From a virus, in the IMG/VR virus record IMGVR_UViG_3300046697_000119, positions 1-48,794 of that record: a stretch of DNA of 48,794 nucleotides, one strand, 5' to 3'. The translations under genes and the position numbers were made by a program. Position 1 is the stretch's first letter. Each line of letters starts with the position of its first letter. Below are positions 1 through 48,794 of the stretch, one piece after another. A model generated the notes under the pieces. The model did no database searches, was not told where the DNA came from, and saw only the letters and a program-made list of their open reading frames with translations.

Positions 1-738
1 GTCCTTCCCATAGCCCAAGGAAATTTCCTCGAATGGGCTCCGACGTACACTGGCCCGAGGTTCAATCTCCTTCATTGTGACTTCCCATATGGCATCGGGC
101 TCGGCGAGTTGACGCATCGGACGGGGTCGAATGCTTTCCACCGAGAGGATGCTGAGCTTTACTCCGATACCCCAGACACTTACGCGGCGCTACTCGACGC
201 CTTCGTCACCCACTTCGACCGCTTCGCCAGCGAAAGTTGCCATGTGATGTTTTGGTACTCAAACCGCCACGAAATCGAAGTGGCGACAAGAGCGGCCTTT
301 GGACGCATTCCGGGATTTGCGTTCCTTCGGTTCCCACTCATCTGGCACAAGTCCGACAACGCGGGAATCTTGACGCCTGGAACGCCCCGGCATATCTATG
401 AAACCTGTCTAATAGGGGGACGAGGCGACCGCCCCATTGTGAAGTATGTCTCCGACGCCTACTCCGCCCCCTCGGACAACTCCCTCCACGTATCGGCAAA
501 GCCCGAGCCGATGTTGAAGTACTTCATGAGGATGTTCTGCGATGAGCATTCCAGGGTCTTCGATCCGACCTGCGGCTCCGGGAGCGCCCTCCGGGCAGCG
601 GAAGCGTTGAAGGCTGAGCGGGTGATGGGGCTGGAGCTGAGCCCCGAAATGGTCCGAACTGCAAACACGGAGTTGCTCCGTGCGAGGGCTCTCCAAAGGG
701 CAGCGGAGACAAGTACTTTGAATGGGGGAGGAAAATGA
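1..738 (+). CDS. DNA methyltransferase, beta-type motif order (5' end outside window)
   Basis: The reading frame is open from base 1, so the N-terminus is missing. Using frame 1 adds 36 residues before the first in-window start (TTG at 109). These include CDFPYGIG, a variant of the DPPY catalytic motif IV of amino-methyltransferases. Near the C-terminus FDPTCGSGSALRAA is the SAM-binding motif I, followed by MGLELSP. Motif IV before motif I matches the beta class (N6-adenine or N4-cytosine) enzymes. Its likely role is methylation of phage DNA, either against host restriction or as part of DNA modification; the target site cannot be read from the sequence. The Phe in place of the first Pro of DPPY is unusual. 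It overlaps the next gene by 17 bases, so it belongs to the replication operon. Confidence 0.85.
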   Translation, partial: VLPIAQGNFLEWAPTYTGPRFNLLHCDFPYGIGLGELTHRTGSNAFHREDAELYSDTPDTYAALLDAFVTHFDRFASESCHVMFWYSNRHEIEVATRAAFGRIPGFAFLRFPLIWHKSDNAGILTPGTPRHIYETCLIGGRGDRPIVKYVSDAYSAPSDNSLHVSAKPEPMLKYFMRMFCDEHSRVFDPTCGSGSALRAAEALKAERVMGLELSPEMVRTANTELLRARALQRAAETSTLNGGGK

Positions 739-1957
739 CAAACTACCGTTCGAATCTCCTCGCATGAACCCTCTCGAACCCTTCTCCGCATGGTGTGGCT
801 CGCGAAGCCCGCGAATGCTCCTCGTTGGCGAAGCATGGGGCCAGTCCGAGGACCTCCTCCAGGCTCCCTTTATCGGGCACTCCGGCAAGGAACTCATCCG
901 GATGTTGGGCGATGCCAAAGTTGGCGACGGCCTCGCGTACAACACCATGAAAGCGGCGCTCTTTCGGGGCGACGAATACTTCATGGCACTTCGCGAGCAG
1001 TGGCTCCGGGACCATGGAATCGCTATGACGAATGTGTTTAACTTGCGCCCCTCCGACAACAAACTCGACGCGCTCTGCGGCCCAAGCGGAAAGGGCCTCA
1101 CTTTCGCGGGGCGTCCGTTGCCGCCGCTCGTTCGGAGTCCGAGGCACCTTTACGTCCGAGAGGATTTCGTCGGGCACCTTGCCCGCCTCAGGGACGAGGT
1201 TGGGGCAGCGTCGCCGAATCTGGTAGTGGCACTAGGGGCAGCGGCACTTTGGGGCCTGACGGCCGCCCTGCGCTTGCCACAAGGCCAAGGGGCGTCGCAC
1301 AGTGACATACGGGGGACCGTCCAACCGGGACCCCCCAAAATCCTCCCAACATTTCACCCCGCCTACGTCCTTCGCCAATGGAGCGCCCGCAGTGTGACCG
1401 TCAGCGACCTCATCAAAGCGTGGCAGGAGAGCGCAACGAAAGAGTTTCAACGTCCTTCACGCCGGGTTCGTATTAATCCGGAGTTGGACGACATTCGGGA
1501 GTGGTGGAGCGAAGCGCAACTCGTCGCGAAGCGCGATACCGAGCATGTCTCCTGCGACATTGAGACCAAAGGGGGCCAAATCACCTCCATCGGGTTTGCG
1601 GTCGGCCGAGCGAACGGCCTTGTGGTACCGTTCGTCCTCGTTGGTGAGGACCCCCCGACGTACAAGTCGTACTGGCGGACTTCGCAGGACGAGCTAGGGG
1701 CTCGGAGGCTCTGCCGGAGCATCCTTGCTTCGCCCCTCCCAAAACTCTTCCAGAACGGCCTCTACGACATTCAGTGGCTACTTCGGGATGGCTACCGCGT
1801 CGCAAACGCCGCAGACGACACGATGTTGCTACACCACGCAATCCACCCTGAGATGCGGAAAGGGTTGGGGTTTTTGGGGAGCTTGTATACTTCCGAACCC
1901 GCCTGGAAGCTAATGCGGACGCGCGGCAAAGATGAGGAAGTGAAGTCTGATGAGTGA
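722..1957 (+). CDS. Uracil-DNA-glycosylase-like domain fused to the N-terminal part of a DNA polymerase 3'-5' exonuclease
   Basis: 411 aa. Residues 30-220 resemble family 4 uracil-DNA glycosylases: GEAWGQSED at 36-44, PFIGHSGKEL at 49-58 and FHPAYVLR at 211-218. The cysteine set of the usual 4Fe-4S cluster is not evident. Residues 270-411 carry DEDD exonuclease motif I (CDIETKG, D279/E281) and motif II (QNGLYDIQWL, N345/D349), then DDTMLLHHA and GLGFLGSLYT. Exonuclease motif III (YxxxD) is missing here; it occurs at the start of the polymerase gene at 2464. A UDG-like domain before polymerase is known from phage SPO1 DNA polymerase. The protein is probably the proofreading half of the replicase; whether the UDG part is catalytic is unknown. 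It overlaps the previous gene by 17 bases and the next by 8. Confidence 0.85.
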   Translation: MGEENDKLPFESPRMNPLEPFSAWCGSRSPRMLLVGEAWGQSEDLLQAPFIGHSGKELIRMLGDAKVGDGLAYNTMKAALFRGDEYFMALREQWLRDHGIAMTNVFNLRPSDNKLDALCGPSGKGLTFAGRPLPPLVRSPRHLYVREDFVGHLARLRDEVGAASPNLVVALGAAALWGLTAALRLPQGQGASHSDIRGTVQPGPPKILPTFHPAYVLRQWSARSVTVSDLIKAWQESATKEFQRPSRRVRINPELDDIREWWSEAQLVAKRDTEHVSCDIETKGGQITSIGFAVGRANGLVVPFVLVGEDPPTYKSYWRTSQDELGARRLCRSILASPLPKLFQNGLYDIQWLLRDGYRVANAADDTMLLHHAIHPEMRKGLGFLGSLYTSEPAWKLMRTRGKDEEVKSDE

Positions 1958-2150
1958 ACGACGCATTCTCCGCCACGGCACTAGGGTCCGTGGAACGTAC
2001 GGAATTGTGCATATTTCCAAATGCGTTCCAAATTCCTCCGGAAGGATTATAAGCCATCGTAAGGATAACCGCGGGTGTGTCACGGTTCGATGGGACAACG
2101 GGCAGACTGATCGCATACACGTTGATTTTCTTGAACCTGTGACGGTATAG
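1950..2150 (+). CDS. Small basic protein of unknown function inserted between polymerase halves
   Basis: 66 aa with many Arg, Val and Gly residues. The stretch GTRVRGTYG and the later VTVRWDNGQTDRIH look like strands of a small SH3-like or KOW-like barrel, which would suit nucleic-acid binding, but I do not recognise the family. It starts inside the end of the exonuclease gene (8-base overlap), so it is probably translated by coupling. Its codons are AT-richer than those of the flanking exonuclease and polymerase genes, which fits a later insertion. Confidence 0.65.
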   Translation: MSERRILRHGTRVRGTYGIVHISKCVPNSSGRIISHRKDNRGCVTVRWDNGQTDRIHVDFLEPVTV

Positions 2151-2158
2151 GCACTCTA

Positions 2159-2467
2159 ATGCCCCGAACAAAACTTCCGGACCGTCGAGGCGCTGAGACA
2201 ATTGAGTTTACTCACGACAACTTGACGTATGTAGTAACATTTACAAGATGGAGTAATGGCACTCTTGCTGAACTCTTCATCGATGTTGCAAAACCAGGAG
2301 TCCCAATGAACCTCATCGCGAAAGACATGGCAACCTTGGCGAGTATAGCACTCCAGCATGGGGTTCCAACGAGCGAAATCATGTCTGCGTTGTCACAGGA
2401 ACTGGACGGAACAATGTTAGGGCCGCTGGGAATAGTGTTGGCGCTGATTGAGAAAACCTCACTATGA
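2159..2467 (+). CDS. TSCPD-like small protein (resembles C-terminal domain of class II ribonucleotide reductase)
   Basis: 102 aa. An extended strand region (FTHDNLTYVVTFTRWSNG) is followed by LAELFIDVAKPG and then a helix, ASIALQHGVPTSEIMSAL. This order matches free-standing TSCPD-like proteins that resemble the tail of B12-dependent ribonucleotide reductase and are common in alphaproteobacteria and their phages. No reductase catalytic domain lies nearby, so a role in nucleotide supply is only a guess. The ORF is visibly AT-richer than its neighbours. Its stop overlaps the polymerase start (ATGA), which indicates coupled translation with the polymerase. I am fairly sure of the gene and moderately sure of the family. 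Confidence 0.75.
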   Translation: MPRTKLPDRRGAETIEFTHDNLTYVVTFTRWSNGTLAELFIDVAKPGVPMNLIAKDMATLASIALQHGVPTSEIMSALSQELDGTMLGPLGIVLALIEKTSL

Positions 2468-4092
2468 TCGCTCGTGTAGTTGATACTGCGACAATCTCGC
2501 AAAGCAACGTCGGGTTCAACCAAACCGAAACCGCGCAGCTCTATAACGGCCTCGACGCCTGCCTCACAACGGAAATCCTCTCCGAAGTGAAGAGAACATA
2601 TACCTCGACTCGCTCGGTGTGGGAACCCCAATACGCCTTTACCCGTGCGCTTCAAGCCCCCTACCTCGACATGATGTGCCGTGGCTTCGCAGTGGACGCA
2701 TTTGGCCGATACGAAGAAGCCAAGGCGCTCAAACGTCGCATCGCGAAGCTCGGCGCCCAGTTCGAACGGATTGTGTCGGGGGGCTTCGGCCTGCCGTCGC
2801 TGAACCACGCATCGACGAAGCAACTCAAGATGCTATTCTACGACGTGATGCATCTGCCGGAACAATGGAAGTCCGTTAAGGGTGCCCGCCACGTCGCAGT
2901 GGATCGCGAGGCGCTCGAGAAACTTTCGGAGAACTACATCCATGCAACGCCGCTTATCAATATCATCCTTACGATTAGAGATCTCACAAAGCAACTCGAG
3001 GTGTTCGAGTGTGATCTTGATAGCGATGGGAGATTCCGAGCTGGGTATAACATTGTTGGAACGGAAACGGGGCGGCCATCTTCAAGTACGAACGCGTTTG
3101 GCACCGGACGAAACGCACAAAATATTGACCCTTCTCTCCGACATGTTTTCCAAGCCGACGTCGGATTCCGACTCGGCTACGTAGACCTCGAGCAGGTCGA
3201 GGCGCGTGATGTGGGTTTCATTTGTGGGTGCCTCTTCAATGACTGGTCGCTCCTCGACGCCTGTGAGAGTGGGGACTTTCACACCAACAACGCTCGGAAA
3301 GTGTGGCACGACCTCAAGTGGCCCACCGACCCGAAGGCCGCTCGGGCAATGGCGAACCAAGTGTTCTACCGAAACTTCACCTACCGCGATATGGCGAAGC
3401 GCGGAGGGCATCTTTCGAACTACATGGGCACAGCGCACACCGCATCGAAGAGGCTCAAAATTCCGCTGGGGCTGATGGAGGACTTCCAGGCCCGATATTG
3501 CCGCGGGGGTCCTGGCATTACCCCGGCGTTCGGCTGCATCCCGAGGTGGTGGGCTTGGACGATCACAGAACTCCAGACGAAGGGCACCCTCCAGACGTTG
3601 TTTGGGTTCCGGCGGACCTTCCTCGGGCGTCCCAATGACCCCGCGACGCACCGCGAGGCGGTTGCATTCCAGCCCCAAGGGACCACCGCCCAGCGAATGA
3701 ACCTTGGGATGTGGCGAGTGTGGCGACATGAGCCCCGAGTCGGGCTGCTGGCGCAGGGCTTCGACAGCATTGTGTTTCAGTTTCGCGAGACGACGCAGCG
3801 CGAAGAGGACGAGATCATGCAGCACGTCCTCGACCTCATCAAAGTAGAGCTTCGCTCCCCGAGCGGCCGCCGTTACGCCGTTCCAGGAGACGCCAAGGTC
3901 GGGTGGAATTGGGGAAACGAAAACACCGAGGCAATGAATGCAGAGCGGGTGAAGCGCCACGAGGCTCCGATGCCACTAAATCCCGACGGACTCCGCAAGT
4001 GGAAGTCGGGGCTTCGCGACGGCCGAACCCGCCAAAGGTTCCCTGGGATGGGCTTCGGCGGCGGCGACGATATCAGCTTTTGGGGGAGGTGA
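2464..4092 (+). CDS. Family A DNA polymerase (C-terminal part; includes exonuclease motif III)
   Basis: 542 aa. LYNGLDACLT at 26-35 supplies the YxxxD motif III of a 3'-5' exonuclease whose motifs I and II are in the gene at 722. Polymerase motif A is YVDLEQVEARD (D241), the O-helix motif B is RDMAKRGG...SNYMG (R308, K312, Y320), and motif C is QGFDSIVF (D434). GRPSSST and PQGTTAQRMNLGM are also typical of the family. In motif C the usual His before the catalytic Asp is Phe, an oddity. The protein most likely forms the replicative polymerase together with the 722 product. The start is fixed by an ATGA overlap with the previous gene. A good ribosome site for the next gene lies at its end. Confidence 0.9.
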   Translation: MIARVVDTATISQSNVGFNQTETAQLYNGLDACLTTEILSEVKRTYTSTRSVWEPQYAFTRALQAPYLDMMCRGFAVDAFGRYEEAKALKRRIAKLGAQFERIVSGGFGLPSLNHASTKQLKMLFYDVMHLPEQWKSVKGARHVAVDREALEKLSENYIHATPLINIILTIRDLTKQLEVFECDLDSDGRFRAGYNIVGTETGRPSSSTNAFGTGRNAQNIDPSLRHVFQADVGFRLGYVDLEQVEARDVGFICGCLFNDWSLLDACESGDFHTNNARKVWHDLKWPTDPKAARAMANQVFYRNFTYRDMAKRGGHLSNYMGTAHTASKRLKIPLGLMEDFQARYCRGGPGITPAFGCIPRWWAWTITELQTKGTLQTLFGFRRTFLGRPNDPATHREAVAFQPQGTTAQRMNLGMWRVWRHEPRVGLLAQGFDSIVFQFRETTQREEDEIMQHVLDLIKVELRSPSGRRYAVPGDAKVGWNWGNENTEAMNAERVKRHEAPMPLNPDGLRKWKSGLRDGRTRQRFPGMGFGGGDDISFWGR

Positions 4093-4098
4093 AGTAGT

Positions 4099-5319
4099 GT
4101 GCCGGAAGATCTCATCACAGATTGGTTCCAATACACCTCTGCAACCCAGGACGACAGGAGTCCGGAAATCTACCGCAAGTGGAGCGGCATTTCGCTGGTC
4201 GCCGGGGCCATGGAACGCAAAGTGTGGGTCCGGACCGGGATGAACCGGACGTACTGCAACCTTTACGTACTTCTGGTCGGCCCATCCGGCACCGGGAAAT
4301 TCATTGTGGAAACCGTGAGGGAGTTCTGGAACGCCACAAGGGACCCATTCACAACCGCGAAGTCGTTCCACGTAGCGTCGGACTCCCTGACGAAAGCGTC
4401 GCTAATTGATGCCCTCGGGAGGGCTCGGCAAGTGAAGCTGAACGAACGCGGCGAAACCGAGACGTATCATTCGCTCCTCGTGGCATCCGAGGAATTTAAG
4501 GTCCTCCTGCCCGCATACGACATGGAATACATTGGAACTCTCGAACGTGTCTGGAACTCTCCACCCCGTCACGTCGAGGAACGCCGGTTCAACGTGAAGC
4601 TTGTGGAGATTGAGAAGCCTCAACTAAACATCCTCGCCGGGGTACAGCCATCCTATTTTGCAACGGTGTTTCCCGAAGAAGTCTGGTCGACGGGTCTCGC
4701 CCGTCGAATTGTGATGGTGTATTCGTCCGAGCGCCGCATCCGCGATCCCTTCACCGAGTACCCGGACCCTTTTGTCCTCCGGAAGCGGATCTTGGAAAAG
4801 CTCGCCAAGATTTCCGTGATGTGGGGCGAACTCCGGTGGGCACCCGATGCAAAGCAATACTTCCAGGAGTGGGTCCTTGCGGGAGAGCCGCCAGTTCCGA
4901 CACATTCGAGGATGATTCCATACAATACCGAGCGTGCTCGGTTCATCCAAAAGCTCGCCGGCATCTCCGCAGTGTCCCGCAAAATCGACCTCAGCGGGAT
5001 CGACCGGATTGACATCGAGCGTGCCCTAGAGTGGCTCTTTGAGATCGAAAGTAAGATGCCAGAGGTGTTCCGGGCGATGCAGGGGAAGAACGATTGGGCT
5101 ATAGTTGAAGAATTATATCACTGGCTAGTAGGCGTCTACCGCAAAAGTGCAAAACCTATTCCAGGTGGACGTATCATAGAATTTATTGGTGAAAGAATAA
5201 CTGCGGATAAAGTAGAACGTACTCTCGCCCTTGCAGTGCGTACTAGGGCAATAGAGTGTGTTGATCAAGGCGCGGATCTTTGGAAGCCTCTTGCAAAACA
5301 ATTTAGAGTATCGGAGTGA
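4099..5319 (+). CDS. P-loop ATPase, DUF3987-like helicase/primase-associated protein
   Basis: 406 aa with a GTG start six bases after the polymerase stop, preceded by GGAGGTGAAG. Residues 57-67 (YVLLVGPSGTGK) form a Walker A loop, but the residue after Lys is Phe instead of Ser/Thr. HSLLVASEEF fits a Walker B-like strand, and the middle (ILAGVQPSYF, STGLARRIVMVY) resembles DUF3987-type helicases of phages and plasmids. It probably acts as the replicative helicase or primase-helicase partner of the adjacent polymerase. The last 70 codons, from about 5095, are clearly AT-richer than the rest, which hints at a recombinant C-terminus. Function is assigned by motif and context only. Confidence 0.75.
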   Translation: MPEDLITDWFQYTSATQDDRSPEIYRKWSGISLVAGAMERKVWVRTGMNRTYCNLYVLLVGPSGTGKFIVETVREFWNATRDPFTTAKSFHVASDSLTKASLIDALGRARQVKLNERGETETYHSLLVASEEFKVLLPAYDMEYIGTLERVWNSPPRHVEERRFNVKLVEIEKPQLNILAGVQPSYFATVFPEEVWSTGLARRIVMVYSSERRIRDPFTEYPDPFVLRKRILEKLAKISVMWGELRWAPDAKQYFQEWVLAGEPPVPTHSRMIPYNTERARFIQKLAGISAVSRKIDLSGIDRIDIERALEWLFEIESKMPEVFRAMQGKNDWAIVEELYHWLVGVYRKSAKPIPGGRIIEFIGERITADKVERTLALAVRTRAIECVDQGADLWKPLAKQFRVSE

Positions 5320-5346
5320 AAGCGAAATGTTAGAGGAGACAACACA

Positions 5347-5649
5347 ATGAGCGAACGAACTATTTATACTTGTGACAACTGCGGTGCAGAGGGCGGGAAG
5401 TTCGAGGAGTTCATCAAACTTACATTGTCACGGAGTCATTGGGCTAACGACAATATAAATAACTACACCCCATGGGGTGTTTCGATTGGGAGCAAGCTAT
5501 TCTGCAAGAAATGCTACGAGGAGATGTTCGGATTGGCTTTTAACAGTCTAACGAAGTTCCCCCAAGCATTGGACCTGAAAGGTTCATTCTTCACAAGGGG
5601 TTTAGTTGCCTTGGCAAAGTTGTTTGCCCCAACCACGGACGCCCCATAA
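5347..5649 (+). CDS. Small zinc-ribbon protein
   Basis: 100 aa. Two CxxC pairs (C9/C12 in CDNCG and C53/C56 in FCKKC) are arranged as in a zinc ribbon. The rest shows no known domain. A strong ribosome site (GAGGAG) precedes the ATG. The AT-rich codon use continues from the end of the upstream ATPase gene. A regulatory or nucleic-acid-binding role is possible but not shown. Confidence 0.75.
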   Translation: MSERTIYTCDNCGAEGGKFEEFIKLTLSRSHWANDNINNYTPWGVSIGSKLFCKKCYEEMFGLAFNSLTKFPQALDLKGSFFTRGLVALAKLFAPTTDAP

Positions 5650-5678
5650 CTCCCTGTCCCGCGCAAAGGACCCTCACG

Positions 5679-6017
5679 ATGACCGAAGAAACCCGCAGAC
5701 TCCGCGCTATCACAGTCGCCGAAGCCGACGCCAACCTCGCGTACAACATCCCCTCGCTCTACACCAACTTCGTGCATTTCGCTTACATCAACGGGGTGTT
5801 TCGGGTCACGTTCTTCGAACAACACCTAGGCCAAGTCGCGGAAGGCTCGTCCGAAGTCCGGGGGATTGTATCACCCCGAGTGAGCGTCATAATGGTTCCC
5901 CAGATCGCAGGGGAGTTCCTAAAGTCCTTCGGGGAACTCTACAACACTATAGCCAAGGGGGTGCTCGAAGGAGCCGCGACGATGATGCCGAGCGACGAAA
6001 GCGGAAGGCCAAACTAA
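5679..6017 (+). CDS. DUF3467-like small protein
   Basis: 112 aa. The pattern YNIPSLYTNFVHFAYINGVF, then a strand (FRVTFFEQHLG), then VSPRVSVIMVPQIAGEFL and a helical end resembles DUF3467 proteins, small mixed alpha/beta proteins of unknown role found in bacteria and phages. An AAGGA ribosome site precedes the ATG. It lies in the replication operon 29 bases after the zinc-ribbon gene. The family call is from recalled pattern and is moderate. Confidence 0.7.
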   Translation: MTEETRRLRAITVAEADANLAYNIPSLYTNFVHFAYINGVFRVTFFEQHLGQVAEGSSEVRGIVSPRVSVIMVPQIAGEFLKSFGELYNTIAKGVLEGAATMMPSDESGRPN

Positions 6018-6036
6018 CGAAGGCGCGAAAGGAGAT

Positions 6037-6315
6037 ATGCCAGTGTCAGAACTAGAAGAACTAAAACGCTGCCCTTTTTGCAATGCGGCAGCAAAACTCC
6101 ACAGTTTTGGAGATGCTGGCCAAGCAGGTTCGCAAAGTTGGTCTACAGTAGTTCGTTGCACAATCTGTCAAGCACAAGGTCCTGTGTTTCGTGATGGTGC
6201 ATTTCAGCCCGAAGGGCAGCATCTTAAAGCTATCGAAGGATGGAATAATGCACCAAGAAATTACTTCGCAAACATGACAGATGCTTGGCTTAACAAGCCT
6301 AAGGAGCCACTTTGA
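6037..6315 (+). CDS. Lar-like restriction-alleviation protein
   Basis: 92 aa. LKRCPFCNAAAKL (C12, C15) and VVRCTICQAQGP (C41, C44), followed by AIEGWNNA, match the Lar family layout: a zinc ribbon with paired CxxC and a terminal A-x-x-x-WN motif. Rac-prophage Lar in E. coli eases restriction by type I systems by modulating methylation; whether this homologue does so is inference. It ends the replication operon and is AT-richer than the polymerase genes. An AAAGGAG site precedes the ATG. Confidence 0.8.
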   Translation: MPVSELEELKRCPFCNAAAKLHSFGDAGQAGSQSWSTVVRCTICQAQGPVFRDGAFQPEGQHLKAIEGWNNAPRNYFANMTDAWLNKPKEPL

Positions 6316-6343
6316 TGCCCCTTCTCATCCTGGAGCGAAGCTG

Positions 6344-6436
6344 ATGCTAATTGCCGCAATTGCTACTTATGCGCTATGGCCCTACATCCTCGTCGGGATT
6401 ATTGTCGCGATGATGCTGGCGCTAACAAGGGGTTAG
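6344..6436 (+). CDS. Predicted 30-residue single-pass membrane peptide
   Basis: A short ORF of 30 codons that is almost wholly hydrophobic (LIAAIATYALWPYILVGII and on) and ends in TRG. It would make one membrane span. GGAG lies about 10 bases before the ATG, and the previous gene ends 29 bases upstream. It overlaps the end of the convergent minus-strand gene by 38 bases, which is unusual and lowers confidence. Its stop codon sits in a 6-bp hairpin. Confidence 0.4.
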   Translation: MLIAAIATYALWPYILVGIIVAMMLALTRG

Positions 6437-8525
6437 CATCAGGCGAAGCCCCTACGGCAGTTCCAGCAATCCCGCCCGTGATGGGGACGTTCAGCAGCCT
6501 CGGATTCTTAACTACTTTGCCGAGGAACCTTGCAGCGGGGGGAAGCGCCATTGCTGCGGCGGTCAAGGCGTAAGGAGGAGCAGTTGCGCCAAGCGATGCA
6601 TCATGCGCGTAGGACTCCGCGAGCCTACCCGCCACGTACCCCACACTTCCCATCGACGGAATCTCCGCAAGGTGCTGAATGTTTAGCAGCGGGCTTGGTG
6701 GCTTGCCTGACAACGAATTCAGCACCAACCGATCAAACGGATTCGGCACCAACGCCTCTTGCGTCGCGCGGGGCAACTTGGCCCACTTCTCGGGCTGGTT
6801 CCGCAAGAATGCCGCGGAGACTTCGTCAGCGGCTTCCGGAACCTGAGCCCGGAGGTTCGCGATCTCCCCCGAGTCCTTCCGCATTCCACCCCACAGAGCC
6901 TCAACGGCCCTACCTCCGGCGACGGGGTCCTTCGTTGGATTGACATCGCTGGCGATCTTCGAGAGAAGGTTCCCTGCATGATATAGCCCCGACGTCTTGG
7001 CATTATAGTCCGCCCACTCGGCGTCCGCACCGTAGCGCCCCATGGTATTTCCGATGTCAGCAGTGAGGGACTTATAGAGCGCAGAGGCTTGGGCCTCATT
7101 CACCCCCTTTGGCATCAGCTTCGGGTTCGAGATCCACTCGCCCACTGCACTCCGGAGGTCCATGGTATCTTGAAGAGGAGCTTTGAAGCCTGTTATGGTA
7201 CCCTGCGGAGTGGTGTACTGTGGCGACGTTGGGGGCTCTGGGATGTGGAAGCCGACTCCCAAATCGGATGGTCCTGGCACGGTCTGGAGACCCTGGAAGG
7301 TGTCGGCTCGGATTGGGCTTGTCGGTCCGTAAGAAGGCATCGGGCCGCTCGTCATCTGGGGTGGAACTTCGTTCACAGGTCCGGCGGACTTGACTCCAGA
7401 GGGAACTTCCCGCTGGGGCGAATATTCCATAATGGGATTGTTCCGCTGCGCGATACTTTCAAACATTGCCTTTAGTCGTGGGGGCATATCGGACACGAAC
7501 GCATGGAACACATCTTTGTACACCCCACCTTGGGAAGTCAGTTCTCCAAGGGTCTTCATCGTCTCTGTGTTATCGGTTGTGGCTTCCGCGAGGGGGACCT
7601 TCCCGAACATGGTTGGTCCCGACACGTCCTCGCTCGTAGGTCCGAAGGCTTTCGCTTTGAGGTCTTCAATCTTCGATCCCAGCGAAGTCCGCCAATCCCG
7701 TACTTTCGCTTGTGCGACTTGGCCGGCCTCGTCCGCATTCAACGAGTCCCCTAACTTCGACGCAACGCTTTCGATGGGATTCCCGCCGGCAAACCGATGT
7801 GCTGCAATCGCCGCAGTTGCCCCAATGGTGGCCTCGACGGCGATCCGAGCACCAGGATCGAGCTTGTCGAGGTCAAGATTGCGGTCGGCCGCCTCGACAG
7901 TGACACCAGGAACCGCACCAAGGAGCCCACTCTCCCGGAGGAGCCGCGGAACCTCTGTGATAAGTTCCTTACCACCGGCCTGAAGGAGCGCCGGCAATCG
8001 AGTGATTGCGCCTCCCGTGAGCGCGGCAGCTCCGCCCGCGACCGCGGCAGACCCGTATGCTTCGGCGGCGTTTTGGGGCTTCGCGATGCTACCGAAGTCT
8101 GGCGTCGGTACGCGGGGGAGGTCGGACGTATCAGGCGTGACGTTCTCCCCACGCAGTAGTGCTGGTAGGTCCCTTATGGGAGTCGTCAGGACCCTCGGCA
8201 GCACCGGCGCAGTGAACCGATTGAGGGTGTCTGCGGCCTCTGCTGGGAAGTTTACCAACCCCGTGACGCCTTGGGCCGCAGCTTGAAGTGCCATTGCAGG
8301 ATAGTGCCCGAGATCGTTCAGAACGCGCCCAGCGGACCAACCGGGGTCGGCGGGGGTAGCCGCAGGAGTCGCAGTGGTAGTTCCTCCGCCCCCGCTAAGA
8401 TGCGCCTTGATCTCGTTATCCGAGTACCCCGCCGCACGGGCCGCCGCGATCCCAGCCTGGATCTTCGCAATCTCTGTGTCAGAGTGGCCCGCTGCGCGGG
8501 CGGCGTCGACGTCGAAATCAGCCAT
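6399..8525 (-). CDS. Large putative internal virion or ejection protein with duplicated N-terminal helix
   Basis: 708 aa, the last gene of the late operon. The N-terminus holds two copies of a short helical unit: DAARAAGHSDTEIAKI and AAARAAGYSDNEIKAHL. The rest is Ala/Gly/Pro-rich with long helical stretches and hydrophobic segments (GSAAVAGGAAALTGGAI; ATIGATAAIAAHRFAG). Low-complexity proline-rich parts occur in the middle. Size, composition and position after two other ejection-type genes fit an internal virion protein that leaves the capsid with DNA, like P22 gp16 or T7 gp16 in role. No lytic domain is visible. Family unrecognised; function inferred from context. Confidence 0.75.
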   Translation of the reverse strand: MADFDVDAARAAGHSDTEIAKIQAGIAAARAAGYSDNEIKAHLSGGGGTTTATPAATPADPGWSAGRVLNDLGHYPAMALQAAAQGVTGLVNFPAEAADTLNRFTAPVLPRVLTTPIRDLPALLRGENVTPDTSDLPRVPTPDFGSIAKPQNAAEAYGSAAVAGGAAALTGGAITRLPALLQAGGKELITEVPRLLRESGLLGAVPGVTVEAADRNLDLDKLDPGARIAVEATIGATAAIAAHRFAGGNPIESVASKLGDSLNADEAGQVAQAKVRDWRTSLGSKIEDLKAKAFGPTSEDVSGPTMFGKVPLAEATTDNTETMKTLGELTSQGGVYKDVFHAFVSDMPPRLKAMFESIAQRNNPIMEYSPQREVPSGVKSAGPVNEVPPQMTSGPMPSYGPTSPIRADTFQGLQTVPGPSDLGVGFHIPEPPTSPQYTTPQGTITGFKAPLQDTMDLRSAVGEWISNPKLMPKGVNEAQASALYKSLTADIGNTMGRYGADAEWADYNAKTSGLYHAGNLLSKIASDVNPTKDPVAGGRAVEALWGGMRKDSGEIANLRAQVPEAADEVSAAFLRNQPEKWAKLPRATQEALVPNPFDRLVLNSLSGKPPSPLLNIQHLAEIPSMGSVGYVAGRLAESYAHDASLGATAPPYALTAAAMALPPAARFLGKVVKNPRLLNVPITGGIAGTAVGASPDANPLLAPASSRQ
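6421..6437. terminator. Small hairpin at the convergence of the two operons
   Basis: GCTAAC (6421-6426) pairs with GTTAGC (6432-6437) around a 5-base loop. It lies where plus-strand replication genes meet the minus-strand late operon. It could help stop transcription in both directions, but it is short and has no U-tract. Confidence 0.25.
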
Positions 8526-8546
8526 GCGAAGCTCCTACTGCAACTG

Positions 8547-10109
8547 TCACTTGAAGAAACTCTCAATCGGCGGACGCTTCGCCCCCGAAGTCGCCTCGCC
8601 GGTGCCGCCTTTGAGGGCGATCGGGGAAACTCCACCGAGCGATATGCCCTTGGGCATAACGAGTTTGCTCTCATCGAAATTTTTATTGTACCAACTTGGG
8701 AAGTCTGCCAAGTCGAGTCCTTCAACTGAAGGATCTTTCTTTCCAATCAGTTGTTTGAAATTTGTGAAACTCTGTCCTTGGTCGTATCCGACGAGCAGAG
8801 TATAACGCAAGTTACTCATGATTGTTGCAAGCGCCCGAGGGTCCTGCGTGTCACCCATCATTTCGAGATAACGATCGACTTCCGACCGCATCACTCGTCC
8901 GGTTCCTTGGGCGTCGGCCTTGAGGGTCTGAACGCCTGCCCGTGAGACTAGGCTCTGAAAAACCTGCTGTGCAGGCAGCGAGCCGTTCGAAATCTTCTCG
9001 ATCGTGTCATCCGGGATGTCGAGCCCAGCGTTACGCAACCCTTGCGCCAGCTTCGCCAACCCTTCCCGCGTATTTGCGAACCCCCCAGCCTGAAACTGCC
9101 CGAGCGCCTGGATCATCAAGTCCACCCGCTTTGCCATTGTTGGAAGAGCCTTCGCGTTGTCATTGACTTCTTCCTGAATAGCCCCACCGAGTTCGCCAGT
9201 CTTCTTCATGAACTCCGCGGAGGCCAACGAAGGTCCCATCACGACGGAGGCTTCATTCGGGGGACCTTTCGCGGGTTCCGGAAGCGGAGCGGGAGCCCCC
9301 GGCGACGCAGGGGTTCCTTGGGGCTTCGGCCCTCCCGCTAGGATAGGACTCGCGGTTCCGGGTCCGGCGCCTCCGCCGCCCAAGATTGGACTTGCCGCTT
9401 GCGTCGCTGGGGTGAACGAGGTCCCTGAAAATACCCCCTTCTGCATCGCACCAGTTGCAGTTGGAGCTTCGCCAAGCGTCGGAGCCACGCCCCCATTCCC
9501 CATCGCATAGATTTTATCCAGCGGCAACCCCCCGAACGACATGCCGATGTTTCGGAGGTTCTCCTGGACTTTCGCGTGTGCGGCATCTTTGTCGCCGGGG
9601 AGCCCCGTCGTCACGCTATCCAGCATCGCAGAGTACGCCGGCGCCAGGGACTTCGCTAGGTCCGGCGGAAGCCCCGCAGTGGCAATTTTGAACGCACTTC
9701 CGAGCTTCGCTCGGTCGCCTTGGGCTGCCGCCAACGCCTGCGCCATCGGACCCAACCCGGCATTGTACATCCGTTGTTTCGTCTCGTTGATGAGCGCTTC
9801 GGTTTGCTGAACCTGTGCCCCCGCGAGGTTAGACTGGCGGAAATTTGCGATCTCAGGGGTAACGAATGGGGCGTATTGTTGGTGCGAAGCACGGGTAATT
9901 TGTTCCTCGGGACTAAGCCCCTGCGACCCCCACACCGCAAGGTCCTCTCCGAGCTGATGCCGGGCGGACATCTGTTGCTGAAACAGCACATTGGCATTCT
10001 GACGATTCCGCATCTCAGCGAGGTCGGACATCAAACCAACCGCCCCGGTGGCTCCCATCGGAGCCGGGCCAAGGTTAGTGTCAATGACAGGATTGAGACC
10101 ATCAGCCAT
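8547..10109 (-). CDS. Putative internal virion/DNA ejection protein
   Basis: 520 aa, rich in Ala, Gln and Gly with helical segments (LMSDLAEMRNRQNANVLFQQ, ALINETKQRMYNAG) and a Pro/Gly-rich linker at about 215-290 that contains repeated SPILGGG/SPILAGG blocks. The C-terminal half is again helical (FQSLVSRAGVQTLKADAQGT). No enzyme motif is seen. It sits between other ejection-type genes of the late operon, 21 bases before the next. The linker motif SP-I/M-LGG also occurs in the upstream 10134 gene (SPMLGG), which suggests the two proteins share sequence or interact. Confidence 0.75.
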   Translation of the reverse strand: MADGLNPVIDTNLGPAPMGATGAVGLMSDLAEMRNRQNANVLFQQQMSARHQLGEDLAVWGSQGLSPEEQITRASHQQYAPFVTPEIANFRQSNLAGAQVQQTEALINETKQRMYNAGLGPMAQALAAAQGDRAKLGSAFKIATAGLPPDLAKSLAPAYSAMLDSVTTGLPGDKDAAHAKVQENLRNIGMSFGGLPLDKIYAMGNGGVAPTLGEAPTATGAMQKGVFSGTSFTPATQAASPILGGGGAGPGTASPILAGGPKPQGTPASPGAPAPLPEPAKGPPNEASVVMGPSLASAEFMKKTGELGGAIQEEVNDNAKALPTMAKRVDLMIQALGQFQAGGFANTREGLAKLAQGLRNAGLDIPDDTIEKISNGSLPAQQVFQSLVSRAGVQTLKADAQGTGRVMRSEVDRYLEMMGDTQDPRALATIMSNLRYTLLVGYDQGQSFTNFKQLIGKKDPSVEGLDLADFPSWYNKNFDESKLVMPKGISLGGVSPIALKGGTGEATSGAKRPPIESFFK

Positions 10110-10133
10110 CGGGAGGAGACCTTCTTCGGGAGG

Positions 10134-10718
10134 TTACTGAAGGAGCGACGGGGCGGGGGTATTCGGCTGGGGTAGCGAGGGCGAAGTCCCTCCAAGCATT
10201 GGACTTGCTGCCCCCGCCCCAGTCGCTTTCGCGTGCGCATCGACGAGCTTATGTACCGCTGCGACGCCTAGCTGGTGTTGCGCTAGCGCCATCGCAGGGC
10301 GAAACTGGGCTTCCGCCGGAGCGATGATGCGAGCTTCGGCGTCCTGGAGCCACCCTGCGAGGGGCTCCCCACTCGGGGGCATTGGCCCCACTCCCGCCTG
10401 GGTATTGCCGGCGATGATGGCCGCAAGGTTCTTCGGATCGGCCCCGTGTGCGACGAGGTCCGCCATCTCGTCGAGGACGTCATCACTCGTCACTGCGTCA
10501 CCCTTCGCGACGAGGGCGTCAAGACCCTTGCGAGTCCGGGCGAGCTGGGTGACAACTTTCTTGACCGCATCAAACCGCCCCTGAGCTTGTGAGAGCATTT
10601 TATCGGTGAACGAAGGTGCCGGAGGCGGAGCAGCTGGGGCTTCGTTCGCCTCTGCGTTCGGAACCGCCGGAACTCCGGTGGGCAGAGAACCGCCAAGCAA
10701 GGGTGAGTTCTGTACCAT
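10134..10718 (-). CDS. Small putative virion protein with Pro-rich ends
   Basis: 194 aa. A helical core (FDAVKKVVTQLARTRKGLDAL to about residue 150) is flanked by Pro/Ala-rich tails; the C-terminal tail carries SPMLGGTSPSLPQP. This kind of helical-core protein with flexible ends is typical of ejection or internal proteins. It lies 21 bases after the gp7-like gene in a tight operon. No family is recognised. Confidence 0.7.
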   Translation of the reverse strand: MVQNSPLLGGSLPTGVPAVPNAEANEAPAAPPPAPSFTDKMLSQAQGRFDAVKKVVTQLARTRKGLDALVAKGDAVTSDDVLDEMADLVAHGADPKNLAAIIAGNTQAGVGPMPPSGEPLAGWLQDAEARIIAPAEAQFRPAMALAQHQLGVAAVHKLVDAHAKATGAGAASPMLGGTSPSLPQPNTPAPSLLQ

Positions 10719-10739
10719 TTGCGAAGCTCCTATCTCACA

Positions 10740-11579
10740 TTAGTCATATGTTCCGGAATTGAAGTATGAAGTATTAGTAGAATTGTTGGGAACCATTGCC
10801 CCGCTGCTTTGGCCGCCCCCAAGGATTCCATACAACAGGGCCGAGTTGCCGAGCGCATTTGCCGCCCCGGTGACGCCCGCCGCAGTTGCAGCTGCTCCGG
10901 CAGTTGTCGCCGAGCCGTACTGGCCCGACCCAGTAAGAAGCGCATTTGCACTTTGTCCCGCCGCAGTTTGTCCGACTCCCGCAGTTGCCGCTGCCGCATT
11001 CTCGCCCGTCCCAACCTGGCCCGACAGCATATTGTAGATTTGTTGGTTCTGCGTGAGGTAGTTCGTAAACTGCTGTTGATATGTTGTCGAGGCGAGACCT
11101 TCGGCGTAGTTCGCGAGGGACTTCCCCATTGGGCCAGAGGCCCCAATACCAGGACCTTGGGTCGAACCGACTCCCGAGACCGCGGAGCCTTGGCCAATTG
11201 CACTCGACCCGGCTTGCGTCGCAAGGAGCCCCTGCTGAAGGGTGAACTGATACCCTGGAGTCTGTTGGAGCGCGGAGAGTTGGCCCCCCGGTGAACTAGC
11301 AAACGGAGCTGTCAACGCAGACGTAAGCGGGTTTCCTCCGGCATTCGTCCCCGTGAGCCCCTGAAGTTGCGTCAGCGCGGATGTCCCGGCGTTCACAAAC
11401 GGACTCAGCAGAGCCTTGTTGGAGTTATAGGTCGACTGAATAAGCGCGTTGGAGTTGTTCGCCTCCTGGAGCGACACATTCGCGGCATTCTTGGACGCCG
11501 AAGCCTGCTCCGAACCAGCATAAATTGAGGCTCCCGCCCCAACAACTCCCGCACCAATAACCGCAGCCGCCATTCCCAT
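10740..11579 (-). CDS. DNA ejection (transfer) protein, P22 gp7-like
   Basis: 279 aa. The N-terminus has the small-residue hydrophobic segment MAAAVIGAGVVGAGASIYAG followed by Ala/Asn/Gln-rich helices (SASKNAANVSLQEANNSNA). This is the hallmark of phage DNA-transfer proteins such as P22 gp7, which insert into the cell envelope during DNA entry. PGYQFTLQQGLLATQ matches the conserved block often found in these proteins. The rest is Gly/Ala/Ser-rich. Position among ejection genes agrees. Confidence in role is fair, in exact family moderate. Confidence 0.8.
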   Translation of the reverse strand: MGMAAAVIGAGVVGAGASIYAGSEQASASKNAANVSLQEANNSNALIQSTYNSNKALLSPFVNAGTSALTQLQGLTGTNAGGNPLTSALTAPFASSPGGQLSALQQTPGYQFTLQQGLLATQAGSSAIGQGSAVSGVGSTQGPGIGASGPMGKSLANYAEGLASTTYQQQFTNYLTQNQQIYNMLSGQVGTGENAAAATAGVGQTAAGQSANALLTGSGQYGSATTAGAAATAAGVTGAANALGNSALLYGILGGGQSSGAMVPNNSTNTSYFNSGTYD

Positions 11580-11602
11580 CAGACAGACCTTTCAAGTGAA
11601 GT

Positions 11603-12682
11603 TCAGTTGAGTTCTAGACGCCACAACGACCCCGAAGGTTCCGCGCCGACTCGACGAAACATAGCCCCCATCTTCGGTCCGTTTCCCCGGTCGCCCGCAC
11701 GGAACCAAACCTCATCGATGCCCTTCTGACGAAGCCTCCGGAGAGTCTCCCGCTGGAGCTTCATTCCGAGCCCAGGAAAGTCCGGCGAAGCGAAGAAAGT
11801 CGTCTCGACCGCAGCACACCGAGTGGCGCTCTCTCGCGACACAGTGAGTTCGGTCATCAAATATCCGAATGGCCTTCCGTTCGACCTCGCCATCACAATC
11901 TGAAGTTCCCCGGCGTCCGACTTTGCCTGGAGATAGGGGATGTTCTTCTCACGGAACGACTCCGGAACTTCGCCAACCGCAAAGGAATGTTCTGCGAAGA
12001 GGTCAACTCCATCACGGAGGAATACCTCGAAGGGCTCTTCCGCAAGTTCGATCCCCTCGGTGCTTCGTTCCTCGCGAAGCGACATTTCACGCAGGATCGC
12101 GCCTTTCGCTAGCTCGGCCATTCTGCGAAGTTGGGGCTGGAACGCCACGGCGTACCTCTCAAACGTCGAGAAGGGCTCCTGAATGTTGACATCCTTAAGG
12201 GTGTTCCACCACGCCTCGTCGAACGGGGCTTGGAGGGCATACTCAAACACCCGCTTCGCACCCTCTTGCGTCGACAACTCGTCATAGCCAATAGTCAGAA
12301 CACCCGGTATCCGGCGTGACACCTGCATCAGCTTCGCGTCCCACCTCTTCAAAAGGAAGTTCAAGTTGCTCGGGGCTTGCGTCATCACACGCGAGAGGGA
12401 CTTCCCAACTTGGTCGATCGGTCTCCGTACAACCACAATGCGGACATTCTTTGGAATCGCTCTCCAAAACGGCGTGATGGCAGTTTCGGCAGAACCCACG
12501 AAAGGCTGACTCAACCATGATTTCACATCCTCCATCTTCCGGAAGTGGCGGGCTTCCTCATGCGAACAACGCCAAGGACCCCACGACAGAAATTCGCTGA
12601 GCCACCTCGTTCGGCTTCGCGGCAATGCGAGCACCAGGAACGGCGGTGGCGAAGAGAAGCTTCGCTCAGGTGAGAGTAACAT
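11603..12682 (-). CDS. Sulfotransferase-like / GNAT acetyltransferase-like fusion protein
   Basis: 359 aa from the ATG at 12682; an upstream TTG at 12694 is also possible. Residues 17-32 (LALPRSRTRWLSEFL) resemble the 5'-phosphosulfate-binding loop, and 83-98 (VVVRRPIDQVGKSLSR) resembles the 3'-phosphate motif of PAPS-dependent sulfotransferases. The C-terminal third (FPGLGMKLQRETLRRLRQKG, then GAMFRRVGAEPSGSLW) fits a GNAT acyltransferase with a weak G-x-G loop. The substrate is unknown: surface glycans, a virion protein or a host protein are all possible. It lies between a tail-hub gene and ejection genes, and overlaps the gene upstream by 17 bases. Domain calls are by motif only. Confidence 0.7.
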   Translation of the reverse strand: MLLSPERSFSSPPPFLVLALPRSRTRWLSEFLSWGPWRCSHEEARHFRKMEDVKSWLSQPFVGSAETAITPFWRAIPKNVRIVVVRRPIDQVGKSLSRVMTQAPSNLNFLLKRWDAKLMQVSRRIPGVLTIGYDELSTQEGAKRVFEYALQAPFDEAWWNTLKDVNIQEPFSTFERYAVAFQPQLRRMAELAKGAILREMSLREERSTEGIELAEEPFEVFLRDGVDLFAEHSFAVGEVPESFREKNIPYLQAKSDAGELQIVMARSNGRPFGYLMTELTVSRESATRCAAVETTFFASPDFPGLGMKLQRETLRRLRQKGIDEVWFRAGDRGNGPKMGAMFRRVGAEPSGSLWRLELN

Positions 12683-12911
12683 ACCCAATTGCAACCCCAG
12701 TGTTCACGGAATAAAACGTCACCTCTTTCGTTCCAGTCTGCAATCCATACACCATCGTCTGGGGGGTCGAATACTGCCCACCGAGTTTCCGCCAAAGCTG
12801 CTGGAACAAATAAAACCACGGTTGGGCAAAAGTGTACGAGGCGTCAGGATTTGCAACATCCGTCACAACGCCCAGGTTGAGTGGAATCCCAGCTTGTTGC
12901 GCAGTAGCCAC
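12666..12911 (-). CDS. Small putative tail/virion protein
   Basis: 81 aa, GTG start preceded by GAGGGAG. The sequence TFAQPWFYLFQQLWRKLGG followed by short beta segments (VYGLQTGTKEVTFYSVNTG) has no recognised domain, but its place next to the gp10-like hub gene suggests a virion part. The C-terminus overlaps the start of the sulfotransferase fusion. Confidence 0.7.
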   Translation of the reverse strand: MATAQQAGIPLNLGVVTDVANPDASYTFAQPWFYLFQQLWRKLGGQYSTPQTMVYGLQTGTKEVTFYSVNTGVAIGYVTLT

Positions 12912-12923
12912 AGCGTCACTCCC

Positions 12924-14477
12924 TCAAACCTGCATGATATCTGCGTCGAGCCATGCGCCGTTTAGCGCCGCAGGCCCGGCGAAGCTCCAACTCAGCTCGA
13001 AGACTGGCCACCTTCCGACCCCGAGGTTCTGCCACTGCGGGAGGATGCGATACGAAGCGGCGATTGCATCGCCCTCATTCGTGACAGACCCTGTCGTCTG
13101 GAGGATATTGTTACCAAAAGTCCGCCCCCGATCTACACTCACCCGAAGCGCCAGTTGTGGCGGCTCGCTATTTGGCCCTAACGACCCGTCCCCACACTGA
13201 AAGTCCGCGGTGAACTTGTTCAGTTTGATGCCCTTGCCGTTTGACAGAGCGACTCCTTGGCCGGACCCACCAAAGCCACCTCCGACCGCTTCGACTTGCG
13301 GGAACGTACGAATGCGAGGGATTGGTCTCGCAATGGGACCTGCTCCGTCGCCAAGGTCCACATCCGCCGTGTAGTAATCCGGCGACACGTTATACAGCGT
13401 GCCATTCTGCCAGTCTTGGCCCATGTTGATCCCATTTACCCACGCCATTGCAACAACACGCGAGCGTCCGAGCGTTCCATCAGGCCACTGGAACACTTCT
13501 TGGTGCCACCCCGCCTCGGGGTTCCCAAGTGTGACATCAAAAACCCAAGTTTGGTTCCCTGCCGGGAAGGTGAGCCCATAGAACATATGCCCGTCACGCA
13601 TGAACACGAAGCCAACCGCATCAGTGATCTGCGTCATTTGTTGCATTGCGAACGAGAGTGCATAATTCGATACAATCTGGGTTTGGTAGCCCGACTGACG
13701 AAGAACTAGTCCGGCACCAAGTTCGCTCTGCCCGAGCCAGAAGACCCCTTTGTCGATGAATGCAACACTATATGGTGCGATGCAACCAAACTCGATGTAC
13801 GCGCCGGGCAAGATTGCAAACGGAAATAAAGCATTCCCGGCGTTGTAATGGATTTCGCTCCGAGTGTTGCCAAAGAGATAAATTTCACGTTGGTTCACCA
13901 CGAACGAGTTAATGAAATCCGGATATCCATCCTTCGCACCAACAAGGGTGTCATTGAACCCCAACGTGCCCTGCGTCGTGCAGCCATATTCGTTCGTCAG
14001 CGGGAAGTTCCACAGGAGGTAGCCATCGAGGAAGTCCACATTGGTCGCACCTTGGAATGTTCCGGTCGGATCAATCGTTGCATCAATTTGCTGGAACCCG
14101 GTGTTGGTTTGAATGTCCCAGGTGTAACCGGCTGTCGAGTTGTCCGCCAGAAGCGCTTGAACCCCGTTGTCCCGCATCTTGCACATGTAGGACGAGTTTT
14201 CACTGAGTGTTCCGAGAAGTTGGAGTTTATTGTTTGGTGTGATCGCATAGACATTCGTCCCAACAACACAATAGCCGTTGTTATTGGACGCCCGGAAGAC
14301 CCCCCGGCCTGCGGCCGGTATTGGCGGAACAATAAGCCCTTTCAGTCCCGCCGTCGGATAATGCGTCTGTTTGTGGGGGTTCCCTCGAAAGGGCTCCGGG
14401 AACAAATTTACACAACGCTCTGCGGAACCAAGGACGGACCTCGTCGCATAGGAGCCACCGATGAGTTCGAGTTTCAC
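12924..14477 (-). CDS. P22 gp10-like tail hub (packaged-DNA stabilisation) protein
   Basis: 517 aa from the GTG at 14477. A longer reading from 14519 is possible, but the GTGA overlap with the upstream gene and the start V/M-KLELIGGSY favour 14477. SVLGSAERCVNLFPEPF near the N-terminus is the conserved opening of the P22 gp10 family, which forms the tail hub that plugs the portal after packaging. The rest is beta-rich with many Gly, Asn and aromatic residues, as expected for a beta-propeller-like hub. Together with the gp4-like gene it shows a P22-type short tail. Confidence 0.85.
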   Translation of the reverse strand: MKLELIGGSYATRSVLGSAERCVNLFPEPFRGNPHKQTHYPTAGLKGLIVPPIPAAGRGVFRASNNNGYCVVGTNVYAITPNNKLQLLGTLSENSSYMCKMRDNGVQALLADNSTAGYTWDIQTNTGFQQIDATIDPTGTFQGATNVDFLDGYLLWNFPLTNEYGCTTQGTLGFNDTLVGAKDGYPDFINSFVVNQREIYLFGNTRSEIHYNAGNALFPFAILPGAYIEFGCIAPYSVAFIDKGVFWLGQSELGAGLVLRQSGYQTQIVSNYALSFAMQQMTQITDAVGFVFMRDGHMFYGLTFPAGNQTWVFDVTLGNPEAGWHQEVFQWPDGTLGRSRVVAMAWVNGINMGQDWQNGTLYNVSPDYYTADVDLGDGAGPIARPIPRIRTFPQVEAVGGGFGGSGQGVALSNGKGIKLNKFTADFQCGDGSLGPNSEPPQLALRVSVDRGRTFGNNILQTTGSVTNEGDAIAASYRILPQWQNLGVGRWPVFELSWSFAGPAALNGAWLDADIMQV

Positions 14478-14704
14478 AGCGAAGGGTCCAAATGGATAGG
14501 AATGACTTCTTCGGACCACTGGATTGCACCATACAATCCCATGGCCATCACTTTGCCGTCCTCATCCATTCGGATTTCAACTCCACCGCTGCCAGTCGCA
14601 ACTACGATCGTCTGGCCGAACGAACGCCTAAACCGGAAGTCTTCTTCTGGCCGAAGCGTCGCGATCCAGTTGAGTTGTTTTTGGGAGAGCAACTTCGCCT
14701 CCAT
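14474..14704 (-). CDS. Small protein between tail genes
   Basis: 76 aa. ATG at 14704 overlaps the stop of the gene upstream (TGATG) and its own stop overlaps the hub start (GTGA), so coupling decides the start. The sequence begins MEAKLLSQKQLNWIATLRP and has a beta-like centre (TIVVATGSGGVEIRMDEDG). Family unknown; position suggests a small tail or assembly factor. Confidence 0.65.
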   Translation of the reverse strand: MEAKLLSQKQLNWIATLRPEEDFRFRRSFGQTIVVATGSGGVEIRMDEDGKVMAMGLYGAIQWSEEVIPIHLDPSL

Positions 14705-15159
14705 CAAGACGCGACAGTTAGTTGCTTCCACACTCCGATCGTCGTGCACATGAACGAAAGTGTGTACCCTGCGGCCAGTGTGATGGCAGTGCCGTTTACG
14801 GTCTTGGAATTCGTGGCATTCGCCACAATCTGGTCCAACGCGGAAGCGTTGTTCACATTCGGCGACTGGTTGGCATAAATGCGAGCCGTGTTTGCCCCAA
14901 CATTGTTCACTTGGACTTGTGCTCCCGGAATCGCAAACGGCAACTGCACGGAGTCGTTCGTCGTGACAACCGTAGTGATCTCGTTGACGTTGTAGCCGAG
15001 TACGGGGGACCCGGCCTGAGTGCCCCCGGCCAGCGCCGTGACGGCATTTTGCGACCCGCACGTGAAGTTCGCTAAGTTCGTCAGAGCGCTCCGGCTGATG
15101 AGGGCTTCGCCCGTTTTGTTGTAGAAACTCTCCATGAAGTTAAACAATGAGATAGTCAT
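14704..15159 (-). CDS. Putative small virion (tail or decoration) protein
   Basis: 151 aa, beta-rich and Asn/Thr/Ala-rich. The N-terminal helix FMESFYNKTGEALISRSALT is followed by a jelly-roll-like pattern of strands (VQLPFAIPGAQVQVNNVG, TVNGTAITLAAGYTLSFMCT). No signal peptide. Its place between gp4- and gp10-like genes and its composition point to a structural role; the family is not recognised. Confidence 0.7.
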   Translation of the reverse strand: MTISLFNFMESFYNKTGEALISRSALTNLANFTCGSQNAVTALAGGTQAGSPVLGYNVNEITTVVTTNDSVQLPFAIPGAQVQVNNVGANTARIYANQSPNVNNASALDQIVANATNSKTVNGTAITLAAGYTLSFMCTTIGVWKQLTVAS

Positions 15160-15215
15160 TCGGGTGCTCCTTCATCGCGGCAGAGGGTGGTTTCTTCGTT
15201 CCTTGCCGAACTTCG

Positions 15216-16046
15216 TTAAGTCGGACCGGACTGGTCCGAGAAGATGTTGTACATGCCAGGTCGCGGATACAGGCCTGGCGGGATGCTCAGAAGCGGAATC
15301 TGGGTGTTGCCACGACGAACAGCGTCGAGTGCATCTCGGGCTTGCGCCGCAAGAATGTCGCCGGGGGTGTTTCCGATGCCATACTTTGGTCGAACTTCCA
15401 TTGCAATGTTTTTCACAAGCGCACGATAGTATTCGAACGGAACATTCAATGCCACTGCGAGCGGATTTCCGGCGAGCGAGAACGCCTGGGGGAGTTGCTC
15501 CCGCACAGTGATGCCAATGCCATAAATTCCTGCTTGCGGCCATGGCCACACGAAGAGATTTCCGAAGGGCCACGCGGGATCATAATAACACACCAACGAA
15601 AAGTTCGTCAGGCCCTTCATCCGGATCATGTTGTAGTCTTCAAGAGCCGGTAACACGCGAAGAGGATAGTCAACTGGACCATTGGGAGCCGCTACGTATT
15701 GACGAAAAAATGCACTCTCAATCCGATTCGGCCTTGTTGTGAAGCCTTCGGCTCCGACAGAAATCTGTGGTGGGGTCCCAACTGCCGGAGTCGGACCAAC
15801 AGTGTAGGGTACAGGATTTCCTGCTCCGTCAATCGATTGGCCTGTCGCCGCGACGACGAACGTCTTAAGATGCCATACCAGCCATCTCTTACGTTCCCAC
15901 TGTTGTAGGAGCCACATTCCGCGGGCGGAGGCATCAAGGAGGTCCTCACTGAGTGGAATCATCCCAATTCCGAGCGCCCCCGAGTCGCGAAGCGCCGCGG
16001 TGAGGAGATCACCCCAGGTGGTCTTGACAGGGTTCTGGGTGCTCAA
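15216..16046 (-). CDS. P22 gp4-like tail accessory (head-completion) protein
   Basis: 276 aa. The N-terminal pattern TWGDLLTAALRDSGALGIGM, then LLDASARGMWLLQQWERKRW, matches gp4-like proteins, the first adaptor to bind the P22 portal after DNA packaging. The middle has beta strands and a C-terminal helix (AARDALDAVRRG region). It lies upstream of the gp10-like hub gene as in P22-type phages. P22 gp4 also has muramidase activity, but no catalytic site can be asserted here; this protein is longer than P22 gp4. Confidence 0.8.
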   Translation of the reverse strand: MSTQNPVKTTWGDLLTAALRDSGALGIGMIPLSEDLLDASARGMWLLQQWERKRWLVWHLKTFVVAATGQSIDGAGNPVPYTVGPTPAVGTPPQISVGAEGFTTRPNRIESAFFRQYVAAPNGPVDYPLRVLPALEDYNMIRMKGLTNFSLVCYYDPAWPFGNLFVWPWPQAGIYGIGITVREQLPQAFSLAGNPLAVALNVPFEYYRALVKNIAMEVRPKYGIGNTPGDILAAQARDALDAVRRGNTQIPLLSIPPGLYPRPGMYNIFSDQSGPT

Positions 16047-16088
16047 CTGAGGGTCTCCTTCACCGTGGCGCTTCGGACGTCACGAAAG

Positions 16089-16637
16089 TCACACCAGTCC
16101 GGCCTTCGCAACAGCGGAAGCGGCTTTCGAGGGCGGAACGAACCGGGCCTCGGTCTCGTCGAGTGTGGACTGGTTGCGCTTCGCTTCTTCGAGCATCTCC
16201 GTGAGGACCCGATTCTTCTCTTCGAGTTCTGAGATGAGTGACCCCGCCGAGACCGCCGGAACCGGCAGCGGACGAAGCCCCTGCTCTTTCCGCCAGGTTT
16301 CGTTGGCCGCCTTGATGGCATGCGCAGGGTGCTTGTGCCAGCCTTCGGCAATAGCGTCCGCAAGTTCCGTCTCGTTCGCCACCACCTTGGAGATGATTTC
16401 CCACTGCTCCCCGAAGATCTCGACGGTGCCGTAAGGGGTCCGTTCTTTTGTGCCCGGAACTAACACCCGTTCCTCGCCCCGCGGGTGATATAGCATCATG
16501 GGGAACTTCACCGGACCCGTGTAAAGGGCCTGGCCGTCTTTGTTCCGCGAGTTGGAGTTCGCTGGGTTGGCGCTGAAATAATCTGCGGCCTCCATTGCGT
16601 CGTACACCGTGAAGCGGTCGCCATTCTTGAGAGTCAT
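16089..16637 (-). CDS. Conserved-type structural-region protein with C-terminal coiled coil
   Basis: 182 aa. The N-terminal half is mixed (RFTVYDAMEAADYFSANPAN; YTGPVKFPMMLYHPRGEER). It is followed by helices with a likely coiled coil at about 132-152 (LISELEEKNRVLTEMLEEAK). ATGA overlap with the upstream gene. Function unknown; its place just upstream of the gp4-like gene suggests a head or tail assembly role. Confidence 0.7.
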   Translation of the reverse strand: MTLKNGDRFTVYDAMEAADYFSANPANSNSRNKDGQALYTGPVKFPMMLYHPRGEERVLVPGTKERTPYGTVEIFGEQWEIISKVVANETELADAIAEGWHKHPAHAIKAANETWRKEQGLRPLPVPAVSAGSLISELEEKNRVLTEMLEEAKRNQSTLDETEARFVPPSKAASAVAKAGLV

Positions 16638-17029
16638 TTGGGAGCCTCCACGCCGCCGGGCGCACGAACCGCAGAAGTGAAAGTTTCATCTCGTCGCGGA
16701 GGAGCCGAAGCGAACCCGGTGTCATTGACAAAAGTGCTCGTGTCGAGCGTCGGAGGCACCACCAACGGAACCTCGACCACTCCAGCTTCGCTGGTGCCGC
16801 CGGAATTCAGCGGCGTCGGGGGTTCGCCAGACGCATGGAGGGGCTTCATGCCCGACGCCGGAAGGAGCTTCGCAAGCTCAGCTGGAACAACCTCAAGGTT
16901 CACCCCCTGCCGAGCGAGGCTGCCGAGCCATTCTTCGATCGGCCCCAACGCCGCGAGAACCTGGCCTTCTTTGTGCGAATGTGCGCCATACGTCGCAGCG
17001 GCCCATTCACGGAGTTCGGAGATCTTCAT
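16634..17029 (-). CDS. Hypothetical head-region protein with Pro/Ser-rich tail
   Basis: 131 aa. A helical N-terminus (MKISELREWAAATYG, then VLAALGPIEEWLGSLARQG) leads to a flexible Pro/Thr/Ser-rich tail. The tail-coding DNA at 16670-16704 is an exact copy of DNA in the lytic transglycosylase gene (20187-20221), read here in another frame. The start overlaps the upstream stop (ATGA). No family recognised. Confidence 0.65.
   Translation of the reverse strand: MKISELREWAAATYGAHSHKEGQVLAALGPIEEWLGSLARQGVNLEVVPAELAKLLPASGMKPLHASGEPPTPLNSGGTSEAGVVEVPLVVPPTLDTSTFVNDTGFASAPPRRDETFTSAVRAPGGVEAPK
16670..16704. repeat. 35-bp exact direct repeat, copy A
   Basis: Identical to 20187-20221. Here the minus-strand frame of the 131-aa gene reads PPRRDETFTSA. 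The other copy is read in a different frame, so protein similarity does not explain the match; DNA duplication or recombination does. Confidence 0.85.
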
Positions 17030-17154
17030 TTGGACTTCTCCTTTGACTTGGGGAACGATTTCTCTGCGGACTTCTTTAGGTCCGCCGGTTTGACCATCTT
17101 CTTAATGAGAGCCTTGTCGGCCTTCTCATCGGAATGCGTGGGTTTCTTCGGCAT
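17026..17154 (-). CDS. Lysine-rich 42-residue protein
   Basis: Too short for ordinary gene callers. The frame reads MPKKPTHSDEKADKALIKKM and ends in SKEKSK; about one third of residues are Lys. The stop overlaps the next gene's ATG (ATGA), as is usual in this operon. Small basic head-region proteins may bind DNA or the scaffold, but that is a guess. It lies directly downstream (in transcription order) of the tRNA-like element. Confidence 0.55.
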   Translation of the reverse strand: MPKKPTHSDEKADKALIKKMVKPADLKKSAEKSFPKSKEKSK

Positions 17155-17180
17155 TATTTAACTCCTAGTTTAGTTGGGGG

Positions 17181-17256
17181 ATCACTGAGTGGATTCGAAC
17201 CACCGACTCCACGGACCAAGGAACCGCAAGGAACTCTACCCCTGAGTTACAGTGAT
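17181..17256 (-). tRNA. tRNA-like element, isotype unresolved, with extended 12-bp end stem
   Basis: On the minus strand the ends pair as a 7-bp acceptor (ATCACTG/CAGTGAT), followed by TA and a D arm ACTC-AGGGGTA-GAGT. The T arm is near canonical: GGTGG-TTCGAAT-CCACT. The length of 76 fits a tRNA. The anticodon arm is poor: the best stem (GCGG/CCGT) leaves a 9-base loop with no clear U33 and anticodon, and five bases separate it from the D arm. The acceptor continues into GGGGG/CCCCC (17176-17261), giving 12 bp in all. No CCA is encoded. It may be a degenerate tRNA, a tRNA mimic, or a processing/terminator structure just after the coat gene. Confidence 0.55.
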
Positions 17257-17271
17257 CCCCCGCTATGTGGT

Positions 17272-18495
17272 TTACACCACATCCGCCACAACCACCGCCC
17301 ATTCGGGCCTAATCCACAAATACCCATACAACGCGTCGAGCCTCGTCGGCATTTGATCCGTGTTGATGATATACTGCGTCAGCATCCGCATCGAAATCCC
17401 GTCGAACTCCGCCCGCGAGGCTTCATGCACCCCCCGAGGAATCTCCAGGTCCGCCACTGCCAGCGTGACCGCCTCGGGCGCGAAGGCAAAGTTCTTCCGA
17501 TACTGCGTCGAAGCGGCGAGCCCATTCGACGGGTTGACCGCCGCACCCGTTGCCGGGCTCGCCGTCACCGTTTGGAACTGTACCGCGTTTCCGCCGACCG
17601 CCGGGATGATCGCCGGGAACAACGGGATGGTAGTCGCATTGAGAGCCACGTTGGTCGTCGCGACGAACTGGCAAAGCTCGCCGGTGCTTTGGTCAGTGAT
17701 CTTGTTGACCTTGTAGACCCCTGCGATGGTGAAGATATCACCAATATTCAGCGTGCCTGCAAGGGCATTCACCGTAAGGTTGAGCCCAGTCTGCCCAGCC
17801 CCATTCACTGTAGCGGACCCCTGTGCCAGCGACCCCGTCGTATGCAAGATCGCAGTTTGGTCCCGCATCCAGATGAACCCAAGAGCGTCATACATCCGCC
17901 CAGTGATGTACTGGTTGGACAACTCCGTCTGGGGATTCAGGAGCCCACTCAGCGAAGCGACGACGCGGGCCTCAGTTCGGGGGCCATTCACAATCTTCCA
18001 GTTCGCCGTCGGCGCGGAGTTGAGCGACAGCGAAGCCCCTGCATTGAGGTACGTCGCTGCATTTGGCGTCAGGATATTGTTGTTGGCATCCTGGTTCGCC
18101 ACGAAGTTGCAAATACCACCTTCGGACCCAGACATGATATCAACCGCAACAGACCCAACGAGCTTGTTGACTGCGGGAGCCAGGATTCGGCGGGAATAAT
18201 CATCCAGCGACATGGTCCGGTCGACCGTGGTGAAGCTGACTCCGACGTTCTTCTGGGTCGAGATCACGAGGGTAGTGGACTGCTCGACAGTATCCTGGAC
18301 GCTTAGGGCCGGGCCGGTCGCCACGGTGTAGTCGTTCGGCAGCCGGATGCGGAGCGCTGTGCCAATCTTGGCGCCCCCGATCGCAAAGCTGTCGTCATAC
18401 TGCATATCGACGTTCTGGAGGAACGCGTTGGAGTTCTTCCAGAGCCGAACAGCTTCGCGGGTGATCATATTTATCGTCAGGATGGTATTGGCCAC
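17272..18495 (-). CDS. Major capsid (coat) protein, P22 coat-like
   Basis: 407 aa. I chose the GTG at 18495 (MANTILTINMITREAVRLW) because relatives begin with that sequence and AAGGA lies at suitable spacing; an in-frame TTG at 18501 is also present. The opening block, FLQNVDMQYDDSFA and the later VSFTTVDRTMSLDDYSRR match P22-type coat proteins. An internal beta-rich part (about 200-330) may correspond to the inserted domain of that family. It lies downstream of the scaffold gene as expected. Confidence 0.88.
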   Translation of the reverse strand: MANTILTINMITREAVRLWKNSNAFLQNVDMQYDDSFAIGGAKIGTALRIRLPNDYTVATGPALSVQDTVEQSTTLVISTQKNVGVSFTTVDRTMSLDDYSRRILAPAVNKLVGSVAVDIMSGSEGGICNFVANQDANNNILTPNAATYLNAGASLSLNSAPTANWKIVNGPRTEARVVASLSGLLNPQTELSNQYITGRMYDALGFIWMRDQTAILHTTGSLAQGSATVNGAGQTGLNLTVNALAGTLNIGDIFTIAGVYKVNKITDQSTGELCQFVATTNVALNATTIPLFPAIIPAVGGNAVQFQTVTASPATGAAVNPSNGLAASTQYRKNFAFAPEAVTLAVADLEIPRGVHEASRAEFDGISMRMLTQYIINTDQMPTRLDALYGYLWIRPEWAVVVADVV

Positions 18496-18661
18496 GGCCA
18501 AAGTCCTTTCGGAAGTGGGCGGAAGTGCCCGGTGGGATGGCGGGTCCCGGTGCGGCCGTGGCAGCGCTTCGCGAAGCGCAGGAAACGAGGAGGTTTAGGG
18601 GACTCCCACCCCGCAGAGTCAGACGGGACTCAGGACCGAAAGCGAACGAAGTTCTACGAAT
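18496..18661 (-). promoter_or_regulatory. Coat-gene leader with 16-bp perfect palindrome
   Basis: This 166-base gap between the 66-aa gene and the coat gene is long for this operon. It holds a perfect palindrome at 18564-18579 (GCGCTTCGCGAAGCGC; 6-bp hairpin with a CGCG loop as RNA) and other small inverted repeats. A GAAAGGA ribosome site precedes the coat start. It could be a processing site or leader that raises coat expression; no promoter can be assigned with confidence. Confidence 0.4.
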
Positions 18662-18862
18662 TCACCCAACGATCTTTATCATCTCAAACAAAGGGTTGGA
18701 CCGAGACATGGATCGGATCATCACGTCTCGGGTAGAAATTCCACCCTTGATCGGAAACCGATGCGACACATACTGTATACCGGAACCCGCAAACTTTCGC
18801 GGTTCCGGCTCCCAACATGGTTCACGAATAAGCGCGTTGATGTCCCACCAGCGACGCTTCAC
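18662..18862 (-). CDS. Small basic protein between scaffold and coat genes
   Basis: 66 aa. GTG start overlaps the scaffold stop (GTGA). Sequence begins KRRWWDINALIREPCWEPEP and contains IQYVSHRFPIKGG. A similar small gene near the head genes is plausible in related phages, but I cannot name a family. It is probably cotranslated with the scaffold. Confidence 0.6.
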   Translation of the reverse strand: MKRRWWDINALIREPCWEPEPRKFAGSGIQYVSHRFPIKGGISTRDVMIRSMSRSNPLFEMIKIVG

Positions 18863-19725
18863 GGAATAACCCTCCGACCAGCCCGCTTATTCACCTCCGC
18901 GACGTGCTGCCCACGACGCTCCATCCAAACCCGCATGTCAATCGAGTCGGAACGTTCCGGGTCCTCCGCCGCGATCGCGACGTGGGTCCGGCCAACTCCG
19001 GTGATGGGGGTCACAGGCTTCGGAGCCCCTGACACACCCTCGGCATCACGGAAGGCGAGCTTACCCAGCTCCACCCCCATCTTGGTGGGGGTCAACGACA
19101 AAATTCGCGCAGCCTCGTCCGGGTCCTCCCCCAATGCAGCGATCAACTTCGGAGCCGCTCCAGTGTCCAAGACCGCCTGCAACATGCTGAGGTACTTTGC
19201 CGCAACGTCAGGGTCCGTCTGGTCGTGGAGAGCCCGAAGGGCCGCGACGGAGGCGTCGAACTTCTCTGCGCCGAACTCCTTCTGACCCTCCGCAATGGCG
19301 CTGTTGAGGTTCCCTGTGAAGGTGTTCCACGCGGCGATCTTGCCGGCTTCCTCTTGCGCTAGTTTCGCCACCTTCTCCGCGATCTCCGCCTGCATCGCAG
19401 TGGCGTCGGCGGACTGGCCAGATTTCAGTTTCGCAACCTCGCGCTCCAGTTCGGCTTTCTGTGCGGTCAACTTGTTGATGCGTTCCTGCGTCCGCTCGGC
19501 CGCGTAGTCCCGCTTCGGAAGCTCTTTCGCTTTCACAGCCTCCGCGGCTTTCGCCTCGGCTTCCTTGGCCGCAAGTTCCTCCGGAGTCGGTCCGTCGGGC
19601 TGGCTCGTCGCGGTCGTTACAGGCTCGGGTTCGGGGGGAAGCGTCGATGCCAGGGGTTCTATGATGGCAGTTGCCCCGCCTTTAGCGGGCTCAGGGACAG
19701 GTGCCGGATTCGGTGTAATACCCAT
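18859..19725 (-). CDS. Scaffold protein
   Basis: 288 aa. Pro/Ala/Glu-rich N-terminus, then a long charged helix or coiled coil (about 85-150: RTQERINKLTAQKAELEREV and on), then helical Ala-rich segments. The C-terminus is basic (MERRGQHVAEVNKRAGRR), as in P22-type scaffolds where a basic C-terminal helix contacts the coat. Located between portal and coat genes, the standard scaffold position. No protease motif is seen, so it may be released intact as in P22. Confidence 0.82.
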   Translation of the reverse strand: MGITPNPAPVPEPAKGGATAIIEPLASTLPPEPEPVTTATSQPDGPTPEELAAKEAEAKAAEAVKAKELPKRDYAAERTQERINKLTAQKAELEREVAKLKSGQSADATAMQAEIAEKVAKLAQEEAGKIAAWNTFTGNLNSAIAEGQKEFGAEKFDASVAALRALHDQTDPDVAAKYLSMLQAVLDTGAAPKLIAALGEDPDEAARILSLTPTKMGVELGKLAFRDAEGVSGAPKPVTPITGVGRTHVAIAAEDPERSDSIDMRVWMERRGQHVAEVNKRAGRRVIP

Positions 19726-19730
19726 GCGAT

Positions 19731-20081
19731 TCAGCCCTTGGTTTGCGCCAGCGGGCGACCGCGCCCGCGTGTCAGCGTCCCGTCAAGGATTAGTGCCTCA
19801 TAGAGTGCGTCCTTTGTTGCGTCGTCAAGGGGGGCTTGGAGGCGCGCAGCCATCATGGCCCGCGCAGCCGGGACGAATCGGAATGTAAAGGTGTGGAGGA
19901 ACGCCAACTCAAGGTGGCGTGGAGTGAAGCCTGGGTGCGCCGCTTTCCACGCGGCGTAGATTTCGTTCTCCGCCATCAGGGCCTCATACGCCGACAAACA
20001 CAACTCGGTCGCCTGTGCGAAAACCGCCTGATGCGCATGGAGCTTCCTCCTTCCACCACCCTTCGAAATCAACCCTCCCAT
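19731..20081 (-). CDS. Hypothetical head-operon protein
   Basis: 116 aa from the ATG at 20081 (TGATG overlap with the upstream gene); a GTG one codon earlier is an alternative. Mostly helical with aromatic residues (FAQATELCLSAYEALMAENE; LELAFLHTFTFRFVPAARAM). It lies between the transglycosylase and scaffold genes, five bases before the scaffold. No family recognised. Confidence 0.65.
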   Translation of the reverse strand: MGGLISKGGGRRKLHAHQAVFAQATELCLSAYEALMAENEIYAAWKAAHPGFTPRHLELAFLHTFTFRFVPAARAMMAARLQAPLDDATKDALYEALILDGTLTRGRGRPLAQTKG

Positions 20082-20980
20082 CACGAAACTCCTTGACTTA
20101 CGTTTACTTTCTCATCAAGTCCCTTCGGAACATAATTCCACGGATCATACTCTACCGGGGTAATCACATGTCGTGGAAACATCCCTCGCAGAAGTGAAAG
20201 TTTCATCTCGTCGCGGAGGAGTCCTGCGGGTTTATCCGAAGCCGAATTCGAAGCCTCTTGCGAAATGGGAGTCGGGACCGCAGGCCCTCCAACTGGGGTG
20301 TTGATTCTTGCATACACCTCGCCGGCACTCCGTGGAGTTCCATTGGGTTTGTAGAAGATCTCTTTGTTTGCCGCAACCTGATCCGGCGCGACTAGCGAAG
20401 TAGCCACGACGTTTGGATTTGCCATCATTGCCTTCAAAAATGCCGGACCGCCGGCTTCTCCGAGGAACCAATTCATATGAATGTTCCCAGGAGTTACGTC
20501 AAGGCCATGCGAGGTGAGAATCTTTGCTTGGTCTGCTGCGTGAGTACGAACATAGGCTTGTTGCGCGGGAAGCGCAACCGCAGGATCTGAAGAGTAAAAC
20601 TCACTGAGTGGCGGAAGTTCCGGATGTCTTGCAGATACTCCCTTTGCGGTCGCCGGAGTAAACTGCCCAATCCCGTATGCCCCCGATGCGGTATTGTGTG
20701 CATCGAACTTTCCACCTGACTCATGCTGCACCAAAAACGCCTCTGTCTCAGAGGGATCGAATGACTGCAAGAGTGCATTCGGGCGAGAGGGCGAAGTTTC
20801 AGGAGCGCCAGATGCCGAGTTACTCATAAGCAGACTTGGAGCAGAGCTTGGGGGAGTGTTCAAAATCGGAGCCCCTGTAGGTGTCAGCAACGTAGTCGCC
20901 CTCGACGGACTCCATCCCATCGGAATCGTCGAGTCCACAAGGTTTCCTGCGGCATTCGAAGTGTCACTGTCGTTGGTCAC
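20081..20980 (-). CDS. Lytic transglycosylase-like virion protein (SLT fold)
   Basis: 299 aa with a GTG start overlapping the portal stop (GTGA). Residues 82-110 contain the SLT signature: VQHESGG (catalytic Glu87), then GAYGIGQFTPATA. This domain cuts peptidoglycan glycan strands, and a virion-linked copy would open the cell wall during DNA entry. The N-terminal 70 residues are Ser/Pro-rich and flexible. DNA near its 3' end (20187-20221) is repeated exactly at 16670-16704. The gene is not part of the lysis cassette, which supports an entry role. Confidence 0.82.
   Translation of the reverse strand: MTNDSDTSNAAGNLVDSTIPMGWSPSRATTLLTPTGAPILNTPPSSAPSLLMSNSASGAPETSPSRPNALLQSFDPSETEAFLVQHESGGKFDAHNTASGAYGIGQFTPATAKGVSARHPELPPLSEFYSSDPAVALPAQQAYVRTHAADQAKILTSHGLDVTPGNIHMNWFLGEAGGPAFLKAMMANPNVVATSLVAPDQVAANKEIFYKPNGTPRSAGEVYARINTPVGGPAVPTPISQEASNSASDKPAGLLRDEMKLSLLRGMFPRHVITPVEYDPWNYVPKGLDEKVNVSQGVS
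20187..20221. repeat. 35-bp exact direct repeat, copy B
   Basis: Identical to 16670-16704. In the transglycosylase gene this copy encodes LLRDEMKLSLLR near the C-terminus. The two copies are 3.5 kb apart in the same orientation and flank the scaffold and coat genes. Confidence 0.85.
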
Positions 20981-23310
20981 ATTGGACTCCGCAGGTTTGC
21001 CCCAGGAACATTATGCAGTTGTGCCAGCGGAGCGACCTTGAGGTATTTCCCTTTTCGCATTGGGTCCGTCAAGTACCACTCACCATCGGGAGCCTTCGCC
21101 GCGCCTGGAATCGGGGGAACTTCAGGAGGTGGCACAACTTCGCTCGCTACCCCGTCACCCTTCGTCTGGATCTTAATCTCATCCATAATGCCGCCAATGG
21201 AAGTTTTGAGAGAGTCCTGAACCGCTTGGGCAATAAGCGCCTGCAAGCCAGCCGGATCAGTTGGAAGCAACTTCGCCAACGCCGAGATCCGCTTCGTCTC
21301 CGCGTCATACACCTCGACCTCGCGGAGTTCGTCCTTGTTATTGAGTTTGATGCGGTCGCGGGCATGAAGGTCCATCTCCTTCACAAGTGCCCCTTGCATT
21401 GCCTGGAGTTGTTGCTGGAGCAGTTGTTCTTGCTGCGTCGGTCCCTGCCCCAGCGCAACAGGGGGCACCATTCTACGAAGTCTCAGTGACGCTTCTGCGG
21501 CACCCTCAAACTGCATATTCTTCAACAACACATCACCCAGGATAGGAATGAGCCCCGGCGCTTGTGTCAAGAGGAGAGTCATGTTTTCGACGGTCTCCTC
21601 GCGGCGAGTGTCATGGCTTGGACCGACTGTCGCCCCGACCTCGTACTTCCCAACTAGCGGATTCATTATCCTCTTGATTACCTCACCACGGAAGTTTTGC
21701 TCCTGAACGAACCCGGCCCGAAGCGACGGGTCAATCACAAGGTCGTACTCCATCCCATCCGACGCGATGATGCGTTTGATGCGTTTGGTGTCGTAGAGAC
21801 GGGGATACAAGTCGAGTAGTTGCTTCCCAAGCGCAATCAACATCCCTTCGTAGTTGTCTTGGAAGTGAAAATTCGCCGTGGCACTTTGCGACCGCCTCGC
21901 GTTGATCGCCGCCCCGGTGCGTTCGTTGCCAGGCTCCCCCAACTGATTCTCATACTGCCCTGAGACCATCATGATCTGTTGGCGGGAATTCTCCATGGCC
22001 TGCTGGAAGCCCGGCGAAGCTTGCGGCGGATCAATCCGCTGCGGCGGCGGAATGGGCACCTCGGGATTGCCCTCCGGATCGATATGATTATATGGCAATA
22101 CTGCCGGGTTGTCGATGTTCGACATCCGCCAAATCGCTTCGTGTTCCTCAATCGCCTTCGCTGGAGCCAGCCAAGGGGCCTTGGTCTGAAGAGCGAGTCC
22201 TTCGATCTGAGCAGAGGAGAAGTAATTGAACATTCTCTGGGCATCAAGCATATATCGAGTGTGGCCCTTGCGGTCGAGACGGCCTTCGATGACGGTTTCC
22301 TCTCCGAGGCACCGAATGATGGGGATGTATTTCCCGAGCCAAACCGTCTGCTCGATCACCTCGGACCCAACAATCAAGTACCATTCCACCTCGTCCGACG
22401 TGGCTTCGCGGAGCCTTGTAGTTTCACGATCGAGAATGCCATCACGGGCCTCTTTGTCACGGATAAGCCGCTCAAAGCGCGTCCGTGGAAAAGTGAACCG
22501 CTGGCCCTGGTGGAGGAAACTCACCAGTTCGCTCCGCTTCGGCACCTTCCGGAAGTACTCACAAACCCGAATGTGGCTTTCGCCCCGGCGGTCTCCGGGG
22601 GACCCTCCGAGCCCCAACGGCTCGGTTCCCTTGACACGAGCAACTAGATCTGGATACGCATCCCGGAAGTCCTGCCGGGGAACGTCATCGAAGATGAAGG
22701 CAAACTTGGCGTCAAGGCCGTTCCCGCCTACGTGGATGTCCGGATCCAAAAACACCTGCATCGGGTCGTCGATTGGGTCGATGTAGACTTCCTGATTGAA
22801 CGAGTCGTCCGCCTCGTATCGCGTCACTAGGCGGGCATACCCTACTCCCCCATCGACCGCCCAAGACCGAGCGACGGGAAGAGCGAGATGCTGCGCATCA
22901 GAGATTTGTTGAGTGTGCCTGAAGAGGTCCTGCATCACATCCGCGGAATCTTGCGAAGCACCGTTGCCCATTCCAAGGAACTTAACTTCGGACTTATTCT
23001 TCCGCATCTCATTCGAGATCAGTTTGTTGTGAGCCCGGATGAGATTCAACGTGAGGCAGGGCCTCGCGGTGTTCTCACGGGCGTTCCGAATTTCATTAGG
23101 CCACTGAAAGCCGTTCTCGGAGTCCCCATAAGCGAACTTGATGTCCCGGAGGAACCGCTGCCTCCACTCGCCTTCCCACTCATTACACCGGTCGAAGCGC
23201 TTCCGAGCCTCCTGAACGACCGGGTCGTCCGACAGGACGGATGGATCAAGGGCGTCTTCGTCGGGCTTCGCTTCGCCGCGGCGTTTCGGGCGTCCACTCA
23301 CCTCATCCAT
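20977..23310 (-). CDS. Portal protein, P22 gp1-like
   Basis: 777 aa. WRQRFLRDIKFAYGDSENGFQW, the following NARENTARPCLTLNLIRAHN and VYIDPIDDPMQVFLDPD are typical of P22-family portals, which form the 12-fold ring at the packaging vertex. A long C-terminal helical region (QQEQLLQQQLQAMQGALVKE) fits the barrel or coiled part. It follows the large terminase gene with a 13-base overlap, the normal order. Length is close to that of P22 portal. Confidence 0.9.
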   Translation of the reverse strand: MDEVSGRPKRRGEAKPDEDALDPSVLSDDPVVQEARKRFDRCNEWEGEWRQRFLRDIKFAYGDSENGFQWPNEIRNARENTARPCLTLNLIRAHNKLISNEMRKNKSEVKFLGMGNGASQDSADVMQDLFRHTQQISDAQHLALPVARSWAVDGGVGYARLVTRYEADDSFNQEVYIDPIDDPMQVFLDPDIHVGGNGLDAKFAFIFDDVPRQDFRDAYPDLVARVKGTEPLGLGGSPGDRRGESHIRVCEYFRKVPKRSELVSFLHQGQRFTFPRTRFERLIRDKEARDGILDRETTRLREATSDEVEWYLIVGSEVIEQTVWLGKYIPIIRCLGEETVIEGRLDRKGHTRYMLDAQRMFNYFSSAQIEGLALQTKAPWLAPAKAIEEHEAIWRMSNIDNPAVLPYNHIDPEGNPEVPIPPPQRIDPPQASPGFQQAMENSRQQIMMVSGQYENQLGEPGNERTGAAINARRSQSATANFHFQDNYEGMLIALGKQLLDLYPRLYDTKRIKRIIASDGMEYDLVIDPSLRAGFVQEQNFRGEVIKRIMNPLVGKYEVGATVGPSHDTRREETVENMTLLLTQAPGLIPILGDVLLKNMQFEGAAEASLRLRRMVPPVALGQGPTQQEQLLQQQLQAMQGALVKEMDLHARDRIKLNNKDELREVEVYDAETKRISALAKLLPTDPAGLQALIAQAVQDSLKTSIGGIMDEIKIQTKGDGVASEVVPPPEVPPIPGAAKAPDGEWYLTDPMRKGKYLKVAPLAQLHNVPGANLRSPM

Positions 23311-25763
23311 CCCAGACCCCCTTCAACTCGACCAATCGCAACGGACGTCGCTTTCGCGAGACGACTCGCCAGAGTGCCTTCCTCCAGCGGTCTGCCCTGC
23401 TTAATTCGCTTCACTTTCGTACTCACCGCGAAGTACTTAAATGAATCAGCTCCGTCCGAGTTCACCAGCACCGTAAGTTGGCCCCTCAAGTCCGTCTTGA
23501 AGCAATAATGCCGCAGGACGTCGAGGCCGTCTTCGCATCCAACTTCGTCAAAGTAACAATTCGGAAACACCACCCGCACTGCATTGATGCCATCGTTGTC
23601 GGACGTGGCAGGCACAATCTGAACATTGTAGCCAGACTTCCGAACTTGTTCCTCAATCGACCCTGTGAAACCGAGCCGACGGTGCTTCGCATCATGTGGC
23701 AGAAACATGGTTCCATAAAAGTACCCCTGGTTCTGACAATACTTCAAGTAATGCGACAACTCCTCCCGATTCGCCTCGTAGTAGTGCAGTATCCGCCATT
23801 GCATCGCGACCCGCTGAACGAACCACAACGCGGTATTGTTAGTCTTCCCAAGGTCCCAGAACACATCCACCGGAACATCAGGTTCATACGGCACGGAGCA
23901 AATTCGGCCTTCGAGTTGCGCTGCCCGAAGTTCCTTCGCATACACCGCGCCTTCGAGGTTCTGTATCGTCGCACCCTCATACACGTGAAGATACGAGTCG
24001 TAGTCTTCCTCTTTCAGCTTCTCTCGTTCCCGCTGCAACACTGGCCCAAACCACGGATTATCCCGCCACGACACTTTGATCGACAGAATGTCCGTTGACT
24101 CCATCACCGGACACGTAATTGGGGCAAGGGTGAAGTCCGGCCCGAAGAGCCTCTTCACGGTCGCCTCGGAGCCAAACCGTCGAATGGGATCTTCGACCTT
24201 CACGAGCCGCGAGTCCTTCACGAAATGCTTGTACGTGTGGTCAGTCTCCAGTTCCGGATTGAATGAGAGCCAGATTTCGCTGTCGTCGGCACGGATGGTC
24301 GGAATGAGAACCCCCCAGGAGTACCGAGAGATATTGTTGGCTTCTTCTGCCCAGCAGATGTCGACACCTTCGTAGGATCGAATGCTGGAGACGTTATTCT
24401 TGATCCCTTCGAACGAAAATGTTGTGCCATTGGCGCCGTAAATCTTTGCCTTCTCGACCTTGTAGAACCCGCTCAGTCCGAGGGCAAGGATTTGCTGCTC
24501 GAGGAGCTTATGCACCGAGTCATCAATTGACTTCTGCAACTCACGGACGCAGAGGATGGTAAGTTTGGTCTTAGTTGGAAACAGGATCTGGGGTGACATA
24601 CCCAAAATCAGAAGTGCCCTCGCGAAGTCCCAAGAATTGTGCGTGACTGTACCATCTTCAAGCACAAACAAATGATCACCATCAAGCGAGATTCCAGCAT
24701 AATTCCCTTCACCAATCGCTGTAACTGTCACTTGTGAACGCAAGAAATCCTTGTTCTTATGCACATCCTCTTGTTGCACCTGCTTTCGTTCAATCCGGCA
24801 CGGAATCCGCCAAGTGTCACCATTGATCGAAATATACCAAGCTTTGCCAATCTTTCCGTTACACGAAGTTTTCTTTTCCCTCAAGTAGGTTCGAAATCCA
24901 AGACAATCCGCAAGTTGTTTAACATCCTGTGCAAGTTCGGTATTTGTGTTGCAGAAAGTATAACCGTTGTGGCTCATAGTTCCGTCAGAGTCCAATAGCC
25001 CAGCAAGAAGCTCAAGACGATCACTTTCCGATGCAACTTTGTAAGAAAACGGGATGTGTTTATCCTCTACAACACCAAGCCTCTTGAAAAACTTCCAAAG
25101 TGGATTCTCTCTCCCAACTCCGAGCGGTTTCGTAAAACCAATATCGTAAGCAAGCTGCCCAGCTTTACGGTACTTTGTCAGTGTCAAATCGTTCTTATCC
25201 GCAATCTCTTGGCAACCATCAATCACTTCCCGGTCTGCGCTTGTAATACGCAACTCTCGACTCGTCCCATCGCCAAGCCAAATTCCAAGAAACCACGGAT
25301 CAATCAAATTAGGCTCTGCTTCACTGAACTCAATCAGTCCAGCACGATAGCCATGAAAATGTTCTTTCCAACGATTACTTTGGCCTAAGTAATCCCTAAC
25401 TGAAATCTCACAAATATCGTCATAGTCTTGATAACGACCATCATTTATGGAGGAATCACTCTTCTTCAGTGACAGAATATGATCCTCGTTAACCACATAA
25501 GACATACCGGAAGTCTGGTCAACACGAAACAATTTGCTTCGACCCCGTGTCGTAGAGAGTACAGTGCGCGGGAACGAATCCGGTCCCATGACCAAGTCAC
25601 CTGCTTTGATGTTCTCAATATTCATAAGGCTGCCATCGAACATCAGAACTTTCGTTCCGAGTCCGAGACACTTCGCTGCTCCGCGTCCTCCCCAAAAGAC
25701 TTTGTATCGCTTCGGTACAAAGAGCGGGATGAACGGGGCTGGGAATGTGATCGGACCGGACAT
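23298..25763 (-). CDS. Large terminase subunit (DNA-packaging ATPase/nuclease) interrupted by an intein
   Basis: 821 aa precursor. Residues 1-31 end in GGRGAAK, the start of Walker A; residues 32-376 are an intein; Ser377 resumes with SWDFARALL. After splicing the protein would be 476 aa, a normal length. Walker B is VDICWAEEAN (467-476), the coupling motif is LSFNPE (499-504), and FWDLGKTN (Asp637) is the first acidic residue of the RNase-H-like nuclease. Without splicing the ATP site would be broken. It lies directly upstream of the portal gene. There is no strong ribosome site before ATG 25763. The small subunit is encoded far upstream, at 39885. Confidence 0.92.
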   Translation of the reverse strand: MSGPITFPAPFIPLFVPKRYKVFWGGRGAAKCLGLGTKVLMFDGSLMNIENIKAGDLVMGPDSFPRTVLSTTRGRSKLFRVDQTSGMSYVVNEDHILSLKKSDSSINDGRYQDYDDICEISVRDYLGQSNRWKEHFHGYRAGLIEFSEAEPNLIDPWFLGIWLGDGTSRELRITSADREVIDGCQEIADKNDLTLTKYRKAGQLAYDIGFTKPLGVGRENPLWKFFKRLGVVEDKHIPFSYKVASESDRLELLAGLLDSDGTMSHNGYTFCNTNTELAQDVKQLADCLGFRTYLREKKTSCNGKIGKAWYISINGDTWRIPCRIERKQVQQEDVHKNKDFLRSQVTVTAIGEGNYAGISLDGDHLFVLEDGTVTHNSWDFARALLILGMSPQILFPTKTKLTILCVRELQKSIDDSVHKLLEQQILALGLSGFYKVEKAKIYGANGTTFSFEGIKNNVSSIRSYEGVDICWAEEANNISRYSWGVLIPTIRADDSEIWLSFNPELETDHTYKHFVKDSRLVKVEDPIRRFGSEATVKRLFGPDFTLAPITCPVMESTDILSIKVSWRDNPWFGPVLQREREKLKEEDYDSYLHVYEGATIQNLEGAVYAKELRAAQLEGRICSVPYEPDVPVDVFWDLGKTNNTALWFVQRVAMQWRILHYYEANREELSHYLKYCQNQGYFYGTMFLPHDAKHRRLGFTGSIEEQVRKSGYNVQIVPATSDNDGINAVRVVFPNCYFDEVGCEDGLDVLRHYCFKTDLRGQLTVLVNSDGADSFKYFAVSTKVKRIKQGRPLEEGTLASRLAKATSVAIGRVEGGLGWMR
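24636..25670 (-). mobile_element. Intein with LAGLIDADG homing endonuclease, in the terminase Walker A site
   Basis: 345 aa, from Cys (CLGLGTKVLMFDG) to His-Asn (DGTVTHN), followed by Ser of the host protein, which fits a standard splicing mechanism. YVVNEDHILSL is block B, with Asn for the common Thr. The endonuclease has both dodecapeptide blocks: LGIWLGDGT (about 128-136) and LLAGLLDSDGT (about 221-231), each with its Asp. The site is between Lys and Ser of the P-loop, a conserved target where repair must restore function. Codons are AT-richer than the flanking terminase, suggesting recent arrival. Both splicing and homing look intact. Confidence 0.92.
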
Positions 25764-25862
25764 TAGCGAACTTTAGTTGGAGGGCAGTTGCCCCGGCCGG
25801 GGGGTTATAGTGACCCTTTGGTCGGGGCAGTCTTTGCTAAACCGGGCTTCGCCCGGACCCGG
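25764..25862 (-). promoter_or_regulatory. Intergenic hairpins before the terminase gene
   Basis: 99 bases without a gene. CCGGGC-TTC-GCCCGG (25842-25856) is a perfect 6-bp hairpin and CCCCGGCCGGGG (25791-25802) a perfect palindrome. On the minus strand they lie between the stop of the 489-aa gene and the terminase start. They may act as an attenuator or processing site; no U-tract follows. A similar CCGGGC/GCCCGG hairpin occurs at 44708. Confidence 0.4.
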
Positions 25863-27332
25863 TCACGGCTCCGCCGACGCGGAGATGATTCCAGACGAGC
25901 TCGAAGTCCCCAACGACATCCAATGATTGGACGTTCCAGCTGCACCAACGGTCACGGTGCAGTTCATCAGGAACCCCACATTTGATGCCACTGTTGCCAA
26001 CGAAGTCGACAGACTGTTGCTCGTGCAGGTGCTGGTCGAAGTCTCCGCGACCTGCCCAAACACCTGGAACCCTGCCGTGAACATCACGACCGGAGCGATC
26101 CTCATCGGCACCGGGAACGGCACGTAACAATTCGCCCCGGTCGTCGCAGTGTTCTCACACATCCCATTGACCGTCAACCCGAGCGACTGTTGCTCATAAT
26201 TGAAGTACCAATATGAATACTCCAACGCAGCTTCAATCTGCGCCGGCCGACGCTCAAAGGCCGTCGGAGCAACCACGCCGTTCGGCAACGTCGGAGTCAC
26301 CATCGAAGGCTTTGCCTCAAGCTGGAGTCCCTGGAGTTCGATCCAGTCCGTCGTGATCGCCGTCGCCACAGTCGGAGTGAAGCAAACCTGGACTGAGACG
26401 TCGGTGACTGCCGTTGTGGTTCCCGGAATCGTCGCCGGAATGGATGCCGCAACTGCATAGCGAGTCCAAGTGGTCGACCCGGCGATAGTGACGAACCCAT
26501 TCGTCCCAATCGTCCCGGCCGTTCCGGCCACGAGCACCGGAGCCGCCGCGGTTTGGTTTGTCGGCCCCGAGGTGCCGAAGGTCGTGGCGTTCGTTCCGAT
26601 AGCGTACTTGGACCCCTGCGAACCGGCGTATCCGAGCGTCGCTTGGGTCCCCGCCGCCGCACTCGCGGAGGAGTACGAGATCTCCACCGTGAATGCACCA
26701 CCCGCAGCAGACATTCCCGCCCCGTTCAACTCATAGAACGAAAACACCGCGTTTGCGCCAATGAGAGGAGCACTTTGGAGCTGGTCAAGAGTCTGGCCGA
26801 CGCACTCCAGAGCCCCAGTCGCACTCGAAGTCCTCGCCAGTCTCAACGCATGGGTCGACCCGAGCGCCGGGAGGGCCTCGGTCGACCCAGACGCAATCGT
26901 CACTGTGTTGCTGGTGGTGCCTTTGCCGTAGAGCCACCAACCATCCGCACTCATCACCGCTGCCGTGGCAGTGATGCCTGCGAGTGTAGCAAGACCCTTA
27001 GTCGTGCTGAGGCGCTGGCCGAGGTTGGTATCGAAGTCCCCACCAATGAGACGGTTGGTACCGAACGGAAGCGCCAACTCGGACGTCGGAACCAGCTCAG
27101 TCTGGGGGAACTGCCCCTGACCGAGCCCTGTGTCCACTGCAACAGTCTCCGAGCCCGTCAGAGCCGGAGCTCCTGCCGGAACATAGCTGGTGCAAGCCCC
27201 GTTCGTGAAGCTAGCGCAGTACTGCGGACCTCCCACAAGGGGCACATTCGGGAAGAACCCTGCCGCAAGAGCGGCTGCGCTCCCCACCACACTCGCGGCG
27301 ATCAGCCCCGCGAGGATCTTTCGCTTAGTCAT
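25863..27332 (-). CDS. Adhesin- or fibre-like protein with Sec signal peptide
   Basis: 489 aa. ATG preceded by AGGAGAG. The N-terminus MTKRKILAGLIAASVVGSAAALA is a classic signal peptide, with cleavage probable after ALA. The rest is Thr/Ser/Ala/Gly-rich and beta-rich. The region around residues 265-400 (TTWTRYAVAASIPATIPG, LQLEAKPS, AAPTAFERRPAQIEAALEYS) resembles carbohydrate-binding or tail-fibre modules seen in phage adhesins. Paired Cys (CASFTNGACTSY) could form disulfides, as expected for an exported protein. It follows two other fibre-like genes in the late operon. Role is inferred. Confidence 0.75.
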   Translation of the reverse strand: MTKRKILAGLIAASVVGSAAALAAGFFPNVPLVGGPQYCASFTNGACTSYVPAGAPALTGSETVAVDTGLGQGQFPQTELVPTSELALPFGTNRLIGGDFDTNLGQRLSTTKGLATLAGITATAAVMSADGWWLYGKGTTSNTVTIASGSTEALPALGSTHALRLARTSSATGALECVGQTLDQLQSAPLIGANAVFSFYELNGAGMSAAGGAFTVEISYSSASAAAGTQATLGYAGSQGSKYAIGTNATTFGTSGPTNQTAAAPVLVAGTAGTIGTNGFVTIAGSTTWTRYAVAASIPATIPGTTTAVTDVSVQVCFTPTVATAITTDWIELQGLQLEAKPSMVTPTLPNGVVAPTAFERRPAQIEAALEYSYWYFNYEQQSLGLTVNGMCENTATTGANCYVPFPVPMRIAPVVMFTAGFQVFGQVAETSTSTCTSNSLSTSLATVASNVGFLMNCTVTVGAAGTSNHWMSLGTSSSSGIISASAEP

Positions 27333-27368
27333 TTCACTCTCCTCGGGGGCACTTTATGCTCCCCTGTC

Positions 27369-27388
27369 TTGGGGGACCATTCCCCCAA
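27369..27388 (-). terminator. Perfect 8-bp hairpin between fibre genes
   Basis: TTGGGGGA / TCCCCCAA with a 4-base loop, in the 85-base gap between the genes ending at 27418 and starting at 27332. No U-run follows, so it may be a processing or stabilising hairpin rather than a full terminator. Confidence 0.4.
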
Positions 27389-27417
27389 ACTCTCACTACT
27401 CCGGCGAGCATCGCCGT

Positions 27418-29325
27418 TTAGTATCTCAACTGCGCCGAGAGTTGGTGGCCTTGCCCGGCCACACTTCCCGAATTGCCGCTACCATAGAAATAGGTAAGCG
27501 TCGCCTCAGACGACCATTCCAACGCTTGCAAATAGTGAACGCCAGCCGCCAGTTGCGTTCCAAGATTCGCCATTGCAGTTCCATTTGTACGGATACCGGC
27601 CGACGCCGGCCCATAGACTTGGCCAATTTGCCCAGACGGCGTTGCAGTAGAGTCCAGCCCGATACCAATCGATGGGCTACCGCCCGCACTCGCCTGGATT
27701 ATTTCAGCAAAAGTGGCGTCAACAAAATCTTCTTGCTGCCCGATAACCACCGTCACGCGATTATTGGCGCTGCCATCCGACTGCTGCCATGTCGAATTGG
27801 CTTCCTGCCAATTTGCCTTACTGTCTTGCGCAAGACCGATGACCGGAACCCGATTGGTCTCGTTCCACAACCCCACCCATGCGCCATTTGTCGGGCCTCC
27901 GCTCGCCGCCGCCGGAGTCGGATTGAACGTCACCTTCGCGCCGCCAGCATCAGTGGCAATCGTACCGAGGTATGTTCCATATCCCGCCGCAGGACCATTC
28001 GTGATAGCGACCGAATTCACCAGGATGCCATTGACCCTCGCGAAGGCGTCACCCGCCGCCGGTGTCGTCACGCTCGTCCACGCCACGTCCCGCGTCAACG
28101 TACAGGTTCCGGCGTTGTTCCACGCCACGAGATCATACACACTTGCCGCGACTGCCGCCGCAGGCCCTGCATTCCCCGAGGACGAATTCGCCAGAATGTT
28201 TGTCATCACTGGGCAAACCGTCGGAACAAAATACGCCCCGTTCCATAACGGCACGAGGTTTCCCACATACGGAACTGCCGCAACGGTTCCAACCCCTGTC
28301 GCCGAAGAAGGCGAAATCGGATTCGTCAGCGACGTACTGAGCCGAAATTGCGATGGCACAATCGCCGGATATGCTGTTGCAGCGTTGTACTGAATGATTT
28401 GCCAATTGCCCGAGCCAAGATAGAGCACCCACGCAGTATCATTTGTAGCGGTAGTAATGCTGACGCTGTTTGGTGTCAGGAGCCCAGCAGACTCCGTGAT
28501 CGTCAGAGGTGATGAAAACTGCACCAGATAAAGCGGCCACTGGGTCGTCGCGGAACTTCCGAACGACGTAATCGTGGTCCCCCCTGTCACAATCACGTCA
28601 TGCGAGGCTATCGTCCCAAGGTCCGTCGTGGCCGCAGCGGTGATGACAGTCTGAACTCCAATGCCGGGGGCTGGCAGGAGCGCCTGTAGGATGAAGGCGT
28701 TCAGGCTTGCCGAATACGTCGCAAACTCGAGGTTTCCGTCGGCAATCTCATCCCCCGTAAGGGTCGCAGGCCCCGTCGAGGTGTTCTTCTCAACCAACAC
28801 ACTCCCATATCCCGAGGCATTAATTGTCGTCGACCCGGTGTTGGCGGCATTCGCGATGAACCCCACAGTCTGCCCATCCTTCGCAACAAACCCGGCGGGA
28901 GTCGACAGAGTGATCGCGTTCGCGGTTCCAGTTGCAGTTCCGTACCAAATAACGCCTCCGGAGCCCCCCGACGACGAGGTCGGGCTGGCATAAGTGAGTT
29001 GATCCCACACAACGACCCCGTTGAGGTCCTGGACGACCTGCCGATACTCCCCAGAGCCCCAAATGATAGCCCTTCCGTTCGTATCCAGCGTAATAGGATT
29101 CTGGTTAGGGGTATTTCCGAGGGGGTCCTGATAGGTCGCCTTCGGCGTTGTGGTGAACGGGACGTACATATACACCCGACCGCCCACATACGGCGCGCCG
29201 CTGCCGTCGCTGAACTGAGTCATCCCGTTCGGCAAAATCGCCTGAGTCTGGGCAACAGCGACCGAAGCAGACCCAACTCCAACGAGCACAGTAAGTACAC
29301 TAAGAAGCTTTGCAAACTTTATCAT
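27418..29325 (-). CDS. Tail-fibre/tailspike-like protein with Sec signal peptide and head-binding-type domain
   Basis: 635 aa from ATG 29325. KFAKLLSVLTVLVGVGSASV then AVAQ forms a signal peptide. Directly after it, GGRVYMYVPFTTTPKATYQD, PITLDTNGRAIIWGSGEYRQ and DLNGVVVWDQLTY follow the pattern of the phage N-terminal attachment module also seen in P22-tailspike head-binding domains. The remainder is Thr/Ala/Gly-rich, beta-rich and ends in SAQLRY. A virion-binding domain behind a signal peptide is odd, since virions assemble in the cytoplasm. Likely receptor binding; unusual export is inference. Confidence 0.75.
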   Translation of the reverse strand: MIKFAKLLSVLTVLVGVGSASVAVAQTQAILPNGMTQFSDGSGAPYVGGRVYMYVPFTTTPKATYQDPLGNTPNQNPITLDTNGRAIIWGSGEYRQVVQDLNGVVVWDQLTYASPTSSSGGSGGVIWYGTATGTANAITLSTPAGFVAKDGQTVGFIANAANTGSTTINASGYGSVLVEKNTSTGPATLTGDEIADGNLEFATYSASLNAFILQALLPAPGIGVQTVITAAATTDLGTIASHDVIVTGGTTITSFGSSATTQWPLYLVQFSSPLTITESAGLLTPNSVSITTATNDTAWVLYLGSGNWQIIQYNAATAYPAIVPSQFRLSTSLTNPISPSSATGVGTVAAVPYVGNLVPLWNGAYFVPTVCPVMTNILANSSSGNAGPAAAVAASVYDLVAWNNAGTCTLTRDVAWTSVTTPAAGDAFARVNGILVNSVAITNGPAAGYGTYLGTIATDAGGAKVTFNPTPAAASGGPTNGAWVGLWNETNRVPVIGLAQDSKANWQEANSTWQQSDGSANNRVTVVIGQQEDFVDATFAEIIQASAGGSPSIGIGLDSTATPSGQIGQVYGPASAGIRTNGTAMANLGTQLAAGVHYLQALEWSSEATLTYFYGSGNSGSVAGQGHQLSAQLRY

Positions 29326-29356
29326 CTTTCTCACCCACAAGAGCGGCGGGGCTTGT

Positions 29357-29725
29357 TCAGTCGCGTTGGTGGAAATTGGCCCCAAGCGCGGCAATCGACG
29401 TGCGGAACGAATCCATAATCAGCGCGCCGAGCCGATCGAGATCGTGCCTTGTCGCCATGTCAGAGCGGATGATCTCCATCTTCGCATCGAGCGCCCCGAC
29501 CTGACGTTCGACCTTCGCATCCGAAGCGCTAAACTTCATCTCGGCGTCTTGACGGTATTTCTCCAAATCGTCCTTGACTCGTTTGGCAATGGCTTCGTTT
29601 CGGCCGCCGCGCCAGATGAAGCCGACGATCGCGATCATCGCCCCCATGAATCCGCCACTTCCGAGTAGGGTCACTGCGATCTCCCATGTCGACCATGCCG
29701 CCTCAGGCGTCATCGGCGCAGCCAT
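29357..29725 (-). CDS. Membrane-anchored coiled-coil protein
   Basis: 122 aa. One membrane span at about 17-38 (AVTLLGSGGFMGAMIAIVGF), then a charged helix (KRVKDDLEKYRQDAEMKF to about residue 95), likely coiled coil. This layout resembles inner-membrane spanins or small holin partners, and it is near lysis genes, but no lipobox partner is evident. Spanin is one possibility only. Confidence 0.65.
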   Translation of the reverse strand: MAAPMTPEAAWSTWEIAVTLLGSGGFMGAMIAIVGFIWRGGRNEAIAKRVKDDLEKYRQDAEMKFSASDAKVERQVGALDAKMEIIRSDMATRHDLDRLGALIMDSFRTSIAALGANFHQRD

Positions 29726-29781
29726 CGCGTCGTCCTTTCGTTAGTCCGCGCCGTGCTTACCAACGCGGTTGTTAAGTCGTC

Positions 29782-29800
29782 CGGCGACTGCGAGTCGCCG
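29782..29800 (-). terminator. Perfect 8-bp intergenic hairpin
   Basis: CGGCGACT / AGTCGCCG with a 3-base loop, in the 76-base gap between the genes at 29802 and 29725. Strong stem, no U-tract; may stop or process late mRNA. Confidence 0.4.
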
Positions 29801-29801
29801 A

Positions 29802-30014
29802 TCATTGGCCGAAACAAACGATCCCACCCCACCAGAAATGGCAGGCGAGAAACCCGGCGACGAGCCCAGCCACGAATGGCAGCGGCGGCCACGCCTTTGA
29901 AAAATCCCAGACGGTGCGCGATAGCGTAGCGCGATTGGTGTGAAGCGCCCACCATTCGGCGATACCGAACGTCACCGCGATCCCGACCACCCAAAATGCC
30001 CAACAGGTTTCCAT
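29802..30014 (-). CDS. Small inner-membrane protein with two spans
   Basis: 70 aa from ATG 30014, one base after the nucleosidase stop. Two hydrophobic spans (CWAFWVVGIAVTFGIAEWWA; FVAGLVAGFLACHFWWGGIV) flank a polar loop with TLSRTVWDFSKAWPPLP. I recall similar small proteins in phages and prophages of Rhizobiales. A holin-like or envelope role is possible. Confidence 0.7.
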   Translation of the reverse strand: METCWAFWVVGIAVTFGIAEWWALHTNRATLSRTVWDFSKAWPPLPFVAGLVAGFLACHFWWGGIVCFGQ

Positions 30015-30015
30015 G

Positions 30016-30684
30016 TCATGCTCCAAAGCTGATCCCGATGTCAACGAGCGCCTTGGCGAGCGCATCAAACGCCGCTTCGGCGGAATCAGCGAGGTCGAGC
30101 AGCGCAGGCAGCTCTTCGTGATCGTTCGGCAACGTGTCGATCAGCGTCCAAATTACCGCTTGCCAATTGACGCCGCCCGTCTTGTCCATCGCGGCGAGCG
30201 CGGCGGCCGGAATATCCTGGTTGGCGGCGTCGGACACCGCGCGCAACATGGTGAAGGGAATGCCGCGCGCCTTGCTGCGCGCCGCGATCAAGGACTCCAT
30301 GTCGACGACATCGGCCTTGGTCGCGGCATAGAGCGCGGCCTTGTCGGCGGCGGTCGCAACCGTCACGGCGGAACCTGTCCCGACGACGGGTCGGGCGCCG
30401 GTTAGGTCACGCAGCCGCTTCGACCACGCCGCGTCGCAGAATATACCTGGCGACGGCGGATCGACCATTAAGCCGGCGACGACCAGATCGCCGACTTTGA
30501 GCGCCGGGTTGAGCGCGCCGCAGGTGCCGAAGCTCAGCACATGATCGCAGCCGCCGGCGATCACCGCCTCGAGGTCGGCCGCCAGCTTCTCCGCGTTGCC
30601 GGCGCCGACGATGACGATCGCATTGTCCGGGTGGCCGAGGATGGCGGCTTCTTGCTGCATGCCGCAGACAAGCGCGATCTTCAT
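30016..30684 (-). CDS. Nucleosidase/phosphorylase of the PNP-UDP superfamily, HpnG-like
   Basis: 222 aa from ATG 30684. LSFGTCGALNPALKVGDLVV is the family's nucleoside-binding Gly loop region, and VVDMESLIAA followed by PFTMLRAVSDAA is the active-site and Asp motif. The VDMES and LRAVSD style is closer to hopanoid-associated phosphorylase (HpnG, which removes adenine from adenosylhopane) than to MTA/SAH nucleosidase, though that is a judgement by eye. A cytosolic enzyme in a phage lysis region is unexpected. It may alter hopanoid lipids or clear SAM by-products from methylation. GC-rich codons suggest host origin. Confidence 0.75.
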   Translation of the reverse strand: MKIALVCGMQQEAAILGHPDNAIVIVGAGNAEKLAADLEAVIAGGCDHVLSFGTCGALNPALKVGDLVVAGLMVDPPSPGIFCDAAWSKRLRDLTGARPVVGTGSAVTVATAADKAALYAATKADVVDMESLIAARSKARGIPFTMLRAVSDAANQDIPAAALAAMDKTGGVNWQAVIWTLIDTLPNDHEELPALLDLADSAEAAFDALAKALVDIGISFGA

Positions 30685-30685
30685 G

Positions 30686-31189
30686 TTAGTTCCCTGCGGG
30701 CGCGGTAAGAGGCACAACTGGCGGCGGCACGCCTTCTGATGTGGCTGACGCTGGTGTGGTGATCGTCAATCCGACCACTGGCACCTTGGCGCAGATCGAC
30801 GTGAAACTGAACGGCAGCATCCCAATGGCTAACGCCTGCGCGGCGTTCGCCATGTCCTGCCAGACCTGTGCGCAAGCCGTGTTGCGGCAAATTCGGTTTA
30901 GCTCGGCTTGATCGAGCCGGGCATACTCGATATCGGTCGCAAGGTGGAACGTCAGCGGGAGCGGATGCGCCTGGATCAGCGATGCGAGCGTTTGGATTTC
31001 GGCCAGGCAGGCATTGCCAACTTGATCTTGCAGCTCAGGCGTCGCGAGCGAGGCCGTCATGGCAGCAGCGACATCAGCTTGAGCCCACGCCCCGATTGCG
31101 TTAAGCGGGTTGGACTTGGCGGTCGGCTGGGCAACGGCGACGCTCGCGGTCAGTGCGAGCGCGGCGGCGAGAATGAAAGGCTTGCGCAT
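30686..31189 (-). CDS. Periplasmic small protein with signal peptide
   Basis: 167 aa from ATG 31189. MRKPFILAAALALTASVAVA is a signal peptide. The mature part begins QPTAKSNPLNAIGAWAQADV and is helical, with four Cys (VGNACLAE, RICRNTACAQ, SICAKV) that could form disulfides in the periplasm. Neighbouring holin, endolysin and membrane genes suggest lysis or envelope work, but no family function can be stated. Confidence 0.7.
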   Translation of the reverse strand: MRKPFILAAALALTASVAVAQPTAKSNPLNAIGAWAQADVAAAMTASLATPELQDQVGNACLAEIQTLASLIQAHPLPLTFHLATDIEYARLDQAELNRICRNTACAQVWQDMANAAQALAIGMLPFSFTSICAKVPVVGLTITTPASATSEGVPPPVVPLTAPAGN

Positions 31190-31191
31190 GT

Positions 31192-31536
31192 TTAACTCCC
31201 AAGACGAGAGGAAGATCGCGGCGTATCGACCTGCATCGACGGCGACGACTCGTCGACGACCTTGCGGCCATTGTCGGCGTCGTTCACCGCAGCGATCTGC
31301 GCCGTCTGCGTGTGTTGATTCCTTTTGTACCAGCCAGTCGCGACAGCAACACCGGCGAAGACCAAGAACATCAAATCGTTGGCGATGGTGGGGACATCGG
31401 CGGACGGAATGAGGCCCTTGTTTGCCGCCCACATGGCCGCCGCCGATGCGAGCGAGAGGACGATGCTGGTCACAAGGCTCGTGGTCTGCGGGTCCATTGG
31501 CGCATCGGTAGTGCCGGACTTGACTGGCTGAGACAT
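31192..31536 (-). CDS. Putative holin
   Basis: 114 aa from ATG 31536, chosen for the strong upstream GGAAGGAG. Two hydrophobic spans (SLVTSIVLSLASAAAMWAAN; DLMFLVFAGVAVATGWY) are followed by a charged tail (KRNQHTQTAQ). Size, two spans and position directly after the endolysin gene fit a holin that controls the timing of lysis. The antiholin or trigger cannot be read. Confidence 0.7.
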   Translation of the reverse strand: MSQPVKSGTTDAPMDPQTTSLVTSIVLSLASAAAMWAANKGLIPSADVPTIANDLMFLVFAGVAVATGWYKRNQHTQTAQIAAVNDADNGRKVVDESSPSMQVDTPRSSSRLGS

Positions 31537-31552
31537 TTTGGTTCTCCTTCCT

Positions 31553-32233
31553 TCACTCGGTCCCGCCGAGCGCGGCAACGTTCAGATCAACAGTCAACAA
31601 CCCTCCGATCGCGACAGGGCAGGAAATCTCCGCCTCATCATCCCGCTGCCACATGACAGCGCCCGCATAGCCGCTCGTCGCGGGATCGGGCGTCGGGAAG
31701 ATCGTCCCCGTAACACGGTGCGGCGCGGTCGTCTTGACGTGAAACACCCAAATCTTGACGCTCGGCCGAAGCGCGGCGATCTGCGCCGCCATCTGGAACG
31801 AGCAATAGACGCCGGAGGTATAGCCGCCGCCGCGAACCGCGTCGATCCAGCTCGCGACATACTCGCGCTGCGCCGTTCCGAGCGGCAGGCCGTTCTCGAT
31901 GTCTAGGAAGACCGTCGAGCCCTTCGCGTATCCCTCCCCCGCCATGAGCCGGCAGGCGTCCGCGCCATCGAGCGCGCCCTGCGCCGCGTTGACGCTCGGG
32001 TTGGTGATCAAGCGCCCCGCATTGTCGCAGACCTGCCGGCCGACATAGACCGGATACAGCCTCCACCCCATGTCGAGGAGTTCCTGGCGATGGCCCATCC
32101 ATGATCTTTCGCCGTGGTCGGGCGCTGGCGCGAGATAGGGCGCACACACCCGCAAGTTCGTGTTGGCGATCAGCCATGTCATGACGGGCAGGCCGGGGAA
32201 ATCGGAACGGTCGAAACCAGCCAAGCCGCTCAT
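31553..32233 (-). CDS. Endolysin candidate, DUF1906/GH25-like glycoside hydrolase
   Basis: 226 aa from ATG 32233 (TGATG overlap with the upstream gene). The N-terminus AGFDRSDFPGL (D8, D11) and TVFLDIENGLP (D111, E113) are the barrel-end acidic residues of DUF1906/GH25-like muramidases; GYTSGVYCSF and VMWQRDD continue the (beta/alpha) barrel pattern. It would cut peptidoglycan. No signal peptide is present, so it would rely on the adjacent holin. Confidence 0.8.
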   Translation of the reverse strand: MSGLAGFDRSDFPGLPVMTWLIANTNLRVCAPYLAPAPDHGERSWMGHRQELLDMGWRLYPVYVGRQVCDNAGRLITNPSVNAAQGALDGADACRLMAGEGYAKGSTVFLDIENGLPLGTAQREYVASWIDAVRGGGYTSGVYCSFQMAAQIAALRPSVKIWVFHVKTTAPHRVTGTIFPTPDPATSGYAGAVMWQRDDEAEISCPVAIGGLLTVDLNVAALGGTE

Positions 32234-32421
32234 CAGATTAATCCTTTCATCCAACGCCAGACCGCGTAAAGCGCGGCGAGGAAAATGAACTCCGTGCCGC
32301 TCGCTTCGTGGACAAGAGCCTTGGCCGTTTCCATAGAGGTGCATGGCCAAGGGAAGCGCTCCGCCGCCAGCGCGGGGTCGGCGGCGAGAACGAGGGAGAG
32401 GACAAGCGCGCCGCGGATCAT
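32233..32421 (-). CDS. Small exported or membrane protein
   Basis: 62 aa from ATG 32421. N-terminal signal-like segment (IRGALVLSLVLAADPALAA), a short polar part with one Cys, and a second hydrophobic span (GTEFIFLAALYAVWRW). It may have two spans or one cleaved leader plus anchor. It lies directly upstream of the endolysin gene; a regulator of lysis is possible. Confidence 0.6.
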   Translation of the reverse strand: MIRGALVLSLVLAADPALAAERFPWPCTSMETAKALVHEASGTEFIFLAALYAVWRWMKGLI

Positions 32422-32476
32422 CGGGTCACTTCTTAGGCTCGGGCGCCGGCGTTGTGGGCTTCTCAGGTGCATCCTT

Positions 32477-32560
32477 TTATTTCAGCACGTCACCGATCAT
32501 GATGGCGATGCTCGTCACGATCGGACTGAGTAGTATTATTGCACACACAATTCTAATCAT
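32477..32560 (-). CDS. 27-residue hydrophobic peptide with in-frame extension after the stop
   Basis: ATG at 32560 twelve bases after the fibre gene stop. The peptide MIRIVCAIILLSPIVTSIAI and on makes one membrane span. After the TAA at 32477-32479 the same frame continues for 16 codons (KDAPEKPTTPAPEPKK) to TGA at 32426-32428. A TM segment followed by a Pro/Lys-rich tail looks like one original protein of about 44 aa, so the TAA may be a recent nonsense change or a site of readthrough. Real but short; weak ribosome site. Confidence 0.4.
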   Translation of the reverse strand: MIRIVCAIILLSPIVTSIAIMIGDVLK

Positions 32561-32571
32561 GACATTAACCC

Positions 32572-35500
32572 TTAATTTAGAACGGCTCCGCTCATGTCGA
32601 CGGTAAGATTTGTCACCGTTGGAGAGCCTGCTCCACTATACAATCCAAAATAACCCTGCGAATACAAGCACCCGTTTGAGCAATTATCTATGATCCAGTT
32701 TTGCGAATACGCAGGTATCATCACACCGGCTACCTGACTCTTCATTTCCATGCCAAAAATCTGCGGAGCCCCAAGATAATTTGTTTCCCCTAAAAATACT
32801 CCTGCAATAGGCGTGGTAAGTTCCGCACCAGAATTAACGGACGTAACCGTGCGAGAAATTATCGTATTGGTAATCGCCTCGATGTCAAGTTCCCATCCGT
32901 AGTCAGTGCTCCCCCCAAACCCTGTAAATGGGAAAGTAAAATTGGTCCACGGGGTAAGAGATGGCGGATTGACGTGTACCACAAAGTTGATGGTTTCGTT
33001 AGGATTTTGTATGTAGTTACCGATCCCGAGTGACGTTCCATACGTCGCCTCTGGATCGCCGAGATAATATATGTCGCCAGTTGTGCCGTTAGTGACCATT
33101 TGAAATACGACAGCCGTTGCATTTGCTGGAATTGTCGCCGTCACTTCGCGCCATTCAAACCCGCCCACACTTGATCCGGTGCCATTTGTCGAACAGGTAG
33201 AACCACTTTGAGGTGTATATATACACAAAGTCCACGTGCCGGTTCCTCCCTGAACTTTTTGGTATACATACCCTCCAAAGACAACATTACGTCCAGCGAC
33301 AGAATGCATTTTTACTGGCGGCAACCCATAAGTAACATTCTCTGCCGAGGTCGTCCCCTTTCGCATTCCGAGACTATAAATAGCTCCGGGTGGAATATTA
33401 ACAGTGAAATCGTCTCTCCATGCAAGGAGAGATGGGGTCTTGTTCCACCCGTCAGGCCCTGCGCCAGTCGAGCCAGCAATATCTCCAACCATGATGGGAA
33501 ACGCGGTTGTCGCGGACGATGTTACTGCTGTGTTCTGAAAAGGCAACCATGCGTTGAACGACACATTTGGATTTACCGCCACAACCCGCATTGGCGCAGA
33601 TCTTAGCGCCGCATCACCGGTATTAAAGTAGATATCATCGCCAACTTTAAGTACTTGTGTGTTGGCAGTGTAGAATGTTGTATTGTTTACGCCAGTCGTA
33701 AAGCTAGTGACTGCGACGTTATTTTCTGTCCCCGTTCCTTGTGAATTTTCTTTGGAGCTAGGACCCCATGCCGAGGCGACCTGCCACTGTGTATTAGTTA
33801 ACAAATTACTCGAAACCGAAACCGTAGAGGCGCCGCTCGGCGACCCCGGCTCAAAGTCATTGTTGGTCGAATTCCATACTGGGACTTGGCCGCTCGTATA
33901 GGCCGCCCCGTACTTATACGCGAGCCCCTGAACCTTCGCGACGGTCGGGCCGGGGTATGAGCCCGAGAGATCGCCGCTGGCCGAGCCGTTCGGCGGGAGC
34001 GCGGTCGGGATTGAGGCGTTAACGGCGTTATGGACGAAAGCATCGGTCGCAATGTCGGTTGACGTGTCAGCCGTCGTCTGTGTCGGCGCGGCTGGCGTTC
34101 CGGTGAACGTCGGCGACGCCGAGAACACCAGGGCCGCCGAAGTCGTGCCGGTCGTGCCGTTGGCAGAGAATCCGGTAATGTTGTTGAAACAGGTGATGCT
34201 CGGCGAGGTGCAAGCCGTGCCGCCGTTTGCTGCGGGCAGCACCCCCGTCACGCCGCCGTTGCCGCTGGCGGAGAGGGTGATCGCAGCGAGATACGTCGCC
34301 GCCACGGTTCCGGAGTTAATCTCGGAGCCTGCGATCGACTTGTTAGTGAGGGTCTGGGTCGCGGCAAGCGCGGCCAGTGTGTCGCCACTAGCAACAGGGA
34401 GATACTCCGTGATTGTCCCAAGCGCCGTGCTCTGGATCGGCTCCAGCGTGACGACGCCCGACCCGTTGTTGCCCATCGCCACCGAGCCCGGCACGCCCGA
34501 CGAGCCCAGCGCCAGCGCTCCGTTCGATAGGATGGCATTTGTGTTGGTCGCACATCCGCCGAGGCCGTTCGACAGTAGAATGTCCCCGCTGACGCCACCA
34601 GTGACACAGCCGGATCCGCCAGCCGCCGGGGCCCAAATCGGATTTGCGGAGGCGCCCTGAGTTGACAGAAACCATCCGCTCGTACCGGGCGTCAGCGGTG
34701 CCCAAATCGTTGAGCTACGATAGAGAATGCTACCTTGGGTCGACCCAAGCGAGGCATCGATAAGCGCGGACAGGGTCTCGCCTGAGATAACAGAAGCCCC
34801 AGAGTAGTAGGCGGCGTAGCCAACCGACGAAGAGTTGACCACCGGGCAAGGCGCGCCTGAGTCAACGAAGTTTGAATTGCCGTCGATGTCGACGCAGTGC
34901 GTCGCCGTCAGCGCCCCGGTCGTGGTCACAAACTTGGTCGTGTTGCCCGACACCGAGCCGACGCTGGGGGCCGCCCCCACGCCACCGCCGATCACCGGCA
35001 TGTTCGCGGTCAACGCGCCCGAAGACGCCCAAGTCGAATTCGACGCGAAGTACGGAACTCCGCCCGACGTTCCGGCGACCGTCAGCGCGAGCGTCCCCGA
35101 GGTCGTGATCGGCGAGTTGGCGACGCTAATCAGACCGCCGGTGAATGTCTCACCGACGCTCTTGACCGTCCCAGCGTCGGTGATCCCATAACCACTGAGC
35201 GTTGTCGGGGTCGAGCCGACTTGTGTCCAAGGAACTGTAACTCCGCCCGGCAACGTCGTCGAGTCACCCAAAACCCCCGCGTTGTCCCACAACAATCCGC
35301 CGCTCGTCGAGGGCGAAATAGTTGTCGTACCTGGGGCGATCGAAGTCGCAACGGTGGAAATGGTGCAAGTCCCACCGAGCACACAAGACTGGCCATTCAC
35401 CGTTGTTGCGGAGTGTGTCAAATCCGAGTTCGTCACAAGGCCCGGTGCAACAAACGCTCCTGTGATATTAAAGTTTGGTGCAATGAGTCCGCCCGGCAAC

Positions 35501-35946
35501 GTTATTGAGTCGCCGAGCACGCCGTTGTTGTCCCAGAGCACCCCGCCATTCGTTTTCGGCGAAATGCTCGTCGAGCTAGGCGTTAGTCCCACAAAACCCG
35601 AAACTTGCGCAGGATTTAGCAGAACCCACGAGGTTCCAGTGCTGGTGAGCAGTGCGACATAGCCGGACTGGAGATCGCCTACTTGGAGGGCTCCACCAGT
35701 GGACCTCGTGATCGTCAGTGGTGGCGACCCCACCGGAGCGTAAGTCGGCGTGGTCGTGGTGTTCGCCGCAGCGGCAGTCAGAATCACCAGGTTGGTCGTC
35801 GTCCCGCAGGGAAGTTGTGCGGACGTGATGGCATCGGGGGTGCCCTGCGCCGCCACGTTCGCGATGCACTGGGTCTGCGCGATGCTCGGCGAAGCAATTG
35901 CCACCAGCAATCCTAACGCCCCTGCGATGCCCCAAACTCTTCTCAT
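32572..35946 (-). CDS. Large tail fibre/adhesin with Sec signal peptide
   Basis: 1124 aa. MRRVWGIAGALGLLVAIASP then SIAQ is a signal peptide. The N-terminal half is repetitive: blocks such as SGGLLWDNAGVLGDSTTLPG and NGGVLWDNNGVLGDSITLPG recur, with many Thr/Ser/Gly and LTNKSIAGSEINSGT, typical of phage fibres. The C-terminal third (about 730-1124) is distinct, aromatic-rich and probably receptor- or glycan-binding (WRDDFTVNIPPGAIYSLGM; GGFEWREVTATIPANATAVV). The DNA of that part is AT-richer, suggesting exchange of the binding domain. It is the longest gene in the window. Confidence 0.8.
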   Translation of the reverse strand: MRRVWGIAGALGLLVAIASPSIAQTQCIANVAAQGTPDAITSAQLPCGTTTNLVILTAAAANTTTTPTYAPVGSPPLTITRSTGGALQVGDLQSGYVALLTSTGTSWVLLNPAQVSGFVGLTPSSTSISPKTNGGVLWDNNGVLGDSITLPGGLIAPNFNITGAFVAPGLVTNSDLTHSATTVNGQSCVLGGTCTISTVATSIAPGTTTISPSTSGGLLWDNAGVLGDSTTLPGGVTVPWTQVGSTPTTLSGYGITDAGTVKSVGETFTGGLISVANSPITTSGTLALTVAGTSGGVPYFASNSTWASSGALTANMPVIGGGVGAAPSVGSVSGNTTKFVTTTGALTATHCVDIDGNSNFVDSGAPCPVVNSSSVGYAAYYSGASVISGETLSALIDASLGSTQGSILYRSSTIWAPLTPGTSGWFLSTQGASANPIWAPAAGGSGCVTGGVSGDILLSNGLGGCATNTNAILSNGALALGSSGVPGSVAMGNNGSGVVTLEPIQSTALGTITEYLPVASGDTLAALAATQTLTNKSIAGSEINSGTVAATYLAAITLSASGNGGVTGVLPAANGGTACTSPSITCFNNITGFSANGTTGTTSAALVFSASPTFTGTPAAPTQTTADTSTDIATDAFVHNAVNASIPTALPPNGSASGDLSGSYPGPTVAKVQGLAYKYGAAYTSGQVPVWNSTNNDFEPGSPSGASTVSVSSNLLTNTQWQVASAWGPSSKENSQGTGTENNVAVTSFTTGVNNTTFYTANTQVLKVGDDIYFNTGDAALRSAPMRVVAVNPNVSFNAWLPFQNTAVTSSATTAFPIMVGDIAGSTGAGPDGWNKTPSLLAWRDDFTVNIPPGAIYSLGMRKGTTSAENVTYGLPPVKMHSVAGRNVVFGGYVYQKVQGGTGTWTLCIYTPQSGSTCSTNGTGSSVGGFEWREVTATIPANATAVVFQMVTNGTTGDIYYLGDPEATYGTSLGIGNYIQNPNETINFVVHVNPPSLTPWTNFTFPFTGFGGSTDYGWELDIEAITNTIISRTVTSVNSGAELTTPIAGVFLGETNYLGAPQIFGMEMKSQVAGVMIPAYSQNWIIDNCSNGCLYSQGYFGLYSGAGSPTVTNLTVDMSGAVLN

Positions 35947-36015
35947 TTCAAGACTCTTTCTCGCACAAGGTCAGAAACCCGCCGAAACAAGCGAGCCAGA
36001 ATGTCGCAATCCAGA

Positions 36016-36354
36016 TCACGCAATCTCTCCAATCGCCGGCTGCGCATAGTCCGGGTCAGGCGTTACGCCATCGGCGAGAAACTTGACCGGCGGATAGATC
36101 GTCACGCCGGCGGGGACCGCCAGCAGCCCTGAAGCGAACGGGTTGAGACCGTTGATGCGCAGCCGAGACCAATAGCCGGGCTGGCCATCAACCACCCCGA
36201 CCACGTTGAGGAAATATGACGCCTGCGGGTTTGGGTCGCCGGGAATCGGGCCTTGCGTGATGAAGGTGGCGTTCGCGGCGTCCCAGAAGCCCATGCTTTG
36301 CGCGAGGGCCTGAAGCGTCGGCGCGTCGGTCGAGTCGATGACGAAGTCGGTCAA
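36016..36354 (-). CDS. Small fibre-associated protein
   Basis: 112 aa; ATG overlaps the upstream stop (ATGA). FVIDSTDAPTLQALAQSMGF begins a mixed fold; a pattern of strands follows (GYWSRLRINGLNPF; AGVTIYPPVKFL). No signal peptide. Small proteins of this kind occur next to fibre genes and may be chaperones or adaptors, but no family is recognised. Confidence 0.65.
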   Translation of the reverse strand: MTDFVIDSTDAPTLQALAQSMGFWDAANATFITQGPIPGDPNPQASYFLNVVGVVDGQPGYWSRLRINGLNPFASGLLAVPAGVTIYPPVKFLADGVTPDPDYAQPAIGEIA

Positions 36355-37703
36355 TGGAGCACCGTCGTTAGGAGCGTGTTGCGTTGGAGGACGGCGGCGG
36401 GAAGGGCGGTGGAGTAGAGGGCGAGCTTGGTGATGTAGCCGTCAAGAAATTTCGTCGTAGGAATCGATCCAATGAGGGCTGAACTTGGAGTTTGAAACAA
36501 GGCATTATCATTTGCAATGCTCCCGCCGTTACCAACTAAAGACCTACCAGAACCGTTAAACGAAACGCCAGATCGAACAATTCCTGTGTATGACCCCGAC
36601 CCAAGAGGCGTGCTTAACACCGCAGCGCCAGCGCGGCTGTACGCATTCGTTGCGTTGGTGGCCCGAAGAAACCAGCTCTGTACTACATTCCCGTAGATGA
36701 TGCTTGGCGACTGAGCTGCTGACGGAGAATCGAGATTGTTCGTCTCAGCTACTATCGCCCCTTGCGCGCCCTGAAGCACACCCAGCGCCACCCCCACGAT
36801 CCCCACCACGTCCGCCGAGCGGGTGACGGAGGATGCGCCGGTGGGGATGGCGCTGGTCGCGAAACCGCCCAACTCCACCTGCGGGTAGCTCATCGTCCCA
36901 AGCGTCGTAACGGTGACGACGAGGCTGGTAGTCAAGGTTGTGCCGGTGTAGGTCGTGCGGGTGGGGTAGGCCGAGCCAGTCATGACCTGCGTCAGCGCGC
37001 CCGAGAGCGTCAGAACGCCTGTGCCGTAGAAACTGATCGAGTAGGCTTGCCCGCTGGCGACGGTAACCGTCTGCGTCGCAGGCGAGCCCGAGTTGAGGAA
37101 CAGATTCGTCCGCGCTTCCTCGATCCTCAGCCCCAGCGGCGCGAGCGTCGTCGACGAGTAGTCAAACGCCGGGCCGTAGTAGGCCGCGCTGGTCGTGACA
37201 ACCTGATCGCCGGGGCGGGGAGTGGTTTCGTAGGTGATAGCGGAGAGGACGGCTCGCGTAACCGATCCAGAAACCGTCAGCGTGAGCGTGCCAACAGTCG
37301 GCCCGGTGACTTTGAGGTAGACCTGATTGTTCGCGCCGGTCCCGTTGAGCGTTCCTGTCGCCGCTCCGCTCAGCGTGACGGAGCCGGTTCCGTAGAAACT
37401 CAGCAGATAGTTCCACTGTGGACCTACCGTCACGCCTTGCGTCGAGAGCGTCGCGTTGTTCAGCAGCAAGCAATTCGGGGCACTGGTGATCGCCCCCGTC
37501 GCGTCGGTGATCGTCCGCAGCGACGCCCCGGAATAGGTATAGAGGCTCGGCGGGAGGGTCGAGTTGGTCTGCGTGAAGTCGGTGTAGACGGCGAGGGTGT
37601 AGCCGCTGTTCATGCGCAGGATGTTGAGGTTTGGAGTCTGGGCGCAGGCGAGCGCGAGGCCGAACCAGACAGCCGCGAGAGCGATGAGCGTCCGGCGAAG
37701 CAT
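36351..37703 (-). CDS. ConA-like or adhesin-type tail protein with signal peptide
   Basis: 450 aa from ATG 37703 (TGATG overlap). LRRTLIALAAVWFGLALACA with a Cys near the cleavage point forms a signal peptide; LACA-Q could even be read as a weak lipobox, uncertain. GLRIEEARTNLFLNSGSPAT and PQVELGGFATSAIPTGASSV, followed by RSADVV, match a common phage structural protein that carries two beta-sandwich repeats (both contain a YSISFYGTG / YLLSFYGTG motif). The C-terminus resembles LamG/concanavalin-like folds (DGYITKLALYSTAL). Receptor or glycan binding is likely. Confidence 0.78.
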   Translation of the reverse strand: MLRRTLIALAAVWFGLALACAQTPNLNILRMNSGYTLAVYTDFTQTNSTLPPSLYTYSGASLRTITDATGAITSAPNCLLLNNATLSTQGVTVGPQWNYLLSFYGTGSVTLSGAATGTLNGTGANNQVYLKVTGPTVGTLTLTVSGSVTRAVLSAITYETTPRPGDQVVTTSAAYYGPAFDYSSTTLAPLGLRIEEARTNLFLNSGSPATQTVTVASGQAYSISFYGTGVLTLSGALTQVMTGSAYPTRTTYTGTTLTTSLVVTVTTLGTMSYPQVELGGFATSAIPTGASSVTRSADVVGIVGVALGVLQGAQGAIVAETNNLDSPSAAQSPSIIYGNVVQSWFLRATNATNAYSRAGAAVLSTPLGSGSYTGIVRSGVSFNGSGRSLVGNGGSIANDNALFQTPSSALIGSIPTTKFLDGYITKLALYSTALPAAVLQRNTLLTTVLH

Positions 37704-38617
37704 CAGTTCAACTCCGCCTTGAGGCTGATGTGCTTCGATGCGGTCAGCACGCCCGATCCCGAAGTCGCCTGGAGCGACCAGTAGATCGTCGTAGCGATGG
37801 TGCTGAGATAGTTGCCGACGTTGATCGAACAATTCGTCTCAATGCCGTCGCCCCAGACCGCCGAGGGGAATGCGCATGAGTACGACGCAAGGTGGTGGCC
37901 CGAAGCGCCGGTTGACGGCAGCCAAGTCCCATGATCGCCGTTGGTCCACGTTACGGCGTCATCCCACAAGTCGACCTGCACCGAAACCCCGGCCCACGCC
38001 GTCGAGAGCGTGTCGTCGGTATAGAGCCGCAGCCGAGGGATCGCGCCGCCGGCCGCCGGCATGGAAAACGACGGATTGGTGATGTTCGCGGCCGTGCCGT
38101 TGTTGGCGATCAACTGCCCCGCAGTGTACGCCGTCGTCGTCGAGGTCAGGTTCATCGTCGAAGCGGCAGGAACAGTCGGGGTGACCGCCCAGGTGCCGGA
38201 CTGCGTCGCCCCAAACGCTGTGTTGCCGATACTGCCGCCGGCCTGGAATGGCGTCCCGAGCGCCGTCACAGCCGCTTGCGCCGACTTGCTGATCTGCTTC
38301 CATACCGACATGGCGCTGATCGGCGTCGTGTCTGTCGCCGCATTCGCCGCGTCGGCCTTCGTCCCCTCAGTGGCGTTCCATCCATCAACATAGGAGTCAG
38401 TGGCCCCAGCCGTATACAGCGGCGCTCCGCTGCTGTTAGTGGGGGTCACTGGGAGGGGATACGTCGAATTCGCCGGGCACTGCCCATACGTCGTCACACC
38501 CGAGGCATCCGTCGAGGCACACCGCCAGAACATCGTGACGTCCGCCGCAGACGCAGGAGTGAGCGCCGCGAAGAGTCCCCACCCCAGAAGGCCCAACAGG
38601 ACTTTCGAAGTCGCCAT
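37703..38617 (-). CDS. Beta-rich fibre-like protein with signal peptide
   Basis: 304 aa from ATG 38617, chosen because AAGGAG lies 8 bases upstream; GTG 38626 would sit inside that site. SKVLLGLLGWGLFAALTPAS then AAD is a signal peptide. Mature part: DSYVDGWNATEGTKADAANA and an Ala/Thr-rich beta domain (TAYTAGQLIANNGTAANITN; IPRLRLYTDDTLSTAWAGVS) like phage virion proteins of the same operon type. Probably surface adhesin or fibre; no catalytic motif. Confidence 0.75.
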   Translation of the reverse strand: MATSKVLLGLLGWGLFAALTPASAADVTMFWRCASTDASGVTTYGQCPANSTYPLPVTPTNSSGAPLYTAGATDSYVDGWNATEGTKADAANAATDTTPISAMSVWKQISKSAQAAVTALGTPFQAGGSIGNTAFGATQSGTWAVTPTVPAASTMNLTSTTTAYTAGQLIANNGTAANITNPSFSMPAAGGAIPRLRLYTDDTLSTAWAGVSVQVDLWDDAVTWTNGDHGTWLPSTGASGHHLASYSCAFPSAVWGDGIETNCSINVGNYLSTIATTIYWSLQATSGSGVLTASKHISLKAELN

Positions 38618-38622
38618 GCGAG

Positions 38623-38862
38623 TCACTCCTTCCCAATGCGTTCCCCGAGATACGCCGTCGCTCCGCGGAGCGACTCCGACCCTACGGAGGGCTGTGGCCG
38701 AAGGAGAGTTTCATAGCCGCCTTCGGGACTGAACACCACCGAAGCCTCGCCGGGGCGGGGGCTTCGCCGACAGGACGCCGCTCCCGCATCCGGATCCGGA
38801 GTGTCACCCCCGCGGAGTGGACGCTCCGCAAGGGCTCTCGTATCGTTCAGGCGCTTTGGCAT
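38623..38862 (-). CDS. Hypothetical small protein
   Basis: 79 aa from ATG 38862, preceded by GAAGGAGG. Sequence MPKRLNDTRALAERPLRGGD, Pro/Ser/Arg-rich and probably disordered. Its coding DNA holds an 18-bp perfect palindrome (38657-38674). Its stop is next to the ribosome site of the fibre gene. Function unknown. Confidence 0.55.
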   Translation of the reverse strand: MPKRLNDTRALAERPLRGGDTPDPDAGAASCRRSPRPGEASVVFSPEGGYETLLRPQPSVGSESLRGATAYLGERIGKE

Positions 38863-38881
38863 CGCGGGGCCTCCTTCGGCG

Positions 38882-39172
38882 TCATTTCCCATACTTCACG
38901 TGCGGCGTCTCGTGCCGGATGTGATCCGTGGTGTGGTGGATGCCGCCTTCGGAGTGGTGGTGGGGATGCTGGCGGTGGAGTTCCTCCGTAGCGTGCGAGA
39001 GGTGCGATTTGCCGGGGCCGGCAGCTTCGGCGCAGGAGCCACCTTCTTGAGCGCCCCGGACGTTTTCGTGCTTCTCGTCACCAACGCCTGCGGCAGGGGA
39101 GGGCTTCGACGAAGTCCCCCGATCATGCAACACGCGCCCTGCCGGGTTGGATTCTTTCATAAGACCCTTCAT
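38882..39172 (-). CDS. Histidine-rich small protein
   Basis: 96 aa from ATG 39172, preceded by GGAG. The C-terminus is rich in His (EELHRQHPHHHSEGGIHHTT, then DHIRHETPHVKYGK), which could bind metal ions. The rest is polar and likely disordered. A competing frame (38896-39126) is Ser/Thr/Arg-rich and lacks a good start, so I prefer this one. Family not recognised with certainty. Confidence 0.6.
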   Translation of the reverse strand: MKGLMKESNPAGRVLHDRGTSSKPSPAAGVGDEKHENVRGAQEGGSCAEAAGPGKSHLSHATEELHRQHPHHHSEGGIHHTTDHIRHETPHVKYGK

Positions 39173-39191
39173 CGCTTTGCTCCTACTTCAC

Positions 39192-39404
39192 TCACCTTGA
39201 GTCACGACCGCCGCGACTCCCATGATGCCACTTCGCCATCGTGTCCGCCCGGATAGCATCGTCCCGGATTTCACGGTTCCGCGAGTGTTCGGCCGAACGC
39301 AATCTCGCTCGGGGTATCTTGGTGTCCTCTGGAACCCCCAACTCCCGATGCAGCTTGCCCTTTTCGCCACCAGGATGGAACTCGGGGCTTCGTTCGCTTC
39401 GCAT
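39192..39404 (-). CDS. Small conserved phage protein
   Basis: 70 aa from ATG 39404, preceded by AAGGAG. Residues GKLHRELGVPEDTKIPRARL and ...SAEHSRN...MAKWHHG match a small protein common in tailed phages and prophages (pattern H-R-E-L-G-V-P-E...K-I-P...A-x-H-S-x-N). Its role is not known. It overlaps the end of the nuclease-like ORF by 134 bases in another frame. Confidence 0.72.
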   Translation of the reverse strand: MRSERSPEFHPGGEKGKLHRELGVPEDTKIPRARLRSAEHSRNREIRDDAIRADTMAKWHHGSRGGRDSR

Positions 39405-39888
39405 GGTAGGGCTCCTTCAACAGGAGAGGAAGATGCAGGATGGGGATGCTGGCAGGATTGCCACAGATCATGGCGCAAGCCTCGCTGAGTGATCCAACAA
39501 CCTCCGCTCGGGGTGTTTCGCGAGTGAGGTTCTGGCAAATCACAACTCCACTAACTGGGCAACCTGAAAGTTGTCGGAGGAGTGGGAAGTACAACTTCCG
39601 CAACTGCGGATATGCTGCGACGGTCCAGGTCAGTTTCGCCTCGGCGACAATGATGCCATCGTTCCATCCGAGCAGAAAGTCCGCTTGTGCGTAGCCGTGG
39701 CCCTTCGCGTCGTCGAACTCGAACCAGACGCCGTGACGGGCGGAAGCAAACTGGGATGATGCGGCGACAGCCTCTTCGTATCGGACCCCGGCGGCTTTCG
39801 CGCCTCTCGGCCGCCCCTGCGGGATGCAGTTCGGGCGACTCTGCAAGATCCGGACGTGTCGGAGCCCCTGAACCTCCCGCGTTGTCAC
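39271..39888 (-). CDS. PD-(D/E)xK nuclease-like protein
   Basis: 205 aa. GTG start overlaps the small-terminase stop (GTGA). GHGYAQADFLLGWNDGIIVA then EAKLTW gives Asp70 and Glu83-x-Lys85, the core of a PD-(D/E)xK nuclease, with a following Tyr/Leu-rich helix. It may aid packaging or recombination, or cut host DNA. The last 44 codons overlap the well-supported 70-aa gene in another frame, and look like out-of-frame sequence. The original C-terminus may therefore have been lost by a frameshift or a moved stop. Confidence 0.68.
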   Translation of the reverse strand: MTTREVQGLRHVRILQSRPNCIPQGRPRGAKAAGVRYEEAVAASSQFASARHGVWFEFDDAKGHGYAQADFLLGWNDGIIVAEAKLTWTVAAYPQLRKLYFPLLRQLSGCPVSGVVICQNLTRETPRAEVVGSLSEACAMICGNPASIPILHLPLLLKEPYHAKRTKPRVPSWWRKGQAASGVGGSRGHQDTPSEIAFGRTLAEP

Positions 39889-40565
39889 GCCGCGTCCTCC
39901 ACCCGCTCGCCTTCGATGAGCTTCGCTTCGCGCTCCACGGACGCTTGGGGGGTCGCTGACGCAACGAAGGTGATGGTGATGGGGCCTGCGGCGCTTTGGA
40001 GCCCTCCGCGAAGCGCCTCGGACTTCATCGACTCGACCAAGAGGAGTTTGATCCCTTCATTGAGTTGTGACGTCGAGAGCGATTTCGGGTGGGTTTCAAC
40101 GCGCTCCCGCAACTCGTTCAGCATATCCATCCCCACTTCCCGCATCGACCCGAGGAAGTCCACCGAGGCGATCTCCTCGACCGTGGTGTAGTGAAGGATG
40201 AGTTCGCGGAACGTCGCGTCCGCCGCAAGCCGCCCGATATAGCCTGGCGAGTAGCCAGTGATTCGGGACGCCTCGATGTGCGTTCGGCCCTGGGCAAGGA
40301 GTCTCGCCAGCGAATGATGCGAGGACTTGATTTCCCGGAGCGTGGGGGGAGGCGCTGGGGCGAGGAACCCTCCGGAGATGTCCTCGTCCGACAGAGTCCG
40401 CACCACCTCGATTCGGAGGGGCTGCCGGAGGCGCGAAGCTTGGGGGGTTGCTTCGTCTAGGAACGCGATGGCGTCCGATACCACATCGAGGGTGGGGGAG
40501 GGGAAAGCTTCGCTGGCGCGGACTTCGCTCGCTTGCGCCCTGAACGAGGAGGGGAGGATGGACAT
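39885..40565 (-). CDS. Small terminase subunit candidate
   Basis: 226 aa. Residues about 86-117 form a helix-turn-helix (LARLLAQGRTHIEASRITGY then SPGYIGRLAAD), followed by a long helical region (VDFLGSMREVGMDMLNELRE) suited to oligomer formation, as in phage TerS. It lies at the head of the late operon far from the large subunit; other phages keep the two adjacent. It would bind the packaging site. Fairly confident from the HTH plus oligomer helix layout. Confidence 0.75.
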   Translation of the reverse strand: MSILPSSFRAQASEVRASEAFPSPTLDVVSDAIAFLDEATPQASRLRQPLRIEVVRTLSDEDISGGFLAPAPPPTLREIKSSHHSLARLLAQGRTHIEASRITGYSPGYIGRLAADATFRELILHYTTVEEIASVDFLGSMREVGMDMLNELRERVETHPKSLSTSQLNEGIKLLLVESMKSEALRGGLQSAAGPITITFVASATPQASVEREAKLIEGERVEDAA

Positions 40566-40634
40566 CCTACTTAGTAACCCTCCTCGTGAGGTCGGCGCGC
40601 GTGGGAGGAAAACAACCCCGCCGGTCTCGGGCTT

Positions 40635-40664
40635 ACGTTACGCACACATACGCGCGCGCGTCAA
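40635..40664 (-). promoter_or_regulatory. Candidate promoter for the TerS operon
   Basis: Minus strand: -35 TTGACG (40659-40664), 18-base spacer, -10-like TAACGT (40635-40640). The -35 is preceded by CCCC as in the promoter at 40875. The -10 is weak. It lies about 70 bases before the TerS start. Confidence 0.45.
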
Positions 40665-40847
40665 GGGGGAAGGGACGCGACACGCGTTTGGCTGCGTCGC
40701 GGTGGGCGGGGCCGGGTCGCGGGGGGCGACGCAAGTCCGAGTCAGCGCGAAGGTCTGCTCGCGCAGCGTAGCGCCGTGGCATTGGGCGAATGACGCTTGA
40801 AGCCTCGTCGTGTCGGGGGTGTTGTCGTTTGCGACGTTGGGGGTCAT
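40638..40847 (-). CDS. Hypothetical leading small protein of the late operon
   Basis: 69 aa from ATG 40847, with GGAG eight bases upstream and a good promoter 28 bases before the start. The sequence (MTPNVANDNTPDTTRLQASF) is polar with several Cys and a Pro/Arg-rich end, no known domain. Upstream promoter and ribosome site support it, composition does not; moderate confidence. Confidence 0.5.
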   Translation of the reverse strand: MTPNVANDNTPDTTRLQASFAQCHGATLREQTFALTRTCVAPRDPAPPTATQPNACRVPSPLTRARMCA

Positions 40848-40874
40848 GGTGGGTACTCCGGGGTTATTGGTCCT

Positions 40875-40903
40875 GTAGTAGCACAGGCGAACACGGCCGT
40901 CAA
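40875..40903 (-). promoter_or_regulatory. Sigma-70-type promoter, late/left operon
   Basis: Minus strand: -35 TTGACG (40898-40903), exact 17-base spacer, -10 TACTAC (40875-40880). It would start transcription near 40868, just before the gene at 40847. A 16-bp tandem array lies about 80 bases upstream. Confidence 0.55.
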
Positions 40904-40980
40904 GGGGAAATCGCACAGGGGCAGGACAAAATTCGCCCCACCCATCGCTTTCGCTCCGTCGCGAGTCGCCGGGGCTGTCG

Positions 40981-41060
40981 CCCCGAACCCCCTGCGCCCC
41001 GAACCCCCTGCGCCCCGAACCCCCTGCGCCCCGAACCCCCTGCGCCCCGAACCCCCTGCG
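40981..41060. repeat. Tandem array: 16-bp unit, five exact copies
   Basis: The unit CCCCGAACCCCCTGCG is repeated five times without variation. The 16-bp period is not a multiple of three and no gene covers it. It lies in the non-coding stretch 40848-41278, upstream of the late promoter and TerS. Candidates: packaging site bound by TerS, or activator/replication iterons. Any ORF through it is Pro/Arg low complexity. Confidence 0.8.
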
Positions 41061-41208
41061 CGGAAGTCCAGAGTGATTTTTGGAAAGTACGTGGGGGGGT
41101 TATCCGACCTCGCTTAGGATCTCACTCTCGGCCGGTCCCCCCTCCGAAGGACCTGCCAGCGTGGCCGCGTGGTGCCAGAGGCGGGCAAGTCAGTCCACCG
41201 AACTGCTA

Positions 41209-41231
41209 GAGGGGCGCAACACGCGCCCCTC
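41209..41231 (-). terminator. Second hairpin of a tandem terminator
   Basis: GAGGGGCGC / GCGCCCCTC, a 9-bp stem with a 5-base loop, just downstream (minus strand) of the strong terminator at 41233. No U-tract of its own; acts as back-up or processing structure. Confidence 0.5.
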
Positions 41232-41232
41232 C

Positions 41233-41262
41233 AGAAAAAGAGGGGCGACGAATCGCCCCTCT
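41233..41262 (-). terminator. Rho-independent terminator after the 239-aa gene
   Basis: On the minus strand a 10-bp stem AGAGGGGCGA / TCGCCCCTCT with a TTCG loop is followed directly by a run of five U. It lies 17 bases after the stop of the gene at 41279 and separates it from the late operon. Confidence 0.88.
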
Positions 41263-41278
41263 CTCAGTGTTGCGTCCG

Positions 41279-41998
41279 TTAGATCACCACGTCCTCGCCG
41301 TCCGCCAGCGTGATAGCCGGCTTGGCCGCGAGGCGCTCGGCAACGCGGCGCGCGGCCTCGGCGGAGATCGCCTCCGCGACGGTGTGACCAGGACGCATCT
41401 TGAACGGCCAAGGCTTGCCGTCGGCGGTCTTGCCGACGAGCTTGCCACCAGCCGGGGCCGCCGAGACCTTGAACGCCGCAAGGGCCTCGCCGAAAGTGGC
41501 GTACTTGGGGCCGCTATAGGCGTCATCGTCGCGAGCGACCTTATGCCTAGGCGGCAGGACATACCACGGCCTGCCATTGTGCGTAAATTGCTGCGCGAGA
41601 CCCTGGAGCCAATCCCGAGCGATCCTGTCCGCCTCGTCCGCCAGCGGGTCGCCGGAGCCTTCGCGAACCCCGACCTCATAACCCGCGACGAGCTTGTCAT
41701 ACAACGCAGTATGCGCCTCGGCGAGCGCAGCACGATACTCCTCGCTGTCCGACGTCGGCACCGCGCTATGCGGCACGTCAGCCGCCTTGGAGCCTTCATG
41801 ATCCGCAAGCCACGCCTTGCGGAAAGCATCGTTGACCGTCCGCGCGGCTGCCTGGGATTCCAGGTAGCCAAGTCCAAAATAAACAAGGCTCGCCAACGTC
41901 GCATCGGGGAGCGGGACCGGCGCTTCGCGAACACCGATCCAGGTCAGTACCTTATTCAAAGTGTCAATAGTCCAACCGTTCTTTCTCGAGACGATCAT
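41279..41998 (-). CDS. Protein of unknown function in its own transcription unit
   Basis: 239 aa from ATG 41998, with AAAGGA upstream. Helical N-terminus (MIVSRKNGWTIDTLNKVLTW), a middle Ala-rich helical part (YRAALAEAHTALYDKLVAGY) and a C-terminal half with DGKPWPFKMRPGHTVAEAIS. It has its own promoter and a strong terminator, so it is expressed as a single-gene unit divergent from the right operon. This suggests an early or dosage-sensitive function, possibly regulatory. No family is recognised. Confidence 0.75.
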   Translation of the reverse strand: MIVSRKNGWTIDTLNKVLTWIGVREAPVPLPDATLASLVYFGLGYLESQAAARTVNDAFRKAWLADHEGSKAADVPHSAVPTSDSEEYRAALAEAHTALYDKLVAGYEVGVREGSGDPLADEADRIARDWLQGLAQQFTHNGRPWYVLPPRHKVARDDDAYSGPKYATFGEALAAFKVSAAPAGGKLVGKTADGKPWPFKMRPGHTVAEAISAEAARRVAERLAAKPAITLADGEDVVI

Positions 41999-42050
41999 GA
42001 CATGATTCCTTTTTGCTTGCAGGGCGACCCTTTGCCGTCCTGACAATGCC

Positions 42051-42079
42051 AACATAGTGCGCCCCGCCCAACCTGTCAA
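42051..42079 (-). promoter_or_regulatory. Strong sigma-70-type promoter of the 239-aa gene
   Basis: Minus strand: consensus -35 TTGACA (42074-42079), 17-base spacer, -10 TATGTT (42051-42056). Start of transcription is expected near 42044, about 46 bases before the ATG at 41998. Confidence 0.7.
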
Positions 42080-42403
42080 GCAAAAAGCGACGTGACCCGA
42101 ACGATTCCGCCATACAAAAAAGGCATGGCCCTGGCGAAGCCCGAACGGGACGGCACAACGTTGACGGCGGCGCAATGTGCCCTGTAGGCCACTACACGGC
42201 GCAAGGGCGGGCTTCGCGGGGCGGGCTGGTATAGTGTGGCCCGAATCCGTCGCCGGTGCTATGGGGGCGTTTAAACAGCTTATGGCGTGTTGGACATGCG
42301 GCGTAGCCCGCCCCGTCCCTTAACGTCCTATGCCCCCTTGGCCAGGGCGGCCCTTGCGCCCGCCCCTATGGGCAGTAGTCTCAGTGGTAGTTCGGGAGTG
42401 TAG

Positions 42404-42463
42404 CGTTTTACATAGGCGTTTACCTAAACCGTTACTATTATTGTAAATGCCTACCATTCACGC
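42404..42463 (-). repeat. Inverted duplication block, left copy, with GTAA(A)ACG iterons
   Basis: Read on the minus strand it begins GCGTGAATGG and contains ATTTACAATAAT, then GTAACG, GTAAACG and GTAAAACG at 12-base steps. The copy at 42660-42720 on the plus strand matches 30 of its first 35 bases. The 12-base step is close to a helical turn, as in protein binding arrays. Confidence 0.75.
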
Positions 42464-42561
42464 CCCCAAAACCGCCCGCCCCAAAACTAGAACTCCCTCA
42501 CTCCTGCACACTCCCATACTGATCCGATGCTACAACCTCCCGCACCATGTACTCTTTCTTT

Positions 42562-42584
42562 CAATAAAAATATATATATAAAAG
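42562..42584. promoter_or_regulatory. AT-rich core of the control region
   Basis: A run of A and T only, including TATATATATA, in an otherwise GC-rich genome and at the exact centre of the inverted duplication. Could be a DNA-unwinding element of an origin. Confidence 0.4.
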
Positions 42585-42659
42585 GATAGGTATAGGAAGG
42601 CGAACCACAAGGCACGTTAGGAGACGGATCAACAAGAAGTGGGGCGGACGCAAAAATGC

Positions 42660-42720
42660 GCGTGAATGGCACCCATTTACAATAATGGTAACGCATTAGC
42701 AAAACGACCCCTGTAAACGG
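42660..42720 (+). repeat. Inverted duplication block, right copy
   Basis: Plus-strand counterpart of 42404-42463. It begins GCGTGAATGG, has the same ATTTACAATAAT core and GTAACG / AAAACG / GTAAACG repeats at 12-13 base steps, which continue to about 42730 (AAACCG). It faces the rightward operon. Confidence 0.75.
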
Positions 42721-42733
42721 TCACAAACCGGCC

Positions 42734-42750
42734 GGGGCAACCCTTGCCCC
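42734..42750 (+). promoter_or_regulatory. Leader hairpin
   Basis: GGGGCAA / TTGCCCC, 7-bp stem with a 3-base loop, in the leader of the rightward operon. No U-tract; attenuator or stabiliser. Confidence 0.4.
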
Positions 42751-42760
42751 GCGCCCCCGA

Positions 42761-42788
42761 CTCCTGTAAACTACCCTCATCACAGGAG
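42761..42788 (+). promoter_or_regulatory. Hairpin that can hide the ribosome site of the first right-arm gene
   Basis: CTCCTGT (42761-42767) is complementary to ACAGGAG (42782-42788), which contains the Shine-Dalgarno sequence for the ATG at 42797. The stem is 7 bp with a 14-base loop. When formed it would block initiation, so this could be a translation switch; a TGTAAAC repeat overlaps it. Confidence 0.5.
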
Positions 42789-42796
42789 CCCGCCCC

Positions 42797-43249
42797 ATGC
42801 CCTCAACTCCCACAACATTCCGCCACACCGCCGCGCCCCGGAATCCTCTATCACATGAACGCCTCCTCGACGTTTGCTATGCCTACAAAACACTCTACGA
42901 AGCATTTCTCTCTGCCGACGGCGAGGTAACTTCAGCGATTTACGAAGCAACCATGAAAGTCGAACGGGAAATCATCTGGTGGGAACAACGCTCAGCAACC
43001 CTCCGTTACGCCGCGAAACGCCAAGCGGCATATCGAGCTGCTGAACGCGATAAACGCCTTGGCGGAGGCTCCAGCGCAACATACGACGAAGCAACAGACA
43101 CATTCGTCGGCAAGCCCGACTCCGACGAGCCTTCACGAGCCGATCTTCCTGAGACGACTCAAGCAACACTTGATAAGTTCAAAGTGGCGCAGGAAGCCCG
43201 CAACAAGGCTCCAGACACATCGGTCTATAAAAACTCAGGGTTAGTGTAA
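42797..43249 (+). CDS. Early-region hypothetical protein
   Basis: 150 aa, first gene of the rightward operon. Helical N-terminus (LLDVCYAYKTLYEAFLSADG; AIYEATMKVEREIIWWEQRS), Arg/Ala-rich helix, polar C-terminus. First position after the control region and the sequestered ribosome site fit an early regulatory or takeover protein. Family unknown. Confidence 0.7.
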   Translation: MPSTPTTFRHTAAPRNPLSHERLLDVCYAYKTLYEAFLSADGEVTSAIYEATMKVEREIIWWEQRSATLRYAAKRQAAYRAAERDKRLGGGSSATYDEATDTFVGKPDSDEPSRADLPETTQATLDKFKVAQEARNKAPDTSVYKNSGLV

Positions 43250-43267
43250 ACAAAAGGAGCCTTGCAG

Positions 43268-43567
43268 ATGGAAAAAGTCCCCACAAAAGCGAGTTTCGAA
43301 CTCTCTGCAATCACCTCAGCATTGCTTGCACGCGGATGGAGCGTACTCAGCTACAACCAATTTCGCCGTAGCGAACCACGTGCTACGACAGACCGTCCAA
43401 CACGAACAATACGATGCACTATCACAAACCAACGCAACGAAACTATCACTGGTGACGGATTCACCAAGTTTGATGCAGCTAGGGCAGCGCACGAAAACGC
43501 CGGGCTCGGGATGTTCGAACGACCTGGGCGAAGTCATGATCGAGCATCAACAGGACGACACCACTAA
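43268..43567 (+). CDS. Early-region hypothetical protein
   Basis: 99 aa from ATG 43268, with AAGGAG upstream. ELSAITSALLARGWSVLSYN is a helix-strand opening, followed by TIRCTITNQRNETITGDGFT. A second frame (43326-43598) also opens but lacks a good ribosome site. AT-rich codons. Function unknown. Confidence 0.6.
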   Translation: MEKVPTKASFELSAITSALLARGWSVLSYNQFRRSEPRATTDRPTRTIRCTITNQRNETITGDGFTKFDAARAAHENAGLGMFERPGRSHDRASTGRHH

Positions 43568-43745
43568 GGTTGTTCGGTTTCCACCAAAGTCGCTATAGCA
43601 AAATCGCTCTAGCCCCATGCCTTTTTTCGCTACGGGGCACCTGAATTAAGCATAGCAGGACAGCCACTTTGCCCTAGCCACGACCGCCCGCCTATGCTAC
43701 CCTACCCCCGAACGATTCCACCCGCGCCGCAACGGAGCAACAAAG

Positions 43746-43850
43746 ATGACAACCACAACAAACCCAACGAAACCAGAGATGATACTTTGGCTGAGCGCCG
43801 CAACAGGCGAATATATCCCACATGACTTCCCTAAGGAATCAACACGATGA
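43746..43850 (+). CDS. 34-residue protein
   Basis: Too short for usual callers. GGAG precedes the ATG, and the stop overlaps the ATG of the next gene (ATGA), so coupling supports it. Sequence includes PEMILWLSAATGEYIPHDFP. Unknown function. Confidence 0.5.
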   Translation: MTTTTNPTKPEMILWLSAATGEYIPHDFPKESTR

Positions 43851-44065
43851 CAACCACCGAATATCAGGGCTACCCTAGCTGGAACGCCTGGCCGCAAACG
43901 AAACGAACAGCCCGGATTGTGCGGGACCCCCGCAACGCCGAAAAGGACTATTTCATTCCTGAGAAACGTGCGGAGGAACTCTACACGGCGGGCCTTCTGG
44001 CACTCTGTGAGTTGCGCTCCGAGGGCTGGAACTACCTCGCACCGAGAGGGGAATACATCGCATGA
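43847..44065 (+). CDS. Small hypothetical protein
   Basis: 72 aa. Aromatic N-terminus (TEYQGYPSWNAWPQTKRTAR), then helices (EKRAEELYTAGLLALCELRS). ATGA overlaps on both sides tie it to a coupled cluster. No family recognised. Confidence 0.65.
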   Translation: MTTTEYQGYPSWNAWPQTKRTARIVRDPRNAEKDYFIPEKRAEELYTAGLLALCELRSEGWNYLAPRGEYIA

Positions 44066-44244
44066 CCACGGACGAAGCAGGGCTATTCGACGCAGCAATG
44101 TGTCGGAGGGCGTTGGAGGTTCTAACGACGGGGAACGAAGCCCCTCCGAGGGTCTACTGGCCCGATATCGCGCTGGCCTTCCTTGCAGGGCTCATCTGTG
44201 CGGCCCTCGGGATTATCGGGGCGATTTGGCTCTTCGGAGGGTGA
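44062..44244 (+). CDS. Small single-span membrane protein
   Basis: 60 aa. Polar N-terminus (GLFDAAMCRRALEVLTTGNE), then one membrane span (IALAFLAGLICAALGIIGAI) near the C-terminus. ATGA start overlap. Possible early membrane-acting protein; function unknown. Confidence 0.65.
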   Translation: MTTDEAGLFDAAMCRRALEVLTTGNEAPPRVYWPDIALAFLAGLICAALGIIGAIWLFGG

Positions 44245-44245
44245 T

Positions 44246-44704
44246 ATGACGCCAGTGGCAATTGCGCTCGAAGTAGGTGACACTTCGTTTACGCTTCGGA
44301 TAGGTGACATTGTGCTCGAGGCGGCGCACGGGCGATTGGCGCGTGCAGCGACGGATACGACGTTGCTTCTGGCAAGCACGGGCGGAACGCTGACGCCGAA
44401 GCTCCGGGCACACTTCACGGAGCACTTTGGGCCGTCGCAACTTCCGTCGGGGCAGTGTGAGTTCTGTAAACTTCAAGGGAAGTTGCTCGCCGCAGAGGGC
44501 CGCCGCCGCCTCACCGAGCGCGAACAACGCGACCGAGCGAAGCCTCCGCAACACGGGGTAACGGTGCTCCGCACGGGGCTCTCCGGGGCGGGGCTAGAGA
44601 GGGCCGCAAGGGCTTCCGAGGTTCGCGAAGCGGAGAGGCTCCGTAAGTTACCGAAACTAAACCACATCAAGCCCGGCCGAGATACCGAAGGGGTTTGGTT
44701 CTAG
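44246..44704 (+). CDS. Hypothetical protein with CxxC
   Basis: 152 aa from ATG 44246. Beta-like N-terminus (VAIALEVGDTSFTLRIGDIV), helical middle, one CEFC motif and a basic C-terminus (RAARASEVREAERLRKLPKL). Could bind nucleic acid via the basic part; not shown. Confidence 0.65.
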   Translation: MTPVAIALEVGDTSFTLRIGDIVLEAAHGRLARAATDTTLLLASTGGTLTPKLRAHFTEHFGPSQLPSGQCEFCKLQGKLLAAEGRRRLTEREQRDRAKPPQHGVTVLRTGLSGAGLERAARASEVREAERLRKLPKLNHIKPGRDTEGVWF

Positions 44705-44707
44705 GGT

Positions 44708-44722
44708 CCGGGCGTAGCCCGG
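44708..44722 (+). terminator. Intergenic hairpin
   Basis: CCGGGC / GCCCGG, 6-bp stem, 3-base loop, between the genes ending at 44704 and starting at 44739. Same stem as the hairpin at 25842. No U-tract. Confidence 0.35.
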
Positions 44723-44738
44723 CGAAAGGAGAAACAAC

Positions 44739-45071
44739 ATGGACGAGTTAGCCAAACAATTTGCCGAATTGGCTACGAAATTTGGACCGCAAGTATCCGA
44801 TGCAGCAAAACAGGCTGTAGTCACAACGGTGTATTCGCAATTGGTTGGATCGGTTATTCCACTTGCAATCAGTGTGATCTTCTTAAAGGCCGGGCAGTGG
44901 TTATGGGAGCAAGACGATGACGATGGGTTTCTCAAACTATTCGCCTGTTTGGCATGGGGGGTTACGTTAGTATCCATTAGTGTCTTCTGTTGGCAGTGGA
45001 TCGATCCGTGGACTTGGATCGCACTTAATCATCCGGAGTTGTATCTTGCTAAACGGGCCTTCGGGCTGTAA
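44739..45071 (+). CDS. Two-span membrane protein
   Basis: 110 aa with a GAAAGGAG site. Amphipathic N-terminal helix (ELAKQFAELATKFGPQVSDA), two hydrophobic spans (LVGSVIPLAISVIFL; LFACLAWGVTLVSISVFCWQ) separated by an acidic loop with DDDD. AT-rich codons. It might act in superinfection exclusion or as a holin-like factor; unknown. Confidence 0.68.
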   Translation: MDELAKQFAELATKFGPQVSDAAKQAVVTTVYSQLVGSVIPLAISVIFLKAGQWLWEQDDDDGFLKLFACLAWGVTLVSISVFCWQWIDPWTWIALNHPELYLAKRAFGL

Positions 45072-45226
45072 GGGAGCGAAGGGCGCGAACAGGACAGCAC
45101 AAACGAGTTCTTCCCGCTCCCGGAACTTACTACCGCATCACGGAGTACGACGGCCGCGAAACGGTCGAGCTTCGAGATGAGATCAAATGGAACGTAGCAC
45201 GCAACAAAGAAAGCGAAGCCAAATGA
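45053..45226 (+). pseudogene. ORF without a usable start, coupled to the next gene
   Basis: The plus-strand frame reads protein-like sequence (GTYYRITEYDGRETVELRDE then IKWNVARN) to a TGA whose bases overlap the next ATG (ATGA at 45223), the usual coupling here. Upstream the frame has no ATG, GTG or TTG back to the stop at 45050. The 5' part is probably lost or shifted by mutation. Confidence 0.35.
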
Positions 45227-45429
45227 CCAGAGTTCGCACCATCACAGTCCGCTGCAAGACCCCATTGGGAGTGTCGGACGAAGACATCGCGGAATTCATC
45301 ATCAACGCGCTCGAGTCCGACGGCGGGAGCAGGCATCCAGACGACCCGCTGTTCGGCTCGCTCAGTGTTCATAACGTCGAAATCCGAAACATCATTTATG
45401 TAAACCCCTCACAGAAGGATGCCCAGTGA
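45223..45429 (+). CDS. Small hypothetical protein
   Basis: 68 aa from ATG 45223 (ATGA overlap with the broken ORF); an upstream ATG at 45187 is in frame but lacks a site. RVRTITVRCKTPLGVSDEDI then FIINALE suggests an alpha/beta fold. It ends in a TGATG overlap with the HIRAN-like gene. Confidence 0.6.
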   Translation: MTRVRTITVRCKTPLGVSDEDIAEFIINALESDGGSRHPDDPLFGSLSVHNVEIRNIIYVNPSQKDAQ

Positions 45430-45830
45430 TGAAATTCCTCCTAGTTGGCACGGCGTTCACCCTCGGCGCACCGGCGATCATCTCGAAAGGGCTCCCACAG
45501 TTCGCCAGAGTGACGCTCCAGGCCGAGCCCGAGAACCCCTACGACCCCAACGCGGTGAGGGTCTTCGTCGCCCGCGATGCGGTCATCGAGTCGCCAGAGC
45601 TTCACGAAGCGTTGGCGGCCTTCGGACTCACTTTCGAGACCCTCGACTTTCCGTTCCCCCTCGGCCACCTCGGGGCGAAAGCGGAGACCAAAGCCGCCAA
45701 GGCGGCCCTACGGGAGGGGCACCAGTTCGAACTCTGCGCGGCGTGGCATCTCCTCGCCGAGAACGCCCGTAGCGCCGGGCGGCTCATTCAGCACCCGAAT
45801 GGGTCCATCTTGGTGGAGGTGACGCTATGA
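45429..45830 (+). CDS. HIRAN-like domain protein
   Basis: 133 aa from ATG 45429. VTLQAEPENPYDPNAVRVFV matches the HIRAN core (the E-x-x-N-x-x-D-x-x-A-V pattern) followed by a helix and PLGHLGA-like turn. HIRAN domains bind DNA ends or sense damaged forks, for example in HLTF. In a phage early region it could bind 3' ends or counter host defence; inference. Confidence 0.7.
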   Translation: MKFLLVGTAFTLGAPAIISKGLPQFARVTLQAEPENPYDPNAVRVFVARDAVIESPELHEALAAFGLTFETLDFPFPLGHLGAKAETKAAKAALREGHQFELCAAWHLLAENARSAGRLIQHPNGSILVEVTL

Positions 45831-46135
45831 CCACAACAATTTCAACCCACCAAGCAATAGAACTCAAGTTCGACGCCAGCCGTTATTCTGACTCCGCGAT
45901 GGTTGGGGGATATCTTCGGGTTTTGGTTGTTTGCGAACTTGCAAATGTTACTACATACGTCAAGGTGGGGTGTTCTTCCCTCTGCCGCAACGAGGTTGAG
46001 TTTGTCATCCACACGTCGAACCTTGCACTGGTGGATCATTTCATCGATATTATAAGGGTCGTAAATGGCCCAATCGGGTCGCTCAGCCCGAAACCCAAGG
46101 AGGCCCTCGCAGATGGCGACCCGGCAGAATCTTGA
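45827..46135 (+). CDS. Hypothetical protein
   Basis: 102 aa; ATGA overlap start. Beta-rich (YLRVLVVCELANVTTYVKVG, VEFVIHTSNLALVDHFIDII). AT-richer than the neighbouring HIRAN gene. No family. Confidence 0.6.
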   Translation: MTTTISTHQAIELKFDASRYSDSAMVGGYLRVLVVCELANVTTYVKVGCSSLCRNEVEFVIHTSNLALVDHFIDIIRVVNGPIGSLSPKPKEALADGDPAES

Positions 46136-46319
46136 GGCGCTTCTGAGACTCCTCAGCGAAGAAGCCTCCGAGGGGGTGAAGATGGCGCCCTCGGCGGAGC
46201 TTCGCTGGCTCGATGTCCTGGTCCGGAACTGTGAAAGTGACCTCGAACGGATTCGACAGGGCTTGGACGAGCTTCTTCAAGGCGAAAGCGACATGAAGCA
46301 ATGGGAGATTCCGTTATGA
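46113..46319 (+). CDS. Small helical protein
   Basis: 68 aa from ATG 46113, AGGAGG upstream. Acidic helices (LEALLRLLSEEASEGVKMAP; LDVLVRNCESDLERIRQGLD) suggest a helical bundle. It overlaps the previous gene by 23 bases. Unknown. Confidence 0.6.
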   Translation: MATRQNLEALLRLLSEEASEGVKMAPSAELRWLDVLVRNCESDLERIRQGLDELLQGESDMKQWEIPL

Positions 46320-46651
46320 TCGAAGACGTGCTCGCGGAGTACACCGCCGAAGGGTTCGTAGTGACGAACACGTTCCAGAAGACCGCGGCCGAAGGCGGGG
46401 TGTTCGGCCCGGTCGGGTGGGACGTTTACATCCGCAATGACCGCAACACCCGCTCGGGTCACGGCTCCGGCGACACCATGGAAGCGGCGCTCCGTGCGGC
46501 ATTCCGAATAGCAATGGAAGGCCCGACATACGAGCTCCCACAGCGGGCCGAAGGTGGAGCGACGCTGGCAGTGTCTCGTCGTCCCGTCTTCGCCCCATCA
46601 CCTCCGAAGCTCATTCTTGAGGGCACCGCAGAGTCGGACGAACTCTTCTGA
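46316..46651 (+). CDS. Hypothetical protein
   Basis: 111 aa, ATGA start. VLAEYTAEGFVVTNTFQKTA, strand YIRND, and AALRAAFRIAMEGPT; Pro-rich end. Unknown. Confidence 0.6.
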   Translation: MIEDVLAEYTAEGFVVTNTFQKTAAEGGVFGPVGWDVYIRNDRNTRSGHGSGDTMEAALRAAFRIAMEGPTYELPQRAEGGATLAVSRRPVFAPSPPKLILEGTAESDELF

Positions 46652-46670
46652 CCCAAAGGAGTTCCACACC

Positions 46671-46772
46671 ATGATGCTTCCATACTTTCGTCGCCGCTAC
46701 CGCTTCACCGGCGATCGCCGGTCGTCAGTCCAGATCATCATTGTGTATCGAGACTGGATTTTAACGCTCTGA
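46671..46772 (+). CDS. 33-residue basic protein
   Basis: MMLPYFRRRYRFTGDRRSSV then IIIVYRDWILTL. AAAGGAG about 10 bases upstream. Arg-rich start and hydrophobic end. The gap to the next gene is only 18 bases. Short, so moderate confidence. Confidence 0.45.
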   Translation: MMLPYFRRRYRFTGDRRSSVQIIIVYRDWILTL

Positions 46773-46790
46773 CCCGAAGGAACTGATCCC

Positions 46791-47201
46791 ATGCCCACTC
46801 CCGAACAGCTCGCCTCCATTGCCGACCGCGACCCCGTCGCCGCCGCGCGTCGTGTCGACGCCCGCGAACGCGCCGAGGCGCAGATCGCTACTCGCTTATC
46901 CGATTTGGCCGAGGCGGCCATTATGAACCTCTATCTCCATGCGCTTCGCCACGGCGGCCGGATGGACGCCACGGACGCAGACGCGGAACGACTCCGCGGC
47001 CTCCGCGCTTGGTATAACGCCATCGCGACCGGCGGCGGGGATCAAGAGGTGATTCCCGGCGGCTTCGGCGAGCCGTTGCGAACAGCATTTACACGAGCGG
47101 CGGCGGTCGCGGCGGCCCTCGCGCCGCAAGCGGCAATCCGGGAGGGCGGGTCGAAAGCCGAAGCCGCTCAGGAGGAACGGATGGCGGGGAGGTCGGAATG
47201 A
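46791..47201 (+). CDS. Hypothetical helical protein
   Basis: 136 aa. Ala/Arg-rich helices (LASIADRDPVAAARRVDARE; LSDLAEAAIMNLYLHALRHG). GAAGGA upstream. Could be a DNA-binding or regulatory protein; unknown. ATGA end. Confidence 0.62.
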   Translation: MPTPEQLASIADRDPVAAARRVDARERAEAQIATRLSDLAEAAIMNLYLHALRHGGRMDATDADAERLRGLRAWYNAIATGGGDQEVIPGGFGEPLRTAFTRAAAVAAALAPQAAIREGGSKAEAAQEERMAGRSE

Positions 47202-47716
47202 AAGTGCACATGGCCGTAACTTTTGATGAAGTTTGCGAACTTAAGCCATGTGCATCGGGCCTTAAGTTCGCGTCCAAACAACTCGGAGGCGTCGCGGCGT
47301 GGAACGCCAAGCCAGCGACGATGGCCGATCTGCGCGCAGTTGGGGTGCCTTTCGATGATCTAAAATGGCTCGCAGAGTCATTGGGGGGTATTAATGACGA
47401 CGCCAGACGACGCTTTCATCTATGGCATGCCGATTGTGTGGCTCATGTGCTGCACCTCTACGAACGGAATGGCAAATCGCCGGCTCCGCGCGAAGCGATT
47501 GTTGCGGTGCGTCAGTTGGCACGGAGCGAAATGACTGCCGCCTATGTCAACGCCATCCACGACCTCGACACCGTCTACGCCGGCGCCTGCGCCATCGTCT
47601 ACGCCACCGCTGACGTCCGGGCCGCGCTGGAATGGCAGCTTGATCGCCTTGTGGCATGGTTCAGCGACGAGGAGCCAAAGGACTGGCCGTTGCCAGTTCC
47701 GGAAGGGAGTTCATGA
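47198..47716 (+). CDS. Hypothetical protein
   Basis: 172 aa. N-terminus MAVTFDEVCELKPCASGLKF, helical C-terminal half (MTAAYVNAIHDLDTVYAGAC; ALEWQLDRLVAWFSDEEPK). ATGA overlaps at both ends. No family. Confidence 0.62.
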   Translation: MKVHMAVTFDEVCELKPCASGLKFASKQLGGVAAWNAKPATMADLRAVGVPFDDLKWLAESLGGINDDARRRFHLWHADCVAHVLHLYERNGKSPAPREAIVAVRQLARSEMTAAYVNAIHDLDTVYAGACAIVYATADVRAALEWQLDRLVAWFSDEEPKDWPLPVPEGSS

Positions 47717-48099
47717 CCATGAGCGATGTCGTCAACGACTTTTTCAAACGTCATTATCCGACTGACCTAACCGAGGACGATTTCGTATACGCCTCGACGC
47801 TGATCGGCCCCATGCGTCGGATAAAACAACGGACCGAGACGAGAAATCCGATCTTTCCTCGCATGAAGTGTGTGGACGGCTTCACCATGTCCGTTCAGGG
47901 TCACGCCGGAGCTTACTCATATCCGCGCGATGACTTTGCGGACAGCTACGTAAAAGTAGAAGTCGGCTTTCCGAGCGAGCGCGAGGAACTTCTGATGCCC
48001 TTTGTTGAGGATGAAGACCACCCGATCGAGACGGTTTACGGGTACGTGCCAATCGCCGTCATCGAGCAGATCATCGCCAAGCACGGCGGGCTGATTTGA
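47713..48099 (+). CDS. Hypothetical protein
   Basis: 128 aa from ATG 47713 (ATGA). MSDVVNDFFKRHYPTDLTED opens a helical start, then beta segments (SYVKVEVGFPSEREELLMPF). C-terminus helical (IAVIEQIIAKHGGLI). No family. Confidence 0.62.
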   Translation: MTMSDVVNDFFKRHYPTDLTEDDFVYASTLIGPMRRIKQRTETRNPIFPRMKCVDGFTMSVQGHAGAYSYPRDDFADSYVKVEVGFPSEREELLMPFVEDEDHPIETVYGYVPIAVIEQIIAKHGGLI

Positions 48100-48133
48100 T
48101 TCCTATCCGATTAAAGCCCAGCGGAGCTAGATC

Positions 48134-48412
48134 ATGAAGATGTCTGAAACGGAAGAGAAGGCGAAAACACCTTACGAAATTCACAACCGCGATGCGGGCC
48201 GCATAGTTGCTGAGATCGTTTGCCCGACCCTTGACGCGGGCGGCGACACAAAGGACGTTCTCATTCTGCTTGAGAGCGTCGTGACCGGCGTCTTGTCTGT
48301 CGTTGTCAAGATTGGCGGCGATAACGAAGTGCTTGACGTGTTCATTGCTGGCGTTCGTCAGCGCATGGCCGAAATCAGGCTTGGCAATGCCACGGCTAGC
48401 GGCAATGGGTGA
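48134..48412 (+). CDS. Hypothetical protein
   Basis: 92 aa. TPYEIHNRDAGRIVAEIVCP, DVLILLESVVTGVLSVVVKI; mostly helical with hydrophobic stretches that do not clearly span the membrane. Unknown. Confidence 0.6.
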   Translation: MKMSETEEKAKTPYEIHNRDAGRIVAEIVCPTLDAGGDTKDVLILLESVVTGVLSVVVKIGGDNEVLDVFIAGVRQRMAEIRLGNATASGNG

Positions 48413-48794
48413 AAATCGGATAAGCACGGTTGATTTCGTGACTTCTCATTTCGACCTCGCCCGTCATGCCGCGATTCCGATCGGCGCTATAGCGGCCTGC
48501 GCTCTTGCGGGGCTCCTGTCGTTTCCTCCCGGCCCCGCCAGCGCGCGACTGCCCGCGCCAGCCCCTACGATCCTCACTGAGGCGAGGGAAGGTGGCTACG
48601 GGGGATTGGATCGGGGATGGTTTGCGTTGCCCGTCCTGGCGAGCCTAGGACAGGAAAAGCCCTATATCGACGACCGAGGAATGGTGCGCGCACCAGAGCG
48701 AGCCCCCCCCTCCATTGTTGCGCCAATTGTACAAATTCATCGTACAGCTATGCGTCGTTCCCCCGTTCCCCCGACCGTCGTCGCACCCCCCGAC
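48405..48794 (+). CDS. Signal-peptide-like protein, 3' end outside window
   Basis: At least 130 codons, open to the window end. It overlaps the previous stop by 8 bases. After a polar start, HAAIPIGAIAACALAGLLSF then PPGPASA looks like a signal peptide or span, followed by Pro-rich and polar sequence (RLPAPAPTILTEAREGGYGG). The gene is cut by the window edge; its frame happens to register with the methyltransferase at base 1, but the protein styles do not match. Unknown. Confidence 0.5.
   Translation, partial: MGENRISTVDFVTSHFDLARHAAIPIGAIAACALAGLLSFPPGPASARLPAPAPTILTEAREGGYGGLDRGWFALPVLASLGQEKPYIDDRGMVRAPERAPPSIVAPIVQIHRTAMRRSPVPPTVVAPPD

Follow-up and report, generated by a model that had tools for sequence, protein, structure and literature searches.

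In the window, the whole 48,794-nucleotide stretch of viral DNA analysed here (IMG/VR record IMGVR_UViG_3300046697_000119), five fibre-like genes encode proteins with Sec-type signal peptides, and in one of them, a predicted P22-type tailspike (27418..29325), the head-binding domain (HBD) stands directly after the signal. Judged from sequence, export of such spikes is well supported. Our favoured reading, which we consider moderately probable, is that after export the spikes lose their signals and acquire disulfide bonds in the periplasm, and that they attach to virions when the cell lyses or later. The computed evidence consists of the signal-type N-termini, the identity of the HBD, the agreement between N-termini once the signal is removed, a signal type that is conserved although its sequence is not, and a disulfide signature; from it we infer that the signal is in fact cleaved, that the spikes fold in the periplasm, and that they dock at lysis or afterwards.

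Signal peptides in the fibre cassette

All five fibre-like genes are located on the minus strand, with starts at 27332, 29325, 35946, 37703 and 38617; the positions given for them in the original prediction do belong to these genes, but as their 3' ends. Shine-Dalgarno-like sequences upstream of the starts were good in four of the five and weaker at 29325. The genes encode proteins of 489 aa (25863..27332, adjoining TerL), 635 aa (27418..29325, the tailspike), 1124 aa (32572..35946), 450 aa (36351..37703, whose start codon overlaps the preceding gene's stop) and 304 aa (37703..38617). Searches with whole-fibre profiles against Pfam and PHROGs gave almost no matches, and among the four genes without an HBD, which are called fibre-like on the basis of sequence style, family conservation and position, only 36351..37703 matched a PHROG tail protein (phrog_5939, 1.2e-13).

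The claim that all five proteins begin with Sec signal peptides was borne out: in 5/5, the N-terminus had a basic n-region followed by a hydrophobic core and a cleavage site of the A-x-A type, and scores were between 12.4 and 19.9 on a home-made scorer. Its training set of 29 signal peptides from E. coli gave leave-one-out scores of mostly 13-26. With slashes marking the putative cleavage sites, the N-termini were MTKRKILAGLIAASVVGSAAALA/AGFFP for 25863..27332 (score 19.9), MIKFAKLLSVLTVLVGVGSASVAVA/QTQ for 27418..29325 (18.8), MRRVWGIAGALGLLVAIASPSIA/QTQ for 32572..35946 (12.4), MLRRTLIALAAVWFGLALACA/QTP for 36351..37703 (12.7) and MATSKVLLGLLGWGLFAALTPASA/ADV for 37703..38617 (19.4). When these N-termini were shuffled with their composition preserved, no more than 0.4% of the shuffles scored as high as the real sequence, and none of 827 internal windows of the five proteins did so. 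A sixth signal peptide (18.6), missed in the original prediction, was found on a 167-aa protein located between lysis genes (30686..31189, minus strand), which has a homologue at a further locus, L014. The remaining 24 scored genes of the window were all at or below 6.9; an endolysin-type glycoside hydrolase (Rv2525c-like; 31553..32344, minus strand; Pfam PF08924, 2.6e-12) lies inside the cassette and has no signal peptide (-10.4).

In the tailspike, the signal peptide would comprise residues 1-25 (29251..29325, minus strand). The scorer placed the cleavage site at QTQA/ILPNG, four residues past the MIKFAKLLSVLTVLVGVGSASVAVA/Q site, and the signals of homologues end in ..AQ/TQ or ..A/QTQ, which matches the position of the MIKFAKLLSVLTVLVGVGSASVAVA/Q site. 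Lipoprotein export through signal peptidase II was considered and rejected, as the lipobox [LVI][ASTVI][GAS]C was found in 0/43 signal-bearing HBD spikes in the survey; the segment LALAC of the 36351..37703 protein does not fit this pattern either.

Ten aligned members of the 25863..27332 family each had a signal-like N-terminus and conserved cysteines, and an N-terminal homologue of 37703..38617 at locus L011 likewise has a signal peptide. Neither 25863..27332 nor 32572..35946 had a match among 50,697 phage records, for 32572..35946 Pfam and PHROGs gave none either, and the profile of the 25863..27332 family (A2) had no credible match in the PDB. Profile scans of genome contigs found no bacterial relatives with profile A1, and with A2 one Beijerinckiaceae metagenome-assembled genome and nothing else. 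Full-protein AlphaFold models were poor (mean pLDDT 45 and 50), and the beta-rich central part seen in the AF2 model of 25863..27332 belongs to a weak model (mean pLDDT 45).

The head-binding domain of the tailspike

A head-binding-type module had been proposed among the fibres, and in 27418..29325 both sequence and predicted fold agreed with it. The HBD (residues 30-113; 28987..29238, minus strand) matched, by profile comparison with the PDB, the cyanophage Pam1 tailspike (7eeq, E 1.1e-7) and the Pan3 tailspike (9vyg and 9vyh, about 1e-6), the best sequence matches. Its predicted fold was closest to that of Pan3 (Z 11.1), followed by the P22 HBD (Z 9.3-9.4); the structure comparison used only the HBD part of the model, where pLDDT was about 75-85, and pLDDT was below 50 after residue 413. 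The Pam1 and Pan3 proteins are virion spikes solved in place.

Like P22, the window phage encodes a P22-type portal protein (20977..23310, minus strand; phrog_156, 4.6e-94) and a P22-type tail-hub protein, head closure Hc3, which is P22 gp10-like (12924..14477, minus strand; phrog_578, 1.9e-61) and which belongs to the hub where spikes of the P22 type attach. No second HBD was found in the window. Since 27418..29325 carries the only one, this P22-like virion would otherwise be without a known spike. The protein resembles P22 gp9 (PDB 1lkt, 2vky, 8u1o) in its N-terminal HBD and predicted fold, from which its role as a spike is predicted, but gp9 has no signal peptide (-12.3). The N-terminal HBD module is also shared with the spikes of Pseudomonas phage PAE2 (MTQLLPNG..) and Rhodoferax phage P26218 (MATLLPEG..), which, unlike the window spike, start at the HBD and have no signal (-15.6 and -8.0). 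In the window, the sequence after the signal begins QTQAILPNG, compared with MTQLLPNG in PAE2.

Across 102 HBD loci surveyed, the distance from the initiating methionine to the HBD was -1 to 8 residues in proteins without a signal and 21-48 residues in those with one, and no protein fell between. The estimated cleavage site in signal-bearing spikes was usually 0-6 residues ahead of the HBD module; cleavage would thus restore the N-terminus of the signal-less homologues. Among close relatives the signals were 23% identical and the HBDs 79% identical, indicating that selection keeps the character of the signal. The possibility that the signals are artefacts of wrongly assigned start codons was rejected, since the signal-coding start of relatives was often the best supported one and signal-less genes begin 0-8 residues from the HBD module. 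In relatives, two to five genes of the fibre cassette bear signals, whereas the genes for capsid, portal and hub are all signal-less. A Collar domain was present in signal-HBD proteins of two relatives (L113 and L117) and a pectate-lyase-like domain downstream of the HBD in two others (L112 and L086), which is true tail-fibre or tailspike architecture.

Cysteine content was also examined. The even counts of signal-bearing spikes are as expected, from sequence, of disulfide-bonded periplasmic proteins: counts were even in 31/33 HBD spikes with a signal and in 14/38 without one (Fisher 3.5e-7), although relatives are not independent in this comparison, and when collapsed by family, with mainly even counts in 15 of 18 signal-bearing and 44 of 108 signal-less families, the test was weaker (binomial p 0.004). 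Thirteen signal-bearing HBDs contained a cysteine pair within the HBD itself. In the window, the counts were 2 in the tailspike, 8 in 25863..27332, 14 in 32572..35946, 4 each in 37703..38617 and 30686..31189, and 1 in 36351..37703.

Possible fates of the signal-bearing spikes

It had been argued that export would remove these proteins from assembly. This is not necessarily so: a P22-type tailspike joins the virion last and attaches by its HBD alone, so that exported spikes could still dock after lysis. In the model that we favour, the tailspike and accessory fibres would be made as Sec precursors, exported by host Sec and trimmed by signal peptidase I, leaving the P22-type HBD at the new N-terminus. 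In the oxidising periplasm, the mature proteins would fold and acquire disulfides as heads without spikes are being finished in the cytoplasm; once the lysis system, holin and endolysin included, had opened the envelope, the waiting spikes would dock via their HBDs to the tail hub of released virions. Such a route would probably be of benefit in that receptor-binding parts are hardened by disulfides and glycan-binding spikes are kept apart from the glycan precursors of the cytoplasm. Among the options in the original prediction, unusual assembly at the envelope comes nearest to this evidence. A point against the model is that docking outside the cytoplasm competes with dilution after lysis.

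Alternatively, the exported fibres may never join virions and may instead coat the surface of the infected cell or trim it, prevent superinfection, or serve as decoys or free depolymerases. Export itself is as well supported under this reading, some of the fibres without an HBD could fit it, and signal-bearing phage surface proteins have precedent: lambda Lom is a phage-encoded surface protein with a signal peptide (PMC12309495), and in Xanthomonas phage PBR31 a signal-bearing esterase, gp40, adjoins the tailspike (PMC10975493). The reading nevertheless appears unlikely. It leaves unexplained why the HBD, whose homologues were solved in virions, has stayed precisely at the N-terminus of the mature protein across many divergent lineages. 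Collar and pectate-lyase architectures follow the HBD, and 27418..29325 encodes the sole HBD protein of the window.

A split fate seems improbable, in which part of each spike pool remains in the cytoplasm, owing to slow export or to translation from starts downstream of the signal, and enters virions, the remainder being exported. Several genes, L080 for example, have GTG or TTG codons a short way upstream of the HBD, but such internal starts are weak and are not conserved across relatives, and the disulfide signature covers the whole protein. Still less probable is an uncleaved anchor of the signal-anchor or SAR type, which would hold the spikes at the inner membrane up to the time of lysis. 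Short hydrophobic N-termini can serve as anchors, and SAR precedents exist among phage endolysins; this option, also raised originally, is disfavoured by the conserved cleavage-type sites of small residues, which lie 0-6 residues ahead of the HBD, and by the lack of a lipobox, and the HBD would bear an extra helix that its signal-less homologues do not have. That the segments are hydrophobic helices for trimer formation or virion attachment is very improbable: they always adjoin the attachment domain, but they show n-, h- and c-regions, half of the HBD homologues lack them, fibres without an HBD also have them, and they accompany even cysteine counts.

Occurrence in other phages and implications

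In the textbook view, tailed phages are assembled entirely in the cytoplasm. The existence of a widespread group of tailed phages whose spikes are exported by Sec, oxidised in the periplasm and docked onto heads only at lysis is put forward here tentatively, at somewhat below even confidence. If receptor-binding spikes are exported and disulfide-bonded, the last assembly step would move to the periplasm or outside the cell, which would change the understanding of host range, phenotypic mixing and spike stability. Spikes would become shared goods in the lysate, by which co-infecting phages could mix phenotypes, and searches that count a signal peptide against a virion role would misfile many tail fibres.

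The literature searched, exclusive of subscription journals and preprints, yielded no description of such signal peptides on tail fibres or tailspikes like these. Most known instances of the cassette come from uncultured contigs, and a signal-HBD spike was not found in any cultured phage. Signal-bearing late proteins are already present in named phages. Two tail fibres of Bradyrhizobium phage ppBdUSDA122-1 (WAX24263 and WAX24264) have signal peptides (17.0 and 19.9) like the window fibres, but no P22-type HBD, and this phage has a tail tape measure protein, i.e. is long-tailed; the Rhizobium RHph_TM16 homologue of one of these fibres has neither the signal nor the cysteine pair. Acetobacter phage phiAX1, in which the HBD of the window spike's profile was not found, has a P22-type portal and one signal-bearing protein among 52 scored, the late gene product PhiAX1_440 (17.6).

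Signal-type N-termini in the fibre cassette

The window, a 48,794-base IMG/VR virus record, belongs to a P22-like podovirus, as indicated by its portal protein (phrog_156, 4.6e-94) and head closure protein Hc3 (phrog_578, 1.9e-61), and it also encodes a scaffold, a DNA-ejection protein and a large terminase. The five fibre-like genes (25863–27332, 27418–29325, 32572–35946, 36351–37703 and 37703–38617) are located on the minus strand, adjoining the terminase gene and flanking the lysis cassette.

The original prediction that all five genes begin with Sec signal peptides was borne out. In each N-terminus, a basic n-region and a hydrophobic core precede a site of the A-x-A type. With a home-made scorer whose training set was 29 E. 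coli signal peptides, and for which leave-one-out scores of known signals were mostly 13–26, the five genes scored 12.4 to 19.9, a sixth gene (30686–31189) scored 18.6, and the remaining 24 scored window genes were at or below 6.9. For the five genes, no more than 0.4% of shuffled N-termini scored as high as the real one, and none of the windows taken from inside the five proteins did. By the same scorer, P22 structural proteins were at or below -1, and one of 52 phiAX1 genes, a late gene 3' of the coat protein gene, reached 10 or more. Therefore, the signals on the five genes are well above chance expectation.

The same layout was found in relatives, whose fibre cassettes include two to five signal-bearing genes and whose portal, coat and hub genes include none. 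In L113 and L117 the signal is followed by a P22-type head-binding domain (HBD) and a Phage Tail Collar domain (PF07484, 3e-18 and 3e-16), and in L112 and L086 by an HBD and a pectate-lyase-like domain; these are the usual tail-fibre and tailspike plans plus a signal. Among bacteria, the 25863 family (homologues of the 25863–27332 protein) had a single relative, in a Beijerinckiaceae MAG, and the host is uncertain. In the order of this MAG, an HBD is present in 22 of 397 genomes and almost always lacks a signal; the one signal-bearing case, L136, has an uncertain start codon.

The head-binding module with and without a signal

A head-binding-type module, also predicted originally, was confirmed in the P22-type tailspike 27418–29325 as 84 residues directly behind the signal peptide. 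Its profile matched the HBD of the cyanophage Pam1 tailspike (7eeq, E 1.1e-7) and the Pan3 tail spikes (9vyg and 9vyh, E about 1e-6), and its predicted fold (AlphaFold, pLDDT about 75–85) matched Pan3 (Z 11.1) and the P22 HBD (Z 9.3–9.4). Residues 124–216 resemble a baseplate/tail-fibre structure of Pseudomonas phage Pa193 (Z 8.4, 30% identity). No second HBD module was found in the window, 27418–29325 being the sole carrier.

The module exists in two states, with and without a signal. In contrast to the window tailspike, Pseudomonas phage PAE2, Rhodoferax phage P26218 and others have the same module 2–7 residues from Met and no signal. Predicted cleavage in the window phage and its relatives would leave an N-terminus nearly that of these homologues (QTQAILPNG in the window, MTQLLPNG in a signal-less homologue). 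The survey covered 80 virus contigs plus 22 bacterial-genome loci; of these, 43 were called by script as signal-bearing, 53 as signal-less and six as undecided; eight were reassigned by eye to the signal side (L149, L151, L169, L191, L180, L193, L186 and L223), and L125 and L127 were left unclassified. Module position was bimodal: the distance from Met was -1 to 8 residues in signal-less loci and 21 to 48 in signal-bearing ones. The non-redundant set, with near-copies removed and an earlier set included, comprised 37 signal-bearing and 52 signal-less members.

The module tree requires eight state changes, at least two of them forced by well-supported branches, and therefore the signal has been gained or lost more than once. 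In the portal tree, signal-bearing and signal-less phages form separate groups, the signal-bearing one being weakly supported (74/66). In L024, a signal-bearing fibre (14.8) lies near a signal-less HBD spike (genes 910–3552 and 8600–9964), and therefore both states can coexist in a single genome. The HBD spike at 5980–7785 of L115, on a contig shared with L189, lacks a signal and still has cysteines in its HBD, possibly reflecting recent signal loss.

Signal drift and cysteine parity

Among six close relatives, which are non-independent sequences, as are all relatives compared here, identity was 23% in the signal segments versus 79% in the module; in the 25863 family it was 33% in the signal segments versus 63% for the compared part. 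Selection thus maintains the signal character while its sequence drifts.

In bacteria with a Dsb system, exported proteins tend toward even cysteine counts. Across 25 related contigs, all signal-bearing late proteins contained cysteine, with an even count in 37 of 41, compared with 100 of 231 cysteine-containing proteins without a signal. Collapsed by family, counts were mainly even in 15/18 and 44/108, respectively, and for HBD spikes only, in 31/33 with a signal versus 14/38 without (Fisher 3.5e-7). In thirteen of the signal-bearing spikes, the HBD itself contains a cysteine pair. Outside the HBD family, a signal and a cysteine pair occur together in the tail protein WAX24264 of Bradyrhizobium phage ppBdUSDA122-1, and both are missing from the corresponding aligned positions of the homologue of this protein in Rhizobium RHph_TM16.

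Proposed route to the virion and other window genes

We think that Sec exports the spikes, that the signal is cleaved, that oxidation and folding take place in the periplasm, and that docking on virions follows once lysis opens the envelope. The computed basis of this model comprises the signals, the domain, its position, the conservation pattern and the cysteine pattern; from these we infer cleavage, location and docking. P22 tailspikes are the final part added and can be added in vitro to spikeless particles. The chief rival explanation is that the exported proteins never become part of virions. Signal-HBD spikes were not found in any cultured phage. A larger possible claim is that virions of such phages are finished outside the cytoplasm. 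Such tailspikes are known, as are signal peptides and exported proteins encoded by phages; in the literature searched, no report was found of their combination, in which a tailspike that binds virions has both a conserved Sec signal and a disulfide signature.

Several other window genes were noted. A nucleoside phosphorylase-family gene (30016–30684; PF01048, 1.6e-15) lies within the fibre and lysis cassette. The large terminase (23298–25763) contains an apparent intein (CLGLGTKV... to VTHN|S, approximately residues 32–378), which the shorter L010 terminase (7933–9405, 491 aa) seemingly lacks. Among the tail genes, 11603–12694 has by eye a P-loop/sulfotransferase-like N-terminus and an acetyltransferase-like C-terminus, and a PHROG 'hydrolase' match (1e-11). 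Translation of 722–4092 (plus strand) gave, by eye, uracil-DNA-glycosylase-like and family A DNA polymerase-like reading frames.
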